A stretch of DNA of 64,000 nucleotides from Prostheceraeus crozeri (lineage: Eukaryota > Platyhelminthes > Polycladida > Euryleptidae): positions 620,001 through 684,000 of the forward strand of contig CAJQUW010008753.1 of NCBI GenBank assembly GCA_907163375.1. Reading direction: 5' to 3'. Position numbers and translations under genes: made by a program. Positions within the stretch are counted from its first letter, which is position 1. The number at the start of each line of letters is the position of its first letter. A model generated the notes under the pieces. The model was not told where the DNA came from. It was given only the letters and a program-made list of their open reading frames with translations, and made no database searches. Shown here in pieces: positions 1 through 64,000 of this stretch.

Positions 1-617
1 ACTCCTGTTCTAGATGTGGCTTTCTCTTTATATAAAAAATTATTAAACATTTCTTTCATCATTTCTCCTTGTTCTTCATTAAAACCTCGTAAAACATTAT
101 AACATTTAATAAAACAAAAATCTTCAGAAGGAATATAACAATATTCACCGAAATATTCTTTGATTCTATATTTCATATTAATCCCTGCCCCTCTATGCGA
201 TCTTTGTACTAACTTCATTCCAAAATCTTCATATTTAATATTACCTGTAAAAATCCATTCGTTAGCATCGGATTTCTCATCCAGATTCGAAAACCATATT
301 TTAAATGAATTTTTATTATAGAAGGTTACGTAAAAATTTTGAATTATATTTTCCTAATCTTTAATAACTTTTCCAAGTAAATTAATAATTTTACCATTTG
401 CTAAAAGTTTCCGCATATCATTTACTACATTAATAAAAGATACATTTTCATATTTAATTTCATTTGGATTAAATAAATTACGTAAATCATCACCAATTTC
501 ATCTTTAATTCTATCATCAAAAAAGATATCACTAATAGGAGTTTCTAATATTTCTTTTGTTCCACTTTTCTGTTTTTTAGTATTACGTCTAATACTACGC
601 CTAGTACGTTTCTGTTT
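1..617 (-). pseudogene. Fragment resembling the N-terminal region of a Maverick protein-primed DNA polymerase B
   Basis: On the minus strand this is a single frame apart from a TAG at 354-356. It follows a TAA at 618-620 and opens with an Arg/Lys-rich stretch. Near the left edge it contains the block YCYIPSEDFCFIKCYNV preceded by RSHRGAG. From my knowledge of the family, a Tyr-Cys-Ile-Pro / Cys-Phe-Ile-Lys-Cys block lies upstream of the exonuclease domain in one lineage of Polinton PolB proteins; no catalytic motif falls inside the window, so the call is tentative. It lies directly downstream of the penton gene on the same strand. In the right-hand element this position holds the packaging ATPase, and that element's PolB has a different N-terminus. 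The internal stop argues for a dead gene. The gene runs off the left edge. Confidence 0.4.
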
Positions 618-708
618 TTATATACGTTTACTACGTTTACTATTTTTATTTTTTTTTGTTTTTAAAGAAGAAGAAGAAAATTAAACTTCTCTAGCTTCGC
701 GTGGGAGT

Positions 709-1497
709 TTATACCTCCCGAACCAAAAGATCTATCATAATTTCTTCACCTCCAAAATTTATTTCTTGTCCTTTTTCATCAGTGATTCTCATGTTAATGT
801 TGTTAATAGTTTTTCTTGTAATAGGGAAATATATTAATGTTTGTGGAATTACATTTAATCTATAACCAATGGGTACAGTAAAAGCTGGAAAACTGAATAT
901 TAAATTTGATAATTTACCATTTATATATCCTCCTTCAATAATGTCACAATGTACAACAATTGAATTTATTTCAGTTATTTTTGGAATCTTCTCACCTAAA
1001 TGATAACCTTGACTATAAGTTTGTTTATTAAATCCTAATAGCTTTGACAATGATCTATCATGATTAAAATCAACTTGATGATTTTCGTCTAAAGTAAGAG
1101 AAAATTTATTAACTGCCGGTTCAACTGCAAAATGTAATTGTTTCTTATCTTTAAATGGTATACCTAAATGTCTCTTAATTTCATTTGATATTGATTCAAC
1201 TTCGTAAGAACCAGGAAGAAAAGTTAGTATTTTCCATGTTTTGCCTTTATCAGTAGAATATCTAAATTGATCATTCACATCTTTGATAACGTTTTGAATA
1301 GTGTTTAATGTAGAGAAACTAGTCAATGCAATTTGATAATTTTTATTTTGTTCCAAATGTAGAATGGGTTCTAAATTACAAGTGTGTGATGAAGTAGTTG
1401 TTATAATTTTTAACGTCGTACTAAATTTTGATGAACCCAAAATCTCTGTTAGATTTTCTAAATGATTATTAATTTTGTCTAAATCTGCTGAACACAT
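709..1497 (-). CDS. Penton-like minor capsid protein (left copy)
   Basis: A 262-aa protein, intact, with no signal peptide and a predominantly beta-type composition. The C-terminal part (Phe-Pro-Ala-Phe-Thr-Val-Pro near residue 205, then an INNINMRITDEKGQEINFGG block and a hydrophobic end) matches the pattern I know from Maverick/adintovirus penton-like single jelly-roll proteins, where a strand 'I.ITD..G..I.F.GE' closes the domain. It would form vertex capsomers. The start is preceded by CTAAAAAATG, the start context of almost every gene in the right element. The copy at 54077-54865 differs at only about six residues. The neighbouring conserved hypothetical gene lies upstream on the same strand, separated by a 13-bp tandem repeat absent from the other copy. 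The role rests on pattern and context, not on an alignment. Confidence 0.6.
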   Translation of the reverse strand: MCSADLDKINNHLENLTEILGSSKFSTTLKIITTTSSHTCNLEPILHLEQNKNYQIALTSFSTLNTIQNVIKDVNDQFRYSTDKGKTWKILTFLPGSYEVESISNEIKRHLGIPFKDKKQLHFAVEPAVNKFSLTLDENHQVDFNHDRSLSKLLGFNKQTYSQGYHLGEKIPKITEINSIVVHCDIIEGGYINGKLSNLIFSFPAFTVPIGYRLNVIPQTLIYFPITRKTINNINMRITDEKGQEINFGGEEIMIDLLVREV

Positions 1498-1526
1498 TTT
1501 TTAGTTAAAAATTTTGAATAAATATT

Positions 1527-1604
1527 ACAGATAAAAATCGTAGATAAAAATCATAGATAAAAATCATAGATAAAAATCATAGATGAAAATCATAGATAAA
1601 AATT
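1527..1604. repeat. 13-bp tandem repeat (about 6 copies)
   Basis: The unit TAGATAAAAATCA repeats about six times between the penton-like gene and the upstream hypothetical gene. The equivalent spacer in the right element (54000-54076) lacks it, so the array arose or was lost after the two copies separated. Confidence 0.85.
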
Positions 1605-2436
1605 AGAAACAACATATTTCAGCTACACTTTTATAATCCTCTTCATTTAGAATCTTCTTTTCTAACAGTCTTTTCAATATAGCATGAATTTCATTGAAAC
1701 TAGAATTATGACCTTCTTTTATCGCGGATATTAAAATATTTAATCTATTTAGTAATTCTTGTGGATCATCTGGTAAAAATATGGTTGTTTCTGTTTCTGT
1801 TTTCTGTTTTTCAGATAAACCTTTCCCTACTTTAACTCCCGTTGATAATAAATTTTCTAATTGTTTATAACGTCTAAGAGATTTTACTGCACCAACTCTA
1901 TCTAACATAGCTTTATATTTTATGAGATCTTCTACAGCATAATTATTTAAATCTGCTCCTCTTAAAAGATCAACAAAATTTCTATCTAAATTAAAAGGAT
2001 ATTTATCTGGTGAAAAAATTAAACGTCGAAAAGGTTGTGGAAATATTTCTTTTTGTCCGAGATAAAATCTAGGTATTGTTTTTCCATCTATAAATGAAAT
2101 AGAATGTTCAAATTGCATAGATTTTGGTAATTTCTTATTAATGTTTGATTCTAGTAATCCATAGTCATCTAATATAGTTTTGTGCTCTGGATCTGTTATA
2201 TCAATTTGTTTATCATTATTTGTACTTTCTTTTTCAAGAGTTTTAAATGGTTTCATAGTTTTTTCAAAATCAGTTTTTACTTGCTCGGTTTGCTGCATTT
2301 TTTCAAACATATCAGATTGAATACCAGCTTTTATCATTCTATGTTGAAGATGATTTTCTTTCATAATATTTCTTTGTTTTATTAACTCTTCTAATTGTTT
2401 TATTCTTTTAAAATTATCAGCTCTAATTTTATCCAT
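1603..2436 (-). CDS. Maverick conserved hypothetical protein (left copy, intact)
   Basis: 277 aa from the Met at 2436; an upstream in-frame Met at 2502 would overlap the neighbouring gene and is less likely, because 2436 has the TTTAAAAATG context. Residues 1-70 are Lys/Glu-rich and probably helical or coiled coil. A central block reads GKTIPRFYLGQKEIFP, followed by a Leu/Tyr-rich region. I recognise this general layout (a charged helical N-terminus, then a block with conserved Tyr/Leu and 'Y..IL.R') as a recurrent uncharacterised Polinton protein. No function is known to me. The right copy (53188-53950) stops about 24 codons early. It sits between the membrane protein and the penton gene, so a virion or assembly role is plausible but only by context. 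Confidence 0.6.
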   Translation of the reverse strand: MDKIRADNFKRIKQLEELIKQRNIMKENHLQHRMIKAGIQSDMFEKMQQTEQVKTDFEKTMKPFKTLEKESTNNDKQIDITDPEHKTILDDYGLLESNINKKLPKSMQFEHSISFIDGKTIPRFYLGQKEIFPQPFRRLIFSPDKYPFNLDRNFVDLLRGADLNNYAVEDLIKYKAMLDRVGAVKSLRRYKQLENLLSTGVKVGKGLSEKQKTETETTIFLPDDPQELLNRLNILISAIKEGHNSSFNEIHAILKRLLEKKILNEEDYKSVAEICCF

Positions 2437-2438
2437 TT

Positions 2439-3320
2439 TTAAAATATAATATTTGAATTTTGTGGTAACATTGGAATACAGCAAAAACATTTTACTGAAC
2501 AAATTATTTTTTTATTGCTTTGTTGTTTGACATCTTTTCGTTTAAAGTTTTCTCGGTTAAAGTTTTCTCGTTTTAAGTTTTTGTTTAATAAAGTTCTGTT
2601 TAATAAAGTTTTGCTTAAATTTTCGCTTAAAGTTTTTAGCTCTTCTAAAAAAATTTTGTCATTTTCTTCATTAGAAATTTTACCATCACTAAAAGTTTTA
2701 CCATCCTGTCTATTCTTGTCATCAACTTTTTCTGACTGTAATTGAAAGGTTTGATTTACTTCATTAGCTATTTGATCAAATTTTTCAATCTCATCTAACG
2801 TAATAACATTATCATCACATACTCTTTGAAAGTAGTAATGTAGTTTATCATAGACTTCTTTAATATGTAAATGCTTAGTTTTTAATGATTTTCGTTTCTT
2901 AGTTATTAAAGATTTATCTAACATTGTAACAAGTGAAGTTGCAAAAACACCCGTACCTGTTAAAGCTGTAGCAACTACTGGAATTACTAAAACACCTGAA
3001 GATATAACAATTGTTAAAGCACCTAAACTTATTGTTAAGAATATGCCAATTCCTTGTGTTACATTCTTAACTTTAGTCCATCTCTTTCTTAATTTTTTAT
3101 AATGCTCTAATCTTAATAATAATTGAGATTCCTTATCTTTCATATACCTAACTCTATCTTTGTGTTTTTCTTTATTCATTTTTTCAATGTTAATCTTTTC
3201 AATGTCCATTAAAGTAGAACTACGTTCATATGATAACGAAGGATATATTCTTGCGGTTTCTTCCATTTTTGTTTCTTCCATTTTTGTTTCTTCCATTTTT
3301 AAAGAAATATTATTAGTCAC
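2439..3320 (-). CDS. Maverick membrane protein with paired hydrophobic segments (left copy)
   Basis: 293 aa. The N-terminus carries a repeated MEETK pentapeptide (three MEET units here, two in the right copy), then a charged helical region. Two adjacent hydrophobic stretches follow at about residues 90-135 (rich in Gly, Val, Ile, Thr), with a Lys-rich charged region after them. The C-terminal third is Asn/Lys/Leu-rich with repeated 'LLN(R/K)' units. The two hydrophobic segments suggest a membrane-associated protein; similar two-segment proteins recur in Polintons but I know no function. Its stop is three bases from the start chosen for the next gene. The right copy has lost an A in an A-run and so ends earlier. 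The tail of this ORF after about residue 245 is low-complexity. Confidence 0.6.
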   Translation of the reverse strand: MTNNISLKMEETKMEETKMEETARIYPSLSYERSSTLMDIEKINIEKMNKEKHKDRVRYMKDKESQLLLRLEHYKKLRKRWTKVKNVTQGIGIFLTISLGALTIVISSGVLVIPVVATALTGTGVFATSLVTMLDKSLITKKRKSLKTKHLHIKEVYDKLHYYFQRVCDDNVITLDEIEKFDQIANEVNQTFQLQSEKVDDKNRQDGKTFSDGKISNEENDKIFLEELKTLSENLSKTLLNRTLLNKNLKRENFNRENFKRKDVKQQSNKKIICSVKCFCCIPMLPQNSNIIF

Positions 3321-3339
3321 ATGTTATATTTTAAAAACC

Positions 3340-3660
3340 TAAAAGATGGATAAAATTCATGAATTTGAAATTCTCAACTTTTATGATTTTTGGTGTCCGG
3401 TTTTACATGACCTGGAACGGTCATGATTTTGGCGGGGGTGAAAATTGTAATTCTCAAATTTTGAGATTCTTAACTTTTCTGATTTTTTCGGTGTCCTGGA
3501 ACGGTCATGATTTAAGCAATGAAAAATGTCATAATCACAAATTTGAGATTCTTTACTTTTATGATTTTCGGTGTCCTGGAACGGTCATGATTTTAAGGGT
3601 GAAAATTGTAATTCTCAAATTTTGAGATTTTGAAAAATTTGAAAAATTGGGTATTTTTAA
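3340..3660 (-). repeat. Maverick terminal repeat zone with GACCGTTCCAGGACACC motif
   Basis: On the plus strand the string GTGTCCTGGAACGGTC recurs around 3489 and 3571, with a degraded copy near 3393, embedded in AT-rich text that includes 'TCAAATTTTGAGA'. The same units appear in the opposite orientation at 51741-52330. I take this as the subterminal or terminal repeat zone of the left element. Confidence 0.75.
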
Positions 3661-3764
3661 AAACGCTTAAATTTTCGCCCTTCGGTCTTCGGCCACGTGA
3701 AATTTGAAGTCTACCTAAATTTTTGAAATTTTTGAAATTTTGTTTTTTGAAAAAACCCCGCAAA

Positions 3765-3830
3765 AGTGTGACATCCGGCGCAAGCGAAGCGAAGCAAAGC
3801 GAAGCGAAGCGTCGCGCCGGATGTCACACT
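3765..3830. other. 66-bp GC-rich hairpin, probable Maverick terminus
   Basis: AGTGTGACATCCGGCGC at 3765-3781 is the exact reverse complement of the bases at 3814-3830. The 32-nt loop repeats GAAGC/AAGCG. It stands in AT-rich DNA at the outer side of the repeat zone and no similar hairpin exists at the equivalent place beside 51741. Position and AG...CT ends suit a Maverick terminus; that is inference. Confidence 0.6.
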
Positions 3831-4493
3831 ATGTACTACTTAGCATATTTTTTTTACTCGGGTATGATAGCAATTTTAGGAAACACTATCAAGTGTGCAT
3901 ACTTGACTGCTATACATATCATTAGTAAGATATAGGCCTAGGAATTAGCACAATATCAATTGCTTGGCGGGTTTGCTTCAGTGTCAATTTCTTGCTTTCG
4001 TCATTTTCATACGTGTGAAAAATACCTACATTTTCTGTTAATTATCAAATAAAAATATTGATAGGTTTCTCAAGCTGTTGTTTGTTATCTTTTATAACAA
4101 TTCATATCGTTCCTCTTTTGCAGAAAGTGGTCCAGAGTTATTAGCGGTTGTAGTTTTGAAGAAATATGCTTTCAAAGTGGAGTACTTTAATTTGGAAAAG
4201 TGCTTAAAATTAAGCACTTTTGTACCTATCTTTAAAGGCAGATTTCCATCTTCCAGCTGCTGGTGAGCGCTAGCCGCTTTGGGATGTCACCAAACATTAC
4301 CCAAATAAAAAATCCTAAAAGTTAATCCACCTTGACGGCTTTAGTTGCAGAACTAGATAAAAAATACGAAATTTTGGCTCCTTGAAAAATTGACTTCTAA
4401 AATCAACGTGTTGAAAATTCATGATATCAGTTTCATAAAAACGGTTGCATTACACAAATCGGCTATTTTGATCATTGTTAACAAAATAACAGG
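3831..4493. other. Intergenic segment without a supported gene
   Basis: Only short chance frames are present. I see no splice-bounded exon or repeat. It separates the left Maverick piece from the 17.2-kb unit. Confidence 0.6.
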
Positions 4494-4680
4494 GTTACAC
4501 TGGTCGTCCAAATTGCGATGAGTGTTGCAATTAATATACGCAATTTGTTGTAGTTAAGTTGCAACAAATTACAATAATTGGGATTTGAACAAATTTAATA
4601 TGTTGCAACTTAAGTGTATCTGTTGCAATTTTTCGCAAAACAAATTGCAATTTTCTCAATTGTTGAATGCAATTTCTTAC
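4494..4680 (+). repeat. CACTA-1 left terminus and subterminal repeats
   Basis: Terminal GTTACACTGGTCGTCCAA is followed by many copies of TTGCAA, GTTGCAA and TTGCAATT in both orientations up to about 4680. Subterminal short repeats are the usual transposase-binding sites of CACTA elements. From 4680 to 5592 I see nothing supported. Confidence 0.7.
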
Positions 4681-5592
4681 CGCTACTTATATCCAAAATT
4701 CGTTTATTTTACATGTTAATTCTCAATTCTAGGAAAATGGATAATAGGAAAAGACTGAAAAAAAGCAAAGTATATGTTATCAGATTTATTTGTTCTCCGA
4801 TATTCAAGCTCCTTCATAATCCTTAAGTTTTAGAGGAACAAATTCTAATCATATTTTTTCAAAGTGTCATAGAATAGTTTTAGTTTAGCAACACACCAAA
4901 AATGCTAGTGGTGAATTGTATACCTACAGTAACTGCGGTATTTTTTAAACAAATGCGGATTTCGATACAGGTTTTAAAATAATAGGTTTTTAATTATAAT
5001 ATAAAATTCATAGTGGGTACAAAAAGCTGAATTCTTTAGATAGACACGTAGGGTGAAAATAGACGCTTGCCTACAATTTTGGAAACGGTTCCTGTTATTG
5101 TCATAACACTTTTAGAATACAATTAACGTATTAGAGTTTGTTCCTCATAATATTGACTTATTACATGAAAGCAAATGTCACAGAAGTACAACACATATAA
5201 AAGAACATAAAAATCTAGTAATATACATCTCTAATAAACACCTCTTGACGATACCGCATGTGCATTGTGCAGGTGAGAACTATACAGTCGTTTGATATCG
5301 TACCGTGATGTAGAAAACACAGCTTTCATGTCAGATGAAGATCGTTTTTGATCTTCATGTAAGACCATCTATCTGAAATATTCTATCATTGTAAAGAATA
5401 CCGGCATTATCATTATTATTCAAGGTTAGTCTAGAGAGTGTACTAACTGTAGCATCAGTATATGTAATCAATTCAATGTATAGTATATTATTGCAAGACG
5501 TTCAGTATAAGATTCATGTACACTATGAGAGACCTTTACCACGGCGCTTATTAGAGAAGTATCCGTAATGTAACAATCCAAGGGTCCAGTTA

Positions 5593-7517
5593 TCAATTAT
5601 ATTCTTGAATCGCCTTACATGGCATAACCAACAGTAAGGACGAATCAGTGCTGGGATCTACATTACGAAATACTACACAGGGGTTCAAAATATTATCGAA
5701 CACTATTTCTTTACATACGCCAGTAGGACGGACAAAGTAATAAAATGTCTGATTATTCATTATGTCTATTACTCGTTGAGGAACATCTGTTAAGCTCATG
5801 GAATCAAAATCAAACATTGCATGATCACAAATTTCAAGTAAATTTACAACGGCCTTGATTCTCGAAGGGGCTGGAAGAAAGTCTAGTACTTCTACAAATT
5901 TACAATAACAAATTTGGGATATTTCATACACCGTAGTGAGATTTTTCGATCTACTTCTACATGCATTTGAATAAAATCTCAATGTCCCACAAATTACGAT
6001 ACCATTTTTTACAATTGCTTCACTATTACTTCTAGACCTTTCTGTTGACTTCGAAGTTGGTAATGCTTTTAAAATAGCACGTTTTTGCTCAAAATCGGTA
6101 ACATTTAGAAAACATTTACAGTGTTTTAAAATTGACAATTTTTCACAGATTTGTTTCATGTGATGTCTAGTTCCCTGGGATACAAGCTTCATTACAAAAA
6201 ACTGATGCTCAAAAGAAAACATGGAACAAAATGGTAATGCCCCAAATTGATTGACTTGTTCACTTAAATGCAAGTGTAAATGCATATTCAAAGTACACAT
6301 TTCATTGTCGTACAACGCACGAATTCGTGAATGAAAATAACTGAATAATATTTCGATTTCGCCACTCGAGGTCCTAGCCATTGGTGAGTAACATAACTGG
6401 GATGCCACAGAAAACACTAAAAAATGGAAAGCGTATTCATTCTTCAAATTAAATTTGTTCAGAAGAGAAAAATATACTGTTGGAACACAAAAATAGAAAA
6501 CGAAATTCATAAAATCTCGAGCTTTCCAAAACGAAAAATCTTTAGTGGGTTTAGGAGGCCCTATAAAATGTGGGAGAAGCACACGCTGATTAATGGAATC
6601 ATAGTGTTCTGTATGTCGTCCTAAATAATAAATATTTCTGTACGACGAAGTACCTATCAATTTCAACAGAATAGATTTACCACAATTTTCGAAAAGAAGA
6701 TGCAGTGGGTCTAGCAAGACATGGGAGGATATTGGCAAAAACCCGTTTAAGAACGAGAAGCCTTTTACTCCAAAAATCTGCGTATTTACTTCTGCGGCTA
6801 AAGAACTGAATTCGTAAAACATTGCATCAGACACGGGTTCTCGTATTCCACCGTATTTTCGGCTGTGTCCCCTTCCAACTTTATGTACAGTTCCAGGTGC
6901 ACAACAATACAGACAGCCAAATTTTCCGTTGAATTGCACATGGTTCATTATACTTGCCATTGCAGGCAAATCGAACACTGCCGAATACAACACATCCTTG
7001 ATATTGATAGTCAATTTATCTAAATTGATTTCCACAGTTTTATTTATAATTGAATCGTTTATAGATAGCTTCTCAGAAATGATGACCAATCCGGTTTGTG
7101 CTTTCCTGCCCATAGATAAAATAGAATGATGTTCTCCTTCGTAGATCTAATATCCAACGGTAAATCTAACACAGTGGCGTGCAGAGCCCAAAGAGAATGC
7201 TTCTTGTATCGGTATAACTGACCGCCATCGGCTGAGAAATGCAGATGTATAATGAGTGGGTCTCTCAGATCAATATCACTGGATGAACAGAGGATGTCTC
7301 CATTTCCCGAAAATAACACATTCCGATATGACAGAATAGTATCATAGTGTTGTATAATAATCAAACGTATTTGATGTAACACATCGAAAGCAGCCACTTG
7401 CTTAATATCATCTTCTTCAAATTGAAATTAAGGTGTATCTTCAATAAAGAGAGACTTCTTTATCAATCTGTTGATACTCTTCCAAGTGAGACGCACATGA
7501 TGAAGAAGTCCTGCAGC
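5593..7517 (-). pseudogene. CACTA/EnSpm transposase, C-terminal part (broken)
   Basis: Shows the animal EnSpm transposase signature: FDLPAMASIMNHVQFNGKFG with paired Cys (CLYCC) and PGTVHKVGRGH, then DPLHLLFE, and further on HLHLSEQVNQFGALPF followed by FSFEH. These match, in order, the same landmarks in the 659-aa transposase at 43603-46144. The exon begins near 7517 after a clear acceptor (pyrimidine tract, TTGCAG). A TAA at 7428-7430 lies in frame, and the frame changes by one base near 7060-7100 (LWAGKHKP in one frame, LVIISEKLSIN in the next). Upstream exons are at 14057-14459 and 15516-15595. It would have cut and joined the termini at 4494 and 21703. Inactive in this copy. Confidence 0.8.
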
Positions 7518-8774
7518 CTGCAAGTAAAACAGAAAATCAGCTAGGCTCAATTTATTATTCTATGTGTCAGCGTTTGGTGCTTTAACGGTCATTCTCTCAC
7601 ATAAATAAGACAATTTTGATGCTTAGGCATTTTCTCCAGTCAACAATGGTAAAGAGAATTATGATACTTTATTTACTAAATTCTTAAACTTCATACGCAA
7701 AATATTATGGGACTAAACGATCTAGTCTAGAGCCATATTTTCAATTACGGAAAACATTTTTGCCTTAAAGATGAAAAAATGGGCTAAAAACGTGCTCTCC
7801 AAAATCATTTATTTGGATTTCATTGCGTTTCAGCACTTACATAGATCGTGAATTAGATTAAGATCAACCGCACTAAAGTGCGAGTACTTTACCGGCACGT
7901 GTGCTACTATTGATTTGCATTAGTAAACTATAGAACATGAAGAATCATGATTTTTCCTCTGAACGAGATTTTCCAATTTTTTGTTACGTACTCTAAGCTT
8001 ATTTAAATTTGAAGTTATTATCTGCACAGGTTTGGCAAAAAGATTCTAGTCTGACTGACTGGAAATATAGTTTGAAATATCAAATTTCGTCAACTAGGTA
8101 ACACCTTTTATTACCGCTTTCTAAAATTGGAAATACGTCCGCGTCCACAGGTTTTCAAAATCATCATGAAAACCATTAACACTTTCACTAATATGAGTCA
8201 TGAGTCACACAAACTCGTATGTCATTTAATTCATGAGTGATTCCAAAAACAGGTGAAATAGGCTACCGGTAGCTTTAAGCACACTAAGCGAAGACAACTT
8301 ATTTTTAGAAATATCGGTTTTTGTTTCTCTTTTCGTTCATAATGATGGTTTTATTTCTTAGAAATATCACGCTAGCAGCTAACAAGGTCTCCGGCTTGGC
8401 TTAAGGAATTTTTGGTTGGCTAACGTAACCTCGGAGGTTCCCTATACCGCTTTCCTTCTGCAGTTTCGACGTTAGCTTTGAAGCATTGATGTAGAAAGGG
8501 GAAGATAACGCAGTCTCGCGAGAAAGTGAAGCCAGCGGTTGACACTGGCGATCGTGTAAGAGTGGCAGAAAGTGAACGGGCGTTAGCTTCCCTAAATCAG
8601 ACAGTCTCAAACGCGCATCTAAGCATTGTCTGTATGTATTTCTGTACTTATCATTGAAGTACATAAGAAAATTCCCTTCACTTCGCTATCTTATATAGAC
8701 CCATAGCAAATGTTATCTGAAACATACACTCGTACGTACAGCGGATAGGCTGAAATGTTGTTAAAACATCACTG
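7518..8774. other. Intron-like or spacer sequence
   Basis: No supported gene. An 87-codon frame at 8401-8664 (minus) has no recognisable motif and I do not call it. The segment separates the CACTA-1 transposase exon from the nested P-like transposase. Confidence 0.5.
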
Positions 8775-10554
8775 TCACAATCCTCGAAAAAGGATTAATT
8801 TATTGGAAGTTTGGCGCGAAGGATGGCTCATATTCAAAATACTTCTCTGGAAATACATTTTTCCATATCTAAGAAGGCGAACACGCACGTAGTAATTCGC
8901 AATCTTGCGCATTAACTTTGAAACATGGTCATTTTCAAATCCAAGCTCAAAATCACAAGCATGTGACAAAAATAGCAATGGAAATGCTTTACTCCTAGGC
9001 AAAGATTTCATGACAAGATATTCTATTTTCAAGTCAACATACTTTGTAGTTGGCAGTTTTGAGCCATCATACTTTGGCAAAAAGCAACGAAAGGCCTTTT
9101 CACAGGCTTTTACTACAAGATAAACACCAACGGATGGGATTTTCAGGCCTCCAACGTTTTTTCTGCAATAAAAATTTTGCACATGGCAGTACCTGAGGCA
9201 AAGGATCTCCCTCCTGATGGAAAAGTGATGCACGACAATCATCACAATCAATCTTCGACTCAAGAGTCCTGGAAATGAATCCGGATACGTAATATAGAAC
9301 ATTATCACGCCAATCAACATCGTTAAAAACATTGCTGTATGAAAAAAAATTATAAAGATGATCCGAAAGAACACCACAACTATTTCGAAATTCTTCCGTC
9401 TGAGTTATTTTGCTGAGAACATCATTCTGGTTCTTCCTACTACGGCTGAAATTCAAACAGTCAATATCATTTTCAAAAGAAATGACGTTAGCGTAGGGAG
9501 AGGGCTTGAGATAGTTAGTCATCAAAACAGTGCGAATAGCATACATAAAATGTTTGACGGAAGGATTAGTGTTCCATCCACCGTGTCGGCGAATTTTGCT
9601 GAAAAATAACTCCAGATGATCCTGCGATACTTTATAAGTAAGAAAATATTTGTATTCACACTCAGTCAATAGATGTTCAGCAAGCCTTTCTACAGAAGAA
9701 ATTGTGATGAGGAAGCCCGATACGAAACATTTTCGTGGTGTATCACTGATAAACTTTCCGTCAACAGTTTTTAGCGACTGCAAATACGATCGAGCGACCG
9801 AGAAAAAGTTTCTCCAAACCTCTGCATTTTCCAGGCGCAATGGTGCCTTCAAGGCGAAACCAAAAGGGTTTCTGGAATTGAGGACATCAAACAAATCATT
9901 AATTATGCGAATGAACTTCGTAGTCGCTTTACTGCCTGAAAACTGAGGAAGACCAATATCATCTAAAAAGTCAATAGCATCGGCGACACTTTTGCTCAAT
10001 GTTTGAGCACCTAACCTCACTTTCATAATCGCACGTTTATAATGTATGTGCATTTTACCCAATTTGTTGGCTAATACCAAGGAATCGGTTTGTTGCAACT
10101 GATGAAGCCGCTCAATATAAATCCATTTTATGGTCTCGGTCTGCCCAGCTTCATTAGTTCGAGTCAAAATAGCATAATCATGCAGCAGATTGCGACCAAG
10201 TTTCAAAAGATGGCAAGCATCAACGATCCAATAAACTTTATCACTGTTCACAAAAAATGAGTGATCGGTGGTATTGGTCGCCATGTTGGCGCCAAGACAT
10301 TGTCCAGCTTTGAAATTGGCAGCAAGACCATCAGATACCACAGCTTTGACATGAATACCAAATTCGTAAGCTCTGTGGATTGTATCGCGTATAACGGATG
10401 CAAGCATGAACTTTTGACATGATCAGTGAAAAAATATGCCACTGGGATTTTCCATCTCCCACGTAGACCAACAAGTTGCAAAACCAGTGCACTAGTCGCA
10501 GTAGTTTCGGGAATCGGCCCACCACCATAATCCTCGCCGCCAATAAACATCCCT
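8775..10554 (-). pseudogene. P-element/THAP9-like transposase, catalytic exon (frameshifted)
   Basis: Encodes GGEDYGGGPIPETTATSALVLQ, then MLASVIRDTI, VVSDGLAANFKAG (second acidic catalytic residue), a DACHLLKLGRNLL block and DHLELFFSKIRRHGGWNTNP, the THAP9/P hallmark holding the third acidic residue. The C-terminal part contains CDDCRASLF and GGLKIPSVGV. The acceptor ...ATTACAG at about 10555 joins in frame to the donor of the upstream exon (reads SSR|GMFIGG). Two one-base breaks are visible: near 10407-10412 (before MLASV) and near 9160-9180, where an A-run separates LLQK from NVGGLK. Intact THAP9-like proteins are about 800-900 aa, so nearly all of the protein is present, but broken. It was probably mobile fairly recently, as splice sites survive. 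Confidence 0.85.
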
Positions 10555-10747
10555 CTGTAATGAGGAATTACTCTAATTGATTGACACGATCAAATAAGAG
10601 TACGGATAGTGCGTATACATGATCAATAATTTAATAAAAAATGCTTATTATAGGAAAAGTAAGATTAAATTCATATATGCTGCGATGCACTCGATAGATA
10701 CAATACTTATTTTCGATTATAGATTAAAAGTTTCATATGCTACTTAC

Positions 10748-11222
10748 CGTGAAGAATCCCACTCACACAATTTCCGTATACTCATTTCATCCGCTATGAG
10801 AGAACATTCCCGCATTCTTGGGTCACGTTCGATAGCTTTCGACAAATAGTGAAAAACATTTTCCAGTATCCCAGGGCTACAGTCAACATTTGAAGCCCAT
10901 GCTCGAATTGTTGATGGGTGTGGTAAGTGAAGAACGGATCTGACCAGTTTGTATGCTTTGGGACTGTAATAATGTAGGGAAATGGCAAATTTGGCTACGT
11001 CATTACAGTAACGATAACCACAGGGATGTCTTTGGGAATTTTTGAATTCATCCTCAAACAATTTCAGGCTTAATCCACTAAATGATTCTTGTAGACGAGA
11101 GTCAATCAGGTCTTTTTTCTTCAATTCAGCTATGAGGCTTTTAAAAGATGTTATACTTTTCTTTTGACGTCGAATTCTTTGGTCTTTTGTTTTTATCTTG
11201 CGTCTCAATTCGGGACATGAAC
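10748..11222 (-). CDS. P-element/THAP9-like transposase, middle exon
   Basis: Reads RRKIKTKDQRIRRQKK, a basic coiled-coil, then LPHPSTIRAWASN and MRECSLIADEMSIRK, where the Asp of IADEM is the first RNase H-like acidic residue of the P/THAP9 family. The donor ACG|GTAAGT at about 10747 is a good consensus, and splices in frame to the next exon. The acceptor ATGTTTTAG lies at about 11223. Joining from the THAP exon with the most obvious donor is off by one base, so either that splice site is misplaced or there is another small break. Confidence 0.8.
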
Positions 11223-11585
11223 AGCTAAAACATAAAATATTTTGTTAAGTATTGAGTAGTTGATTATACGCGTCACTGCGAGATAATTTGTGTTGTAAAC
11301 TATTTATCAAAGTTCGCATAACTGTGTCAACATACTCGATTATTATCATAATTACTATTCATGTAACAAATTTCGAAGGGTCACATGTAATTAATAATAA
11401 TATGTACAATTCTTGTCCTACAAACTCTAATAATTTATGAAGGCAAGAAAATACCCTACTATTCAACAATTTATGAAGATACGTAAAGGACATGTAAATT
11501 CATAACGTGTACTATTCAACATAATTTATAAGGACGTGTATATTTCACTATTCTGATGAATTGAGTAAATAATTGAAAACTTACA

Positions 11586-12020
11586 TGTTGACTTGGACTG
11601 ACTGATCTTTTGATGTGATGTGAAGCTTTCGTCGAAAGAAAGTGGAGTCACAATTTCACAGATGTCCCGTTTCATGGGCGATTTACGGCGTTTAGGGCGA
11701 GAGGAACCATCCATGTAAACAGGATAACCGGGAAACAGAGAGGGAACAGCATCCTTTCTAAGCACTCGATGTTTCAAAGGTTCGACGACATCTTTCCCAT
11801 CTCTTCTGTAGATCGTATCACCAGTTTTATAATCCGAGTCTGAGAAATGGACGGAGCAAACGAAACTCAAACCTTTCTTAGGTTGAAAATTTTTTCGTCG
11901 GATCGCGATAGTCCATTGCAGTGTTCTCTCTGGATTTGACAGAGGGAAAGCATGGAAGGATAGATGAGTTCCTTTTGTTGCTCTATTCGAGCACAAAGGT
12001 ACGCAACAACTCTTTACCAT
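11586..12020 (-). CDS. THAP-domain exon of the P-like transposase
   Basis: Starts at the Met at 12020. A THAP zinc finger is complete: MVKSCCVPLCSN (C-x4-C), a Trp in LQWTIAI, FVCSVHFSDSDY (C-x2-H) and the closing DAVPSLFPGYP motif at about residues 100-110. THAP domains bind transposon ends and promoter DNA. A basic stretch (RPKRRKSPMKRD) after the domain could be a nuclear signal. A GTAAGT donor follows at about 11585. Upstream ATGs in the same frame are possible but the THAP family begins at this Met. Confidence 0.85.
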
Positions 12021-12129
12021 AATCAAAATTGACTGAGAGGCAAGAATGCACTTTGCCAATATATAAGGATAACACGTGTGATGTGCTATCAGTTCTATCT
12101 TTCTGCCACTACAATACATGCCGTTCGTG

Positions 12130-14056
12130 AGTCACCTGGCTTCATTTCAGATACACGTGGATATAGCAGACCGCGCAATCTTCCCCTTTCTATATCAATG
12201 CTTTGAAGGCTGTCTGAATAGTAGATAACGTTAGATTATCAGTCGTTTATTCTCAATCGTAGCATGAACTTATACTAGAATCAACTCAATCGTTCCTGTA
12301 AATAACATTTAAACTCGTGGAATTTCAATCACGAAGAAGGGCACATTACAAATGTTACATACTCTTATGTAACGCTATATTTCCATTTGACGGTCAAATT
12401 TTTGGAAACTATGAGAAAGGAGTTACGATACAGATGCTATCCATAAAACGTCTTATAAACCTAGCAGTGTGCGTTTCGTATTATTGTGGTTATACAGATG
12501 TTCATTAACGTATTTAATCATAAAATATGTGAAATATTCACAATTTGACATCGTGTTTGTAGGATTGGCAGCCCGGGCTTGGAATTCGATGTTTAATCAA
12601 GTCTGGCTTATTCCCGAACTTGGGTAGAAATTTAAGGAATTCGGCATATGTTTGATGAAAAGAGAAAATTCTAATCAACTATTCACTTCTCTGTATACTG
12701 TGAGTAAATAGGCTGATGCCTCATAAAAGTCATTATTGGGTCATTCATGTAAATAAATCGATAGTTGCCTATGCAATATGAGGTACGTAGGACGATGAGG
12801 ACGACATTTATCATGAAATAGAAATACACACTACCGAGTAGCGTTATCTTTATTTGATCTTCCAAAACTGATAAGCGATGACTTTCGACCTTATCATTGT
12901 TAGGAGACGAACGCATGAAACAGTAGCCTATACTATCAGTTGTGGATTTAGATTTACGTTTGTAGTGTTTATTATTTATTTGTGACTTCTCCAGACTGCG
13001 AAATTCCTTGCTCTGTCACTAACATTCTCTCAAAAAATTGATCTTTTATGGAGACATCATTCTTCCTTCAAATGGATACTACTATTAGAATGTCAAAGGC
13101 TAACATGCAATATGGCAATTTACTTCGATTTTGTCTAACATTTTAAAATGTTGTTGTGCTTGATTCACGTTTTTAAGACGTCCCCTATATTCAATCAAAT
13201 AATCACGCTTCTGTTATCGACCTATAAAAACTATTCATTTACGAAAATACTAGCTACAGCGCGCCTCATCAACTACCGTCTGTGATACTGCTTCCTTTGG
13301 CTGTTCTATAACATTGGCATATTTTCAATTAAAGTGATTTATCATAACATCATCTAAAAAGGTTAGCTTCACAATAATATGCATGTCAGGTCTATCGCCT
13401 TTTCTTCTCACAATATCGAACTTCCTTGCATCCAACATAAAAAATTTGAATCTACACTACATACATGTAACAGATACTTCATCAATTGTTGTCAAGCACA
13501 CAGTATAAAAGTTTTTACTGAATGTCTTCCCGTTTTCCTATTTCAAGCTATTAACGATTAACGTAACGTTTCGTAGTACTTGGGCCTACTCAAAAATTAG
13601 TAGTAGTGTCAGCAGTCAAGTCTTTTAGAGACTTTTAAGGATAGAAAAATACGAATTAGAATTAACCTACAGTCTTTTGAATTTTAATCTATCAGTTCTG
13701 AATTGGATATTTTCTTGTACTCTCATCAGCACATCTTTTCCCTACCTAATGTAATCATTTTATTGTTTGATTTCATAAATTGAGATTTTTAATCAGATTT
13801 TTTTTTGTGTACGGCAATCGATGAACTAGTAGAACATGGCAAAAGGAAAACCAAGGAAATTACTTATTTATTAACTTGGGAATGACACGTCTGTGGTGAA
13901 ATCTGTGATTTTGTCATCGTCAAATGTAACGGTACATCAAATTCATGACAAAATTTACATGAATGTATCCTTTTGTAAAAATAGAGGTGTTTCATTTAAA
14001 GTATTAGGTTCTACTGTAGTACGATGCAGAACATATACATACCAAAACGCACTCAC
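12130..14056. other. No supported gene
   Basis: AT-rich sequence with short chance frames only. It probably belongs to the CACTA-1 transposase intron. One or more small exons bridging 14057 and 7517 could be here but I cannot identify them. Confidence 0.5.
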
Positions 14057-14459
14057 CCTCAACACGGATATCATTGACTCAAATGCAACCACTGAAATAT
14101 CCTTTTCGATAACCAAAACGGCTAAGGCTGCACTAATAAACAGCAGGGCACTGTTGTAACGAATGGGATATGTAGATGTCATTATTTCATCACCACTGTT
14201 AGAAGACTCCATATAACAATCTTCCTCATCCTCAGATAATTCTGGACAGCCAGCTCTCGTCAATATTTGAAACATGATCATAGGGAGGAGAATAATCAAC
14301 AGTGTCCAAATCGACATCCAAAACTTTAGGATCTACTAACGGACTCACACGTCCTTAGGGAGTAGAATAGTCAACGTTGTCGAAATCGACAACTTCAGGA
14401 TCCGCCAATGAATCAGGCGACTGCTTATCAATACACTCTTCAGTTTCGTCGTCATCACT
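14057..14459 (-). pseudogene. CACTA-1 transposase, acidic N-terminal exon
   Basis: Bounded by an acceptor (TTTCTTTTTAG) at 14460 and a donor (AGG|GTGAGT) at 14056. The frame is acidic: DDDETEECIDKQSPDSLADP, then two related units ending VDFDNVDYSTP and VDLDTVDYSPP. A TAA follows the first unit, and a further frame change leads to PELSEDEEDCYMESSNSGDE and a hydrophobic ALLFISAALAVLV segment. An acidic N-terminus followed by an 'AL....A...V....' helix is also seen in the transposases at 43603 and at 51025. Phase agrees with the exon at 15516-15595. Assignment to the transposase is inference. Confidence 0.5.
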
Positions 14460-15515
14460 AAAAAGAAATATAAATTAAGTGGCTGGCAGGTTCTATATGA
14501 TTATACTTAACTATGAAAGCAGCAAAAAAGTGCAAAGTGCGAAAGTGCAAGCAGCGGTTGTGTTTAAGATGGCCCATGTCTACTTTTGTTCAGAATCAAT
14601 GAACGATATACGAATAATATGATGACAACTTCCGCGAGCTTTGATATTTTGACTCCATTCTTCGAAACTCTTTCTGAACACTTATCAATGAGCTCTACTA
14701 TTAGGTTACTCTAATATATTCTAGTTAAGTCGTTCATTAGTTGCGGTGACAGGCCAAATCATTTTTGTGAGAATTAATCCACAAATAAACAATATTTTTT
14801 TCTTAAGACGCCAATGTTTATTTACTGCCTAGTATGTACGATGTAGGGCTACATAATAGTAACTGCCGCTTCATGTCTATAACAATTGTGATGTAAATTG
14901 AAAATAAACGGTTTTAAAAAGTAAGGGATGAGAATATGATCAATTACAGTAAGTATCTAATATATCTTGCTGTCACTATACAGTACAAGACAACAGCAAA
15001 GATATTTTTCAGAAGCACACACAGAGCTAACGCTCTCACACGCTATCATGTGAAGTACAACGAAGTCGCACAGTAACTCGTGGGTCCAATTCACACATTG
15101 CCAGCGTTGACTAATTTACAGTTAGATTGAATAGCAATAGACGCTGAGGAGGAATTGAACCCACGCAGATTCGGCAATCGTGTGCCAAAATCGTTATATA
15201 GTGAAGATATAACAATTCCTTCCAAGCAAACCAACAACAGCGACGAATGAATCTAATTCAGTGGTTTCCACACTCGTTCGGGTCATATTTGAAAAACACG
15301 AGGAAGGCTTCCAATATTAATCGGAAAAAAATTTAGAAGCAGTATAAAATTGAATAATCAAAAATGTAGCTTTCTTCAATTGCTTTAAATAACAAATTCA
15401 AGGTACGTTCTTGTAAGCTACATTTATGTTATCCCGAGTAACCCGTATCTTTAGTATGGCTAAGAGCTGTGCCAAGAGTGAAATTTCTGTAAAAATCATG
15501 TTGATACGTACTTAC
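14460..15515. other. Intron-like sequence without a supported gene
   Basis: Lies between two phase-compatible exons of CACTA-1 and contains no long frame. Confidence 0.5.
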
Positions 15516-15595
15516 AAAACTGAATCACCATTTTCCGATAATTCATCTGGATTCATGTCACGCAGGACAGAAAGATATTCTCTCGAGTAAGTCAT
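15516..15595 (-). CDS. CACTA-1 transposase, first coding exon
   Basis: Begins at the Met at 15595 just after an acceptor (GTTTTTCAG) and ends at a GTAAGT donor. It encodes MTYSREYLSVLRDMNPDELS plus an acidic tail; the two leftover bases complete a codon with the acceptor at 14459 and keep the acidic frame open. Found by splice phase rather than by homology. Confidence 0.45.
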
Positions 15596-15599
15596 CCTG

Positions 15600-16183
15600 A
15601 AAAACAAGTGCACATGTACATGTACAGTTATGTGAACTTGCTTTAAGCGTTGTAGCAGCGCGGCTACCTGGAAGAATGTGCGCAGACGCTCTCATTAACT
15701 TCAACTTTTTCGTTTCTAGTTTTATTTCATCACCCGAGGAATCACCACTATCATCAGGAAGATGTTGTGTATCATCCATATTATTATTATGAACGTATGG
15801 CATTGCAGGCCTACCCACATCTTCGTTTGAAGTAGCTTTCGTTGCAGTACACTTTGACAGACTTTCCATTATCATGTCCGTGTCATAGCCTTTATCTGCG
15901 CAATCTTCCAGCGTTGGCTGAAGCAGTTCCATTTCTTCAAATGTACCCCTATCCAAAATTATTCCAGACACATATTTTCCATTATCTTTGACTTTCATGA
16001 TACTCCCTCTCTTAATTTCTGCTTTTTCTGTTTCGTTATATGCGGAGAACTGAGCATTATTAATATACAGTGTCTCTGAATAGGTGTTTGTCTTAGTGTA
16101 CCACAATCGCATGAAATAATGTAGCTACTTTTTGCTTGAAATTTCTTTTCAAGTTTTCTTTTCCGCTGCGGGCGAGCATCCAT
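15600..16183 (-). pseudogene. CACTA-1 accessory gene exon(s), unrecognised family
   Basis: Starts at MDARPQRKRKLEKKF immediately after a TTATTTCAG acceptor. The frame changes by about residue 25 to one reading AEIKRGSIMKVKDNGKYVSG, then acidic and Lys-rich stretches. A likely donor (TTCCAG|GTAGCC) lies near 15669. The order (basic start, a 'G-(S/A)-hydrophobic' block that looks like a small beta domain, acidic linker, KKLKLM basic patch) parallels the accessory gene of the second CACTA unit at 38443-42240, and both lie directly upstream of their transposase on the same strand. BEN-domain proteins have a similar layout, but I cannot establish that here. Confidence 0.4.
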
Positions 16184-16189
16184 CTGAAA

Positions 16190-18422
16190 TAAGGTTATTA
16201 CAAATTAATTCAATTTAATCTTATCAAATTATCATGTGCAGATAATGTACAACATAATCGAAGCATGTCACACAGCATGGCCTACCGGTACCAAGATACA
16301 GTACTTAGTAAGCCTATACACAAAGGTTGTACACAAATGATAGTTATGTTGAAGGCGCTATGTTCGTTATGAAGTTATGCAGCCGTTATGTTGAAGGCGT
16401 TATAATGAAAATCCCAGTTAGGATAATTTGGAGTAGCGTCAAACAAATTTGAGAATTTTTGGCAAATCAACTCTTAACTTATATTAGGCTACATATGTAT
16501 TTATGATTTAAAGAAAACAATACGATCAATGAAGAAATGTAATAAATTTCAGAACGATATTCCATTCAACAAATCGTGCAAAAATAATGCATTGCTGCCT
16601 AATTACAACGATATACATAATAATATGTACGTAAACGCTGGCCGCAAATTATTGTTTTTACACGTGAGGAGTCAAGAGAAATACAGGCAAAATTGTCATT
16701 ACGAATAGTTTTGTTATGAGCATTGTTTGTGTTTATCGAAAAATCTGTAACCGTTGTTGGTAAATCTTTGGTCCATGATCGGAATGCACTCACTATGCAT
16801 AGGCTAATATGGTCAGAGCACCTGTCCTTAATGCTCCTAAAACTATTACGAACAGTTTGTTTTAATATGAGATGGCACCCAACTGTGATTACTGATTACT
16901 TAGGTTTATTTTCAAAAGAAAATTAAAAAAAAATTCGAAAAAAAACAAAGAAATTTCGTCAATATATATAGGCCCTATATATTAGGGTGTTTCAATCATC
17001 ATCGATGTTTGAGAAATCTATCAGCACGGGTTTGCCGTAGCACCTTTTCATAAAAAAATGCTTCGTGAAAAATTTCAGCTCAATCGGAGCATGTTTAGAG
17101 GTCGCACACTTTTGACGTTTTTTGAGATGAATACACGTTTAGAGAATACATACATACACCCAAGCGAATATGTATCTAAAAGAAAGCAGCTATTTCGGAA
17201 GGCATTGTCGAAAGACATTTTTTCATTCAATTCATCCGCTTCCTCAGAATCATCTGCATCGCTTGACTTACGAGGCTGCTGCATGAGAAATCTAGCTATC
17301 GAAGAACCATCATGGGAAACCTTTTGGAAACACTATGGCGACGGCTCTGACAAAAACTTGGAGTAAGCCCGAGAGAATAGACCTATTTTTTGATCTCAAC
17401 CACCTGATAGATATGAAACTAAATTGAACTGGGAATGGCCATTTGCAGTGTAGATGACGAAAATAAAGACAAACAAAATAATAATTGATCAGCTTATGTT
17501 TTCATTTTTCCAGAGGCATTTTTCGTTCAACCCCTTACTCTATGATGAAGTGTAAGTGTGAGTGTAGCAATATAAGTCTAAATTTTCAGTACAGTGGCAA
17601 GTGTTGATATTTTACTATAATACGTGCAGGGTAAAAAAATAAACACTAAACTATAATTTTGACAGTTGAAATTTAACGCTGATTCAACTCCATACATTCC
17701 ATCAATTACACGTAATTAGATGACTGTAAATACCTTTAATCATAGCTTTAATGACTATATTTTTGATATATTTTGAACAATGCTTTAAAAATTGCTAAGT
17801 TTCAACGAAATTATGTAGATTTACACTTTAAATCCAGTTAACTCCGAACTTAAGTGTTATCACCTACAACCCATTCACTATCTCTTTAAAGTTATGGTCG
17901 ACTATATCATGTTCACTATACTGTGATATATTTTATTATTATTTATTGGTCTAAAGCTGAATTTTAATTTTTATTATATTAATGTTAAAATCAAAAAAGT
18001 AAGTATCTCTTAATTGCTGATCGTTTAATATAGATTGTATGTAAAGCTCAAGAAGATATGATAAAGTTGAAGTCAATGGCTTCTAAAATTAATTTTACCA
18101 GCAATTACGCTATTGCTGTAACATGACAGTTATTGTAGTCATGAGATACAACATTTTATAAAATTGTTATTTTTCAATGTCAGCTAAACGATATGATGAT
18201 GAACCAAGAACTATGAAACGTTTTTCATTCTGTTGAAAATAAAACGAATCGATGAATCTTTGCATCACGACTTTTTCGTTCTGTCTTCATAACTATTTAA
18301 TATCCTAGAATGAATGCATTAAAACATGTACAAATATTAACACCTTATCGGAATGTCAATGAAGTCAGGGAAATATATCAAGTTCAATCAGAAATTTTGA
18401 ATCTATAGACTTTACCAGCTGC
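16190..18422. other. No supported gene
   Basis: AT-rich sequence inside CACTA-1, upstream of its genes. A 102-codon plus-strand frame at 17058-17366 ends in a Ser-rich stretch but has no motif I know. Confidence 0.5.
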
Positions 18423-21400
18423 TTAACCATATTTTGATCCAGAGGACAAAAGTGTTCTCTTCATTATTCTGACAAAAAATGTCAGAACAGCTGTTGTTTA
18501 CATCATTTGAAATACTTATAACAAACGTTATTGGCACGCTTATGAAAGCTGCAGACACTTGGCGATAAACTCGTCGCTTGTAATCTTAGTCAGTGTCATA
18601 GATATCTTGTGCTGCCACACAATTCGCGTTGCCACTGACTACGTTCGCTCGTTATCACCGACAAAACACTTACAAAGATGAGAGACTTTACTTTTATCGA
18701 CAGAAGTGATGTCTCGTCTTGCGAAACAAGCTGCGCTAAGGTTGCTACGTGATGCAGAGAGTGATGATTCGACTGAAAGTGCTCTGCTACAACATGAATC
18801 TGATATCGACGATGAGCACCATGATGCCCCAGAACTGCACGACAACGCCGACGATGCCTATGCCGTGAATAGTGACAGCGAATCTAGTTCATCAGATGAT
18901 GATGATGAAGAAATTACTGATAACATGGCTGATGATTCGGTTGATGATGGTGTCCTTCGTGGGAGAGACGGAACTGAGTGGTGTGTTATCAATGAAGAGA
19001 CCGCCGTACCTGGGCGAGCAATGGCCGCTAATGTGTTGAGACCTGCCCCTGGATTGACTTCATATACTCATCAGCGTATCCGAGATGAACCTGAGGTGGA
19101 TTCCTTTCTTATATTTTTGAGTAACGGTAGGTTTTCTACAGCAGAACTCAGATGAAACGATATCTTGGTTATAGTGAATGGCTGCATAATCCCTGTTTGT
19201 TGCTTTTGTATTCTGTCAACCTCGGATATAACGAAACTTCTGTTATAACGAACAATTCCTCACATGCCAGTCAACCTCGTTATAAACGAGGTCTACTGTA
19301 TTTGTTATATGACATTTTTCGATATAATAGCTTATGTAAAATAGGCCCGTTAATTGCAGTCAAAAGTATGTTGTATATTATGTTATTGTATAAAACAATA
19401 TGGATGTAGGCCTTCTTTGATTGTTTTCATATGCGCACTGAATGTGCTACTTTCATACTTAGTAGTATATCGTAGCTCTTTAGGCCTATCTATCATGTGA
19501 GGAATTATGACCGAAGGAATATAAGGTTCCATAAAAATGTCCTTACGAACAAATTCTCATATGCACAACATTTAGCCCTATATAGGGCCTATGTAGGCCT
19601 TTACAGTGTATTTGCTGTGCATGTAGCCTACACGAGATTCAATCGTGAATTTCATTGTTGTAAGCCTATAAAGATTGTGAATTGAGTCACTCTACATCTG
19701 AAAATTCTGTATAATATAGCCTGTAAGGCATAAGAGGTACTTATGAGAAGAAAATCATATGCAAAATTTAATGTGCATGCACCGCATAAGTTGCGTTTAT
19801 GGACGGCACGCCACTGGTACGGTATTATCACTATTATTTATTTTTGCAAAATTCCTTTTTGTCACAGCGAGATGGAATTTCATAGTGTGTACACATAAAC
19901 ATGTACGTGTAGGCTACAGTATATATATATACAGTACATGTATGCTGCATTTCTCCTTTTCAGAAATGATCAATACAATTGTCCTCGAGAGTAATCGATA
20001 GGGCAGAAAGGTCTGTGGGGAGGATTTCAAGGCAGTTGATCACATAGAAATGAAGGGTTTCATTGGTTTACTAGTCCTGCGAGGAGTTTATCGAGCGTCT
20101 GGAGAGAGCGTAGATGAGCTATGGTCCCCTGCGCATGGTCGTACAATATTTTCAAAGACGATGAGTCTGAAGCGATTCAAGTTTATTCGAAGAATCATCA
20201 GATTCGACAATGTCGATACTCGACAAGGCCGCCTTGCTAGAGACAAGCTTGCTGCAGTGCGCCTTCTGCTGGATGGCTTCGTTGATCACAGCCAGAGCGC
20301 ATATGTTCCTGGTGCCTCAGTCACAGTTGACGAGCAGCTATATCCTTACCGAGGACGCTGCCGATATCGGCAGTATATGCTATCCAAGCCAGCAAAGTAT
20401 GGTTTGAAATTTTGACTCGCATGTGACTCAGAGAACTATTATTGCAGCAATGTTCAGTTCTATTGTGGCAGAGAAGAACAGCGGGAAGGACCACTCGGCG
20501 AGCATGTTGTTCTCACCCTAACAGATTTTCTAAAGGATAGCGGGAGAAATGTATCGTGTGACAACTTCTTTACATCGGTGTCCCTTGCCAAGAAATTGCT
20601 TGCTAAGAAAATGACGATCGTTGGAACCATGAGAGCAAACAGGCGCGAGCTTCCACAACACTTAGAGAGTCGTAAGGACCGATAACTCAACTCAACAATA
20701 CAAGCTAGAAACTGGGACAGTAATTGCACGACACTTCTCGTCTCTTACATGGCGAAAAGGAATAAAGCAGTGAACATCCTTTCAACACTTCACAGGAAAG
20801 CAAGCGTTGACTCTTCCACTGAAAGAAAGAAACCCGATGTAGATTTGTACTACAATCAAACCAAGGGTGGTGTCGATGCGGCATATGAACGTATTGGGAC
20901 ATATTCTGTCAAATTCAAATGTCGACGTTGGCACGTTGTCTTCTTCTGCAACATTTTGGAGTTGTGTGCTCTCAATGCGTTTGTTGTCCATTCTCTTTAC
21001 GATCCTCAATGGAATTCTGGTAAGCTGCACCGTCGATGTCTTTTTCTCTTGGAATTGGGAAATGCTCTCGTTCGTCCTAGTATCATGAGGAAGAACCCAA
21101 ATCCCATGATCGAGCTGAGGCCTCAGCAGTCAGGCTCTGCTCGACAAGCAAAGAAGAGAGGTCTGTGCGCTCTATGTGAGGTTGATCGCAAAAAGTGCGC
21201 CATGCGGTGTACATCTTGCGAGAATTTCGTGTGCAAAGACCATTCATCATTAGTCTGTCACGCGTGTGTTCATTGACCAGAGATGTATCTACTATTGATT
21301 TTCAGTAGCCTAGCTTACCGTAGAATCAATTTTACATGTACATTTGCATTGTCTTCTGTATGCTGCTACAGACCTTTCATAAAGTATAATGAGAGTGCTT

Positions 21401-21582
21401 TTCATCCCCATTTGTCGTTTTCTTGAGAAAAATTACTCTCTTAGTTTTGGATTGACTTTATCCTACCATAGAACTCGGTATTTGACAAAAATCTTAGTCA
21501 GATTTCAGATTTTTTTGTAATGGACAAAAGTGTCCTCCAGGATCAAAATCGGTTGTATTTTTAGCGATCACATGCGGGTTAA
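18423..21582 (+). mobile_element. piggyBac element with TTAA at both ends
   Basis: TTAA at 18423-18426 precedes CCATATTTTGATCC, and TTAA at 21579-21582 follows ...TGATCGCTA-type sequence whose reverse complement starts CCCGCATGTG. Both ends share the inverted core ATTTTGATCC and the string GGACA(A/C). Length is about 3.16 kb. TTAA duplication and CC(C) termini are diagnostic of piggyBac. It is nested just inside the right end of CACTA-1. Confidence 0.85.
18709..21276 (+). pseudogene. piggyBac transposase (two exons, multiple stops)
   Basis: Exon 1 (18709-19126) is acidic and ends at a GTAGGT donor; exon 2 starts at 19964 after CCTTTTCAG and joins in frame (LSN|EMINTIV). The DDD catalytic residues are visible: Asp in VTVDEQLYPYRGR, Asp in VSCDNFFTSV and Asp in TKGGVDAAYERIG. 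The protein ends with the Cys-rich zinc finger typical of the family (CALCEVDRKKC...CTSC...CKDH...CHAC). Breaks: TAG at 19999-20001, TGA at 20413-20415, and a frame change near 20680-20745. Without them the length would be near the usual 550-600 aa. The intron (19127-19963) is long for piggyBac and contains short 'ACCTCG..TATAACGA' palindromes that may be remnants of a Tc1/pogo-type miniature element. Confidence 0.9.
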
Positions 21583-21703
21583 AAGTTGCAATTTAATGGA
21601 CATGCAAATTGCAACTTCTTCTACGCTTCAATAATTAATTGTAACTTTCACATTTTCTTCAATTAATTGCAATTTCCGCCGCAACTTGGACGACCAGTGT
21701 AAC
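21583..21703 (-). repeat. CACTA-1 right terminus and subterminal repeats
   Basis: TTGCAA/AATTGCAA units in both orientations followed by TTGGACGACCAGTGTAAC, the inverted match of the left end at 4494. It begins immediately after the piggyBac TTAA. Confidence 0.75.
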
Positions 21704-22900
21704 AGGGTGTCTCTAACTAAATAAAGTGCCCGGTGAAAAAAAATCGTCGGCGATTACTCGGCAAATAGTCGGGCAGTGTCGGCTGTCAACCGTGTCGGTG
21801 CACCGAGTGAATGCCGACACAGGTGTTGTCAGTACCCATCGGTTAAGTGTCGGCATGTTCTCCCTATATGCCGACAGCAACTCGGATTGGACAATTATTA
21901 GCAAATCTCGTCCACTTCAGATTCGTGTGATCTATATAACTTAAACACTGCTGTGATTTACAACAGAGGACTCCTGCTGCGCTCGAGGAGCATAGTCAGC
22001 ACATTCTGCTTCTTTGCAAGTGGCACAGATGAAAGACAAAATGGCAACCTCTTGCAAAAAGGATTACAGAATTCCTCATACCAGATATCAGGACCAGATT
22101 TCCGGCAGCATGTGGTAAGTTAAGATATCAATACATGTCTACATATAGCGGCAGCTATGGGTCAACAGTTCTGTCTCCGTTACTTGTATTTTCTTCTTGA
22201 GTGATTCAAAATGTAGATAGAATTACATGAAAATTCACAGAACATCCTGACAAGAAGAAAAACGCATGTTAATGTATTGTGTGTATGCAATCCTACAGCC
22301 TGATTTTAATCGGTGCATTAATCTGTTGCACATTCTTTACTGCAGCACAGAAAATGTTGCTAGTACTCAAACGCTATGAGAAAGCAAACGAAAGAAAAAA
22401 TTCTTTTGAAAGTTGAAAACCCTGCTGAGAACACATTGTTGCGCTGTTTTAAGTAGCCATTCATCTGTCTATTTTCGCTATCTCCGAACGACCGTGAATT
22501 AGGGTAATTCCTTTTGAAAGGGCTTCTTACAACCTTCTATTTCCAGCCATTGTGAGATATCAAGAGCACGAATAGATTTTCACGAATAGTCTACACTCTA
22601 TACAGACTCAGGACTGATAGATTTCATTGTTCGATAGCGCAAAGCGCAATTCATTGGCAATTCATTGAGCTGCTGTTCACGGGAAGTTTCATACGAAACA
22701 GCACAACCATGTGTGCACACGCAGTCATTATTCTGCCTTTGTCCTTCGTCCTCACAGTGATCTGCCGAATCTGCATGCAAATATGTGAGGCAAGCGTCAT
22801 CTGATTGATCGATGCGTTGCTATAGCATCAAGTTGGTTAGCTTGTCTCAAAACATATTATGCGTGCGCCTAACTGGGAAAGCAGCGCGCCCTGCAGATCA
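21704..22900. other. No supported gene
   Basis: Contains a GC-richer patch at 21745-21890 with several inverted GTCGGCA/TGCCGAC units that could be the end of a small inverted-repeat element. Otherwise only short frames. Confidence 0.5.
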
Positions 22901-22904
22901 GTCT

Positions 22905-23618
22905 ACGATAATAAACAGCAAGTGCACTAAAGCACATCAGATAACTCAACGAATGTGCATATTTCGTTTTTTTGCATTATCTCATGACCAGACTCTTCGC
23001 GACAAATGGATAAGAGCAATTAAACGAGAGGATGTCGATACTTTTGGCCAAAGAAGCGTCCTCCTTCCAACCTTGTCTTCGCGAATTTGTTCTCTGCACT
23101 TCCTCGAAAATGATTTGATCAAGACCAAGTCAACAATTCAATATCATCTAAGCGTCCCAGAAAAGAATTGAAACTAATGCAACTCAAATCTTCAGCAGTT
23201 CCCAGTGTTTTCAACAACTTTCCATTTTACTATACCTCGGCATCTTCATCAACCAAACCAAACTTTTTGTGGAAAACGCATCAACGGCAACAGCTCGCAT
23301 GGAAGGACAGAACACAAGAATGGAAACTTGATAATTCGAATTCCAAAGGATGATATCACCGATTCCGAGGATCTCTTAGATTGGCTTTCTTCAATAAATC
23401 TCCCAACAAATTACACATATATTACGACTTCCGAGTACGCAGTGTTATCTCATTTTTCTTCAGAATCATTTAACAATAAATTGTCTCCACACTTCCAAAG
23501 TTTCATTCGTATATTTCATGATTGTCATTTGACTTCTACATCGATGGAATCAGGGTACATGGCAATCGATTTTATTATCTCTTGGAAACGAATGACGCAA
23601 TCTAAGAAACGGAATTGA
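22905..23618 (+). pseudogene. THAP-domain gene remnant
   Basis: RFFALSHDQTLRDKWIRAIK followed by SRICSLHFLENDLIK gives the Trp and the C-x2-H pair of a THAP finger, and SSAVPSVFNNFP is the closing AVPS-F-P motif about 25 residues later. The first zinc-ligand Cys pair is incomplete (only KCTKAHQ remains) and the frame changes near 23170 and again near 23205. A Ser/Thr-rich region continues to a stop at 23616. This is a second THAP gene, separate from the nested transposon at 12 kb and on the opposite strand. It could be a P-like transposase N-terminus without its catalytic part. Confidence 0.6.
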
Positions 23619-24144
23619 CTAATTTATGCAAAATGTAAGTCACTGCTATGACTCGAACAATCATGTTGTTAATAGGTAAGCTGATCTATAAATATTTCTC
23701 TCCATCGGTTGTTAGTTATAATTTGTACAGGATTTAGTAATTTTATTATTGTACGCATAGCTCTATCACTGGCAATATTTGTTCAAAAATAAAGGCGTTC
23801 CACATTTTACATCGTTAAGCTTATCCTGATGTTATTACAATGATATGATAATTAGCATTTTTCATGATAAATTGATGACAGTATATAACACGTCTACTCA
23901 TTACCTAATGTGCCTCTACATAAGTAAAACCCACTTCATAAATCATAATTTTTAAACATGAAATCGCGTTGATGAAGAGATGAAACCCACATGAGATGAA
24001 CAGTCAAATCCTAGGCTTTTATTTGACGTATTGTTCATTAAGATACGTCAACTTTTATTGAAAATGTGTGATTATGACTCTAAAAATCTGCTTGATTGCT
24101 TAATTGAAAAACTGCCATTATTAATTTAAGTTAAACTGCTTTAG
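23619..24144. other. No supported gene
   Basis: AT-rich spacer between the THAP remnant and the middle Maverick piece. Confidence 0.5.
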
Positions 24145-24660
24145 TAATGGTATATAGACCGGTCCAGGACACCTCCAGACTGTTATAAAATAAAAAAATA
24201 AAGGTACTCCAAAAATGCAAAAAAATGCAAAAAAAATAATATATGACCGATTCAGTAAAAAATATATTTAGAAAAGATACCTCCAGAATTAGTATAGGAA
24301 ATAGTTCATACACTGAAAAGAGTTTTATAAAAATAAAAAATAAAATGATAAAATCAGAAAAAAAGTTTTTAGTTCGTTTGGATTTTTCCATACACTGAGA
24401 ATGACTATAGGAAATAGTTCATACACTGAAAAGAGTTTTATAAAAGTAAAAAAATAAAAATGATAAAATCAGAAAAAAAAGTTTTAAGTTCGTTGGGATT
24501 TTTTCATACACTGAGAATGAGAAATGTAAAAAATATATATATGACCTCCGGACTCTTATAAAAGTAAAAAAATATGATATCTCAAAAATGAGTGTAAGAA
24601 ATATTTCATACACTGAAAAAGAGTTTTATAAATAAATATAATTTTAAGTATAAAATCAGA
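24145..24660. repeat. Maverick-type repeat zone with about 111-bp units
   Basis: Two long copies (from about 24296 and 24409) and a partial third (near 24600) share 'TTCATACACTGAAAAGAG', TTTTATAAAA and AAAATCAGAAAAAAA. The copy of GACCGGTCCAGGACACC near 24157 links it to the zones at 3340-3660 and 51741-52330. Confidence 0.65.
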
Positions 24661-24963
24661 AGATTGCACTCAAAATATTTCTTTAAGAATGTAACACAAT
24701 CTCTCACGATGCCTGTTAATGTTACTGCTTTGCACTCTGATGAACCTCCCAATTGTAGGGAACAGCTACTCCCGCATACATGATATAATTGCAGCTGCTT
24801 ATCGCATTCCTGAGCCATTGAATTACAGAGTAAGCAGCTGTTACCCGTATTAAAGATTAAGGATCAAAAATGACGTGGAATATATTGCAGCATGTAGGAA
24901 GTAAGACTTCATTTACAATTCCATTAATCATAACTAGTGACTGTTTTCTTTCTTCATTGCAAA

Positions 24964-25374
24964 ATGCCAAAACGTACTGCCGCGGAAGCTTTTTCGTTTT
25001 ACATGCCGATTTTACTAAACTTAATTAAAGAAGAGCACAAGGAAACTGCGAATAAATACTTTGAAGAGTGGAAGTTAGAAATTCAATCGAGAAAGAAGAA
25101 CAAATTGGACTCTCAAAAACAAGTGGAGGATATTACAGTAAAAATAGAACAGTATCTGACCACTACTACAATTCCTCAGTTCAATGTTACAAAAGAACAT
25201 TTCATCACCATCGAAGATAGTGCTACTATGATTTCAAAACTGATTGCAAGTGATAAAGTGCACCATGGGTCGTTGCTGAGAAGTGCTGCTTATCAAAGTT
25301 ATGGATTTAAAAGAATTCTGGAATTGAGTGACAATAAAAAAAAACAGATTTGTGACAAACTTGGAACTATTTAG
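24964..25374 (+). CDS. Hypothetical protein, Lys-rich
   Basis: 136 aa from the Met at 24964 (an upstream Met at 24937 is less likely because the sequence before MPKRTAAEAFSF is hydrophobic and lacks a good context). Mostly helical with many Lys and Glu, and no cysteine cluster or membrane segment. I do not recognise the family. A frame at 25328-25570 overlaps its end and could be its continuation after a one-base slip. It lies between the Maverick repeat zone and the protease, so it may be a Maverick gene. Confidence 0.4.
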   Translation: MPKRTAAEAFSFYMPILLNLIKEEHKETANKYFEEWKLEIQSRKKNKLDSQKQVEDITVKIEQYLTTTTIPQFNVTKEHFITIEDSATMISKLIASDKVHHGSLLRSAAYQSYGFKRILELSDNKKKQICDKLGTI

Positions 25375-25654
25375 AATTTCCTATAACGTAAGTTATTGTT
25401 ATTTCTTGATGAACTTATCAGATCTAATTCTACCACACGTATTATTTTTAAATTCATCAATGCTCATTAGTTTTGTTAGAAAACATTTTAAAGAAATCAA
25501 AATTTATATAGAAAAATTGAATCAACCGACAACTATAGAAGAAATGAGGTTTGGTTCCCAAGATGAATGAACATTAACTGTATTGTTTCACTTTTTAAGA
25601 TATGCGCAATGTACATACATATTTGATGTATACATATTTATGAAGACTTCTTTA

Positions 25655-26040
25655 TAAGTAGTAACGCATTCTGGATTATTTTGAAATGTAATTAAATTTC
25701 CTTTTGTTCTCCAGTCTACTACCATGAGACTGCTATTGTATAGATCTATATTTCAGTATGTAACATAATCTTTGGTATGTAAGCATGATTCATGGAACTT
25801 AGTAGTATTGCATTTTGGATTATTTTGAAATGTAATTAAATTTCCTTTTGTTCTCCAGTCTCATGGTAGTAGACTGGAATTGTATAGATCTATATTTCAG
25901 TATGTAACATAATCTTTGATATTTAAGAATGATTCATGGAACTTAGTAGTAACGCATTTTGGATTATTTTGAAATGTAATTAAATTTCCTTTTGTTCTCC
26001 AGTCTACTGATAGTAGACTGACATTGTACAATTGTGTGAT
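25655..26040. repeat. Tandem repeat, about 144-bp unit, 2.6 copies
   Basis: Copies of GCATT(C/T)TGGATTATTTTG start near 25665, 25808 and 25953. Each holds a small inverted sequence around CCAGTCTAC...GTAGACTGG whose orientation differs between copies. Confidence 0.8.
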
Positions 26041-26150
26041 AAGATTGATTGTTGTATTATTATATTTGATGCAAAATACACTGCCGTTGTTTTCATTTTT
26101 CTGTACAAGAAGTAGACATTATTGCAGTTATTGGAATTTATTTCATTTAA

Positions 26151-26405
26151 ATGAATGATGAAAATCCGACAGTTATACTGAGTAATATAGGCAATATATG
26201 TCCTCAGGTTAATAACATGACTGAGTTTTTAAAAATATACAGCAAACAAACCACATCAAATTTCGATTCAAATGAGATTGCTAAGCAATTGGGAATAAAG
26301 AATTTTCACATATTGATGAGAAATGAATTACTATTGATAAAAGATGTGCGAAACACTAACTCCGCTAATAAAGCGATCTTTTACAAATGTATCTTTTCAA
26401 TTTAG
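26151..26405 (+). pseudogene. Duplicated N-terminus of the Maverick protease
   Basis: 84 aa containing IAKQLGIKNFHILMR, matching IANQLGIKNFHILMR of the protease at 26707 with the same preceding TQTT/KQTT block. The frame then loses similarity and stops before any catalytic residue. It is a partial tandem duplicate of the gene, separated from the complete copy by a four-unit tandem repeat. Confidence 0.7.
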
Positions 26406-26429
26406 ATTAAATTAAATGATTTCAAAATC

Positions 26430-26680
26430 GAATAAGTAGTAAGGAAAGTCATCATTGTGGAACAGTTTTTAAATCAATACCCCCCTTCTGACTAAGTAGT
26501 AAGGAAAGTCATCATTATAAAAATGTTTTAAATCAATACCCCCTTCTGACTAAGTAGTAAGGAAAGTCATCATTATAAAAATGTTTTAAATCAATACCCC
26601 CTTCTGACTAAGTAGTAAAGAAAGACATCATTATGGAACAGTTTTAAATCAATACCCCCTCCCTTCTGACTTCTAGGGGT
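26430..26680. repeat. Tandem repeat, 58-61-bp unit, four copies
   Basis: AAGTAGTAAGGAAAGTCATC recurs near 26433, 26494, 26552 and 26610 (last copy variant), each followed by TTTTAAATCAATACCCCC. It lies between the truncated and full protease copies and may mark unequal exchange. Confidence 0.85.
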
Positions 26681-26706
26681 CCATTAAGAAATGTTTTTAT
26701 TATAAA

Positions 26707-27135
26707 ATGAGCAACATAAATGAGTTTTTGAAATTATATGGAACACAAACAACAACGAATTTCCATTTAAAGAAAATCGCAAATCAATTGGGAATAAAGA
26801 ATTTTCACATATTGATGAGAGACGAATTACAATTCCTAAAAAATAAGCCAACAAAAACTATAAATTTCATAACAAATCTTCATACGTCAGACCAAAAAGG
26901 AGTACATTGGTCAGCAGGTACGTCTACTAAAAATGGAGATAATTACTATTTTGACTCTTATGGATTGCCTCCAACAAACGAAGTCAAAAAATTACTTGGC
27001 AATGGAACTTATAATACATTTCAAATTCAAAAACCGGGAACTACTTATTGTGGCCAATTATGTCTTTATGTTTTATTTAAATTACAAAAAGGAGTACCAT
27101 TTCTAGATATTATGTTAGAATTCAACAAACCGTAG
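26707..27135 (+). CDS. Adenain-like cysteine protease (Maverick PRO)
   Basis: 142 aa. The catalytic set of the adenovirus-protease/Ulp1 family is visible in order: His in KGVHWSAG (about residue 64), an acidic residue in YYFDSYGLPP (about 82), Gln in QIQKPG, and Cys in TTYCGQLCLYVLF (about 123). In adenoviruses and Mavericks this enzyme matures capsid and core proteins in the virion. Length is shorter than adenain (about 200 aa) but normal for Maverick PRO, although the last residues may be missing because the palindrome begins two bases after the stop. Frame is intact. No other capsid gene is nearby, so this copy is orphaned. Confidence 0.8.
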   Translation: MSNINEFLKLYGTQTTTNFHLKKIANQLGIKNFHILMRDELQFLKNKPTKTINFITNLHTSDQKGVHWSAGTSTKNGDNYYFDSYGLPPTNEVKKLLGNGTYNTFQIQKPGTTYCGQLCLYVLFKLQKGVPFLDIMLEFNKP

Positions 27136-27137
27136 GT

Positions 27138-29651
27138 TCAGGAAGTAAGCATTCCTATCGCTCATCAGTCGTGCCGGAACCATCATTAGAGGTGCGATTA
27201 TTTCCTTAATGCATACGGTATCTCTATTTTCATACCTTGTTATGTTGTATACGTTGCAAAAAATGAGAGAATGCGTCCTTACTATTTCCTGAAGCCTTTG
27301 CATCCATTCCTGCTCATTTTGCGCATATGAAGCTTCTTGTAGACTTAATGAAATACCCGACAGTACAGGTTTCAACAAATACATAGTGACCCTGTCACCA
27401 GTAATTTCAATAATTTTCCCTACATCACCATCCCTTCGCAATACATACGAGTTGACAGTCTTCCTCTTTTGGTCATCTTCCCAAGTATTGTATAACATTC
27501 CTGCTTCCTCTGAGTTGATTGAAATAGTTGCCAACGCCGCTTGGATATTAGCGGAATTCAGAGAAATCAGAAACGCATTCAGCTGTCGAGAGATCATGAA
27601 TTTTGAGACTAGTTGCCAACCATAACCTCGAGTTCCCTTTAGTAGTCGCTGGAATTTTCCTATGGCACTTTCGAAACCAAACATTGAAACATTAGAAATT
27701 GGTCCGAATTCTCGATAAGAGTCCAAAAATGTTAAAGCATGTGAAAATTTAGTCGCATATTTCTAGCTCCGAATAAATTAGGTAACTTATCGAGCACAAT
27801 GTTAATAAGATAGTCAATCGACAATAAAGATGAAGAGTGATGAAATAGTAAGTTATATAGGACACTCAGAGAGATAATAAATAATTTCAGCTCGGTTCCT
27901 GACGCACCACACGCAAGAATCGGAATGGCCATATGCATGAAAAAATTCCTGAAGTGCTTGGCCTTCCACGAATTAAGCTTTGATAGAGGAATAAGGATAC
28001 TGTACCCCTTCGGACCCTTGCTACGTGTTATTGTCTCATCAATCCATTGTGTTGCTCCTTGTGATAAATGACAAGACTCATTCCGCAAACCGCTAATCAT
28101 TCTCAACAATATCTGTTTCACCTGACCCTCAAATAAGCAGTGCATAGGGTCTATTATATAAGCATCGGGAAAAGAAATCACGTCTGAAATAGATGCCTTC
28201 TTCTTAACACCAAAAATGATTTGACCACTTGATCGGGTAAACTCTGCATGCTCAAGGTAATTTTCACTAGTTCGATGAGGAACCACTCCATCTGGCTGAG
28301 TCGGAAAACAACGGACATGACCTCTCTGTGAAATATGAACAGTCTCTCCAGGATGGAGACATTTGGGGCATGAGAATGCACCGTTGAATTGTCTTAAACC
28401 ACATATGTTTGCCATTGCCGGGAGATCTGCTGTAAAGAATGAAAAATGCAAACGAACTTGATAATCACCGAAGTTCATGGATTTCGGTAATGCTTGAAAT
28501 AATAATGGAATTACATGATCAAAATCAGGCCTTTTCTCAGATTCCACTAAACATAGAAGCATGGTGTTGGAGAATTTCTGCCGCTCAGTTGGGGCTAAGT
28601 TTAGTAACTGTGCTTGAATTGGCCAAAACGACACGCTAGTAGATTTAAAGAAACTTGCACCATCGGCGCACACCAAGAAATGAAGATGAACGACATAATC
28701 TCCATATCTCATTAGATTTTTCCTCACGGCATAATTGCTGCACAGAACATCACACCCAGGGAATCGCCTCAAAATGCACTCATACTCGGTGACCTTGGAA
28801 AACTTAGTCGATAATAGTTGAGACAACTGATGTGTTAGAGAGGGAACGAACACTTTATTACGATTATTATGGGTATCATTTAAACATTCACTCTTGCCAC
28901 AAGCACTACATGTGAAGAAGATATGGATTTCCTCAGCTTCACTGAAAAACAGACGTGTAAGAGACATCATACGCTTCACCGAGGATGGCCAATTATTATT
29001 GGGATGTATTATCGTCAGTAATTTGAGAAATCGATCAAGCGCTGCTTCTGAAACTCCAGCATCTATGCACCAAATGTGAATCAAAGCAGATTTGATATGG
29101 ATGCTTTCTATATTATGAAAAGTTGTCAGAACATGGAATGAAGCTTCAGAATCTTCATCTTCATTCTCCCAATGATTACGGTTATTTTCAGACAACCCAG
29201 AAGTACCTACATTAGACATTAGTCGGTCATAATCAGTGTCATCATCAGCTACCTGAGATAGTTTAGAACCAGCTTCTTCAGAATAAGGCTCTGACGGTGC
29301 ATCACTTATTTCTTCACTTATGTAAATATCAAAGCATTCGGATGAGTGATCAGGGAATTGAAATATATTGAAATTATCCAAACCAGGTTCGTCACCATTG
29401 GATAATCGATTTATATCACGCGTTTCATAGTCTGCAATGCTACTATCGAAACCGTCAAATGAATGGCTACCTATTTCAAAATCAGTGAAACTTTTCTCAC
29501 TTACAGATGAATAGTTTGATGACAAATATTGTTCTTCTCTATCTTCAAATGAAGAAAAGCAATCGGCTTCGATATCTTCACCATCTGAATTTGAAATTTC
29601 TGAGAATTTGTAGCTGTGATCGGACACAGTTTCATCGAAGTTGTCATTCAT
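27138..29651 (-). pseudogene. CACTA-2 transposase, left palindrome copy
   Basis: Acidic N-terminus from the Met at 29651, then SALIHIWCIDAGVSEAALDR, a Cys pair (CSACGKSEC), FTADLPAMANICGLRQFNG with CPKC and HPGETVHISQRGH, DPMHCLFEGQ, and, one base out of frame, LDSYREFGPISNVSMFGFES. The order is that of EnSpm-type transposases. The frame break at about 27727-27732 is shared with the right copy, so it predates the palindrome or reflects an unrecognised splice. Downstream this copy reads further without a break (VGKIIEITGDRV) than the right copy, but loses its last few codons at the palindrome edge. Confidence 0.75.
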
Positions 29652-29696
29652 CTGAAATAAAATCATTTTTGAAAGAATAATTAGTTTAGCCATGTG

Positions 29697-30075
29697 TTGC
29701 ATGTGGGTCAATCTGCGCGATCAGTCACGTTCCAAAATCGTGCAAAGTCTTATGCCAAGCGCACTCAAACCATCGAACTTTTATATTTCATGAATGAGCC
29801 AGGTGTTAAGGTACCTTTAAAAGGTAGTTAGGTCTTCTGTACTCACCAACTCCCCACAGTAGAACGTGACTGACCGCTTTTTAAATGAGTCCTGAGAAAT
29901 ACATGTAGGTATGGCAGAAATAAAATCACAACTACATTTTTTAAGGTATCCCAACACCTGGCTCATTCATGATAATTATATCTGTTTGTATTGAATGCTA
30001 GAATGCTTTGAGCACGCCTAGTATAAGACTTTGAACAATTTAGGAACGTGACAGACCACGTGGATTGGCTCATGT
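29697..30075. repeat. Foldback/MITE-like inverted repeat (left arm copy)
   Basis: CACGTTCC...AAAGTCTTAT at 29727-29753 is matched inversely by ATAAGACTTTGAAC...GGAACGTGA ending near 30055, and an inner pair CATGAATGAGCCAGGTGTTA (near 29790) / TAACACC-type TGGCTCATTCATG (near 29970) encloses about 120 bp. The whole is a nested inverted repeat of about 375 bp, without coding capacity. The mirror copy is at 43179-43557. Confidence 0.7.
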
Positions 30076-30349
30076 GCATCGCCTTACGAAACACACATGT
30101 ACGTACATTATGAAATGCAAAGGATGAAATATAGCAAGTTATATGAAAGGTACGTGAAGTTCTTGTTTGTTTTATAACCACCTTTCTTCAAGTAAACGGT
30201 ACGTTATACACAACAAAATAAGGGACTATTTCCTAGGCATGGATATTAAACACAGGTTTATCAGCCCCTTAGCAAACGTCTGAACATTTCTGTAGCAAAT
30301 TTGATTCAGGCCTCACACGAAGCAAATAGTGAGAAATAGGACAATAAAC

Positions 30350-30475
30350 TCGAACAATACATGCAATCCCACACTTCAACAAGCTGATGGCGGCCAAATC
30401 GAACAACAATACATGCAATCTCACACTTCAACAAGCTGATGGCGGCCAAATCGAACAATACATGTAATCCCATAC
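30350..30475. repeat. 62-bp tandem repeat (left arm copy)
   Basis: CGAACAATACATGCAATC followed by AACAAGCTGATGGCGGCC repeats a little over twice. The mirror copy is at 42779-42904. Confidence 0.8.
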
Positions 30476-31013
30476 TTACATAGAAAAACAAATACAAGTT
30501 GATTGGAAATGTTTTTTCTTACTAATGAGCTTTACTTTCTCATGTAACGTATGAGAGTTGAGACACATTATACATAAAACATTACATGTACACCATTAAC
30601 CGGTGAAGCAATGTACTCGTAGTATGGATTTAACAATGTATAATGGAATTACATAAAAACAATACAATTAAACAACAATTGATTGCGAATGATAACAATG
30701 TATGTCTGAGTAAAAAAATATCAGAAGTTACAGAATATCTGTGTCGTGCGAAACAATGCTAATAAATGAAATAGTAATGACGACTCTTAAAAGTGATGTA
30801 AAAAATGCGATAGTAAATGCGAGTTTTCGATAGAAAATAGAAAGTATCTTGTACACTGTAAGGCAAAAGAAAACTGAACTTACGTGTGGCAAAACTAAGT
30901 AAACCGTGAGTACAACTATTTATGTGGAGATGTAAATTCATGTAGGGGAACATACCAAGTTCTTTGAAATGATGGAAGCAGTGATGAGAAAACAGATAAG
31001 AACAAGTTCTTCG

Positions 31014-34000
31014 CTATTCGTTGGACAATCTTCTCTTCTCGTCCCTCGCCAGTTGATTCAAAGATGCCTTGACCTCCTTCCAGACGGATTCGAACTGAGC
31101 GGGGGCAATGTTGCAACTTTTCTGTAGTACACCTGGAAATACAAAGATGACATTTATCACAAATATACTTAGAAGAGAAACGTTGTGCGAATAGGACTGT
31201 AAAGAATTTTATTAATAAGCATGGAGTAAAAATTCAGAAATTCTTTGGCAGAATATTTCATAAGCAATACATTCAGCGTCTAGTTACCGAAAAGTGATCC
31301 TACCACCAATCGACTTATACGGTCATGCCTTTATGTATCTTCTTTCATTCACTTTTCATTAGTTTGTCTACTTAGCAACTGAATGTGCAATTTTCCTAAT
31401 GCCACTATTCTATCATTCGTCATACGTATTATCAGTAGTAATCAAATAGCTAAGTATAATTACATTTGAAGTATGGAACATAAGGCGATAACTTCTAACG
31501 AAATACTTAAACCCCGTGAATATATCACATGGTGATATTAATATACAAGTATACTGATACCATTACATAATTGCGAATACTGCGACACTTACGCTTGAAA
31601 TCCGAAACATCATCAAACGAAGCTTGACTTCGTTGCGAGCTTGATCCGCAATGAGAGTCTACTATGTGTGATATGAGATATCCACCTCCATGCTTTAAGC
31701 GTATATATTCTCGCATGAATCTTGGTGAGTTGCTGATAATTGTGCTTAACGAGAAGTTGCCATCTATACCAAGGATTTCCTGAAAAAATGAGATTATGCA
31801 ATTAGCCTATCTTGATAAAGTCTCATCCCTTTTCTTCAACAAAGCTTATTATATCAATTTTCTTTACATCACTTATATAACTATTCATGGCTTAGGCATC
31901 ATAAGTAAAACGTGTCATGTGATTCCGATGTACCTCGAGAATGCAACGGTTTTGGGTGTTTAACACTTTTGCGTTCATCAATAATGCACAATAACTTAAT
32001 AACTCAAAAGTATGCCTCTAATGTCTTAACCTAGGCCAACGATGTCTTTCTTGCTTGATTATACTTATACAAGACCGTCATCAGATTCTTCAAAAACAAT
32101 TAGATCACTTAATGATGTGCTCACTTCATCTTCGAACTGCTTGATTGTAACTGATGTCGACTGATTGAAAACAGCTATCATTCGATTCATCTTATGGGTA
32201 AGCCTCCGCTCCATCAAATCCATTTTCTTCTTCATGCATTCCTTCAAAGTTTCTAAAAAAGTAACAAATTCAGACAGATGGTTACTGCGACAACAGTTTT
32301 TTCATACATACCTCCAGCTTCGGATTCTTGAACATGTGGTGTCGATGTCATAACTCTGTCTACCTGTGTGATACCTGTCTCTATCACGTCTTCTTCTGAT
32401 TGGCTTGCCATTGATGTTACGACTGATGGTACTGAAAATACAATATGAAGGAACTTGATATTGTATATGAAAGAAGTTTCTATGGATGTGCCAAATTATT
32501 CTTCGATATATCCAAACAGACATATGATTTATGCATTATTAATTAGGAACATTTTAATTCCTTAATGCTGAGAATTTATCCTGAAAGTTTAGACACGTGT
32601 GCATTTCAATTTTGGTGATTACTCCACTTTGTTCACCAGCAAGAATATACATGTATAAAAAATACATGGTAGCTGATGTGGATTGTTTGTTGTAATAATG
32701 ACGGACTCACCGCTAATACTTTCAGTAAATTACATTAGACTCACTCGATAAGTATCGAGAATGTCCTAATCGAGCCTTCAGTGACGTGACTAGTGCTTGT
32801 TCACTTGCAATCTTAGCCATGGTATCTGTAATGCAGACATTCTTTTGTTTAGATCACTGAAAATATGGTGCGTTTTGCGCACAAGGATAAAATGTGACAT
32901 ATATTTGCTTCGTACATGAAATATACGCTCGTAGTAAGTGACCCAAAGATTTCAATTACGTTCATATAAAGAGGTTTACTGACATTCAAATTATCTTGTT
33001 GACTCATTTCAGAAGTAATATTCATACCTTCAAAAGCTACAACAGCTCCATATTTGAAATTCTTGAATTCAAGTTTTCTGAAAAAAGGATCAACTTTTGT
33101 CGATATGTACACGTATTAATTTCAATAATCTAAAAAATCATGTACAATTCATGTACATCATGAATTTCATGTACACTTTTTCATTTTCATGTACAATTCA
33201 TGTACACGCGGCAACCCTGGTTAGTGTAACATTAGTTTACATTCGTGTTAACCAATAGTGTTACACATAAGACAATTTTCGAATTGATATATTTCCAGTT
33301 GAATCAGTAACTAAGTCAAACTCTGCTTCAGCACAAATATTATATAAGTATACATAGGATGGACATTGATCAGTTGAAGTAGTCGCAAAAGAAATTGATT
33401 TTATTAACCATGAGACAGAAAATAGGAACAGGGACTTTGAAAATCACGGGTTTCAGATAAAGTTTCTCAGTATTCAAAAAAATTATCAACTAAGATATTG
33501 CATAATCACTAAAAAAAGAAAGTTGATATACTATGTCACATTCTAAAATTTGGTTTACATTTGCCGCGCGTGTAACCATAAATTGTTCGATTTTTTAAAA
33601 AAGCGCAAAATCTGATACCAATGGTGTGTAGTAGTGCACCGACTAAACTAATATATTGGATTCAGAAACTCGAGACATGTTAGGAAATGACTATTTCTGA
33701 ACATCAAAAAGCTGTGTTCAGAAAACCTTATTTTCCGTCTTGTTGTTTAAAATTGCGTGGAACGCCTGATAAATTTTCATAATGTTAGTATACAAATACA
33801 GGAAATATTCGATGAGCATGAAATCAAAACCCTGAAATTTTCGTTTCTTGCCAGTTTTGGATGGATTGGTGCGTCTTTTTTTCTTGGATATTCTCATTTT
33901 ATTTGTAGGACTACACTCCTCGTCGGTTGAATCGAGCACATCAGTATCTGACGAAGGCCTATTACCTGTGAGATTAACAAAAAAAATCATTGTCAACCAC

Positions 34001-34804
34001 TTGTACAAAAAGAAACACAGGAAATACAGCATCCACCTTAACCTACATATATACATACCATAATATTGTACAAGAAATTCATGATACATAATATTTAGGA
34101 TCACAAATCAAATGTATATTTTTTCCTCTACGATAAAAAGTGCACGCAAACAACGCATGAACAGGGTTTAGTGAAGTTTTCAGTAAGAAAAGAATTTCAG
34201 TAATGCACGATATTTCAAAAAAAAATGTTTCTATGATCGGCAACAACCCTGTCATTACCTACTGGTACGGCAGTAATTTCTATTAATTAGTGTTATAAAC
34301 GTAGGAAGGTACTCTTCAGAAAATGAAATGTTTACTAATGCAGGCAGTCGTATCAAGACAAAAAAGGATAAAGTTAACTTAACTTAGGCTCACGTACAAC
34401 ATCGAGTTCAGATTATAATTTAGGTTCACTTACATAACTTGTTCGTCGGAACTAGATCAATAGTTTTTAAATTGCATGGATCACTAAGATAAAAACCGAT
34501 GATATTACTGTGAAATGCAATGCCCTTAAAAATCATTTATCACTAATTTACTAAATTCATCTCCGGGTCTCAATTAGAAGGGCCGTCCACATTTCTGACA
34601 ACTTAAATGCCTACTTAATCAACTCACCACTTTCAAATCTTCCTTCTCCTCTGTCGTTAGCGTAAGAAATCTCGAATTGAAATTGATTGTGGAATATTTT
34701 TCATCATTCTGACACTTTTCATAAACAAAACAAAAATAAGTGTCTGAAAAGTCAACTGGAATCTTTGATTTAGCTGCTATTCTTTTCCTAATGGGACGCG
34801 ACAT
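31014..34804 (-). CDS. CACTA-2 accessory gene, left palindrome copy (multi-exon)
   Basis: Reverse-complement counterpart of the gene at 38443-42240; all its exon frames and splice borders are present in this arm too (for example exon frames at 32071-32252 and 31014-31132). Coordinates are converted from the right copy. See that entry for exon structure and protein features. Confidence 0.5.
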
Positions 34805-36013
34805 CGTTCCGTGAAATTGAAATTTTTTAACACAGCTGAGGATTGGAAAATTCACGACGTATTGCAACACATTGACATCACATGTAAGCCACATATTCAC
34901 GGGTAATTTGAACGTTATTATACTAGATAATTAATTAGATTTAAAAAAATTAATTACATTGCATCTTGAAACACAAATATAACTGTGCCTTCCAGAGACC
35001 TTCACATTTTCACGATGCTCCCCACTATATATTCAATTTTTTGCCAATTAATATTTGCCTTGAATGTGTTGCGAATATATGACCCCGAATCTGTTGCGAA
35101 AGTCTAATTATTGAGGAGTTACATTAATTGAAATGACCCTGAGGATCCAAACTGAGATAGTTTAAACAATAAAAAAGCAAATATATAGAGCAAATTTTAA
35201 TTGCTGACCACACTCACTTTTTCGCGGTGGATGTGAAAAACTACATCAAAATCGCGTTTGTTGTCAATTAGAGTCTACAAAGAAAAACACAATGATGGTT
35301 GGAAGAGCTAGGGAACACAAATACCGACGACAAATACCTTCGGCAGACCATATCCTTATAAAAGTTAAGAAATCTCGTGAAAATTTTGATTTCTATCAGT
35401 GGACCTGCAATATTTTTATCACGCTTCATTATTTGAATAATTATTGCCCTAAAAATTATTGCTATGTTTAATAAATCTACTTAATTTCGACAACATTTGC
35501 AAATATTACACAACATTTCATTGACTGATAAATCTAACAAATCACTCATTCTGTCCACCCAAAGTCAAGCATATTGTAGTGTAGAGGCAAAAGCGAAGTG
35601 ACAAGAACTACACAACGCTAAAGTAGACAATAATTTTTGAACAACTTTTAATTCAAACTACTTGCTATCATAAACGTAAATCAATGATTTATATGTTCAG
35701 TCATTGTCTAAAGAGACAATTTTTGCGTTTGCATTGAGAATAGCATGGGTAAATACACAATCGAGAATATCGATCAATATTTGAAGTTACATAAAGAATT
35801 GTAACATCAGTTTTAATGTCACACTCGTCATACAGTAATGACATTCATAAAGTAGAGTAATTAAATGAATTGTTTTACTACAGTACACATTTTTTAATCA
35901 GCGTTGTAAAACGTAAATCAAATTTAAAATGTACCATATGATAATTTTCGGAAACCCAAAAAAATACAAAGAATATGAAGAAGAAAATAATCATTATCTA
36001 TTAAGAGACTGTA
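34805..36013. other. Non-coding part of the palindrome arm
   Basis: Mirrored at 37231-38442. AT-rich, with no supported gene; probably the 5' leader of the CACTA-2 accessory gene. Confidence 0.5.
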
Positions 36014-36017
36014 TCAA

Positions 36018-37228
36018 CCCTGGTTTCCCGAGATTGGATAATATTGCATGATGCATGATCACGTGGTTGATCATGGTAAATTAAAATATATATTGTGTGA
36101 TAATTTTCAACGTGAATTACTCGAAATAGATACGCCTATCATTTGTGCTTTCAATGTTAATCAGAGCTTTCATATTCTACCATTTTTGTAAAAAACATAT
36201 TTAACGACGAGTAATGCAAGAAAAACATCCATGATGCATGATCGTATGGTTAATCATTGATAACAGAAACTTATATTGTGCGATCATTTTAATCTTCAAT
36301 TTATTCAAAATAGATGTATCAATCATTGATGCTTTCAGTACTAACCTTAACTCGTATTTTCTACAATTTTTGTAGAACAAATGTAACGACATGTGTTGAC
36401 AAGAAAAACATCCATGATCCATGTTAACGTGGATAAACATTGAAAACGAAAATCATCAGAAAACAGATAAATCTTTCTACAAATTATTGTATACAAATAA
36501 ATCTATCTTGAAAAACTGAAATGTTAGCTACATCACACGTATGAAATTTCAGATATGAAAACGAAATACACTTGCAAAAACATGCTTAGGCCTGATTTGA
36601 TCTGCGATAATGAAAAGGAATAAATGAAAATGGAAAATTTAATTCAACGAATTCAACGCACCAAAATTCACTAGCCTAGAGCACATTGGAGAATTTTCCA
36701 CTTTGAATTAAAATTTTATGAAATCATTTTATATATAATTCATAAGAATAATGATTTAATGATAATATATTTCCAGAATACGTGGAATGCAGCCTGTTTC
36801 CGGTACAGACCATTATAAACCATTCACACATAATATGTCATTGCCTCTAAACTGATCTTTACAGACTATATTTGCTAACAACTTTTACGCAGACAGAAAT
36901 AAGAAAAAAGTAGTTGTTCCGAGTGGATAGTGTTTATTATTAGACTAATATATAGCCTGATAATTAAAAATATACCTTTTGCTCAGGTCTCATAACATTA
37001 CAGATTTTCTTGACTTTAAATTTTAACATGTTGGAACGTCAAATATCAAAGAAGTCAGAATGGTCGATTGGATTGTTCAGGTCACTCTCTGGATTACTTT
37101 TGTTGTTATATACTTCTTTCTATTCTTCAGTGTTCTACATTGTTCTACGTGTTGTTTATTCCTACCATTGTCTTCTTGTAGATTTCCATTCATCTGATGC
37201 CAAAATCCTTTCTTAGAACTCAACACTT
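36018..37228 (+). repeat. Palindrome centre = left 1.2-kb terminal repeat of CACTA-2
   Basis: Inverted copy of 49474-50684, nearly identical. It occupies the palindrome spacer almost exactly (arms end at 36013 and begin at 37231). It contains repeats of CATCCATGAT(G/C)CATG next to (T/G)GGTTAATCAT-type sequence. Short frames here (36201-36440 minus, 37010-37216 plus) are shared with the other copy but show no motif, so I do not call them. Confidence 0.85.
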
Positions 37229-38442
37229 GCTACAGTCTCTTAATAGATAATGATTATTTTCTTCTTCTTCATATTCTTTGTATTTTTTTGGGTTTCCGAA
37301 AATTGTCATATGGTACATTTTAAATTTGATTTACGTTTTACAACGCTGATTAAAAAATGTGTACTGTAGTAAAACAATTCATTTAATTACTCTACTTTAT
37401 GAATGTCATTACTGTATGACGAGTGTGACATTAAAACTGATGTTACAATTCTTTATGTAACTTCAAATATTGATCGATATTCTCGATTGTGTATTTACCC
37501 ATGCTATTCTCAATGCAAACGCAAAAATTGTCTCTTTAGACAATGACTGAACATATAAATCATTGATTTACGTTTATGATAGCAAGTAGTTTGAATTAAA
37601 AGTTGTTCAAAAATTATTGTCTACTTTAGCGTTGTGTAGTCCTTGTCACTTCGCTTTTGCCTCTACACTACAATATGCTTGACTTTGGGTGGACAGAATG
37701 AGTGATTTGTTAGATTTATCAGTCAATGAAATGTTGTGTAATATTTGCAAATGTTGTCGAAATTAAGTAGATTTATTAAACATAGCAATAATTTTTAGGG
37801 CAATAATTATTCAAATAATGAAGCGTGATAAAAATATTGCAGGTCCACTGATAGAAATCAAAATTTTCACGAGATTTCTTAACTTTTATGAGGATATGGT
37901 CTGCCGAAGGTATTTGTCATCGGTATTTGTGTTCCCTAGCTCTTCCAACCATCATTGTGTTTTTCTTTGTAGACTCTAATTGACAACAAACGCGATTTTG
38001 ATGTAGTTTTTCACATCCACCGCGAAAAAGTGAGTGTGGTCAGCAATTAAAATTTGCTCTATATATTTGCTTTTTTATTGTTTAAACTATCTCAGTTTGG
38101 ATCCTCAGGGTCATTTCAATTAATGTAACTCCTCAATAATTAGACTTTCGCAACAGATTCGGGGTCATATATTCGCAACACATTCAAGGCAAATATTAAT
38201 TGGCAAAAAATTGAATATATAGTGGGGAGCATCGTGAAAATGTGAAGGTCTCTGGTAGGCACAGTTATATTTGTGTTTCAAGATGCAATGTAATTAATTT
38301 TTTTAAATCTAATTAATTATCTAGTATAATAACGTTCAAATTACCCGTGAATATGTGGCTTACATGTGATGTCAATGTGTTGCAATACGTCGTGAATTTT
38401 CCAATCCTCAGCTGTGTTAAAAAATTTCAATTTCACGGAACG

Positions 38443-41400
38443 ATGTCGCGTCCCATTAGGAAAAGAATAGCAGCTAAATCAAAGATTCCAGTTGACTTTT
38501 CAGACACTTATTTTTGTTTTGTTTATGAAAAGTGTCAGAATGATGAAAAATATTCCACAATCAATTTCAATTCGAGATTTCTTACGCTAACGACAGAGGA
38601 GAAGGAAGATTTGAAAGTGGTGAGTTGATTAAGTAGGCATTTAAGTTGTCAGAAATGTGGACGACCCTTCTAATTGAGACCCGGAGATGAATTTAGTAAA
38701 TTAGTGATAAATGATTTTTAAGGGCATTGCATTTCACAGTAATATCATCGGTTTTTATCTTAGTGATCCATGCAATTTAAAAACTATTGATCTAGTTCCG
38801 ACGAACAAGTTATGTAAGTGAACCTAAATTATAATCTGAACTCGATGTTGTACGTGAGCCTAAGTTAAGTTAACTTTATCCTTTTTTGTCTTGATACGAC
38901 TGCCTGCATTAGTAAACATTTCATTTTCTGAAGAGTACCTTCCTACGTTTATAACACTAATTAATAGAAATTACTGCCGTACCAGTAGGTAATGACAGGG
39001 TTGTTGCCGATCATAGAAACTTTTTTTTTTTGAAATATCGTGCATTACTGAAATTCTTTTCTTACTGAAAACTTCACTAAACCCTGTTCATGCGTTGTTT
39101 GCGTGCACTTTTTATCGTAGAGGAAAAAATATACATTTGATTTGTGATCTTAAATATTATGTATCATGAATTTCTTGTACAATATTATGGTATGTATATA
39201 TGTAGGTTAAGGTGGATGCTGTATTTCCTGTGTTTCTTTTTGTACAAGTGGTTGACAATGATTTTTTTTGTTAATCTCACAGGTAATAGGCCTTCGTCAG
39301 ATACTGATGTGCTCGATTCAACCGACGAGGAGTGTAGTCCTACAAATAAAATGAGAATATCCAAGAAAAAAAGACGCACCAATCCATCCAAAACTGGCAA
39401 GAAACGAAAATTTCAGGGTTTTGATTTCATGCTCATCGAATATTTCCTGTATTTGTATACTAACATTATGAAAATTTATCAGGCGTTCCACGCAATTTTA
39501 AACAACAAGACGGAAAATAAGGTTTCTGAACACAGCTTTTTGATGTTCAGAAATAGTCATTTCCTAACATGTCTCGAGTTTCTGAATCCAATATATTAGT
39601 TTAGTCGGTGCACTACTACACACCATTGGTATCAGATTTTGCGCTTTTTTAAAAAATCGAACAATTTATGGTTACACGCGCGGCAAATGTAAACCAAATT
39701 TTAGAATGTGACATAGTATATCAACTTTCTTTTTTTAGTGATTATGCAATATCTTAGTTGATAATTTTTTTGAATACTGAGAAACTTTATCTGAAACCCG
39801 TGATTTTCAAAGTCCCTGTTCCTATTTTCTGTCTCATGGTTAATAAAATCAATTTCTTTTGCGACTACTTCAACTGATCAATGTCCATCCTATGTATACT
39901 TATATAATATTTGAGCTGAAGCAGAGTTTGACTTAGTTACTGATTCAACTGGAAATATATCAATTCGAAAATTGTCTTATGTGTAACACTATTGGTTAAC
40001 ACGAATGTAAACTAATGTTACACTAACCAGGGTTGCCGCGTGTACATGAATTGTACATGAAAATGAAAAAGTGTACATGAAATTCATGATGTACATGAAT
40101 TGTACATGATTTTTTAGATTATTGAAATTAATACGTGTACATATCGACAAAAGTTGATCCTTTTTTCAGAAAACTTGAATTTAAGAATTTCAAATATGGA
40201 GCTGTTGTAGCTTTTGAAGGTATGAATATTACTTCTGAAATGAGTCAACAAGATAATTTGAATGTCAGTAAACCTCTTTATATGAACGTAATTGAAATCT
40301 TTGGGTCACTTACTACGAGCGTATATTTCATGTACGAAGCAAATATATGTCACATTTTATCCTTGTGCGCAAAACGCACCATATTTTCAGTGATCTAAAC
40401 AAAAGAATGTCTGCATTACAGATACCATGGCTAAGATTGCAAGTGAACAAGCACTAGTCACGTCACTGAAGGCTCGATTAGGACATTCTCGATACTTATC
40501 GAGTGAGTCTAATGTAATTTACTGAAAGTATTAGCGGTGAGTCCGTCATTATTACAACAAACAATCCACATCAGCTACCATGTATTTTTTATACATGTAT
40601 ATTCTTGCTGGTGAACAAAGTGGAGTAATCACCAAAATTGAAATGCACACGTGTCTAAACTTTCAGGATAAATTCTCAGCATTAAGGAATTAAAATGTTC
40701 CTAATTAATAATGCATAAATCATATGTCTGTTTGTATGTATCGAAGAATAATTTGGCACATCCATAGAAACTTCTTTCATATACAATATCAAGTTCCTTC
40801 ATATTGTATTTTCAGTACCATCAGTCGTAACATCAATGGCAAGCCAATCAGAAGAAGACGTGATAGAGACAGGTATCACACAGGTAGACAGAGTTATGAC
40901 ATCGACACCACATGTTCAAGAATCCGAAGCTGGAGGTATGTATGAAAAAACTGTTGTCGCAGTAACCATCTGTCTGAATTTGTTACTTTTTTAGAAACTT
41001 TGAAAGAATGCATGAAGAAGAAAATGGATTTGATGGAGCGGAGGCTTACCCATAAGATGAATCGAATGATAGCTGTTTTCAATCAGTCGACATCAGTTAC
41101 AATCAAGCAGTTCGAAGATGAAGTGAGCACATCATTAAGTGATCTAATTGTTTTTGAAGAATCTGATGACGGTCTTGTATAAGTATAATCAAGCAAGAAA
41201 GACATCGTTGGCCTAGGTTAAGACATTAGAGGCATACTTTTGAGTTATTAAGTTATTGTGCATTATTGATGAACGCAAAAGTGTTAAACACCCAAAACCG
41301 TTGCATTCTCGAGGTACATCGGAATCACATGACACGTTTTACTTATGATGCCTAAGCCATGAATAGTTATATAAGTGATGTAAAGAAAATTGATATAATA

Positions 41401-42240
41401 AGCTTTGTTGAAGAAAAGGGATGAGACTTTATCAATTATCAAGATAGGCTAATTGCATAATCTCATTTTTTCAGGAAATCCTTGGTATAGATGGCAACTT
41501 CTCGTTAAGCACAATTATCAGCAACTCACCAAGATTCATGCGAGAATATATACGCTTAAAGCATGGAGGTGGATATCTCATATCACACATAGTAGACTCT
41601 CATTGCGGATTAAGCTCGCAACGAAGTCAAGCTTCGTTTGATGATGTTTCGGATTTCAAGCGTAAGTGTCGCAGTATTCGCAATTATGTAATGGTATCAG
41701 TATACTTGTATATTAATATCACCATGTGATATATTCACGGGGTTTAAGTATTTCGTTAGAAGTTATCGCCTTATGTTCCATACTTCAAATGTAATTATAC
41801 TTAGCTATTTGATTACTACTGATAATACGTATGACGAATGATAGAATAGTGGCATTAGGAAAATTGCACATTCAGTTGCTAAGTAGACAAACTAATGAAA
41901 AGTGAATGAAAGAAGATACATAAAGGCATGACCGTATAAGTCGATTGGTGGTAGGATCACTTTTCGGTAACTAGACGCTGAATGTATTGCTTATGAAATA
42001 TTCTGCCAAAGAATTTCTGAATTTTTACTCCATGCTTATTAATAAAATTCTTTACAGTCCTATTCGCACAACGTTTCTCTTCTAAGTATATTTGTGATAA
42101 ATGTCATCTTTGTATTTCCAGGTGTACTACAGAAAAGTTGCAACATTGCCCCCGCTCAGTTCGAATCCGTCTGGAAGGAGGTCAAGGCATCTTTGAATCA
42201 ACTGGCGAGGGACGAGAAGAGAAGATTGTCCAACGAATAG
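38443..42240 (+). CDS. CACTA-2 accessory gene (at least eight exons, family unrecognised)
   Basis: Proposed exons: 38443-38619 (MSRPIRKRIAAKSK, basic), 39283-39417 (acidic, then KKKRRTNPSKTGKKRKF, a likely nuclear signal), 40170-40219, 40422-40502, 40816-40935, 40995-41176, 41475-41661 and 42122-42240 (stop). The last six join in frame at consensus GT/AG sites, strong evidence for a real gene; the joins from exons 1 and 2 are not reconciled and may need another exon. The middle reads FKYGAVVAFEGDTMAKIA (small beta-like block), then a Ser/Glu linker, a helical MKKKMDLMERRLTHKMNRM segment, and a C-terminal domain with SPRFMREYIRLKHGGGY and ending NIAPAQFESVWKEVKASLN. The end resembles the last helices of BEN domains, but weakly. 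Lies upstream of the transposase on the same strand. Confidence 0.55.
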
Positions 42241-42778
42241 CGAAGAACTTGTTCTTATCTGTTTTCTCATCACTGCTTCCATCATTTCAAAGAACTTGGT
42301 ATGTTCCCCTACATGAATTTACATCTCCACATAAATAGTTGTACTCACGGTTTACTTAGTTTTGCCACACGTAAGTTCAGTTTTCTTTTGCCTTACAGTG
42401 TACAAGATACTTTCTATTTTCTATCGAAAACTCGCATTTACTATCGCATTTTTTACATCACTTTTAAGAGTCGTCATTACTATTTCATTTATTAGCATTG
42501 TTTCGCACGACACAGATATTCTGTAACTTCTGATATTTTTTTACTCAGACATACATTGTTATCATTCGCAATCAATTGTTGTTTAATTGTATTGTTTTTA
42601 TGTAATTCCATTACACATTGTTAAATCCATACTACGAGTACATTGCTTCACCGGTTAATGGTGTACATGTAATGTTTTATGTATAATGTGTCTCAACTCT
42701 CATACGTTACATGAGAAAGTAAAGCTCATTAGTAAGAAAAAACATTTCCAATCAACTTGTATTTGTTTTTCTATGTAA

Positions 42779-42904
42779 GTATGGGATTACATGTATTGTT
42801 CGATTTGGCCGCCATCAGCTTGTTGAAGTGTGAGATTGCATGTATTGTTGTTCGATTTGGCCGCCATCAGCTTGTTGAAGTGTGGGATTGCATGTATTGT
42901 TCGA
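42779..42904. repeat. 62-bp tandem repeat (right arm copy)
   Basis: Mirror of 30350-30475; GGCCGCCATCAGCTTGTTGA occurs twice 62 bp apart with a third partial unit. Confidence 0.8.
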
Positions 42905-43178
42905 GTTTATTGTCCTATTTCTCACTATTTGCTTCGTGTGAGGCCTGAATCAAATTTGCTACAGAAATGTTCAGACGTTTGCTAAGGGGCTGATAAACCT
43001 GTGTTTAATATCCATGTCTAGGAAATAGTCCCTTATTTTGTTGTGTATAACGTACCGTTTACTTGAAGAAAGGTGGTTATAAAACAAACAAGAACTTCAC
43101 GTACCTTTCATATAACTTGCTATATTTCATCCTTTGCATTTCATAATGTACGTACATGTGTGTTTCGTAAGGCGATGC

Positions 43179-43557
43179 ACATGAGCCAATCCACGTGGTC
43201 TGTCACGTTCCTAAATTGTTCAAAGTCTTATACTAGGCGTGCTCAAAGCATTCTAGCATTCAATACAAACAGATATAATTATCATGAATGAGCCAGGTGT
43301 TAGGATACCTTAAAAAATGTAGTTGTGATTTTATTTCTGCCATACCTACATGTATTTCTCAGGACTCATTTAAAAAGCGGTCAGTCACGTTCTACTGTGG
43401 GGAGTTGGTGAGTACAGAAGACCTAACTACCTTTTTAAGGTACCTTAACACCTGGCTCATTCATGAAATATAAAAGTTCGATGGTTTGAGTGCGCTTGGC
43501 ATAAGACTTTGCACGATTTTGGAACGTGACTGATCGCGCAGATTGACCCACATGCAA
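43179..43557. repeat. Foldback/MITE-like inverted repeat (right arm copy)
   Basis: Mirror of 29697-30075. It lies immediately upstream of the transposase exon, so it could affect its promoter or splicing; no direct evidence. Confidence 0.65.
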
Positions 43558-43602
43558 CACATGGCTAAACTAATTATTCTTTCAAAAATGATTTTATTTC
43601 AG

Positions 43603-46144
43603 ATGAATGACAACTTCGATGAAACTGTGTCCGATCACAGCTACAAATTCTCAGAAATTTCAAATTCAGATGGTGAAGATATCGAAGCCGATTGCTTTTC
43701 TTCATTTGAAGATAGAGAAGAACAATATTTGTCATCAAACTATTCATCTGTAAGTGAGAAAAGTTTCACTGATTTTGAAATAGGTAGCCATTCATTTGAC
43801 GGTTTCGATAGTAGCATTGCAGACTATGAAACGCGTGATATAGATCGATTATCCAATGGTGATGAACCTGGTTTGGATAATTTCAATATATTTCAATTCC
43901 CTGATCACTCATCCGAATGCTTTGATATTTCCATAAGTGAAGAAATAAGTGATGTACCGTCAGAGCCTTATTCTGAAGAAGCTGGTTCTAAACTATCTCA
44001 GGTAGCTGATGATGACACTGATTATGACCGACTAATGTCTATTGTAGGTACTTCTGGGTTGTCTGAAAATAACCGTAATCATTGGGAGAATGAAGATGAA
44101 GATTCTGAAGCTTCATTCCATGTTCTGACAACTTTTCATAATATAGAAAGCATCCATATCAAATCTGCTTTGATTCACATTTGGTGCATTGATGCTGGAG
44201 TTTCAGAAGCAGCGCTTGATCGATTTCTCAAATTACTGACGATAATACATCCCAATAATAATTGGCCATCCTCGGTGAAGCGTATGATGTCTCTTACACG
44301 TCTGTTTTTCAGTGAAGCTGAGGAAATCCATATCTTCTTCACATGTAGTGCTTGTGGCAAGAGTGAATGTTTAAATGATACCCATAATAATCGTAATAAA
44401 GTGTTCGTTCCCTCTCTAACACATCAGTTGTCTCAACTATTATCGACTAAGTTTTCCAAGGTCACCGAGTATGAGTGCATTTTGAGGCGATTCCCTGGGT
44501 GTGATGTTCTGTGCAGCAATTATGCCGTGAGGAAAAATCTAATGAGATATGGAGATTATGTCGTTCATCTTCATTTCTTGGTGTGCGCCGATGGTGCAAG
44601 TTTCTTTAAATCTACTAGCGTGTCGTTTTGGCCAATTCAAGCACAGTTACTAAACTTAGCCCCAACTGAGCGGCAGAAATTCTCCAACACCATGCTTCTA
44701 TGCTTAGTGGAATCTGAGAAAAAGCCTGATTTTGATCATGTAATTTCATTATTATTTCAAGCATTACCGAAATCCATGAACTTCGGTGATTATCAAGTTC
44801 GTTTGCATTTTTCATTCTTTACAGCAGATCTCCCGGCAATGGCAAACATATGTGGTTTAAGACAATTCAACGGTGCATTCTCATGCCCCAAATGTCTCCA
44901 TCCTGGAGAGACTGTTCATATTTCACAGAGAGGTCATGTCCGTTGTTTTCCGACTCAGCCAGATGGAGTGGTTCCTCATCGAACTAGTGAAAATTACCTT
45001 GAGCATGCAGAGTTTACCCGATCAAGTGGTCAAATCATTTTTGGTGTTAAGAAGAAGGCATCTATTTCAGACGTGATTTCTTTTCCCGATGCTTATATAA
45101 TAGACCCTATGCACTGCTTATTTGAGGGTCAGGTGAAACAGATATTGTTGAGAATGATTAGCGGTTTGCGGAATGAGTCTTTTCATTTATCACAAGGAGC
45201 AACACAATGGATTGATGAGACAATAACACGTAGCAAGGGTCCGAAGGGGTACAGTATCCCTATGCCTCTATCAAAGCTTAATTCGTGGAAGGCCAAGCAC
45301 TTCAGGAATTTTTTCATGCATATGGCCATTCCGATTCTTGCGTGTGGTGCGTCAGGAACCGAGCTGAAATTATTTATTATCTCTCTGAGTGTCCTATATA
45401 ACTTACTATTTCATCACTCTTCATCTTTATTGTCGATTGACTATCTTATTAACATTGTGCTCGATAAGTTACCTAATTTATTCGGAGCTAGAAATATGCG
45501 ACTAAATTTTCACATGCTTTAACATTTTTGGACTCTTATCGAGAATTCGGACCAATTTCTAATGTTTAAATGTTTGGTTTCGAAAGTGCCATAGGAAAAT
45601 TCCAGCGACTACTAAAGGGAACTCGAGGTTATGGTTGGCAACTAGTCTCAAAATTCATGATCTGTCGACAGCTGAATGCGTTTCTGATTTCTCTGAATTC
45701 CGCTAATGTCCAAGCGGCGTTGGCAACTATTTCAATCAACTCAGAGGAAACAGGAATGTTATATAATACTTGGGAAGATGACCAAAAGAGGAAGACTGTC
45801 AACTCGTATGTATTGCGAAGGGATGGTGAGGTAGGGAATTTATTGAAATTACTGGTGACAGGGTCACTATGTATTTGTTGAAACCTGTACTGTCGGGTAT
45901 TTCATTAAGTCTACAAGAAGCTTCATATGCGCAAAATGAGCAGGAATGGATGCAAAGGCTTCAGGAAATAGTAAGGACGCATTCTCTCATTTTTTGCAAC
46001 GTATACAACATAACAAGGTATGAAAATAGAGATACCGTATGCATTAAGGAAATAATCGCACCTCTAATGATGGTTCCGGCACGACTGATGAGCGATAGGA
46101 ATGCTTACTTCCTGATTCCTATCTATGATTATATGCACGACTGA
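43603..46144 (+). pseudogene. CACTA/EnSpm transposase of CACTA-2 (right copy)
   Basis: The coding exon begins at the Met at 43603 just after a TTTATTTCAG acceptor. Residues 1-190 are Ser/Asp/Glu-rich; then SALIHIWCIDAGVSEAALDR, a Cys motif (TCSACGKSEC), LRRFPGCDVLCSN, FTADLPAMANICGLRQFNG with CPKCLHPGE, HISQRGH, a long middle region with DPMHCLFEG, a helical hydrophobic stretch and, after a one-base frame change at 45516-45570, a GFESAIGKFQRLLKGTRGY block. A second break occurs near 45838 (the left copy stays open there). The true C-terminus (FLIPIYDYMHD) is present at 46144. About eight residues differ from the left copy in 659. It should mobilise ends such as 36018 and 50684. Broken unless the first break is spliced. 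Confidence 0.75.
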
Positions 46145-46600
46145 TGTACAATGCTCATATTCCATCTGTCCGCCAATCCATGTGATGAAATTTCTCGTAA
46201 TACGTGCCACCTAGCAGTCCATGTCAATAGGTGAGTCACCAAGAATTTATTAATTTTCACAAATATCATATTGTTTGTGCTTTTACAGTGGGTCGCTTGT
46301 AAACTCGTGTCCTTGAGTCAATTATTAGTCCATTCCTAGGTATCCATCGGTAAGTTTCATTAACAGTTATACATTTTTTTGGATATAGGTGTAGTTTTCT
46401 TAAATGTCCTTTTATAGAGGCTAATTGGTGAATTCTCTACTTTTCATGTCGCTCACATGTCCTATTCTGTAAATTTCTTGGTGACGACATAAATGATTGG
46501 TTCATCGACATAAATTGATTGATCATCTGTTTTTTTTTATTTCGTAGATCCGACTTATGGAGTGCCTCATTAAGCCCCGTGCGGCAACAGGTGAGTCTTC
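46145..46600. other. Downstream sequence with short exon-like blocks
   Basis: Blocks bounded by ...TTTTACAG and GTAAGT (about 46289-46349), and by TTTCGTAG and GTGAGT (about 46548-46590), precede the 238-bp array below. They resemble 43-61-nt exons but no frame runs through them. Confidence 0.35.
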
Positions 46601-47285
46601 AAAAAATGTAATGATCATTTTGTTTTATTTCACATACCATTGCAGTAACCGCACCCTCGCACCGACTCTACATCCATTCCGATTTGTCTATCGGTGAGTT
46701 TCTGCTAAATTTGATTGATTGATGATCATAAATATAATTTTGTCTGACATACTTTTGCAGTGCCTGTTTGAGAACTCCGTGCCCTTTCGTCAACTTAAGG
46801 CCCATTACCATGCATCAATGAGTGAGTTAAAAAAATTATATGATCTTATCAGTCATTTTGTTTTATTTCACATACCATTGCAGTAACCACACCCTCGCGC
46901 CGACTCTACATCCATTCCGATTTGTCTGTCGGTGAGTTTCTGCTAAATTTGATTGATTGATGATCATAAATATAATTTTGTCTGACATACTTCTGCAGTG
47001 CCTGTTTGAGAACTCCGTGCCCTTTCGTCAACTTAAGGCCCATTACCATGCATCAATGAGTGAGTTAAAAAAATTATATGATCTTATCAGTCATTTTGTT
47101 TTATTTCACATACCATTGCAGCAACCGCACCCTCGCGCCGACTCTACATCCATTCCGATTTGTCTATCGGTGAGTTTCTGCTAAATTTGATTGATTGATG
47201 ATCATAAATATAATTTTGTCTGACATACTTTTGCAGTGCCTGTTTGAGAACTCCGTGCCCTTTCGTCAACTTAAGGCTCATTATC
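46600..47285 (+). repeat. 238-bp tandem repeat with paired exon-like blocks
   Basis: The unit starting TGTTTTATTTCACATACC occurs at 46621, 46859 and 47097. Each unit holds two blocks of about 48 and 61 nt, each preceded by a pyrimidine tract and GCAG, and followed by GTGAGT. Conservation covers both block and spacer. Total 109 nt per pair is not a multiple of three, so a coding role needs frame shifting or skipping. Confidence 0.8.
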
Positions 47286-47289
47286 GCAC

Positions 47290-49260
47290 GTCTATATTGA
47301 CGAGTCTTCAAAAGCAAAACAGTGGGTCGTTTATGGAATTTTCATCATGTCAAACTACAGGTCCATAACGGTTATCGTGTCGCTTAAGAGGCAGTAATAA
47401 TCAATCATTAATTGTGCCGTGCGGATGCATTTGAGTTTACTTTCATCGCAGTGATACATATTTCTGAGCATGGAGCTGGAAATGACAATGTGTCATCTAT
47501 TGATCCCAGTTAATTGGATTTCATGGTTATTTGTGAATTGATGTTATCTACGACCAATGTTTCGATGACATACTTCACAGAAATATAATGTGACAATAAC
47601 TTCTTATATATTCGTTGTTATATCCTACTTCACATATCGATGTTGAATTGGTTGGTTGCCTATAACTTGTACAACAGCGTTCTCAATGTCGGATGTTTGT
47701 GGTCTCTGAAGTTAAAAGTTATAGATAGCCAGCTGCACACTAAATAGAAAAGCAATCGATCTGAAATGTTATTCAGTGTATTGCTGATCAGTTCTAGCAC
47801 ACCGGTGAATTATTGTGTAACTTCTTCGAGTGATTTGTCATCTTACTGTCATGCTTTGTGATGTTTTGAGTTTTAGTGTGGAATGATCTATTGTGTCATG
47901 TAATAACAAATACTCAATTTTGTGCTGTTCACATCTATCTGCATTGACCGAAACCGGTATTTTCATGTCGTTTTAGGAATCAACCACCTTCTGTATTTTA
48001 TTTGAATAGAGTATATGTGCACAACATCATGTTCGAATATTATTTTTGTCTATCAGGATTGATCGCATTTGATGTATATTGAGGAATGTTTTCCGTTATG
48101 ATAATGAAGATAATTAACTGCTTGCATTGTAAATCATGAGGCAAAAAATCGATCAGCCGAATGTCAGCGAAATATAGTACAAATTACCATTCACCATCAA
48201 AATGTAGTTGAAAATTACCATTACAAAAATTACATTACATTAAACATAACATTAAAATTAGACTCATTTGTCACCAATTGGTCATTCTGCGTTTAGAGAT
48301 TGTGCAGAACTAGTGACATCGAGGCTACATTTGTCTTTCAACACCTACATTTTCATCAGCACAATGCTGTAAAGCGACTTACAACTAGAAAAATCACATG
48401 TTTGCTAGACAACTTAGTAATAATTGCTGTTCCCGTGATCGATGTGCTATTCGTTTAATAATTTTACTTCTATCTTGTGAATCAATCGAATGAGCGAAAA
48501 CTTATTTCGCTTCTAATGTTTCACCTTATTGTCACCTTTTGATTTACAGTGCAGCATAAATGAAATAGGAATAGGAGCTTTTCAAAAAAAAATTGTTATT
48601 CTGCAGAGTATCATGAAATATGGTCATCTAAATTATGTCAAATTCAATCGATCCTCCTGCATTCTAATGTTGTCACACCTTGTGTACCATACACCATTCT
48701 ATAGCTTTCAAATGAGTCATAATGCACTCGTATCTTTTATCGTGCTTTTTGGACAGGGTGAATATTTAAAAGCTGTAGTTTTTTAGTAGTCAACTTAGGC
48801 ACGATCGTGAATAAAGTGTGAGGAGAAAGCTTATAATGGCTAAGAACTGAAAATCAAGTTTTCAATAAGAAATGGCTGATTTTATGATAAATTAATGATA
48901 TCACCATTTCTCTATAATTAAATGTTGACGAACAACAAATCAAAACTCAGTAAAAATACTTTCTCTTTAAACTTGGATTAATTATCATATTTCCCTTACA
49001 AAAATAAAGATTTCTACTTTGAGAGATTCTAGATTTGATCATATACAATACTATATTGTATACTGTCCAATAATATTGAAAAACTGCGGGGAAAAGTGTA
49101 GGCTATGGCGCACTGGTGTGTGATAATATTGGAATTCTGAAGAATCGATTGAATTAAATGATCCGCCTTTTATGATCGAATGTGTAACCAGATCTAAAGC
49201 ATTCTCTTAAATTTGTGATAATAACTGCCATGCAGTGATCCCAAAACGGTTTCTCAGGTC
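47290..49260. other. No supported gene
   Basis: AT-rich DNA inside CACTA-2. An 85-codon frame at 48529-48786 has no motif. Confidence 0.5.
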
Positions 49261-49264
49261 AGAT

Positions 49265-49472
49265 CTTTCAAACCACGGATATACATTTGATGAACCATGC
49301 ATGTCAGTGGATGATCAGACATGTACATGAATGTAACACGGATGACCATAGATGATCAGACATGGGCATGGATGATCAGACATGGGCATGGATGGTCTTA
49401 TATGTACATGTGTAATTTATGGATGAACATGGATAAAAATCATGCATGATTATCCAGTTTTGGGAAACTAGG
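49265..49472. repeat. GATCAGACATG(G/T)-type short repeats and a second terminus-like sequence
   Basis: GGATGATCAGACATG and ACATGGATGA variants repeat from about 49300 to 49430, followed by TTATCCAGTTTTGGGAAACT. The latter resembles the element end TTATCCAATCTCGGGAAACC in the same orientation, so a second, diverged CACTA terminus may lie here, directly outside the 1.2-kb repeat. Confidence 0.55.
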
Positions 49473-49473
49473 A

Positions 49474-50684
49474 AAGTGTTGAGTTCTAAGAAAGGATTTT
49501 GGCATCAGATGAATGGAAATCTACAAGAAGACAATGGTAGGAATAAACAACACGTAGAACAATGTAGAACACTGAAGAATAGAAAGAAGTATATAACAAC
49601 AAAAGTAATCCAGAGAGTGACCTGAACAATCCAATCGACAATTCTGACTTCTTTGATATTTGACGTTCCAACATGTTAAAATTTAAAGTCAAGAAAATCT
49701 GTAATGTTATGAGACCTGAGCAAAAGGTATATTTTTAATTATCAGGCTATATATTAGTCTAAAATTAAACACTATCCACTCGGAACAACTACTTTTTTCT
49801 TATTTCTGTCTGCGTAAAAGTTGTTAGCAAATATAGTCTGTAAAGATCAGTTTAGAGGCAATGACATATTATGTGTGAATGGTTTATAATGGTCTGTACC
49901 GGAAACAGGCTGCATTCCACGTATTCTGGAAATATATTATCATTAAATCATTATTCTTATGAATTATATATAAAATGATTTCATAAAATTTTAATTCAAA
50001 GTGGAAAATTCTCCAATGTGCTCTAGGCTAGTGAATTTTGGTGCGTTGAATTCGTTGAATTAAATTTTCCATTTTCATTTATTCCTCTTCATTATCGCAG
50101 ATCAAATCAGGCCTAAGCATGTTTTTGCAAGTGTATTTCGTTTTCATATCTGAAATTTCATACGTGTGATGTAGCTAACATTTCAGTTTTTCAAGATAGA
50201 TTTATTTGTATACAATAATTTGTAGAAAGATTTATCTGTTTTCTGATGATTTTCGTTTTCAATGTTTATCCACGTTAACATGGATCATGGATGTTTTTCT
50301 TGTCAACACATGTCGTTACATTTGTTCTACAAAAATTGTAGAAAATACGAGTTAAGGTTAGTACTGAAAGCATCAATAATTGATACATCTATTTTGAATA
50401 AATTGAAGATTAAAATGATCACACAATATAAGTTTCTGTTATCAATGATTAACCATACGATCATGCATCATGGATGTTTTTCTTGCATTACTCGTCGTTA
50501 AATATGTTTTTTACAAAAATGGTAGAATATGAAAGCTCTGATTAACATTGAAAGCACAAATGATAGGCGTATCTATTTCGAGTAATTCGCGTTGAAAATT
50601 ATCACACAATATATATTTTAATTTACCATGATCAACCACGTGATCATGCATCATGCAATATTATCCAATCTCGGGAAACCAGGG
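49474..50684 (-). repeat. Right 1.2-kb terminal repeat of CACTA-2
   Basis: Inverted copy of 36018-37228. The outer end ...TCTCGGGAAACCAGGG stops inside the transposase exon of another element. Confidence 0.85.
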
Positions 50685-51025
50685 AAATGACCATTACTGA
50701 AATACTTCTCAGCTTTCATGATGGATTTGCATTTCAACAATGTCCGTGCATCATTCGGTAAATAAGGATGAAATATTCTTAAAATACAGAGAAGCTCATT
50801 CAAACTTCTAAGAGAAACACCACCTTTGGACGCCCACTCCTGCAAAAGAATCATGAGTTCATAATTTGAAGAGTCTTCAATTTCGGTGCAGTCACTAGAA
50901 TTCTCATCAGACGTTGAATTAACGGATTCATCGTTAACATCCAATTCCATTGGAATACCGGTATCCTCATTATCATGCAGTAGGCCTAGTCTGTCAGGAA
51001 GTGCCGAAGACTGAACACCATCTCT
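50685..51025 (-). pseudogene. N-terminal exon of another CACTA transposase, cut by CACTA-2
   Basis: Exon starts after TTTACATTGTAG at about 51026 and reads GVQSSALPDRLGLLHDNEDT, then an acidic Ser-rich stretch and LLQEWASKGGVSLRSLNELL followed by FHPYLPNDARTLL. This aligns by eye with SALIHIWCIDAGVSEAALDR and IHPNNNWPSSVKRMM of the CACTA-2 transposase. The frame is open up to the CACTA-2 terminus at 50684. Its continuation is not adjacent on the other side. A decayed second copy of the same exon seems present at 51588-51715. Confidence 0.6.
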
Positions 51026-51740
51026 ACAATGTAAAGAAATAAGAATCTGCTTTTGCTATACAACAAATCAACATCATACAAGCATACAATAAAGTATTTG
51101 TATCAATATAATGATTGCGAAAGGCTAGAGAACCTGTAACTTGTAATAGAAAGCATGGTGACTAAAAATAAAAGATCATTACGGCAGATCAGCGTAGAAC
51201 TTATCACAAAACCCTTGCAATGTCAATGAGCCTATAATATGTGGACAGAGACTACCTGATGTGGCGTAATAGACTTCATGAAAACGATGGTGACAGTGCA
51301 AAATATTATCTGTAATGCGTGATCTCGCAAAATCATGGAGTCAAAATAACTACATGGAATTTTTCCCCAAGATCACGAAAAATCATGCAGGACATTATTG
51401 AGAATGTCTACGAATGTCAGGCCATCAAGCATGAAATAAAATCGACCTGAAGCGTCTAGATTTTTCATTACATAATTCACTTTTCTTGCTATTTTCATGC
51501 CATACCACATATTTGTGCATACATGGCGTTATCGAAGACATAGATTATGACATTATTCTACAAATCGCATTGGCTAATTTTCTAACAGAAACAACACCCC
51601 TGAACGCCAACACCCGAAAAAATACTTAAAACTGAGGAATCTTGGACTTCGGCACAATCACTAGAATAGATACTAAAGACTTAATCGGTCAACATTTAGA
51701 TCCTGGGAAACCGCTGAGATATGAGTAATGGGCAAAAGAC
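51026..51740. other. Spacer with a decayed transposase exon copy
   Basis: 51588-51715 repeats the order of short strings seen at 50815-50935 (AGAAAC-A-CACC, CGCC, GACTTCGG-TGC, TCACTAGAAT) with many changes. The rest has no supported gene. Confidence 0.4.
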
Positions 51741-52330
51741 CGTTCCAGGACACCATAAAATTCAAAAAAATAGTATCTTTAAAAACGACATAAATTCATG
51801 AATTTAGACCCTTTTTCAGGTTTTTAAGACCTAAATACATGAATTTAGTCCATTCAAAAAGTACCATTTTTTCAAAAAATGGCATTTTTAAAAACGACAT
51901 AAATTCATGAATTTAGACCCTTTTTCAGGTTATGAAGACCTAAATTCACAAATTTGGGCGTTTTTAAAAATACCCAATTTTTCAAATTTTTCAAAATCTC
52001 AAACTTTGAGAATTACAATTTTCACCCTTAAAATCATGACCGTTCCAGGACACCGAAAAATCATAAAAGTTGAGAATCTCAAATTTGTGATTATGATCAT
52101 TTTCTTGCTCAAATCATGACCGTTCCAGGACACCGAAAAATCATAAAAGTTGAGAATCTCAAATTTGTGATTATGATCATTTTCTTGCTCAAATCATGAC
52201 CGTTCCAGGACACCGAAAAAATCAGAAAAGTTAAGAATCTCAAATTTGAGAATTACAATTTTTACCTTGAAAATCATGACCGTTCCAGGACACCGAAAAT
52301 CATAAAAGTTGAGAATTTCAAATTCATGAA
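51741..52330 (+). repeat. Maverick terminal repeat zone, 77-81-bp units
   Basis: GACCGTTCCAGGACACC occurs near 51740, 52039, 52120, 52201 and 52278. The last four are 77-81 bp apart, each followed by GAAAAATCA(T/G)AAAAGTT and by AATCTCAAATTTG. Between 51760 and 51990 a different pair of units (CATAAATTCATGAATTTAG...) repeats. The mirror zone is at 3340-3660. No terminal hairpin is present here, so the terminus may be truncated. Confidence 0.8.
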
Positions 52331-52365
52331 TTTTATCCATCTTTTAGGTTTTTAAAATATAACAT

Positions 52366-53052
52366 GTGACTAATAATATTTCTTTAAAAATGGAAGAAAC
52401 AAAAATGGAGGAAACCGCAAGAATATATCCTTCATTATCATATGAAATGGATATTGCAAAACACAAAGATAGAGTTAGGTATATGAAAGATAAGGAATCT
52501 CAATTATTATTAAGATTAGAGCATTATAAAAAATTAAGAAAGAGATGGAGTAAAGTTAAGAATGTAACACAAGGAATTGGCATATTCTTAACAATAAGTT
52601 TAGGTGCTTTAACAATTGTTATATCTTCAGGTGTTTTAGTAATTCCAGTAGTTGCTACAGCTTTAACAGGTACGGGTGTTTTTGCAACTTCACTTGTTAC
52701 AATGTTAGATAAATCTTTAATAACTAAGAAACGAAAATCATTAAAAACTAAGCATTTACATATTAAAGAAGTCTATGATAAACTACATTACTACTTTCAA
52801 AGAGTATGTGATGATAATGTTATTACGTTAGATGAAATTGAAAAATTTGATCAAATAGCTAATGAAGTAAATCAAACCTTTCAATTACAGTCCGAAAAAG
52901 TTGATGATAAGAATAGACAGGATGGCAAAATTTCTAGTGATGGTAAAATTTCTAATGAAGAAAATGACAAAATTTTTTTAGAAGAGCTAAAAACTTTAAG
53001 CGAAAATTTAAGCAAAACTTTATTAAACAGAACTTTATTAAACAAAACTTAA
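52366..53052 (+). pseudogene. Maverick membrane protein (right copy, frameshifted)
   Basis: 228 aa, near-identical to the left copy through the two hydrophobic segments (about residues 70-115), but with two MEET units instead of three, a deletion of about 18 codons after LSYE, and loss of one A in the run at about 53043 that brings in an early TAA. The remaining reading frame continues to about 53170 as in the left copy. The truncated tail is low complexity, so the protein might still fold; I call it a pseudogene with reservation. Confidence 0.55.
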
Positions 53053-53187
53053 AACGAGAAAACTTTAACCGAGAAAACTTTAAACGAAAAGATGTCAAAC
53101 AACAAAGCAATAAAAAAATAATTTGTTCAGTAAAATGTTTTTGTTGTATTCCAATGTTACCACAAAATTCAAATATTATATTTTAAA

Positions 53188-53950
53188 AATGGATAAAATT
53201 AGAGCTGATAATTTTAAAAGAATAAAGCAATTAGAAGAGTTAATAAAACAAAGAAATATTATGAAAGAAAATCATCTTCAACATAGAATGATAAAAGCTG
53301 GTATTCAATCTGATATGTTTGAAAAAATGCAGCAAACCGAGCAAATAAAAACTGATTTTGAAAAAACTATGAAACCATTTAAAACTCTTGAAAAAGAACT
53401 TACAAATAATGATAAACAAATTGATATAACAGATCCAGAGCACAAAACTATATTAGATGACTATGGATTACTAGAATCAAACATTAATAAGAAATTACCA
53501 AAATCTATGCAATTTGAACATTCTATTTCATTTATAGATGGAAAAACAATACCTAGATTTTATCTCGGACAAAAAGAAATATTTCCACAACCTTTTCGAC
53601 GTTTAATTTTTTCACCAGATAAATATCCTTTTAATTTAGATAGAAATTTTGTTAATCTTTTAAGAGGAGCAGATTTAAATAATTATGCTGTAGATGATCT
53701 TATAAAATATAAAGCTATGTTAGATAGAGTTGGTGTAGTAAAATCTCTTAGACGTTATAAACAATTAGAAAATTTATTATCAACGGGAGTTAAAGTAGGG
53801 AAAGGTTTATCTGAAAAACAGAAAATAGAAACAACCATACTTTTACCAGATGATCCACAAGAACTACTAAATAGATTAAATATTCTAATATCTGCAATAA
53901 AAGAAGGACATAATTCTAGTTTCAATGAAATTCATGCTATATTGAAATGA
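53188..53950 (+). pseudogene. Maverick conserved hypothetical protein (right copy, early stop)
   Basis: Starts at MDKIRADNFKRIKQLEEL with a TTTTAAAAATG context. Same layout as the left copy (helical charged N-terminus, GKTIPRFYLGQKEIFP block). It ends at a TGA (53948-53950), where the left copy has a sense codon and goes on for about 24 residues; those residues remain encoded after the stop. Also lacks a two-codon TE repeat present on the left. Confidence 0.6.
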
Positions 53951-54076
53951 CTGCTGGAAAAGAAGATTCTAAATGAAGAGGATTATAAAAGTGTAGCTGA
54001 AATATGTTGTTGTTTTCAATTTTTTATAAAAAAAATATTTCATAAAAAAATATTTATTCAAAATTTTAACTAAAAA

Positions 54077-54865
54077 ATGTGTTCAGTAGATTTAGACAAA
54101 ATTAATAATCATTTAGAAAATCTAACAGAGATTTTGGGTTCATCAAAATTTAGTACGACGTTAAAAATTATAACAACTACTTCATCACACACTTGTAATT
54201 TAGAACCCATTCTACATTTGGAACAAAATAAAAATTATCAAATTGCATTGACTAGTTTCTCTACATTTAACACTATTCAAAACGTTATCAAAGATGTGAA
54301 TGATCAATTTAGATATTCTACTGATAAAGGCAAAACATGGAAAATATTAACTTTTCTTCCTGGTTCTTACGAAGTTGAATCAATATCAAATGAAATTAAG
54401 AGACATTTAGGTATACCATTTAAAGATAAGAAACAATTACATTTTGCAGTTGAACCGGCAGTTAATAAATTTTCTCTTACTTTAGACGAAAATCATCAAG
54501 TTGATTTTAATCATGATAGATCATTGTCAAAGCTATTAGGATTTAATAAACAAACCTATAGTCAAGGTTATCATTTCGGTGAGAAGATTCCAAAAATAGC
54601 TGAAATAAATTCAATTGTTGTACATTGTGACATTATTGAAGGAGGATATATAAATGGTAAATTATCAAATTTAATATTCAGTTTTCCAGCTTTTACTGTA
54701 CCCATTGGTTATAGATTAAATGTATTTCCCCAAACATTAATATATTTTCCTATTACAAGAAAAACTATTAACAACATTAACATTAGAATCACTGATGAAA
54801 AAGGACAAGAAATAAATTTTGGAGGTGAAGAGATTATGATAGATCTTTTGGTTCGGGAGGTATAA
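54077..54865 (+). CDS. Penton-like minor capsid protein (right copy)
   Basis: 262 aa, intact, differing from the left copy by about six residues (for example Ala/Val at position 4). Beta-rich with the ITDEKGQEINFGGEE closing block characteristic of Maverick penton-like proteins. Start context ACTAAAAAATG. The downstream sequence is shared with the left copy only as far as about 54918, then the ATPase gene begins here whereas a PolB-like fragment begins in the left element. Confidence 0.6.
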   Translation: MCSVDLDKINNHLENLTEILGSSKFSTTLKIITTTSSHTCNLEPILHLEQNKNYQIALTSFSTFNTIQNVIKDVNDQFRYSTDKGKTWKILTFLPGSYEVESISNEIKRHLGIPFKDKKQLHFAVEPAVNKFSLTLDENHQVDFNHDRSLSKLLGFNKQTYSQGYHFGEKIPKIAEINSIVVHCDIIEGGYINGKLSNLIFSFPAFTVPIGYRLNVFPQTLIYFPITRKTINNINIRITDEKGQEINFGGEEIMIDLLVREV

Positions 54866-54951
54866 ACTCCCACGCGAAGCTAGAGAAGTTTAATTTTCTT
54901 CTTCTTCTTTAAAAATAAAAATAAAATAAAAATAAATTTTTTTATTAAAAA

Positions 54952-55719
54952 ATGAGTGAACTACCCCCATTAAACAAAAAAAAACTTAAATTTAATCATC
55001 ATCCAAATTAATCTAATAAAGTTTTGTCAGTTATTTGCGGAAGATCAGGTTGTGGAAAAACGTATCTATTATTTAAAATTTTAGCGACTCCAAACTTTTT
55101 GGATGATAACAATCTTATAATTTATACAACAACAGCAGAACAACCCGTCTATCAATTTTTAAAATATGGATTTGAAAATAATCTTAAAAAAACAGCAATT
55201 GCTTCATTATTCAAAGAATATGAAAAATCTAAAGATAAAGAAGAAATAAGTTCGTGGTGTGAAGAAGCAGCAAAAAATAATCAGTTAATAGAATCTAATA
55301 AAAATAAGCATATAAAGATACAATTAATAGATGATAGTGGTAATATGCAAGATCCTAGTAAACTAGATAAAACAATGAAACATTGTGTAATTTTTGATGA
55401 TTGTGTTAATGATAGAAATCAGTCAGTTCAGAGAAATTATTTCACAAGAGGTAGACATAATAAGTGTAGTGTTTTTTATTTAACACAAAGTATGTATTCA
55501 TTAGACGGAAGTGTTATTAGAAAGAATGCAAATATATTTATACTATTTGAAATAAATGCAAGAAACTTAAGTGATTTGTTAAGAGATTTATGCGCAAGAA
55601 ATAAAGATGAATTTAAACAATCGTGTAACGATGCTTGGTCAAAAGATTATGGATTTATCACAATTAATATTGATAAAAAAATTCATGATAGAGTTATCGA
55701 ACAATTGTTCACTGACTAG
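54952..55719 (+). pseudogene. A32-type (FtsK/HerA) DNA-packaging ATPase with early stop
   Basis: MSELPPLNKKKLKF starts at an ATTAAAAAATG context, is interrupted by TAA at 55009-55011 (codon 20), then continues in the same frame to 55719. Walker A is CGRSGCGKT (residues about 29-37), Walker B is HCVIFDDC (hydrophobics followed by Asp-Asp), and a sensor-like VFYLTQS follows. These are the landmarks of the Maverick/NCLDV packaging ATPase, which loads DNA into the capsid. Everything after residue 20 is intact over 231 codons, so the stop may be recent; a TTG at 55024 could not supply the N-terminus. Followed by a pair of mini-hairpins just after the stop codon. Confidence 0.8.
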
Positions 55720-55731
55720 GCTTCTCCTCGA

Positions 55732-55756
55732 GGGGCTTCGCCCCGACTGAAAGTCG
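55732..55756. repeat. Paired triloop hairpins after the ATPase
   Basis: GGGGC-TTC-GCCCC (55732-55744) abuts CGACT-GAA-AGTCG (55744-55756). Both are perfect 5-bp stems with 3-nt loops in AT-rich DNA. They could act as a transcription end signal between convergent genes, but the same architecture occurs inside genes (see findings). Confidence 0.8.
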
Positions 55757-55862
55757 ATAGAAGATTTGTTTACTGAGTGATAAAAATATACAAATATAGT
55801 GTTACAATATTTTTTTTTATTTTATATATATATCAAATTTGTCTATCTTAGAAATTAGAAAA

Positions 55863-58800
55863 TTAGAAAGGTGAAGTAGTTATTCCATCAGGTAAAATTT
55901 TTCTATTATCATCAAATGGATCTAATGCTAATTTATGTTCTTCTTTTAAATACATTTTATGTTTCTTTGAATTAAGTCTATAATTACATGCTGTTTTTAT
56001 TTCATTATTAAATAATGCAGTTTTATAATCTTGAAATGTTATTTGATTAGCCACTGATGCCTTTGAAATTCCTTTTAATGTTTTATGTGTTTTAATATTA
56101 TTAGTTGCATCATAACAGTAACATTTAGATTTTAAAAATATAGCTTCTGTTATGAAATATTCATTTCCTTCTAGTTCATCTTTTACTTTACATAAATCAG
56201 AAGGATGAATGATATCTTTTATTTTATTAATTTCTTCATCAAGTGAAGAATAAGAATTAAACGGTATTGTTAATTCTAAGAAAACAGAATCGGTATCTGT
56301 AAAGTGTAATTTATAGTTTTTGCCATAAGCAGGTGCTAAATAATCATATATAAATCTATACATAAATAGTTTAGCTAATTCTAATATAGTGAATCCAATA
56401 AAATTAAACTTATCATGTTTTACGCTAATTCGACGTAAGTGTACAGCACATAGTTCATCACTAAATCTAGTAGTTCTTTTATATGTAGGTTTCCTTGTTA
56501 AATTTTGAAACCTATCTTTATCATAAACTATTTCAATATTTTGTCTATTACGCACATTTTCTAAAGTCTTACCATAAAATGCATTATTCATTAATTTGAA
56601 GAACACGTTTCCAAAATCATCTTTATTTCTTTTAGCTATTTTACGTTTTTCAATATTGAACTCTATATAATTTTTTAACCACCTAGATTTTTGATAAAAT
56701 AGTTTTCGATGTATTTTGGTGAGAATCATTCCATGTTCTCAATACCAATCTAGCATTCTTCCTTCAACAACATACTTTCCTTTATTACTTTGTGTTAACA
56801 TAAGTTTTTTGTTGGTCTGTATTTCTTAGGAATTATAGATTTTTGATAATCTGAAAAATCTTCTATATTGGGAATTTTGTTTTCGGGACACAAAGGAAAA
56901 TATTTTGTTTTATCTTTTATTTCATCAGGATATACTAAATCAACTTCATATATATAACCATGATTATAATTTCCATCATATGTTTTTTGATAATCTAGAA
57001 TATTACACCATTCCATCTCACCTGTTGGTAATTCTTGTATCATGCAAGAAGAATATAAGCTATTAAAATCATAATATAACAAATAGTTTTCTCTCATGAT
57101 TTCGTCAACTGCTGCTTGACTATCTTCATTTGATATAAGTCCTTCTATATTCTGATTAAACAATTTTATAAACTGATCACTTTCTTCTGGAGATAAAGGT
57201 TTCATTATTCCATAATCATCAGGATTTACTTTTTTATTGTAACACTGTACATAACGATTACCTAAAACTGATGAAACTCCACCTCTAATTCCAGATTCAA
57301 AAAATAATAATTTATCATATGTATTTTCTTTATAATGTTTAAGTTTAACGGACTTTGTCCTAGAGCCATCGGCTTGAACACCAGTATGTTTTAATCCTGC
57401 TAGCCATGTTAAACCTGGTGTAGAATAACAATAACATGGATCTATTCCGTAATATTCTAAACACATATCACGAAAGTTTTCAAAAAGATCAGCTAGTATG
57501 AATACATCTATCTGTAGATATTTCATTGTATAATCATACATTGTTCTACAATTTAACTCTCTCAAATTTTTTCAGCTTCTGCATAATCTTCGTCAGATAA
57601 TTGTGATTGTTTTAATGTTGATTTAAATTTATTTATTGGAGGAAGTTGTTTTTCTTCCATAATTTTATTCACAGAATTAAAATCAGTCTTCGACTGTGAA
57701 CCACAGGTTTTATCTCCAGTTAAAGCAGTCTTCGACTGTGAGCCGCAGGCTATATATTCATACGGAAATATGCCTTTTAAAGGTTTTAAATTATATTTAT
57801 TTAATATTTTACATTGTTCAGATTTCAAAGTTTTTCCCATAACATCTAATGAATAAGGAGTAAAAAATCTAAATGCATCTAAAATTCTAATACAACCTAA
57901 TTGCATTGAAAAATATTCTTCTTCTGTTTTACATAGTACATTTATTTGTTGGCGTTGTAATTTTTCAGATGAAAATAAATCTTTCATTACTAGATGGAAA
58001 TCATATTTAGAACCATTGTAGAAATATAGAGGAACAAAGTTATATTTAAATTTATTAGCATTAAGATTACAAGAATTATGTGCTGCACCTCTATATAATC
58101 CATTTAGATGATCATGATCTTTTACCTTATCAAGATATCTACCTCTGCCATTTTTATAATTTTTTGCAAATTCTTTTCCACAGTAATAACATTTTGTTTC
58201 ATTAATAAAATTTAATTTTTCTTTTTCTGTTAATGGCACCATTGGTATATTTGTTTCAAGCAATTGTGAAAAGCGACCTTGTAATTCTTCTACTTTCTTT
58301 GTAAACATTTCTGAACTATCTTCACCATAGTATTGATAATATTCTGATTTAAATAATTCAGGATAATTTGAATGAATGTACATTCCCCAACATAATGGTT
58401 TTTGTTCAAATAAATATTTTTCTTTACTTTGTTCAGCTGCACTTTTTTCATAATTGTCATTATCAGAATTCTCATTTTCAGAATCGGGTGAAACCCTGGA
58501 AGACATCTCCGTTGTCTCGTGATTTTGTGTCATATTAACATTATATGCTTCAAAATCACAATAAATTGTAAAGGGTACTTTATTTTTAAAATACCATTTA
58601 TTATATTCTAAATAATCATCTTTTGGAAATGTGTTTCTGACTGCTTCATTTTGTTGGCAATTCTCCAAATGTCTATTCATTTCTTCTTTAGTTCTAAAGC
58701 TCGTCATACATTGGAGACAAGGAAAATTAGCATTATCTGAAGTTTTTGTAAATATAGAAACATCTTTACACAATATAAAATGACCCTGATAATATAATAT

Positions 58801-60458
58801 ATTCGCTTGTGCTGATTGTTTTGTCTGTTCTAATTTTTCAAACTTATCTTTATATATTTCATGTGTTTCATCAATTTCTTTTGTAAGATTAAATGTATTT
58901 CGAAGAAAATTTTGATTTAATATTTGTAGCTGTTGTTCATATTCTTTATCATATTGTTCTTTATATTGCTGTAGACATTTTTTTAAACATTCATTTATTT
59001 TTTGATTGGTTTCATTTTCTTCATTATTTAATTCTTTATTGACTTCATTATTTTCTTCATTTAATTTTTGAATCGTTTCTATCTTATCTTGATATTTATG
59101 GCCATATTCTTGTACTAATATTTTTGTTTGTTGTTGATAATCTGTTTTACACTTTTGTAAACTTTCATTTAAATTTTGTAATTTTTGTTGATATTCTAAA
59201 GATAAAGATAAATAATCGGTATCATAATCATAATTATAATTACGTCCTTTATAATTATTATGATTAATCATTATTGGTGATAATGTTTTAACAATTTGAA
59301 ATTTTTCAGTACATATTATATTTTCTTGGTAAAAAATATTATGATGCATGTAATTTCCTATATCATTATATACTATTGCTGATTGACATAAATTTTTATT
59401 ATTCAAATAAAATTTTTTTGAATCTGAGTAAAGTGGAGTAATTTTACCAATAGAAACATAATTCACATTTAATTCAAAAACATTTACTTCTATTAAATTT
59501 TTATTCTTTTTATGAAACTTTATTAACCTATTATAATCATATGGAAATTCATCTAAGCCATCAAAGAGATCAAATTCATTTATGTATTCTTCTTTATTGT
59601 AATGACTTAGTCTTTCTTTGTGATATTCTGCAGGATGTAAATGTGCTATAATACTCCACAGAAAACAATAATCATCTTCATTTTTTATGTTGATTATTTG
59701 TGGTGAACTGAAAGGCAAAGGAACATAACTACCACCAGTATTATTTTAATATTTATCAATTACTATTTTCTTAGATAGTATTTTAACAAATCTCCAGCCA
59801 GATTCACGTAATTGGGCTTCAATTATACAATTTTCTGATTTAAGTATCATCGATTCAAATATGGGTTGTATATCATTTACATTATGAATTTCTTGCGAAT
59901 TTGTAAAATGTCCTTGTATTATTTCTTCAGGAATTCCATCAGGTCCATTTTTTGTATAAAGTACTTCTACATTCATATAACATTTGAAAGATTTCTTAAA
60001 TATATTATAAAAGTTTTTTAATACATTATCAAAAGTTTCATCGGTTTCATTATGTTCAACGGACTGATTAAATAAATATTTTATATCTGTTACTGGCGAA
60101 GCCATACAGCCTTCGGTTCGTTCCGCTTCATCGGTTTTTTAGTTTCATCAAATTCATCTATTTCGTTAAATTCATCAGTATCGCTAAATAAATATCTTCC
60201 ATCTGGTACATGTTCATCTTCACTATTAAAAACTTTTTTATATTCCGAATGTGAATAATCATCAAACATTTTTTTAACTTTTATATCAGTAGGCAATGTT
60301 TCTAGATAGTTTATATAATTATTTAATTTTAATATATTTCCTTCATCAACTCGATCTACATTTTGTAAATGCAATTTACTATTTAAATGAGATTGATAAC
60401 TTCTTTTTGTTTGCAACCTTTTTTTACATAAGTTACAATAAAACTTGGTATTTTCCAT
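55863..60458 (-). pseudogene. Protein-primed DNA polymerase B (Maverick PolB), broken
   Basis: One gene of about 1,530 codons. N-terminus: a C2H2 finger (CNLCKK...H....H), acidic linker, then SGWRFVKILSKKIVIDKY and NIKNEDDYCFLWSIIAHLHP, a block I know from Polinton PolB. Then a coiled-coil Gln/Glu region, a second C2H2-like finger (CLQCMTSF...H...C), Exo I (YCDFEAYN), an endonuclease VII-like Cys/His block (CYYCGKEF...DHDHLNG...CN), Exo II (YNGSKYDFH), Exo III (YLQIDVFILADLF), polymerase motif A (YYDFNSLYSS), motif B (KLMNNAFYGKTLENVR) and motif C (FTDTDSVF). Breaks: frame change at about 60100, TAA at 59746-59748, one-base shift at about 57563 and at about 56806, and a TGA near 56740. Replicates the linear genome using a terminal protein. 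Confidence 0.85.
57684..57748. repeat. Two copies of a paired mini-hairpin inside PolB
   Basis: CAGTC-TTC-GACTG at 57684-57696 overlaps CTGTG-AAC-CACAG at 57694-57706, and the pair recurs (second hairpin with a wobble) at 57726-57748. In the protein it appears as CGSQSKT twice. The reading frame is kept across both. Confidence 0.8.
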
Positions 60459-60584
60459 TTTTTTATTTTTTAAAGAAAAAATTGTGTTTTAATTTTAGAT
60501 ATGAACATTCTAATATCAAGGACTTGAGAGTTATTTTATATTATTATATATTTCACGTTCTTAAGTTATTTTATTTTCTTTATC

Positions 60585-60675
60585 ATATTAAGTTTTATCA
60601 TATTAAGTTTTATCATATTAAGTTTTATCATATTAAGTTTAATCATATGAAGTTTTATCATATAAAGTTTTATCA
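60585..60675. repeat. 15-bp tandem repeat at the 3' end of the 453-aa gene
   Basis: AAGTTTTATCATATT repeats about six times, with variants at the last units. It overlaps the stop region of the 453-aa gene and encodes its FDKTLYDKTSYD tail. Confidence 0.85.
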
Positions 60676-62000
60676 AAAGATAATTTAAATTTTTTTTCAC
60701 TAACTATCGATTCTTCATCATCATCATAAATTGATTCTTCAACATCATAAATTACACTTTTTGGTATAGGATGCCATTCCCTGATAAGATACCATTCTCT
60801 TATTGGAATATCTAACTCTAAATTACATTTTTTATCTGATAATAATATAATAGAGAAAAATATTGGTCTTTGATCTCTTTTGGAAAATTTAATAACACCA
60901 CCATAATCTGAATCACTTTTAGTTTTTATTAAAGATGATAAAATTTTAAATTGATTAGATGTAAATCCTAATTTAAATTTTGTAGACCCGACACATAGTT
61001 GTCTAACAGTATCTTCAACTATTCCATCATTATTATTTTCAATTGTAAGAAAATGAAATTTAGATAAATTTTGATTATATGTAGTATTAATATCATGTAC
61101 ATCAGTATGAGATATAAATTTTTCTTCACTTAAATTTTTATATTTACTAATATTTTTATAATCTTTCTTACCATTTACACCATTTTCAGATGTTTCAGAA
61201 TCATCATCTATATTATTATCATCATTATTATCATAAGATTCTTTAAGATCGGGCAAAGCCCTAGAACCTTCGGTTCGTTTATTATGATTATGATTATGGA
61301 CATTGTTTATTGTATAAGGTGTAGTCCACATATAAATTTTCTCTTGTTGAGCTAAGCCATTTATGTAAGATTTTAACAAATTAATATTTAAGTTTGAATA
61401 TAATCCTATATAAGTATCATCATCATATCTTTGCGGCATTTCTAATGTTTCTTGTTTATAAATTGTATCTCTATAATATACTTGACATAATAATTCTTCG
61501 TTATGTTTTTTACTCTCGATATGAATGTTATATTGATTTTGTTCATCAACAAATAATCTAATTTTTTCTTTCGAAAAAGATTTTAATTTTTTAACTAATT
61601 CTTTAATATTGATATAATTAATAATTTTATTTTCTATCCACTCAGTATTACTAATCGGTAAAACTGCTCTAATGAATCCGTAAACATTATTATGACCTAT
61701 TATAACCATATTTTCTTTATTTAATTCCACATAAGCTACATCATTATATTTACTAACAACCTCCATAAATTTAATAAATGGATCACCTGAGAAAATGCAA
61801 TAATTAGTTTCTATAGAAGGTAAACCTTTAGTCTGTTCTCTAAATATTTCGGCTTGTAATTGAAACAAAAGATTAACATCTATACATGGATTATTATTAT
61901 TATTATCAAAACATTTATTATCAAATCCAGTTGATCTCGTCGAATAAGAAGAGCAGGATGATACGGGCGAATATGATTTTTTTAAATTTGGATTTTTCAT
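60639..62000 (-). CDS. 453-aa Maverick protein, function unknown
   Basis: Intact, start context ATAAAAAAATG. Ser/Asn-rich N-terminus; a first folded region at about residues 45-200 (FQLQAEIFREQ...VAYVELNKENMVIIGHNNVYG), an Asn/Asp-rich linker at about 240-300 with a mini-hairpin insertion (KRTEGSRALPDL), and a second folded region at about 310-420 (FKLGFTSNQFKILSSLIKTK...GGVIKFSKRDQRPIFFSI). Two comparable halves each pairing a 'V..I.F/H.N' strand with hydrophobic ends loosely recall a sliding-clamp fold, but no signature is clear. It is divergent from the fibre-like gene and convergent with nothing; its 3' end faces the PolB N-terminus. A replication or virion role is possible. Confidence 0.5.
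   Translation of the reverse strand: MKNPNLKKSYSPVSSCSSYSTRSTGFDNKCFDNNNNNPCIDVNLLFQLQAEIFREQTKGLPSIETNYCIFSGDPFIKFMEVVSKYNDVAYVELNKENMVIIGHNNVYGFIRAVLPISNTEWIENKIINYINIKELVKKLKSFSKEKIRLFVDEQNQYNIHIESKKHNEELLCQVYYRDTIYKQETLEMPQRYDDDTYIGLYSNLNINLLKSYINGLAQQEKIYMWTTPYTINNVHNHNHNKRTEGSRALPDLKESYDNNDDNNIDDDSETSENGVNGKKDYKNISKYKNLSEEKFISHTDVHDINTTYNQNLSKFHFLTIENNNDGIVEDTVRQLCVGSTKFKLGFTSNQFKILSSLIKTKSDSDYGGVIKFSKRDQRPIFFSIILLSDKKCNLELDIPIREWYLIREWHPIPKSVIYDVEESIYDDDEESIVSEKKFKLSFDKTLYDKTSYD
61252..61277. repeat. Paired triloop hairpins inside the 453-aa gene
   Basis: GGGC-AAA-GCCC (61252-61262) is followed two bases later by GAACC-TTC-GGTTC (61265-61277). The pair keeps the reading frame and encodes part of the Asn/Asp-rich linker. 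Confidence 0.85.
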
Positions 62001-62076
62001 TTTTTTATTTTTATTAGAAAAAATTTTATTTTTTTTTATTTTTATTAGAAAAAAATTTATTTTTTATTGTTAAAAA

Positions 62077-62963
62077 ATGATGTTACCAAATGTTGGTGGA
62101 GGTGCATATATCCCGAATAATCGTGAATTAGAAATAGAAATAGAAAATTATATCATGAAAACTGGAGACGTTTTATCTGGTCCATTGCATCTTTCTATTC
62201 TTCCGCAACAAAATACAGAGTTGACAAATAAACAATATGTTGATACACAAATCAATGACTTAAAAGAAAATATATAAACGATGTTTTGGTTCCACTCATG
62301 AACGAATTAAAGTTGCTTAAACTTAATGACAAATCATTAAACCAAAAATTATTAAAACTTGATAAAAAGGATAGAGAGCTAGAAGCAGATATAGCAAAAC
62401 TTTTTAAAAAGATTTCAGAACAATCAAAAATTTTAATATTACTTTCTTTAAATTTAAAATCTGCAGTCATTAAAAATAAACATCAGATAAAGATGTTAAA
62501 AGAACAATTAGAAGATGAAATAGAAAAACTACCTGAAAGAATTAAAAAAAATTTAAAGCAGTTACAAACTACATTCCAAAAAAGTGTTGATGAATTGAGT
62601 TCTAAAATTACTCAACAAATGAAAAAGATGAATAGAATAATAAATGAAGTAAACTCACTTAATGAAAAAGTTGATAAAATGAAAACTCTTAAAATCAATT
62701 TAGAAAATGAATTAAAGAAAAATTTACAAGAAAACTCTAAAGAAAATAAAGAACAGTTAGATGCTGTTAAAAGACAATTAGATGTTCTTAAAGTTAAGTT
62801 AAATGCTCTTAAAACGGCGTTGAAGATTAATCAGCAGAAAATGCAAGTTAATAGAAAAGAAATTAAAGTACATCACACGCTGCTTGACGCAATAGATAAA
62901 GGGCAACAGGCAATTAATAAAGTTATCTCGAAGTTGTTGTCCATTCACAAACGTAAATCTTGA
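62077..62963 (+). pseudogene. Fibre-like protein: virus-fibre/tail-type head and long coiled coil (broken)
   Basis: First part (62077-62277, 66 aa) reads MKTGDVLSGPLHLS and LTNKQYVDTQINDLK, the 'GD..SGPL.L......TNKQYVD' pattern of phage and virus fibre/tail-fibre repeats. It stops at TAA (62275-62277); eight bases later a second frame (62286-62963, 225 aa) gives an almost unbroken coiled coil of heptad-like Leu/Ile/Lys/Glu residues. I read these as one gene split by a stop and a small shift: attachment knob or shaft element followed by a trimeric coiled-coil stalk. Start context GTTAAAAAATG. No transmembrane segment. In an adeno-like virion such a protein would project from the penton, but this is inference. 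Confidence 0.5.
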
Positions 62964-63212
62964 TCAGACCAAAGGTCCTCAGGTTACCAACCGATCGACG
63001 AAGTCTTGGGTTTCTAACCTATAGAACCTTGTCCAGAGGCTTTAGCCTATCGGACCAAAGGTCCTGAGGTTATTACCTTATCATAAACGTAAATCTTAGC
63101 GCAAATATTAAACGGACCAAAGGTCCTCAGGTTACTAACCAATAGAACTTTGTTCAGAGGCTTTAGCCGATCGTAAATATTTTTTCCCAAAAGTCAAATT
63201 TAATCCTAAAAA
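62964..63212. other. Intergenic array of repeated mini-hairpins
   Basis: GGACC-AAA-GGTCC recurs at 63052-63064 and 63114-63126 (a shorter GACC-AAA-GGTC at 62967-62977). A GGC-TTTA-GCC hairpin follows at 63037-63048 and 63159-63168. The order (hairpin, CAGGTTA.., ..CAGAGGC) makes two to three repeat units of about 80-150 bp. No gene. Confidence 0.8.
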
Positions 63213-63818
63213 ATGCCTATAATTTATAAACACAATCTTAAAATTTTTTCTTCAAATCAAAAAATTGCTCATGAACCATCTATGAAATATGTTTACCATT
63301 ATGACAGTGTAGAAACAATCGGAACACAAAAGTTCCTAGGCACCGCAGGTACCGTTCAAACAGAAGGGGGTAGTGTAAACAGCGGAGCCGGTATATTTTC
63401 TGGTATTGGAAGTATCGTTAACTTAATTAAAAATAATAAACATTTGATTACATCTGCTGCAAAAGGAGCAGCTGCTATAGGTAGTACAGCTAGTGCAATA
63501 TCAAATGCTGTTAAGTCTCAAAACGAATTAAAACAACTAGAAGCTATTCGTAAAGTTAGGAATGATTCCGAAGAACTAAAAAATTTAAAAAAACTTTCAG
63601 AGGAAACAAAAAATAAAATTGCTAACATAGCTGTTGGGGAAACCTTGAGGAGCGGAGTTCCGTCTGATAGTAAAAAGGGGAAGAAAACAAGCGTAGCCAT
63701 AGAACGTTCAATTGAACCTACGGTTCGTTCAATTGAAGAAATAAGAGGCAATGGCGTGAGCAGCAACCTTCGGTTTAACCAGCAAAGCTGTAGCGGAGCT
63801 GGTCTAGCAAAATTCTAA
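63213..63818 (+). CDS. Small virion-like protein with an amphipathic/hydrophobic centre
   Basis: 201 aa, intact. MPIIYKHNLKIF start with CCTAAAAAATG context. Residues about 60-115 are Gly/Ala/Ile-rich (GAGIFSGIGSIVNLI, then TSAAKGAAAIGSTASAIS), a pattern seen in adenoviral membrane-lytic or core proteins and in small Maverick virion proteins. It is followed by a charged helix (NELKQLEAIRK) and a Lys/Ser/Arg-rich tail containing three mini-hairpin insertions (63714-63726, 63765-63775, 63780-63790). It precedes the probable major capsid gene. The role is by analogy only. Confidence 0.5.
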   Translation: MPIIYKHNLKIFSSNQKIAHEPSMKYVYHYDSVETIGTQKFLGTAGTVQTEGGSVNSGAGIFSGIGSIVNLIKNNKHLITSAAKGAAAIGSTASAISNAVKSQNELKQLEAIRKVRNDSEELKNLKKLSEETKNKIANIAVGETLRSGVPSDSKKGKKTSVAIERSIEPTVRSIEEIRGNGVSSNLRFNQQSCSGAGLAKF

Positions 63819-63951
63819 AATTATATTTTAGTAAAATTTTTTTAGTAAAATTTTTTAGTAAAATTTTTTTTGGTAAAATTCTAAAATTATATTTTAGTAA
63901 AAATTTTTTCTGTCTGTGAGAAAAACAAAAAGTCAAATTATTTTTTAAAAA

Positions 63952-64000
63952 ATGTCTTCGCTTATCGAAAATAAATTTAGATTAGACGATCCTCCGTTCG
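63952..64000 (+). CDS. Start of a further Maverick gene (partial at edge)
   Basis: ATG at 63952 in a TTTAAAAAATG context, open to the window end (begins MSSLIENKFRLDDPPF). Too short to identify; in Mavericks a major capsid (hexon-like) gene is expected in this neighbourhood. Confidence 0.5.
   Translation, partial: MSSLIENKFRLDDPPF

Follow-up and report, generated by a model that had tools for sequence, protein, structure and literature searches.

Small hairpins at empty and filled sites of a flatworm Maverick family point to mobile double-hairpin elements

Introduction

The window, a 64,000-nucleotide stretch of the genome of the polyclad flatworm Prostheceraeus crozeri, contains THAP, P-element-like and piggyBac-like genes together with Mavericks, and the hairpins lie among transposons on nuclear-type contigs. 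Numerous GC-rich mini-hairpins with 3-nt loops are scattered through its AT-rich right-hand Maverick, some of them in frame within genes. How did they come to be there? An earlier sequence-only reading had offered mobile mini-elements, terminators or packaging/replication sites as possibilities. Our analysis makes it very probable that the hairpins are mobile double-hairpin elements residing in a single large family of Maverick/adintovirus-like elements. Each unit measures about 28 nt and consists of a C, a hairpin with a 4- to 5-bp stem and a 3-nt loop, a 3- to 4-nt linker (frequently TAG), another hairpin of this kind and a G.

Results

Triloop hairpins are in excess in the right-hand Maverick

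We compared the right-hand Maverick (52300-64000) with dinucleotide shuffles, counting stems of 4 bp or more that contained three or more GC pairs. Eleven hairpins with 3-nt loops were present where 0.4 were expected. The hairpins reported earlier were confirmed, and the phenomenon proved to be larger than first described. Two of the earlier positions were off by one (58486 and 61251 in place of 58485 and 61252), and the second hairpin of the pair at 57726 is AGCC-GCA-GGCT at 57741-57751, not CTGTG-AAC-CACAG. Observed and expected numbers for other loop sizes were 1 and 0.3 (4 nt), 4 and 0.5 (5 nt), and 0 and 0.6 (6 nt). The two stretches between elements gave 9 loop-3 hairpins against 5.3 expected and 4 against 4.3, and therefore showed no triloop excess comparable to that of the Maverick. 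At a threshold of 2 GC pairs, the second of these stretches had 48 against 33, and the first (3300-27000) was generally enriched in short hairpins with loops of other lengths (4 nt, 13 against 4.5; 6 nt, 15 against 4.9).

The hairpins had also been said to come mostly in adjacent pairs, and we counted nine such pairs in 55000-64000 against a mean of 0.026 and a maximum of 1 in 500 shuffles; positions 3701-51900 held one pair against 0.53 expected. The Maverick has 23-33% GC per 1-kb window, and when letters were shuffled within its GC-rich islands alone, 22 triloop hairpins stood against 1.96 expected (loop 4, 2 against 1.94; loop 5, 9 against 1.99; loop 6, 0 against 1.94). We read the loop-5 excess as arising because 5-bp/3-nt hairpins also score as 4-bp/5-nt hairpins. 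Loops of the GNA type, read on one strand, made up 10 of the 27 window triloops, compared with 9.8% in shuffles. The earlier view, that the hairpins have a common architecture but no common sequence, was only half correct: GC-rich words recur, and 60093-60122 and 61250-61279 are identical at 25 of 30 positions, a match reached by 0 of 200 island shuffles.

Close Maverick copies carry empty and filled versions of the same sites

We compared presence and absence at single sites across Maverick copies in the 2.05-Gb genome to which the window belongs; the copies, given L numbers below, are mostly 89-95% identical. The sequence-only reading had proposed this comparison, taking clean presence and absence as a sign of movement and constant presence in all relatives as a sign against it. 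The comparison revealed clean insertions with matching empty sites in close copies, and the states of the sites differ among these copies. Of the three earlier suggestions, the outcome supports that of mobile mini-elements. The first group of sites, up to the 453-aa ORF, is as follows.

55731..55756, no strand assigned: double hairpin GGGGC-TTC-GCCCC / CGACT-GAA-AGTCG immediately beyond the stop codon of the packaging-ATPase-like ORF; both anchorable copies (L131, L136) have a 12-nt stretch here that lacks it.
57349..57376, plus strand: 28-nt double hairpin GGAC-TTT-GTCC TAG AGCC-ATC-GGCT within PolB, target duplication AA(C); of four anchored copies, empty in L136, filled in L133, L135 and, with one altered stem base, L131.
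57684..57711, plus strand: double hairpin CAGTC-TTC-GACTG / AACC-ACA-GGTT within PolB, target duplication AT(C); of four anchored copies, filled in L131 and L133, empty in L135 and L136.
57726..57751, plus strand: second, separate double hairpin CAGTC-TTC-GACTG / AGCC-GCA-GGCT; of four anchored copies, filled in L136 alone, empty in L131, L133 and L135.
58485..58521, plus strand: 37-nt double hairpin GGGT-GAA-ACCC TGGAA GACATC-TCC-GTTGTC with AT on both flanks; first stem GGGC/GCCC in L135, GGGT/GCCC in L131, L133 and L136, GGGT/ACCC in the window; second hairpin different in L131 and L133.
60093..60122, plus strand: double hairpin TGGC-GAA-GCCA / AGCC-TTC-GGTT, located at the break that separates two N-terminal ORFs of PolB; missing from L131 and L133, which have a 39-nt insert nearby, while L136 has a related one.
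61250..61277, plus strand: 28-nt double hairpin GGGC-AAA-GCCC TAG AACC-TTC-GGTT, located in frame within the 453-aa ORF; of four anchored copies, filled in L131, L132 and L136, empty in L134.

At 57684 and 57726, L135 has neither insert, L131 and L133 have one, L136 has the other and the window has both. A tandem duplication as the origin of these two pairs was ruled out by the copies, which show two separate insertions.

Further sites lie in an intergenic array, the 201-aa ORF and its surroundings, a presumed terminal repeat and a protease-like fragment.

62964..63172, plus strand: array between two genes in which hairpins alternate, with a unit of about 31 nt; in five of six copies, with unit number and type differing in each, and replaced by other sequence in L133.
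63318..63353, plus strand: 36-nt insert GGAAC-acaaaa-GTTCC / GGCACC-GCA-GGTACC in the 201-aa ORF; of five anchored copies, filled in L131, L132 and L136, empty in L134 and L135; stem perfect (GGCACC/GGTGCC) in L129 and L130.
63366..63383, plus strand: 18-nt insert in the 201-aa ORF that completes a mini-hairpin, AGC-GGA-GCC; L129 and L130 are without it.
63636..63668, plus strand: insert with GGAGC-GGA-GTTCC, perfect (GGAGC-GGA-GCTCC) in L129; its peptide is missing from protein records P0076, P0081 and P0082.
63706..63738, plus strand: GAACC-TAC-GGTTC hairpin flanked by two copies of CGTTCAATTGAA; the window is 21 nt longer than L134 here, and the hairpin is also missing in L129 and L130.
63757..63804, plus strand: 48-nt insert AACC-TTC-GGTT / CAGC-AAA-GCTG / AGC-GGA-GCT at the C terminus of the 201-aa ORF; filled in L130, empty in L129, and three states among the relatives' proteins.
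51940..51970, minus strand: empty site in the presumed terminal repeat, AACGCCCAA meeting ATTTGTGAATTT at a junction near 51954; all nine compared copies, chosen for holding the hairpin word, have a 30-nt insert with duplicated AT.
27117..27139, plus strand: truncated hairpin AACC-GTA-GGTT, with which a protease-like fragment belonging to this Maverick family ends; L143 has an insert of this kind, 29 nt long and flanked by AAC.

Independent ENA/JGI protein records contained the same peptides with the same presence and absence.

Inserts have a preferred length and short flanking repeats

The survey covered 27 stretches; records were merged into events, arrays were separated by place alone, and one member was drawn at random per event. 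Outside arrays, this yielded 24 insertion events, 22 of them with a length that is a multiple of 3, and the commonest length was 30 nt (9 of 24). That length corresponds to a double hairpin of about 28 nt plus about two duplicated target bases, and keeps the frame. Among unmerged records, multiples of 3 accounted for 99 of 110 outside arrays versus 4 of 27 within them. AT-rich indels of the same copies were multiples of 3 in 54 of 87 cases, so part of the frame bias comes from the usual selection on coding regions. A few of the 24 events are simpler, GC-rich repeats without the clear form of a double hairpin (e.g., CGTCGCAGTGCAGCTGC...).

At many sites, the inserts have empty counterparts and are bordered by short direct repeats, mostly of 2 to 4 nt. 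Repeats of at least 2 nt flanked a mean of 15.4 of the 24 events, against 3.5 expected when payloads were swapped among sites (maximum of 10 in 500 draws). For 4 of the 24, no alignment gave a 2-nt repeat, and repeat length ranged from 0 to 5 nt without being fixed, in which most transposases differ. Near-identical cores that differ in a single loop base are flanked on both sides by AT at 52017 and by TA at 60205, and the repeat therefore derives from the target. Within the window alone the repeat signal was weak (P < 0.05 in 2 of 14 tested stretches), and empty sites are thus needed to see it. We infer that the inserts are gains, losses being less likely.

Triloop hairpins occurred in 73 of 114 GC-rich inserts versus 6 of 87 AT-rich ones; loop-4 hairpins were found in 4 of the 114. 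Distinct inserted hairpins had a GNA loop on one strand in 11 of 31 cases, with AAA loops as frequent as GAA, and a C-G closing pair in 27 of 31. Spacers measured 3 to 5 nt in 79 of 89 adjacent 4-bp/3-nt pairs from the 27 stretches, with one site counted once per copy. Near-identical cores appear at several sites and different cores at one site; stems and loops vary among inserts while pairing is largely kept, with decayed stems at 63636 and 58507. Same-site differences at 58522 and 60209 resemble the exchange of a single hairpin more than a new insertion.

The hairpins are abundant within a single carrier family

Two hairpin words have 6,903 and 6,453 copies in the genome, compared with 19 and 24 for the reversed words, and all 20 sampled places of these words belonged to this Maverick family. 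One query with a carrier gene gave 3,349 first-look candidates. The carrier has about 25% GC and contains DNA_pol_B_2 matches; its packaging ATPase and adenain-like protease were read by eye from translations, and its terminal repeats are suggested by shared ends. Two genome contigs with distant PolB genes differ, one (L121) having GC-rich hairpins and the other (L122) none.

Alternative explanations

Short palindromes are common in any long sequence, and one host stretch of the window is rich in short hairpins of other loop sizes. That the hairpins are nevertheless chance structures or assembly artifacts has next to no probability in our estimate, as it is refuted by the shuffle controls, the genome counts relative to reversed words and the recurrence of the same peptides in ENA/JGI protein records. 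A more serious alternative, which we still regard as improbable, is that they are self-templated or microhomology-guided replication errors, in which a host repair polymerase (e.g., Pol theta) or a slipping viral one folds back its own 3' end, copies it and reanneals, leaving short inverted repeats without any movement. In the passages cited, Pol theta extends stem-loops from two paired bases and is proposed as a source of inverted-repeat repair events (PMC11292364), and DNA mini-hairpins with GNA loops, the type of 10 of the 27 window triloops, are called extraordinarily stable (PMC4686876). However, near-identical cores recur at unlinked sites, and the length peak of 30 nt is seen also at the single noncoding terminal-repeat site examined. 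Moreover, the inserts are GC rich in an element of about 25% GC and can hardly have been copied from their flanks.

Conservation for a function, such as forming transcript 3' ends or serving as packaging/replication signals, with loss from some copies, appears very unlikely. It would suit the gene-end positions 55731, 62964-63172, 63757 and 27117 and the between-gene array of five of six copies, and mRNAs of Mimiviridae end at hairpin-forming palindromes in the cited part of PMC4402537. Other hairpins, however, lie mid-gene in PolB and the 453-aa ORF, presence varies among close copies, by our reading the hairpins share neither one sequence nor one strand, and a scan for known RNA families returned two matches, both far under the cutoffs. 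The terminator and packaging roles suggested earlier are not needed for inserts that occupy mid-gene, gene-end, intergenic and terminal-repeat positions and whose GNA loops, as we read them, lie on either strand relative to transcription.

Discussion

On the best reading, the inserts are mobile elements that work in the manner of mitochondrial GC clusters but reside in a nuclear, virus-like carrier. In mitochondrial genomes, mobile hairpin clusters have been puzzling for a long time, and no enzyme is known to move them. Rickettsia palindromic elements are in-frame palindromic inserts in protein genes; they are bacterial and much longer than the Maverick hairpins. The inserts do not fit a MITE moved by a DDE transposase, which would have terminal inverted repeats and a fixed target duplication; they show two separate internal hairpins and repeats of 0 to 5 nt. 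The likeness to organelle double-hairpin elements noted by the sequence-only reading is apt.

In the passages cited, the GC clusters of yeast mtDNA are short, GC-rich and palindromic, lie in AT-rich DNA and are optional at a given site; they occur singly or as tandem arrays, some of them in frame in a gene, as in var1/rps3; their AG/TAG terminal repeats are regarded as target duplications, and their parts are shuffled (PMC8811140, PMC4464245). The Maverick hairpins are likewise short GC-rich palindromic inserts in AT-rich DNA with empty and occupied alleles, and the short (2- to 3-nt) target duplication has its counterpart in about 15 of 24 events versus 3.5 expected, with none in 4. Yeast clusters are mitochondrial and 30 to 80 bp long, whereas the Maverick inserts are nuclear, animal and mostly 28 to 37 nt, with two triloop hairpins; their location sets them apart from the mitochondrial classes (M1, M2 and so on). 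The double-hairpin elements of chytrid and fission-yeast mitochondria are described in the cited part of PMC10085805 as dispersed, "potentially mobile" GC-rich two-hairpin folds, and two adjacent hairpins with a short linker are common to both. Those elements, as that part describes them, are mitochondrial, and the fission-yeast ones lie mainly between genes or within rRNA genes, whereas the Maverick elements lie in protein genes and have demonstrated empty sites. Hairpin repeats have invaded sponge mitochondria repeatedly, now and then entering protein genes with the frame kept, and have stems of 15 to 18 bp in the types described in the cited part of PMC2800124; Maverick stems are mostly 4 to 5 bp. 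The extraordinarily stable mini-hairpins with GNA loops (PMC4686876) share the short GC stem and 3-nt loop; theirs is a physical property and does not define a family.

Spread of the mobile double hairpins would proceed by a copying process acting on a folded single strand, most likely viral DNA exposed by protein-primed, strand-displacing PolB replication. A folded donor strand might be taken up where a break has a stagger of about 2 nt, with frame-keeping inserts surviving within genes. More tentatively, and with greater doubt than belief, we suggest that the thousands of 28-nt double hairpins form a mobile element defined by structure, with fold and 28-nt length recognized in place of sequence, stems drifting while pairing is kept, and the fixed length together with a 2-nt duplication sparing the frame. 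Mobile double hairpins would be able to reshape viral proteins, adding about 10 to 13 codons at a time. The same behavior in a nuclear virus-like element of very many copies opens large numbers of empty and filled sites to comparison, so that the choice of target, the length of the duplication and the rule governing paired changes become measurable.

We found no earlier report in the literature of such hairpin elements in Mavericks. The 453-aa protein had no homologue at an E value of 0.001, and scans of viral contigs returned no relatives of PolB or the 201-aa protein and no match to two longer hairpin patterns. Folding energies of 10 stretches gave mostly modest z-scores; the site-D stretch alone stood out (z = -3.66), by virtue of an AT-rich palindrome. 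A 14-base hairpin pattern matched at least 120 stretches of viral contigs, by our estimate about the chance level. Among those listed, three were very rich in triloops and came from two related phage-like genomes.

Composition of the window and its Maverick-like elements

The genome containing the window comprises 2.05 Gb in 14,165 contigs. Two Maverick-like copies lie inverted in the window, among the following features:

1-640: left element, parting from its right-hand counterpart ahead of the ATPase, hence a difference there in gene content or order
641-3629: left Maverick-like copy, inverted relative to 52075-54934, 93% match
26150-27137: mid-window fragment belonging to the same Maverick family, protease-like as read by eye, cut off near 27138, the start of a large inverted repeat
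27138-46115: large inverted-repeat set, mostly 99-100% matched, including two 656-aa DUF1258/Transposase_21-like ORFs
49474-50684: extra 1.2-kb copy from this set
52031-52350: 80-bp tandem repeat (about four copies, GC-rich core) close to where the right element starts
52075-54934: counterpart of 641-3629 in the right element, which runs up to the window edge and carries a packaging-ATPase-like ORF (read by eye), PolB, a 453-aa ORF and a 201-aa ORF

PolB is split into several ORFs and is described piecewise; one piece matched DNA_pol_B_2 (E 2.5e-8). The DNA between the elements encodes THAP, P-element-like, piggyBac-like and DUF1258 proteins, from which we read it as looking like animal DNA.

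Paired triloop hairpins recur in form and sequence

The sequence-only reading had described paired mini-hairpins with 3-nt loops scattered over the right element, and shuffle controls bore this out. With dinucleotide shuffles, 52300-64000 contained 11 triloop hairpins (stem of at least 4 bp, at least 3 GC) versus 0.4 expected, with no comparable excess for 4-nt or 6-nt loops, and 55000-64000 contained nine neighbouring pairs at most 5 nt apart versus 0.026 expected. When shuffling was confined to GC-rich islands, 22 triloop hairpins were observed versus 1.96. Two stretches between the elements gave observed/expected loop-3 counts of 9/5.3 and 4/4.3, the first having an unspecific surplus of short hairpins (loop 4, 13/4.5; loop 6, 15/4.9). 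GNA-type loops, with which DNA is reported to form exceptionally stable mini-hairpins (PMC4686876), made up 10 of the 27 window triloops versus 9.8% in shuffles; AAA loops were equally frequent.

It had also been proposed that the hairpins share an architecture rather than a sequence. The form is indeed common, but GC-rich words recur as well: 18 repeated 11-mers with at least 6 GC were found versus 0.12 expected, some belonging to a tandem array. Two double hairpins in separate ORFs, at 60093 and 61250, are identical at 25 of 30 positions, a level reached in 0 of 200 island shuffles; they differ from each other at the outer pair of the first stem (T-A against G-C). Cores of the GGGC/GGAC TAG AACC/AGCC kind occurred in nine flank contexts, which we read as six sites, and 60205-60212 carries different elements in different copies. 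At 58486, the stem reads GGGC/GCCC, GGGT/GCCC or GGGT/ACCC across copies; it has thus been altered with pairing kept, along a path through G-T.

Hairpin sites are filled or empty in sister copies

The hairpin words GGACCAAAGGTCC and GGAGCGAAGCTCC occur 6,903 and 6,453 times in the genome, versus 19 and 24 for the reversed words. The stretches fetched for comparison measured 3 kb (eight), 9-10 kb (26) and 0.7 kb (20). All of the initial eight loci belonged to one Maverick family, as did 20/20 GGAGCGAAGCTCC places chosen among the first 100 matches listed; 11 of these match gene regions of compared copies and 9 match window 51.7-52.3 kb, which we take to be the Maverick terminal repeat. In many copies (L127, L129 and others), the hairpin word is repeated in opposite orientation 2-2.8 kb off, which suggests that the 62964 array is followed downstream by another made of the same units.

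Comparison of sister copies gave the presence/absence at one site that had been set as a check on mobility. At PolB 57684, L135 is empty (ATTAAAATCTCCAGTTATGTACTCA), L131 and L133 have 30 additional nt following AAATC, L136 has a different 30-nt insert 11 nt further on, and the window has both; L132 and L134 offered no anchor at this site. PolB 57349 is filled in L131, L133 and L135 and empty in L136, and the 61250 element is present in L131, L132 and L136 and missing in L134. At the end of the 201-aa ORF, 48 nt common to L130 and the window are missing in L129. In the terminal repeat, taken to be non-coding, the window is empty and 9/9 compared copies, selected for the hairpin word, contain a 30-nt insert (C-GGAGC-GAA-GCTCC-TCT-GGCT-TTA-GCC-G) with an AT copy on either side.

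Protein relatives vary likewise. BLASTP returned 14 relatives of the 201-aa protein (53-86% identity), some with and others without hairpin-encoded peptides at one place, and its C terminus has three states: none (P0078), VSSGAG (P0077) and VSSNLRFNQQSCSGAG (window and P0076). The PolB hairpins at 58486 and 57684-57751 lie within insertions missing from the relatives that cover these positions, with one exception: at 58486, P0003 carries an insert of another kind.

Insertions are mostly frame-neutral and flanked by short repeats

The all-against-all comparison took in window 51901-64000 and 26 fetched stretches, 27 in total, chosen for holding one hairpin word. It yielded 744 clean gaps of 15-90 nt, 438 of them unique with flanks; 206 unique gaps had GC of at least 0.4, most commonly 30 nt long (31/206). 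Filtering for a length of 18-60 nt, GC of 0.42 or more, one or more 4-bp/3-nt hairpins, repeats of at most 6 nt and flanks of at least 90% left 137 records, 27 in arrays by place and 110 elsewhere, with lengths divisible by 3 in 4/27 and 99/110, respectively. The 110 merge into 24 events, a slight undercount since PolB insertions 57684 and 57726 were merged as one; the modal length is 30 (9/24), and 22/24 are multiples of 3. With one member drawn per event, flanking repeats of at least 2 nt, varying in length between events, accompanied a mean of 15.4/24, versus 3.5/24 (maximum 10 in 500 draws) when payloads were swapped among sites; four events had no member with such a repeat. Distinct GC-rich inserts contained triloop hairpins in 73/114, loop-4 hairpins in 4/114 and loop-5 hairpins in 48/114, the last being, we think, mostly the same hairpins read with one pair fewer. 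AT-rich inserts had triloops in 6/87 and lengths in multiples of 3 in 54/87. Spacers between adjacent hairpins were 3-5 nt in 79/89, counting each copy of a site.

Across copies, the inserts come as filled and as empty alleles, with short repeats at their flanks, a common length that is frame-neutral, and near-identical cores at several sites. From the recurrence of cores at unlinked sites and from the target repeats, in 27 longer stretches taken from a very large number of copies, we infer that the inserts are gains rather than losses. Near-identical cores have AT at both borders in one place and TA in another; the repeats therefore derive from the target rather than the donor, and this argues against simple microhomology template switching. 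Gain may involve a folded single strand being captured where a break is staggered, plausibly while the element's own PolB carries out strand-displacing replication.

Parallels in other genomes

Yeast mitochondrial GC clusters have been described as optional GC-rich palindromes, in frame in var1, whose terminal AG or TAG repeats are seen as target duplications and whose parts are shuffled (PMC8811140, PMC4464245), and fungal mitochondrial double-hairpin elements as having a two-hairpin form (PMC10085805). The Maverick double hairpins behave like both as so described, but the defining setting of those classes is fungal mitochondrial, so we liken them by form and behaviour, not by class sequences, and do not count them as members. 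Among titles and abstract openings, with few subscription journals covered, we found no earlier report of such hairpins in Maverick, Polinton or adintovirus elements or giant viruses, or of double-hairpin elements in viruses.

Three phage-like viral contigs (L047, L073, L106) are dense in palindromes, many with 3-nt loops, and may be an independent case. Between relatives, stem bases change in pairs (TTAGAGCC-GAA-GGCTCTAA versus TCAGAGCC-GAA-GGCTCTGA) and whole hairpins are present or absent. On a contig that was binned with a bacterial MAG and bears a distant PolB (L121:3378-6320), GC-rich hairpins lie close to gene ends and, at 5668-5686, there is a hairpin ACCCGTCT-TGG-AGACGGGT in frame within an ORF.
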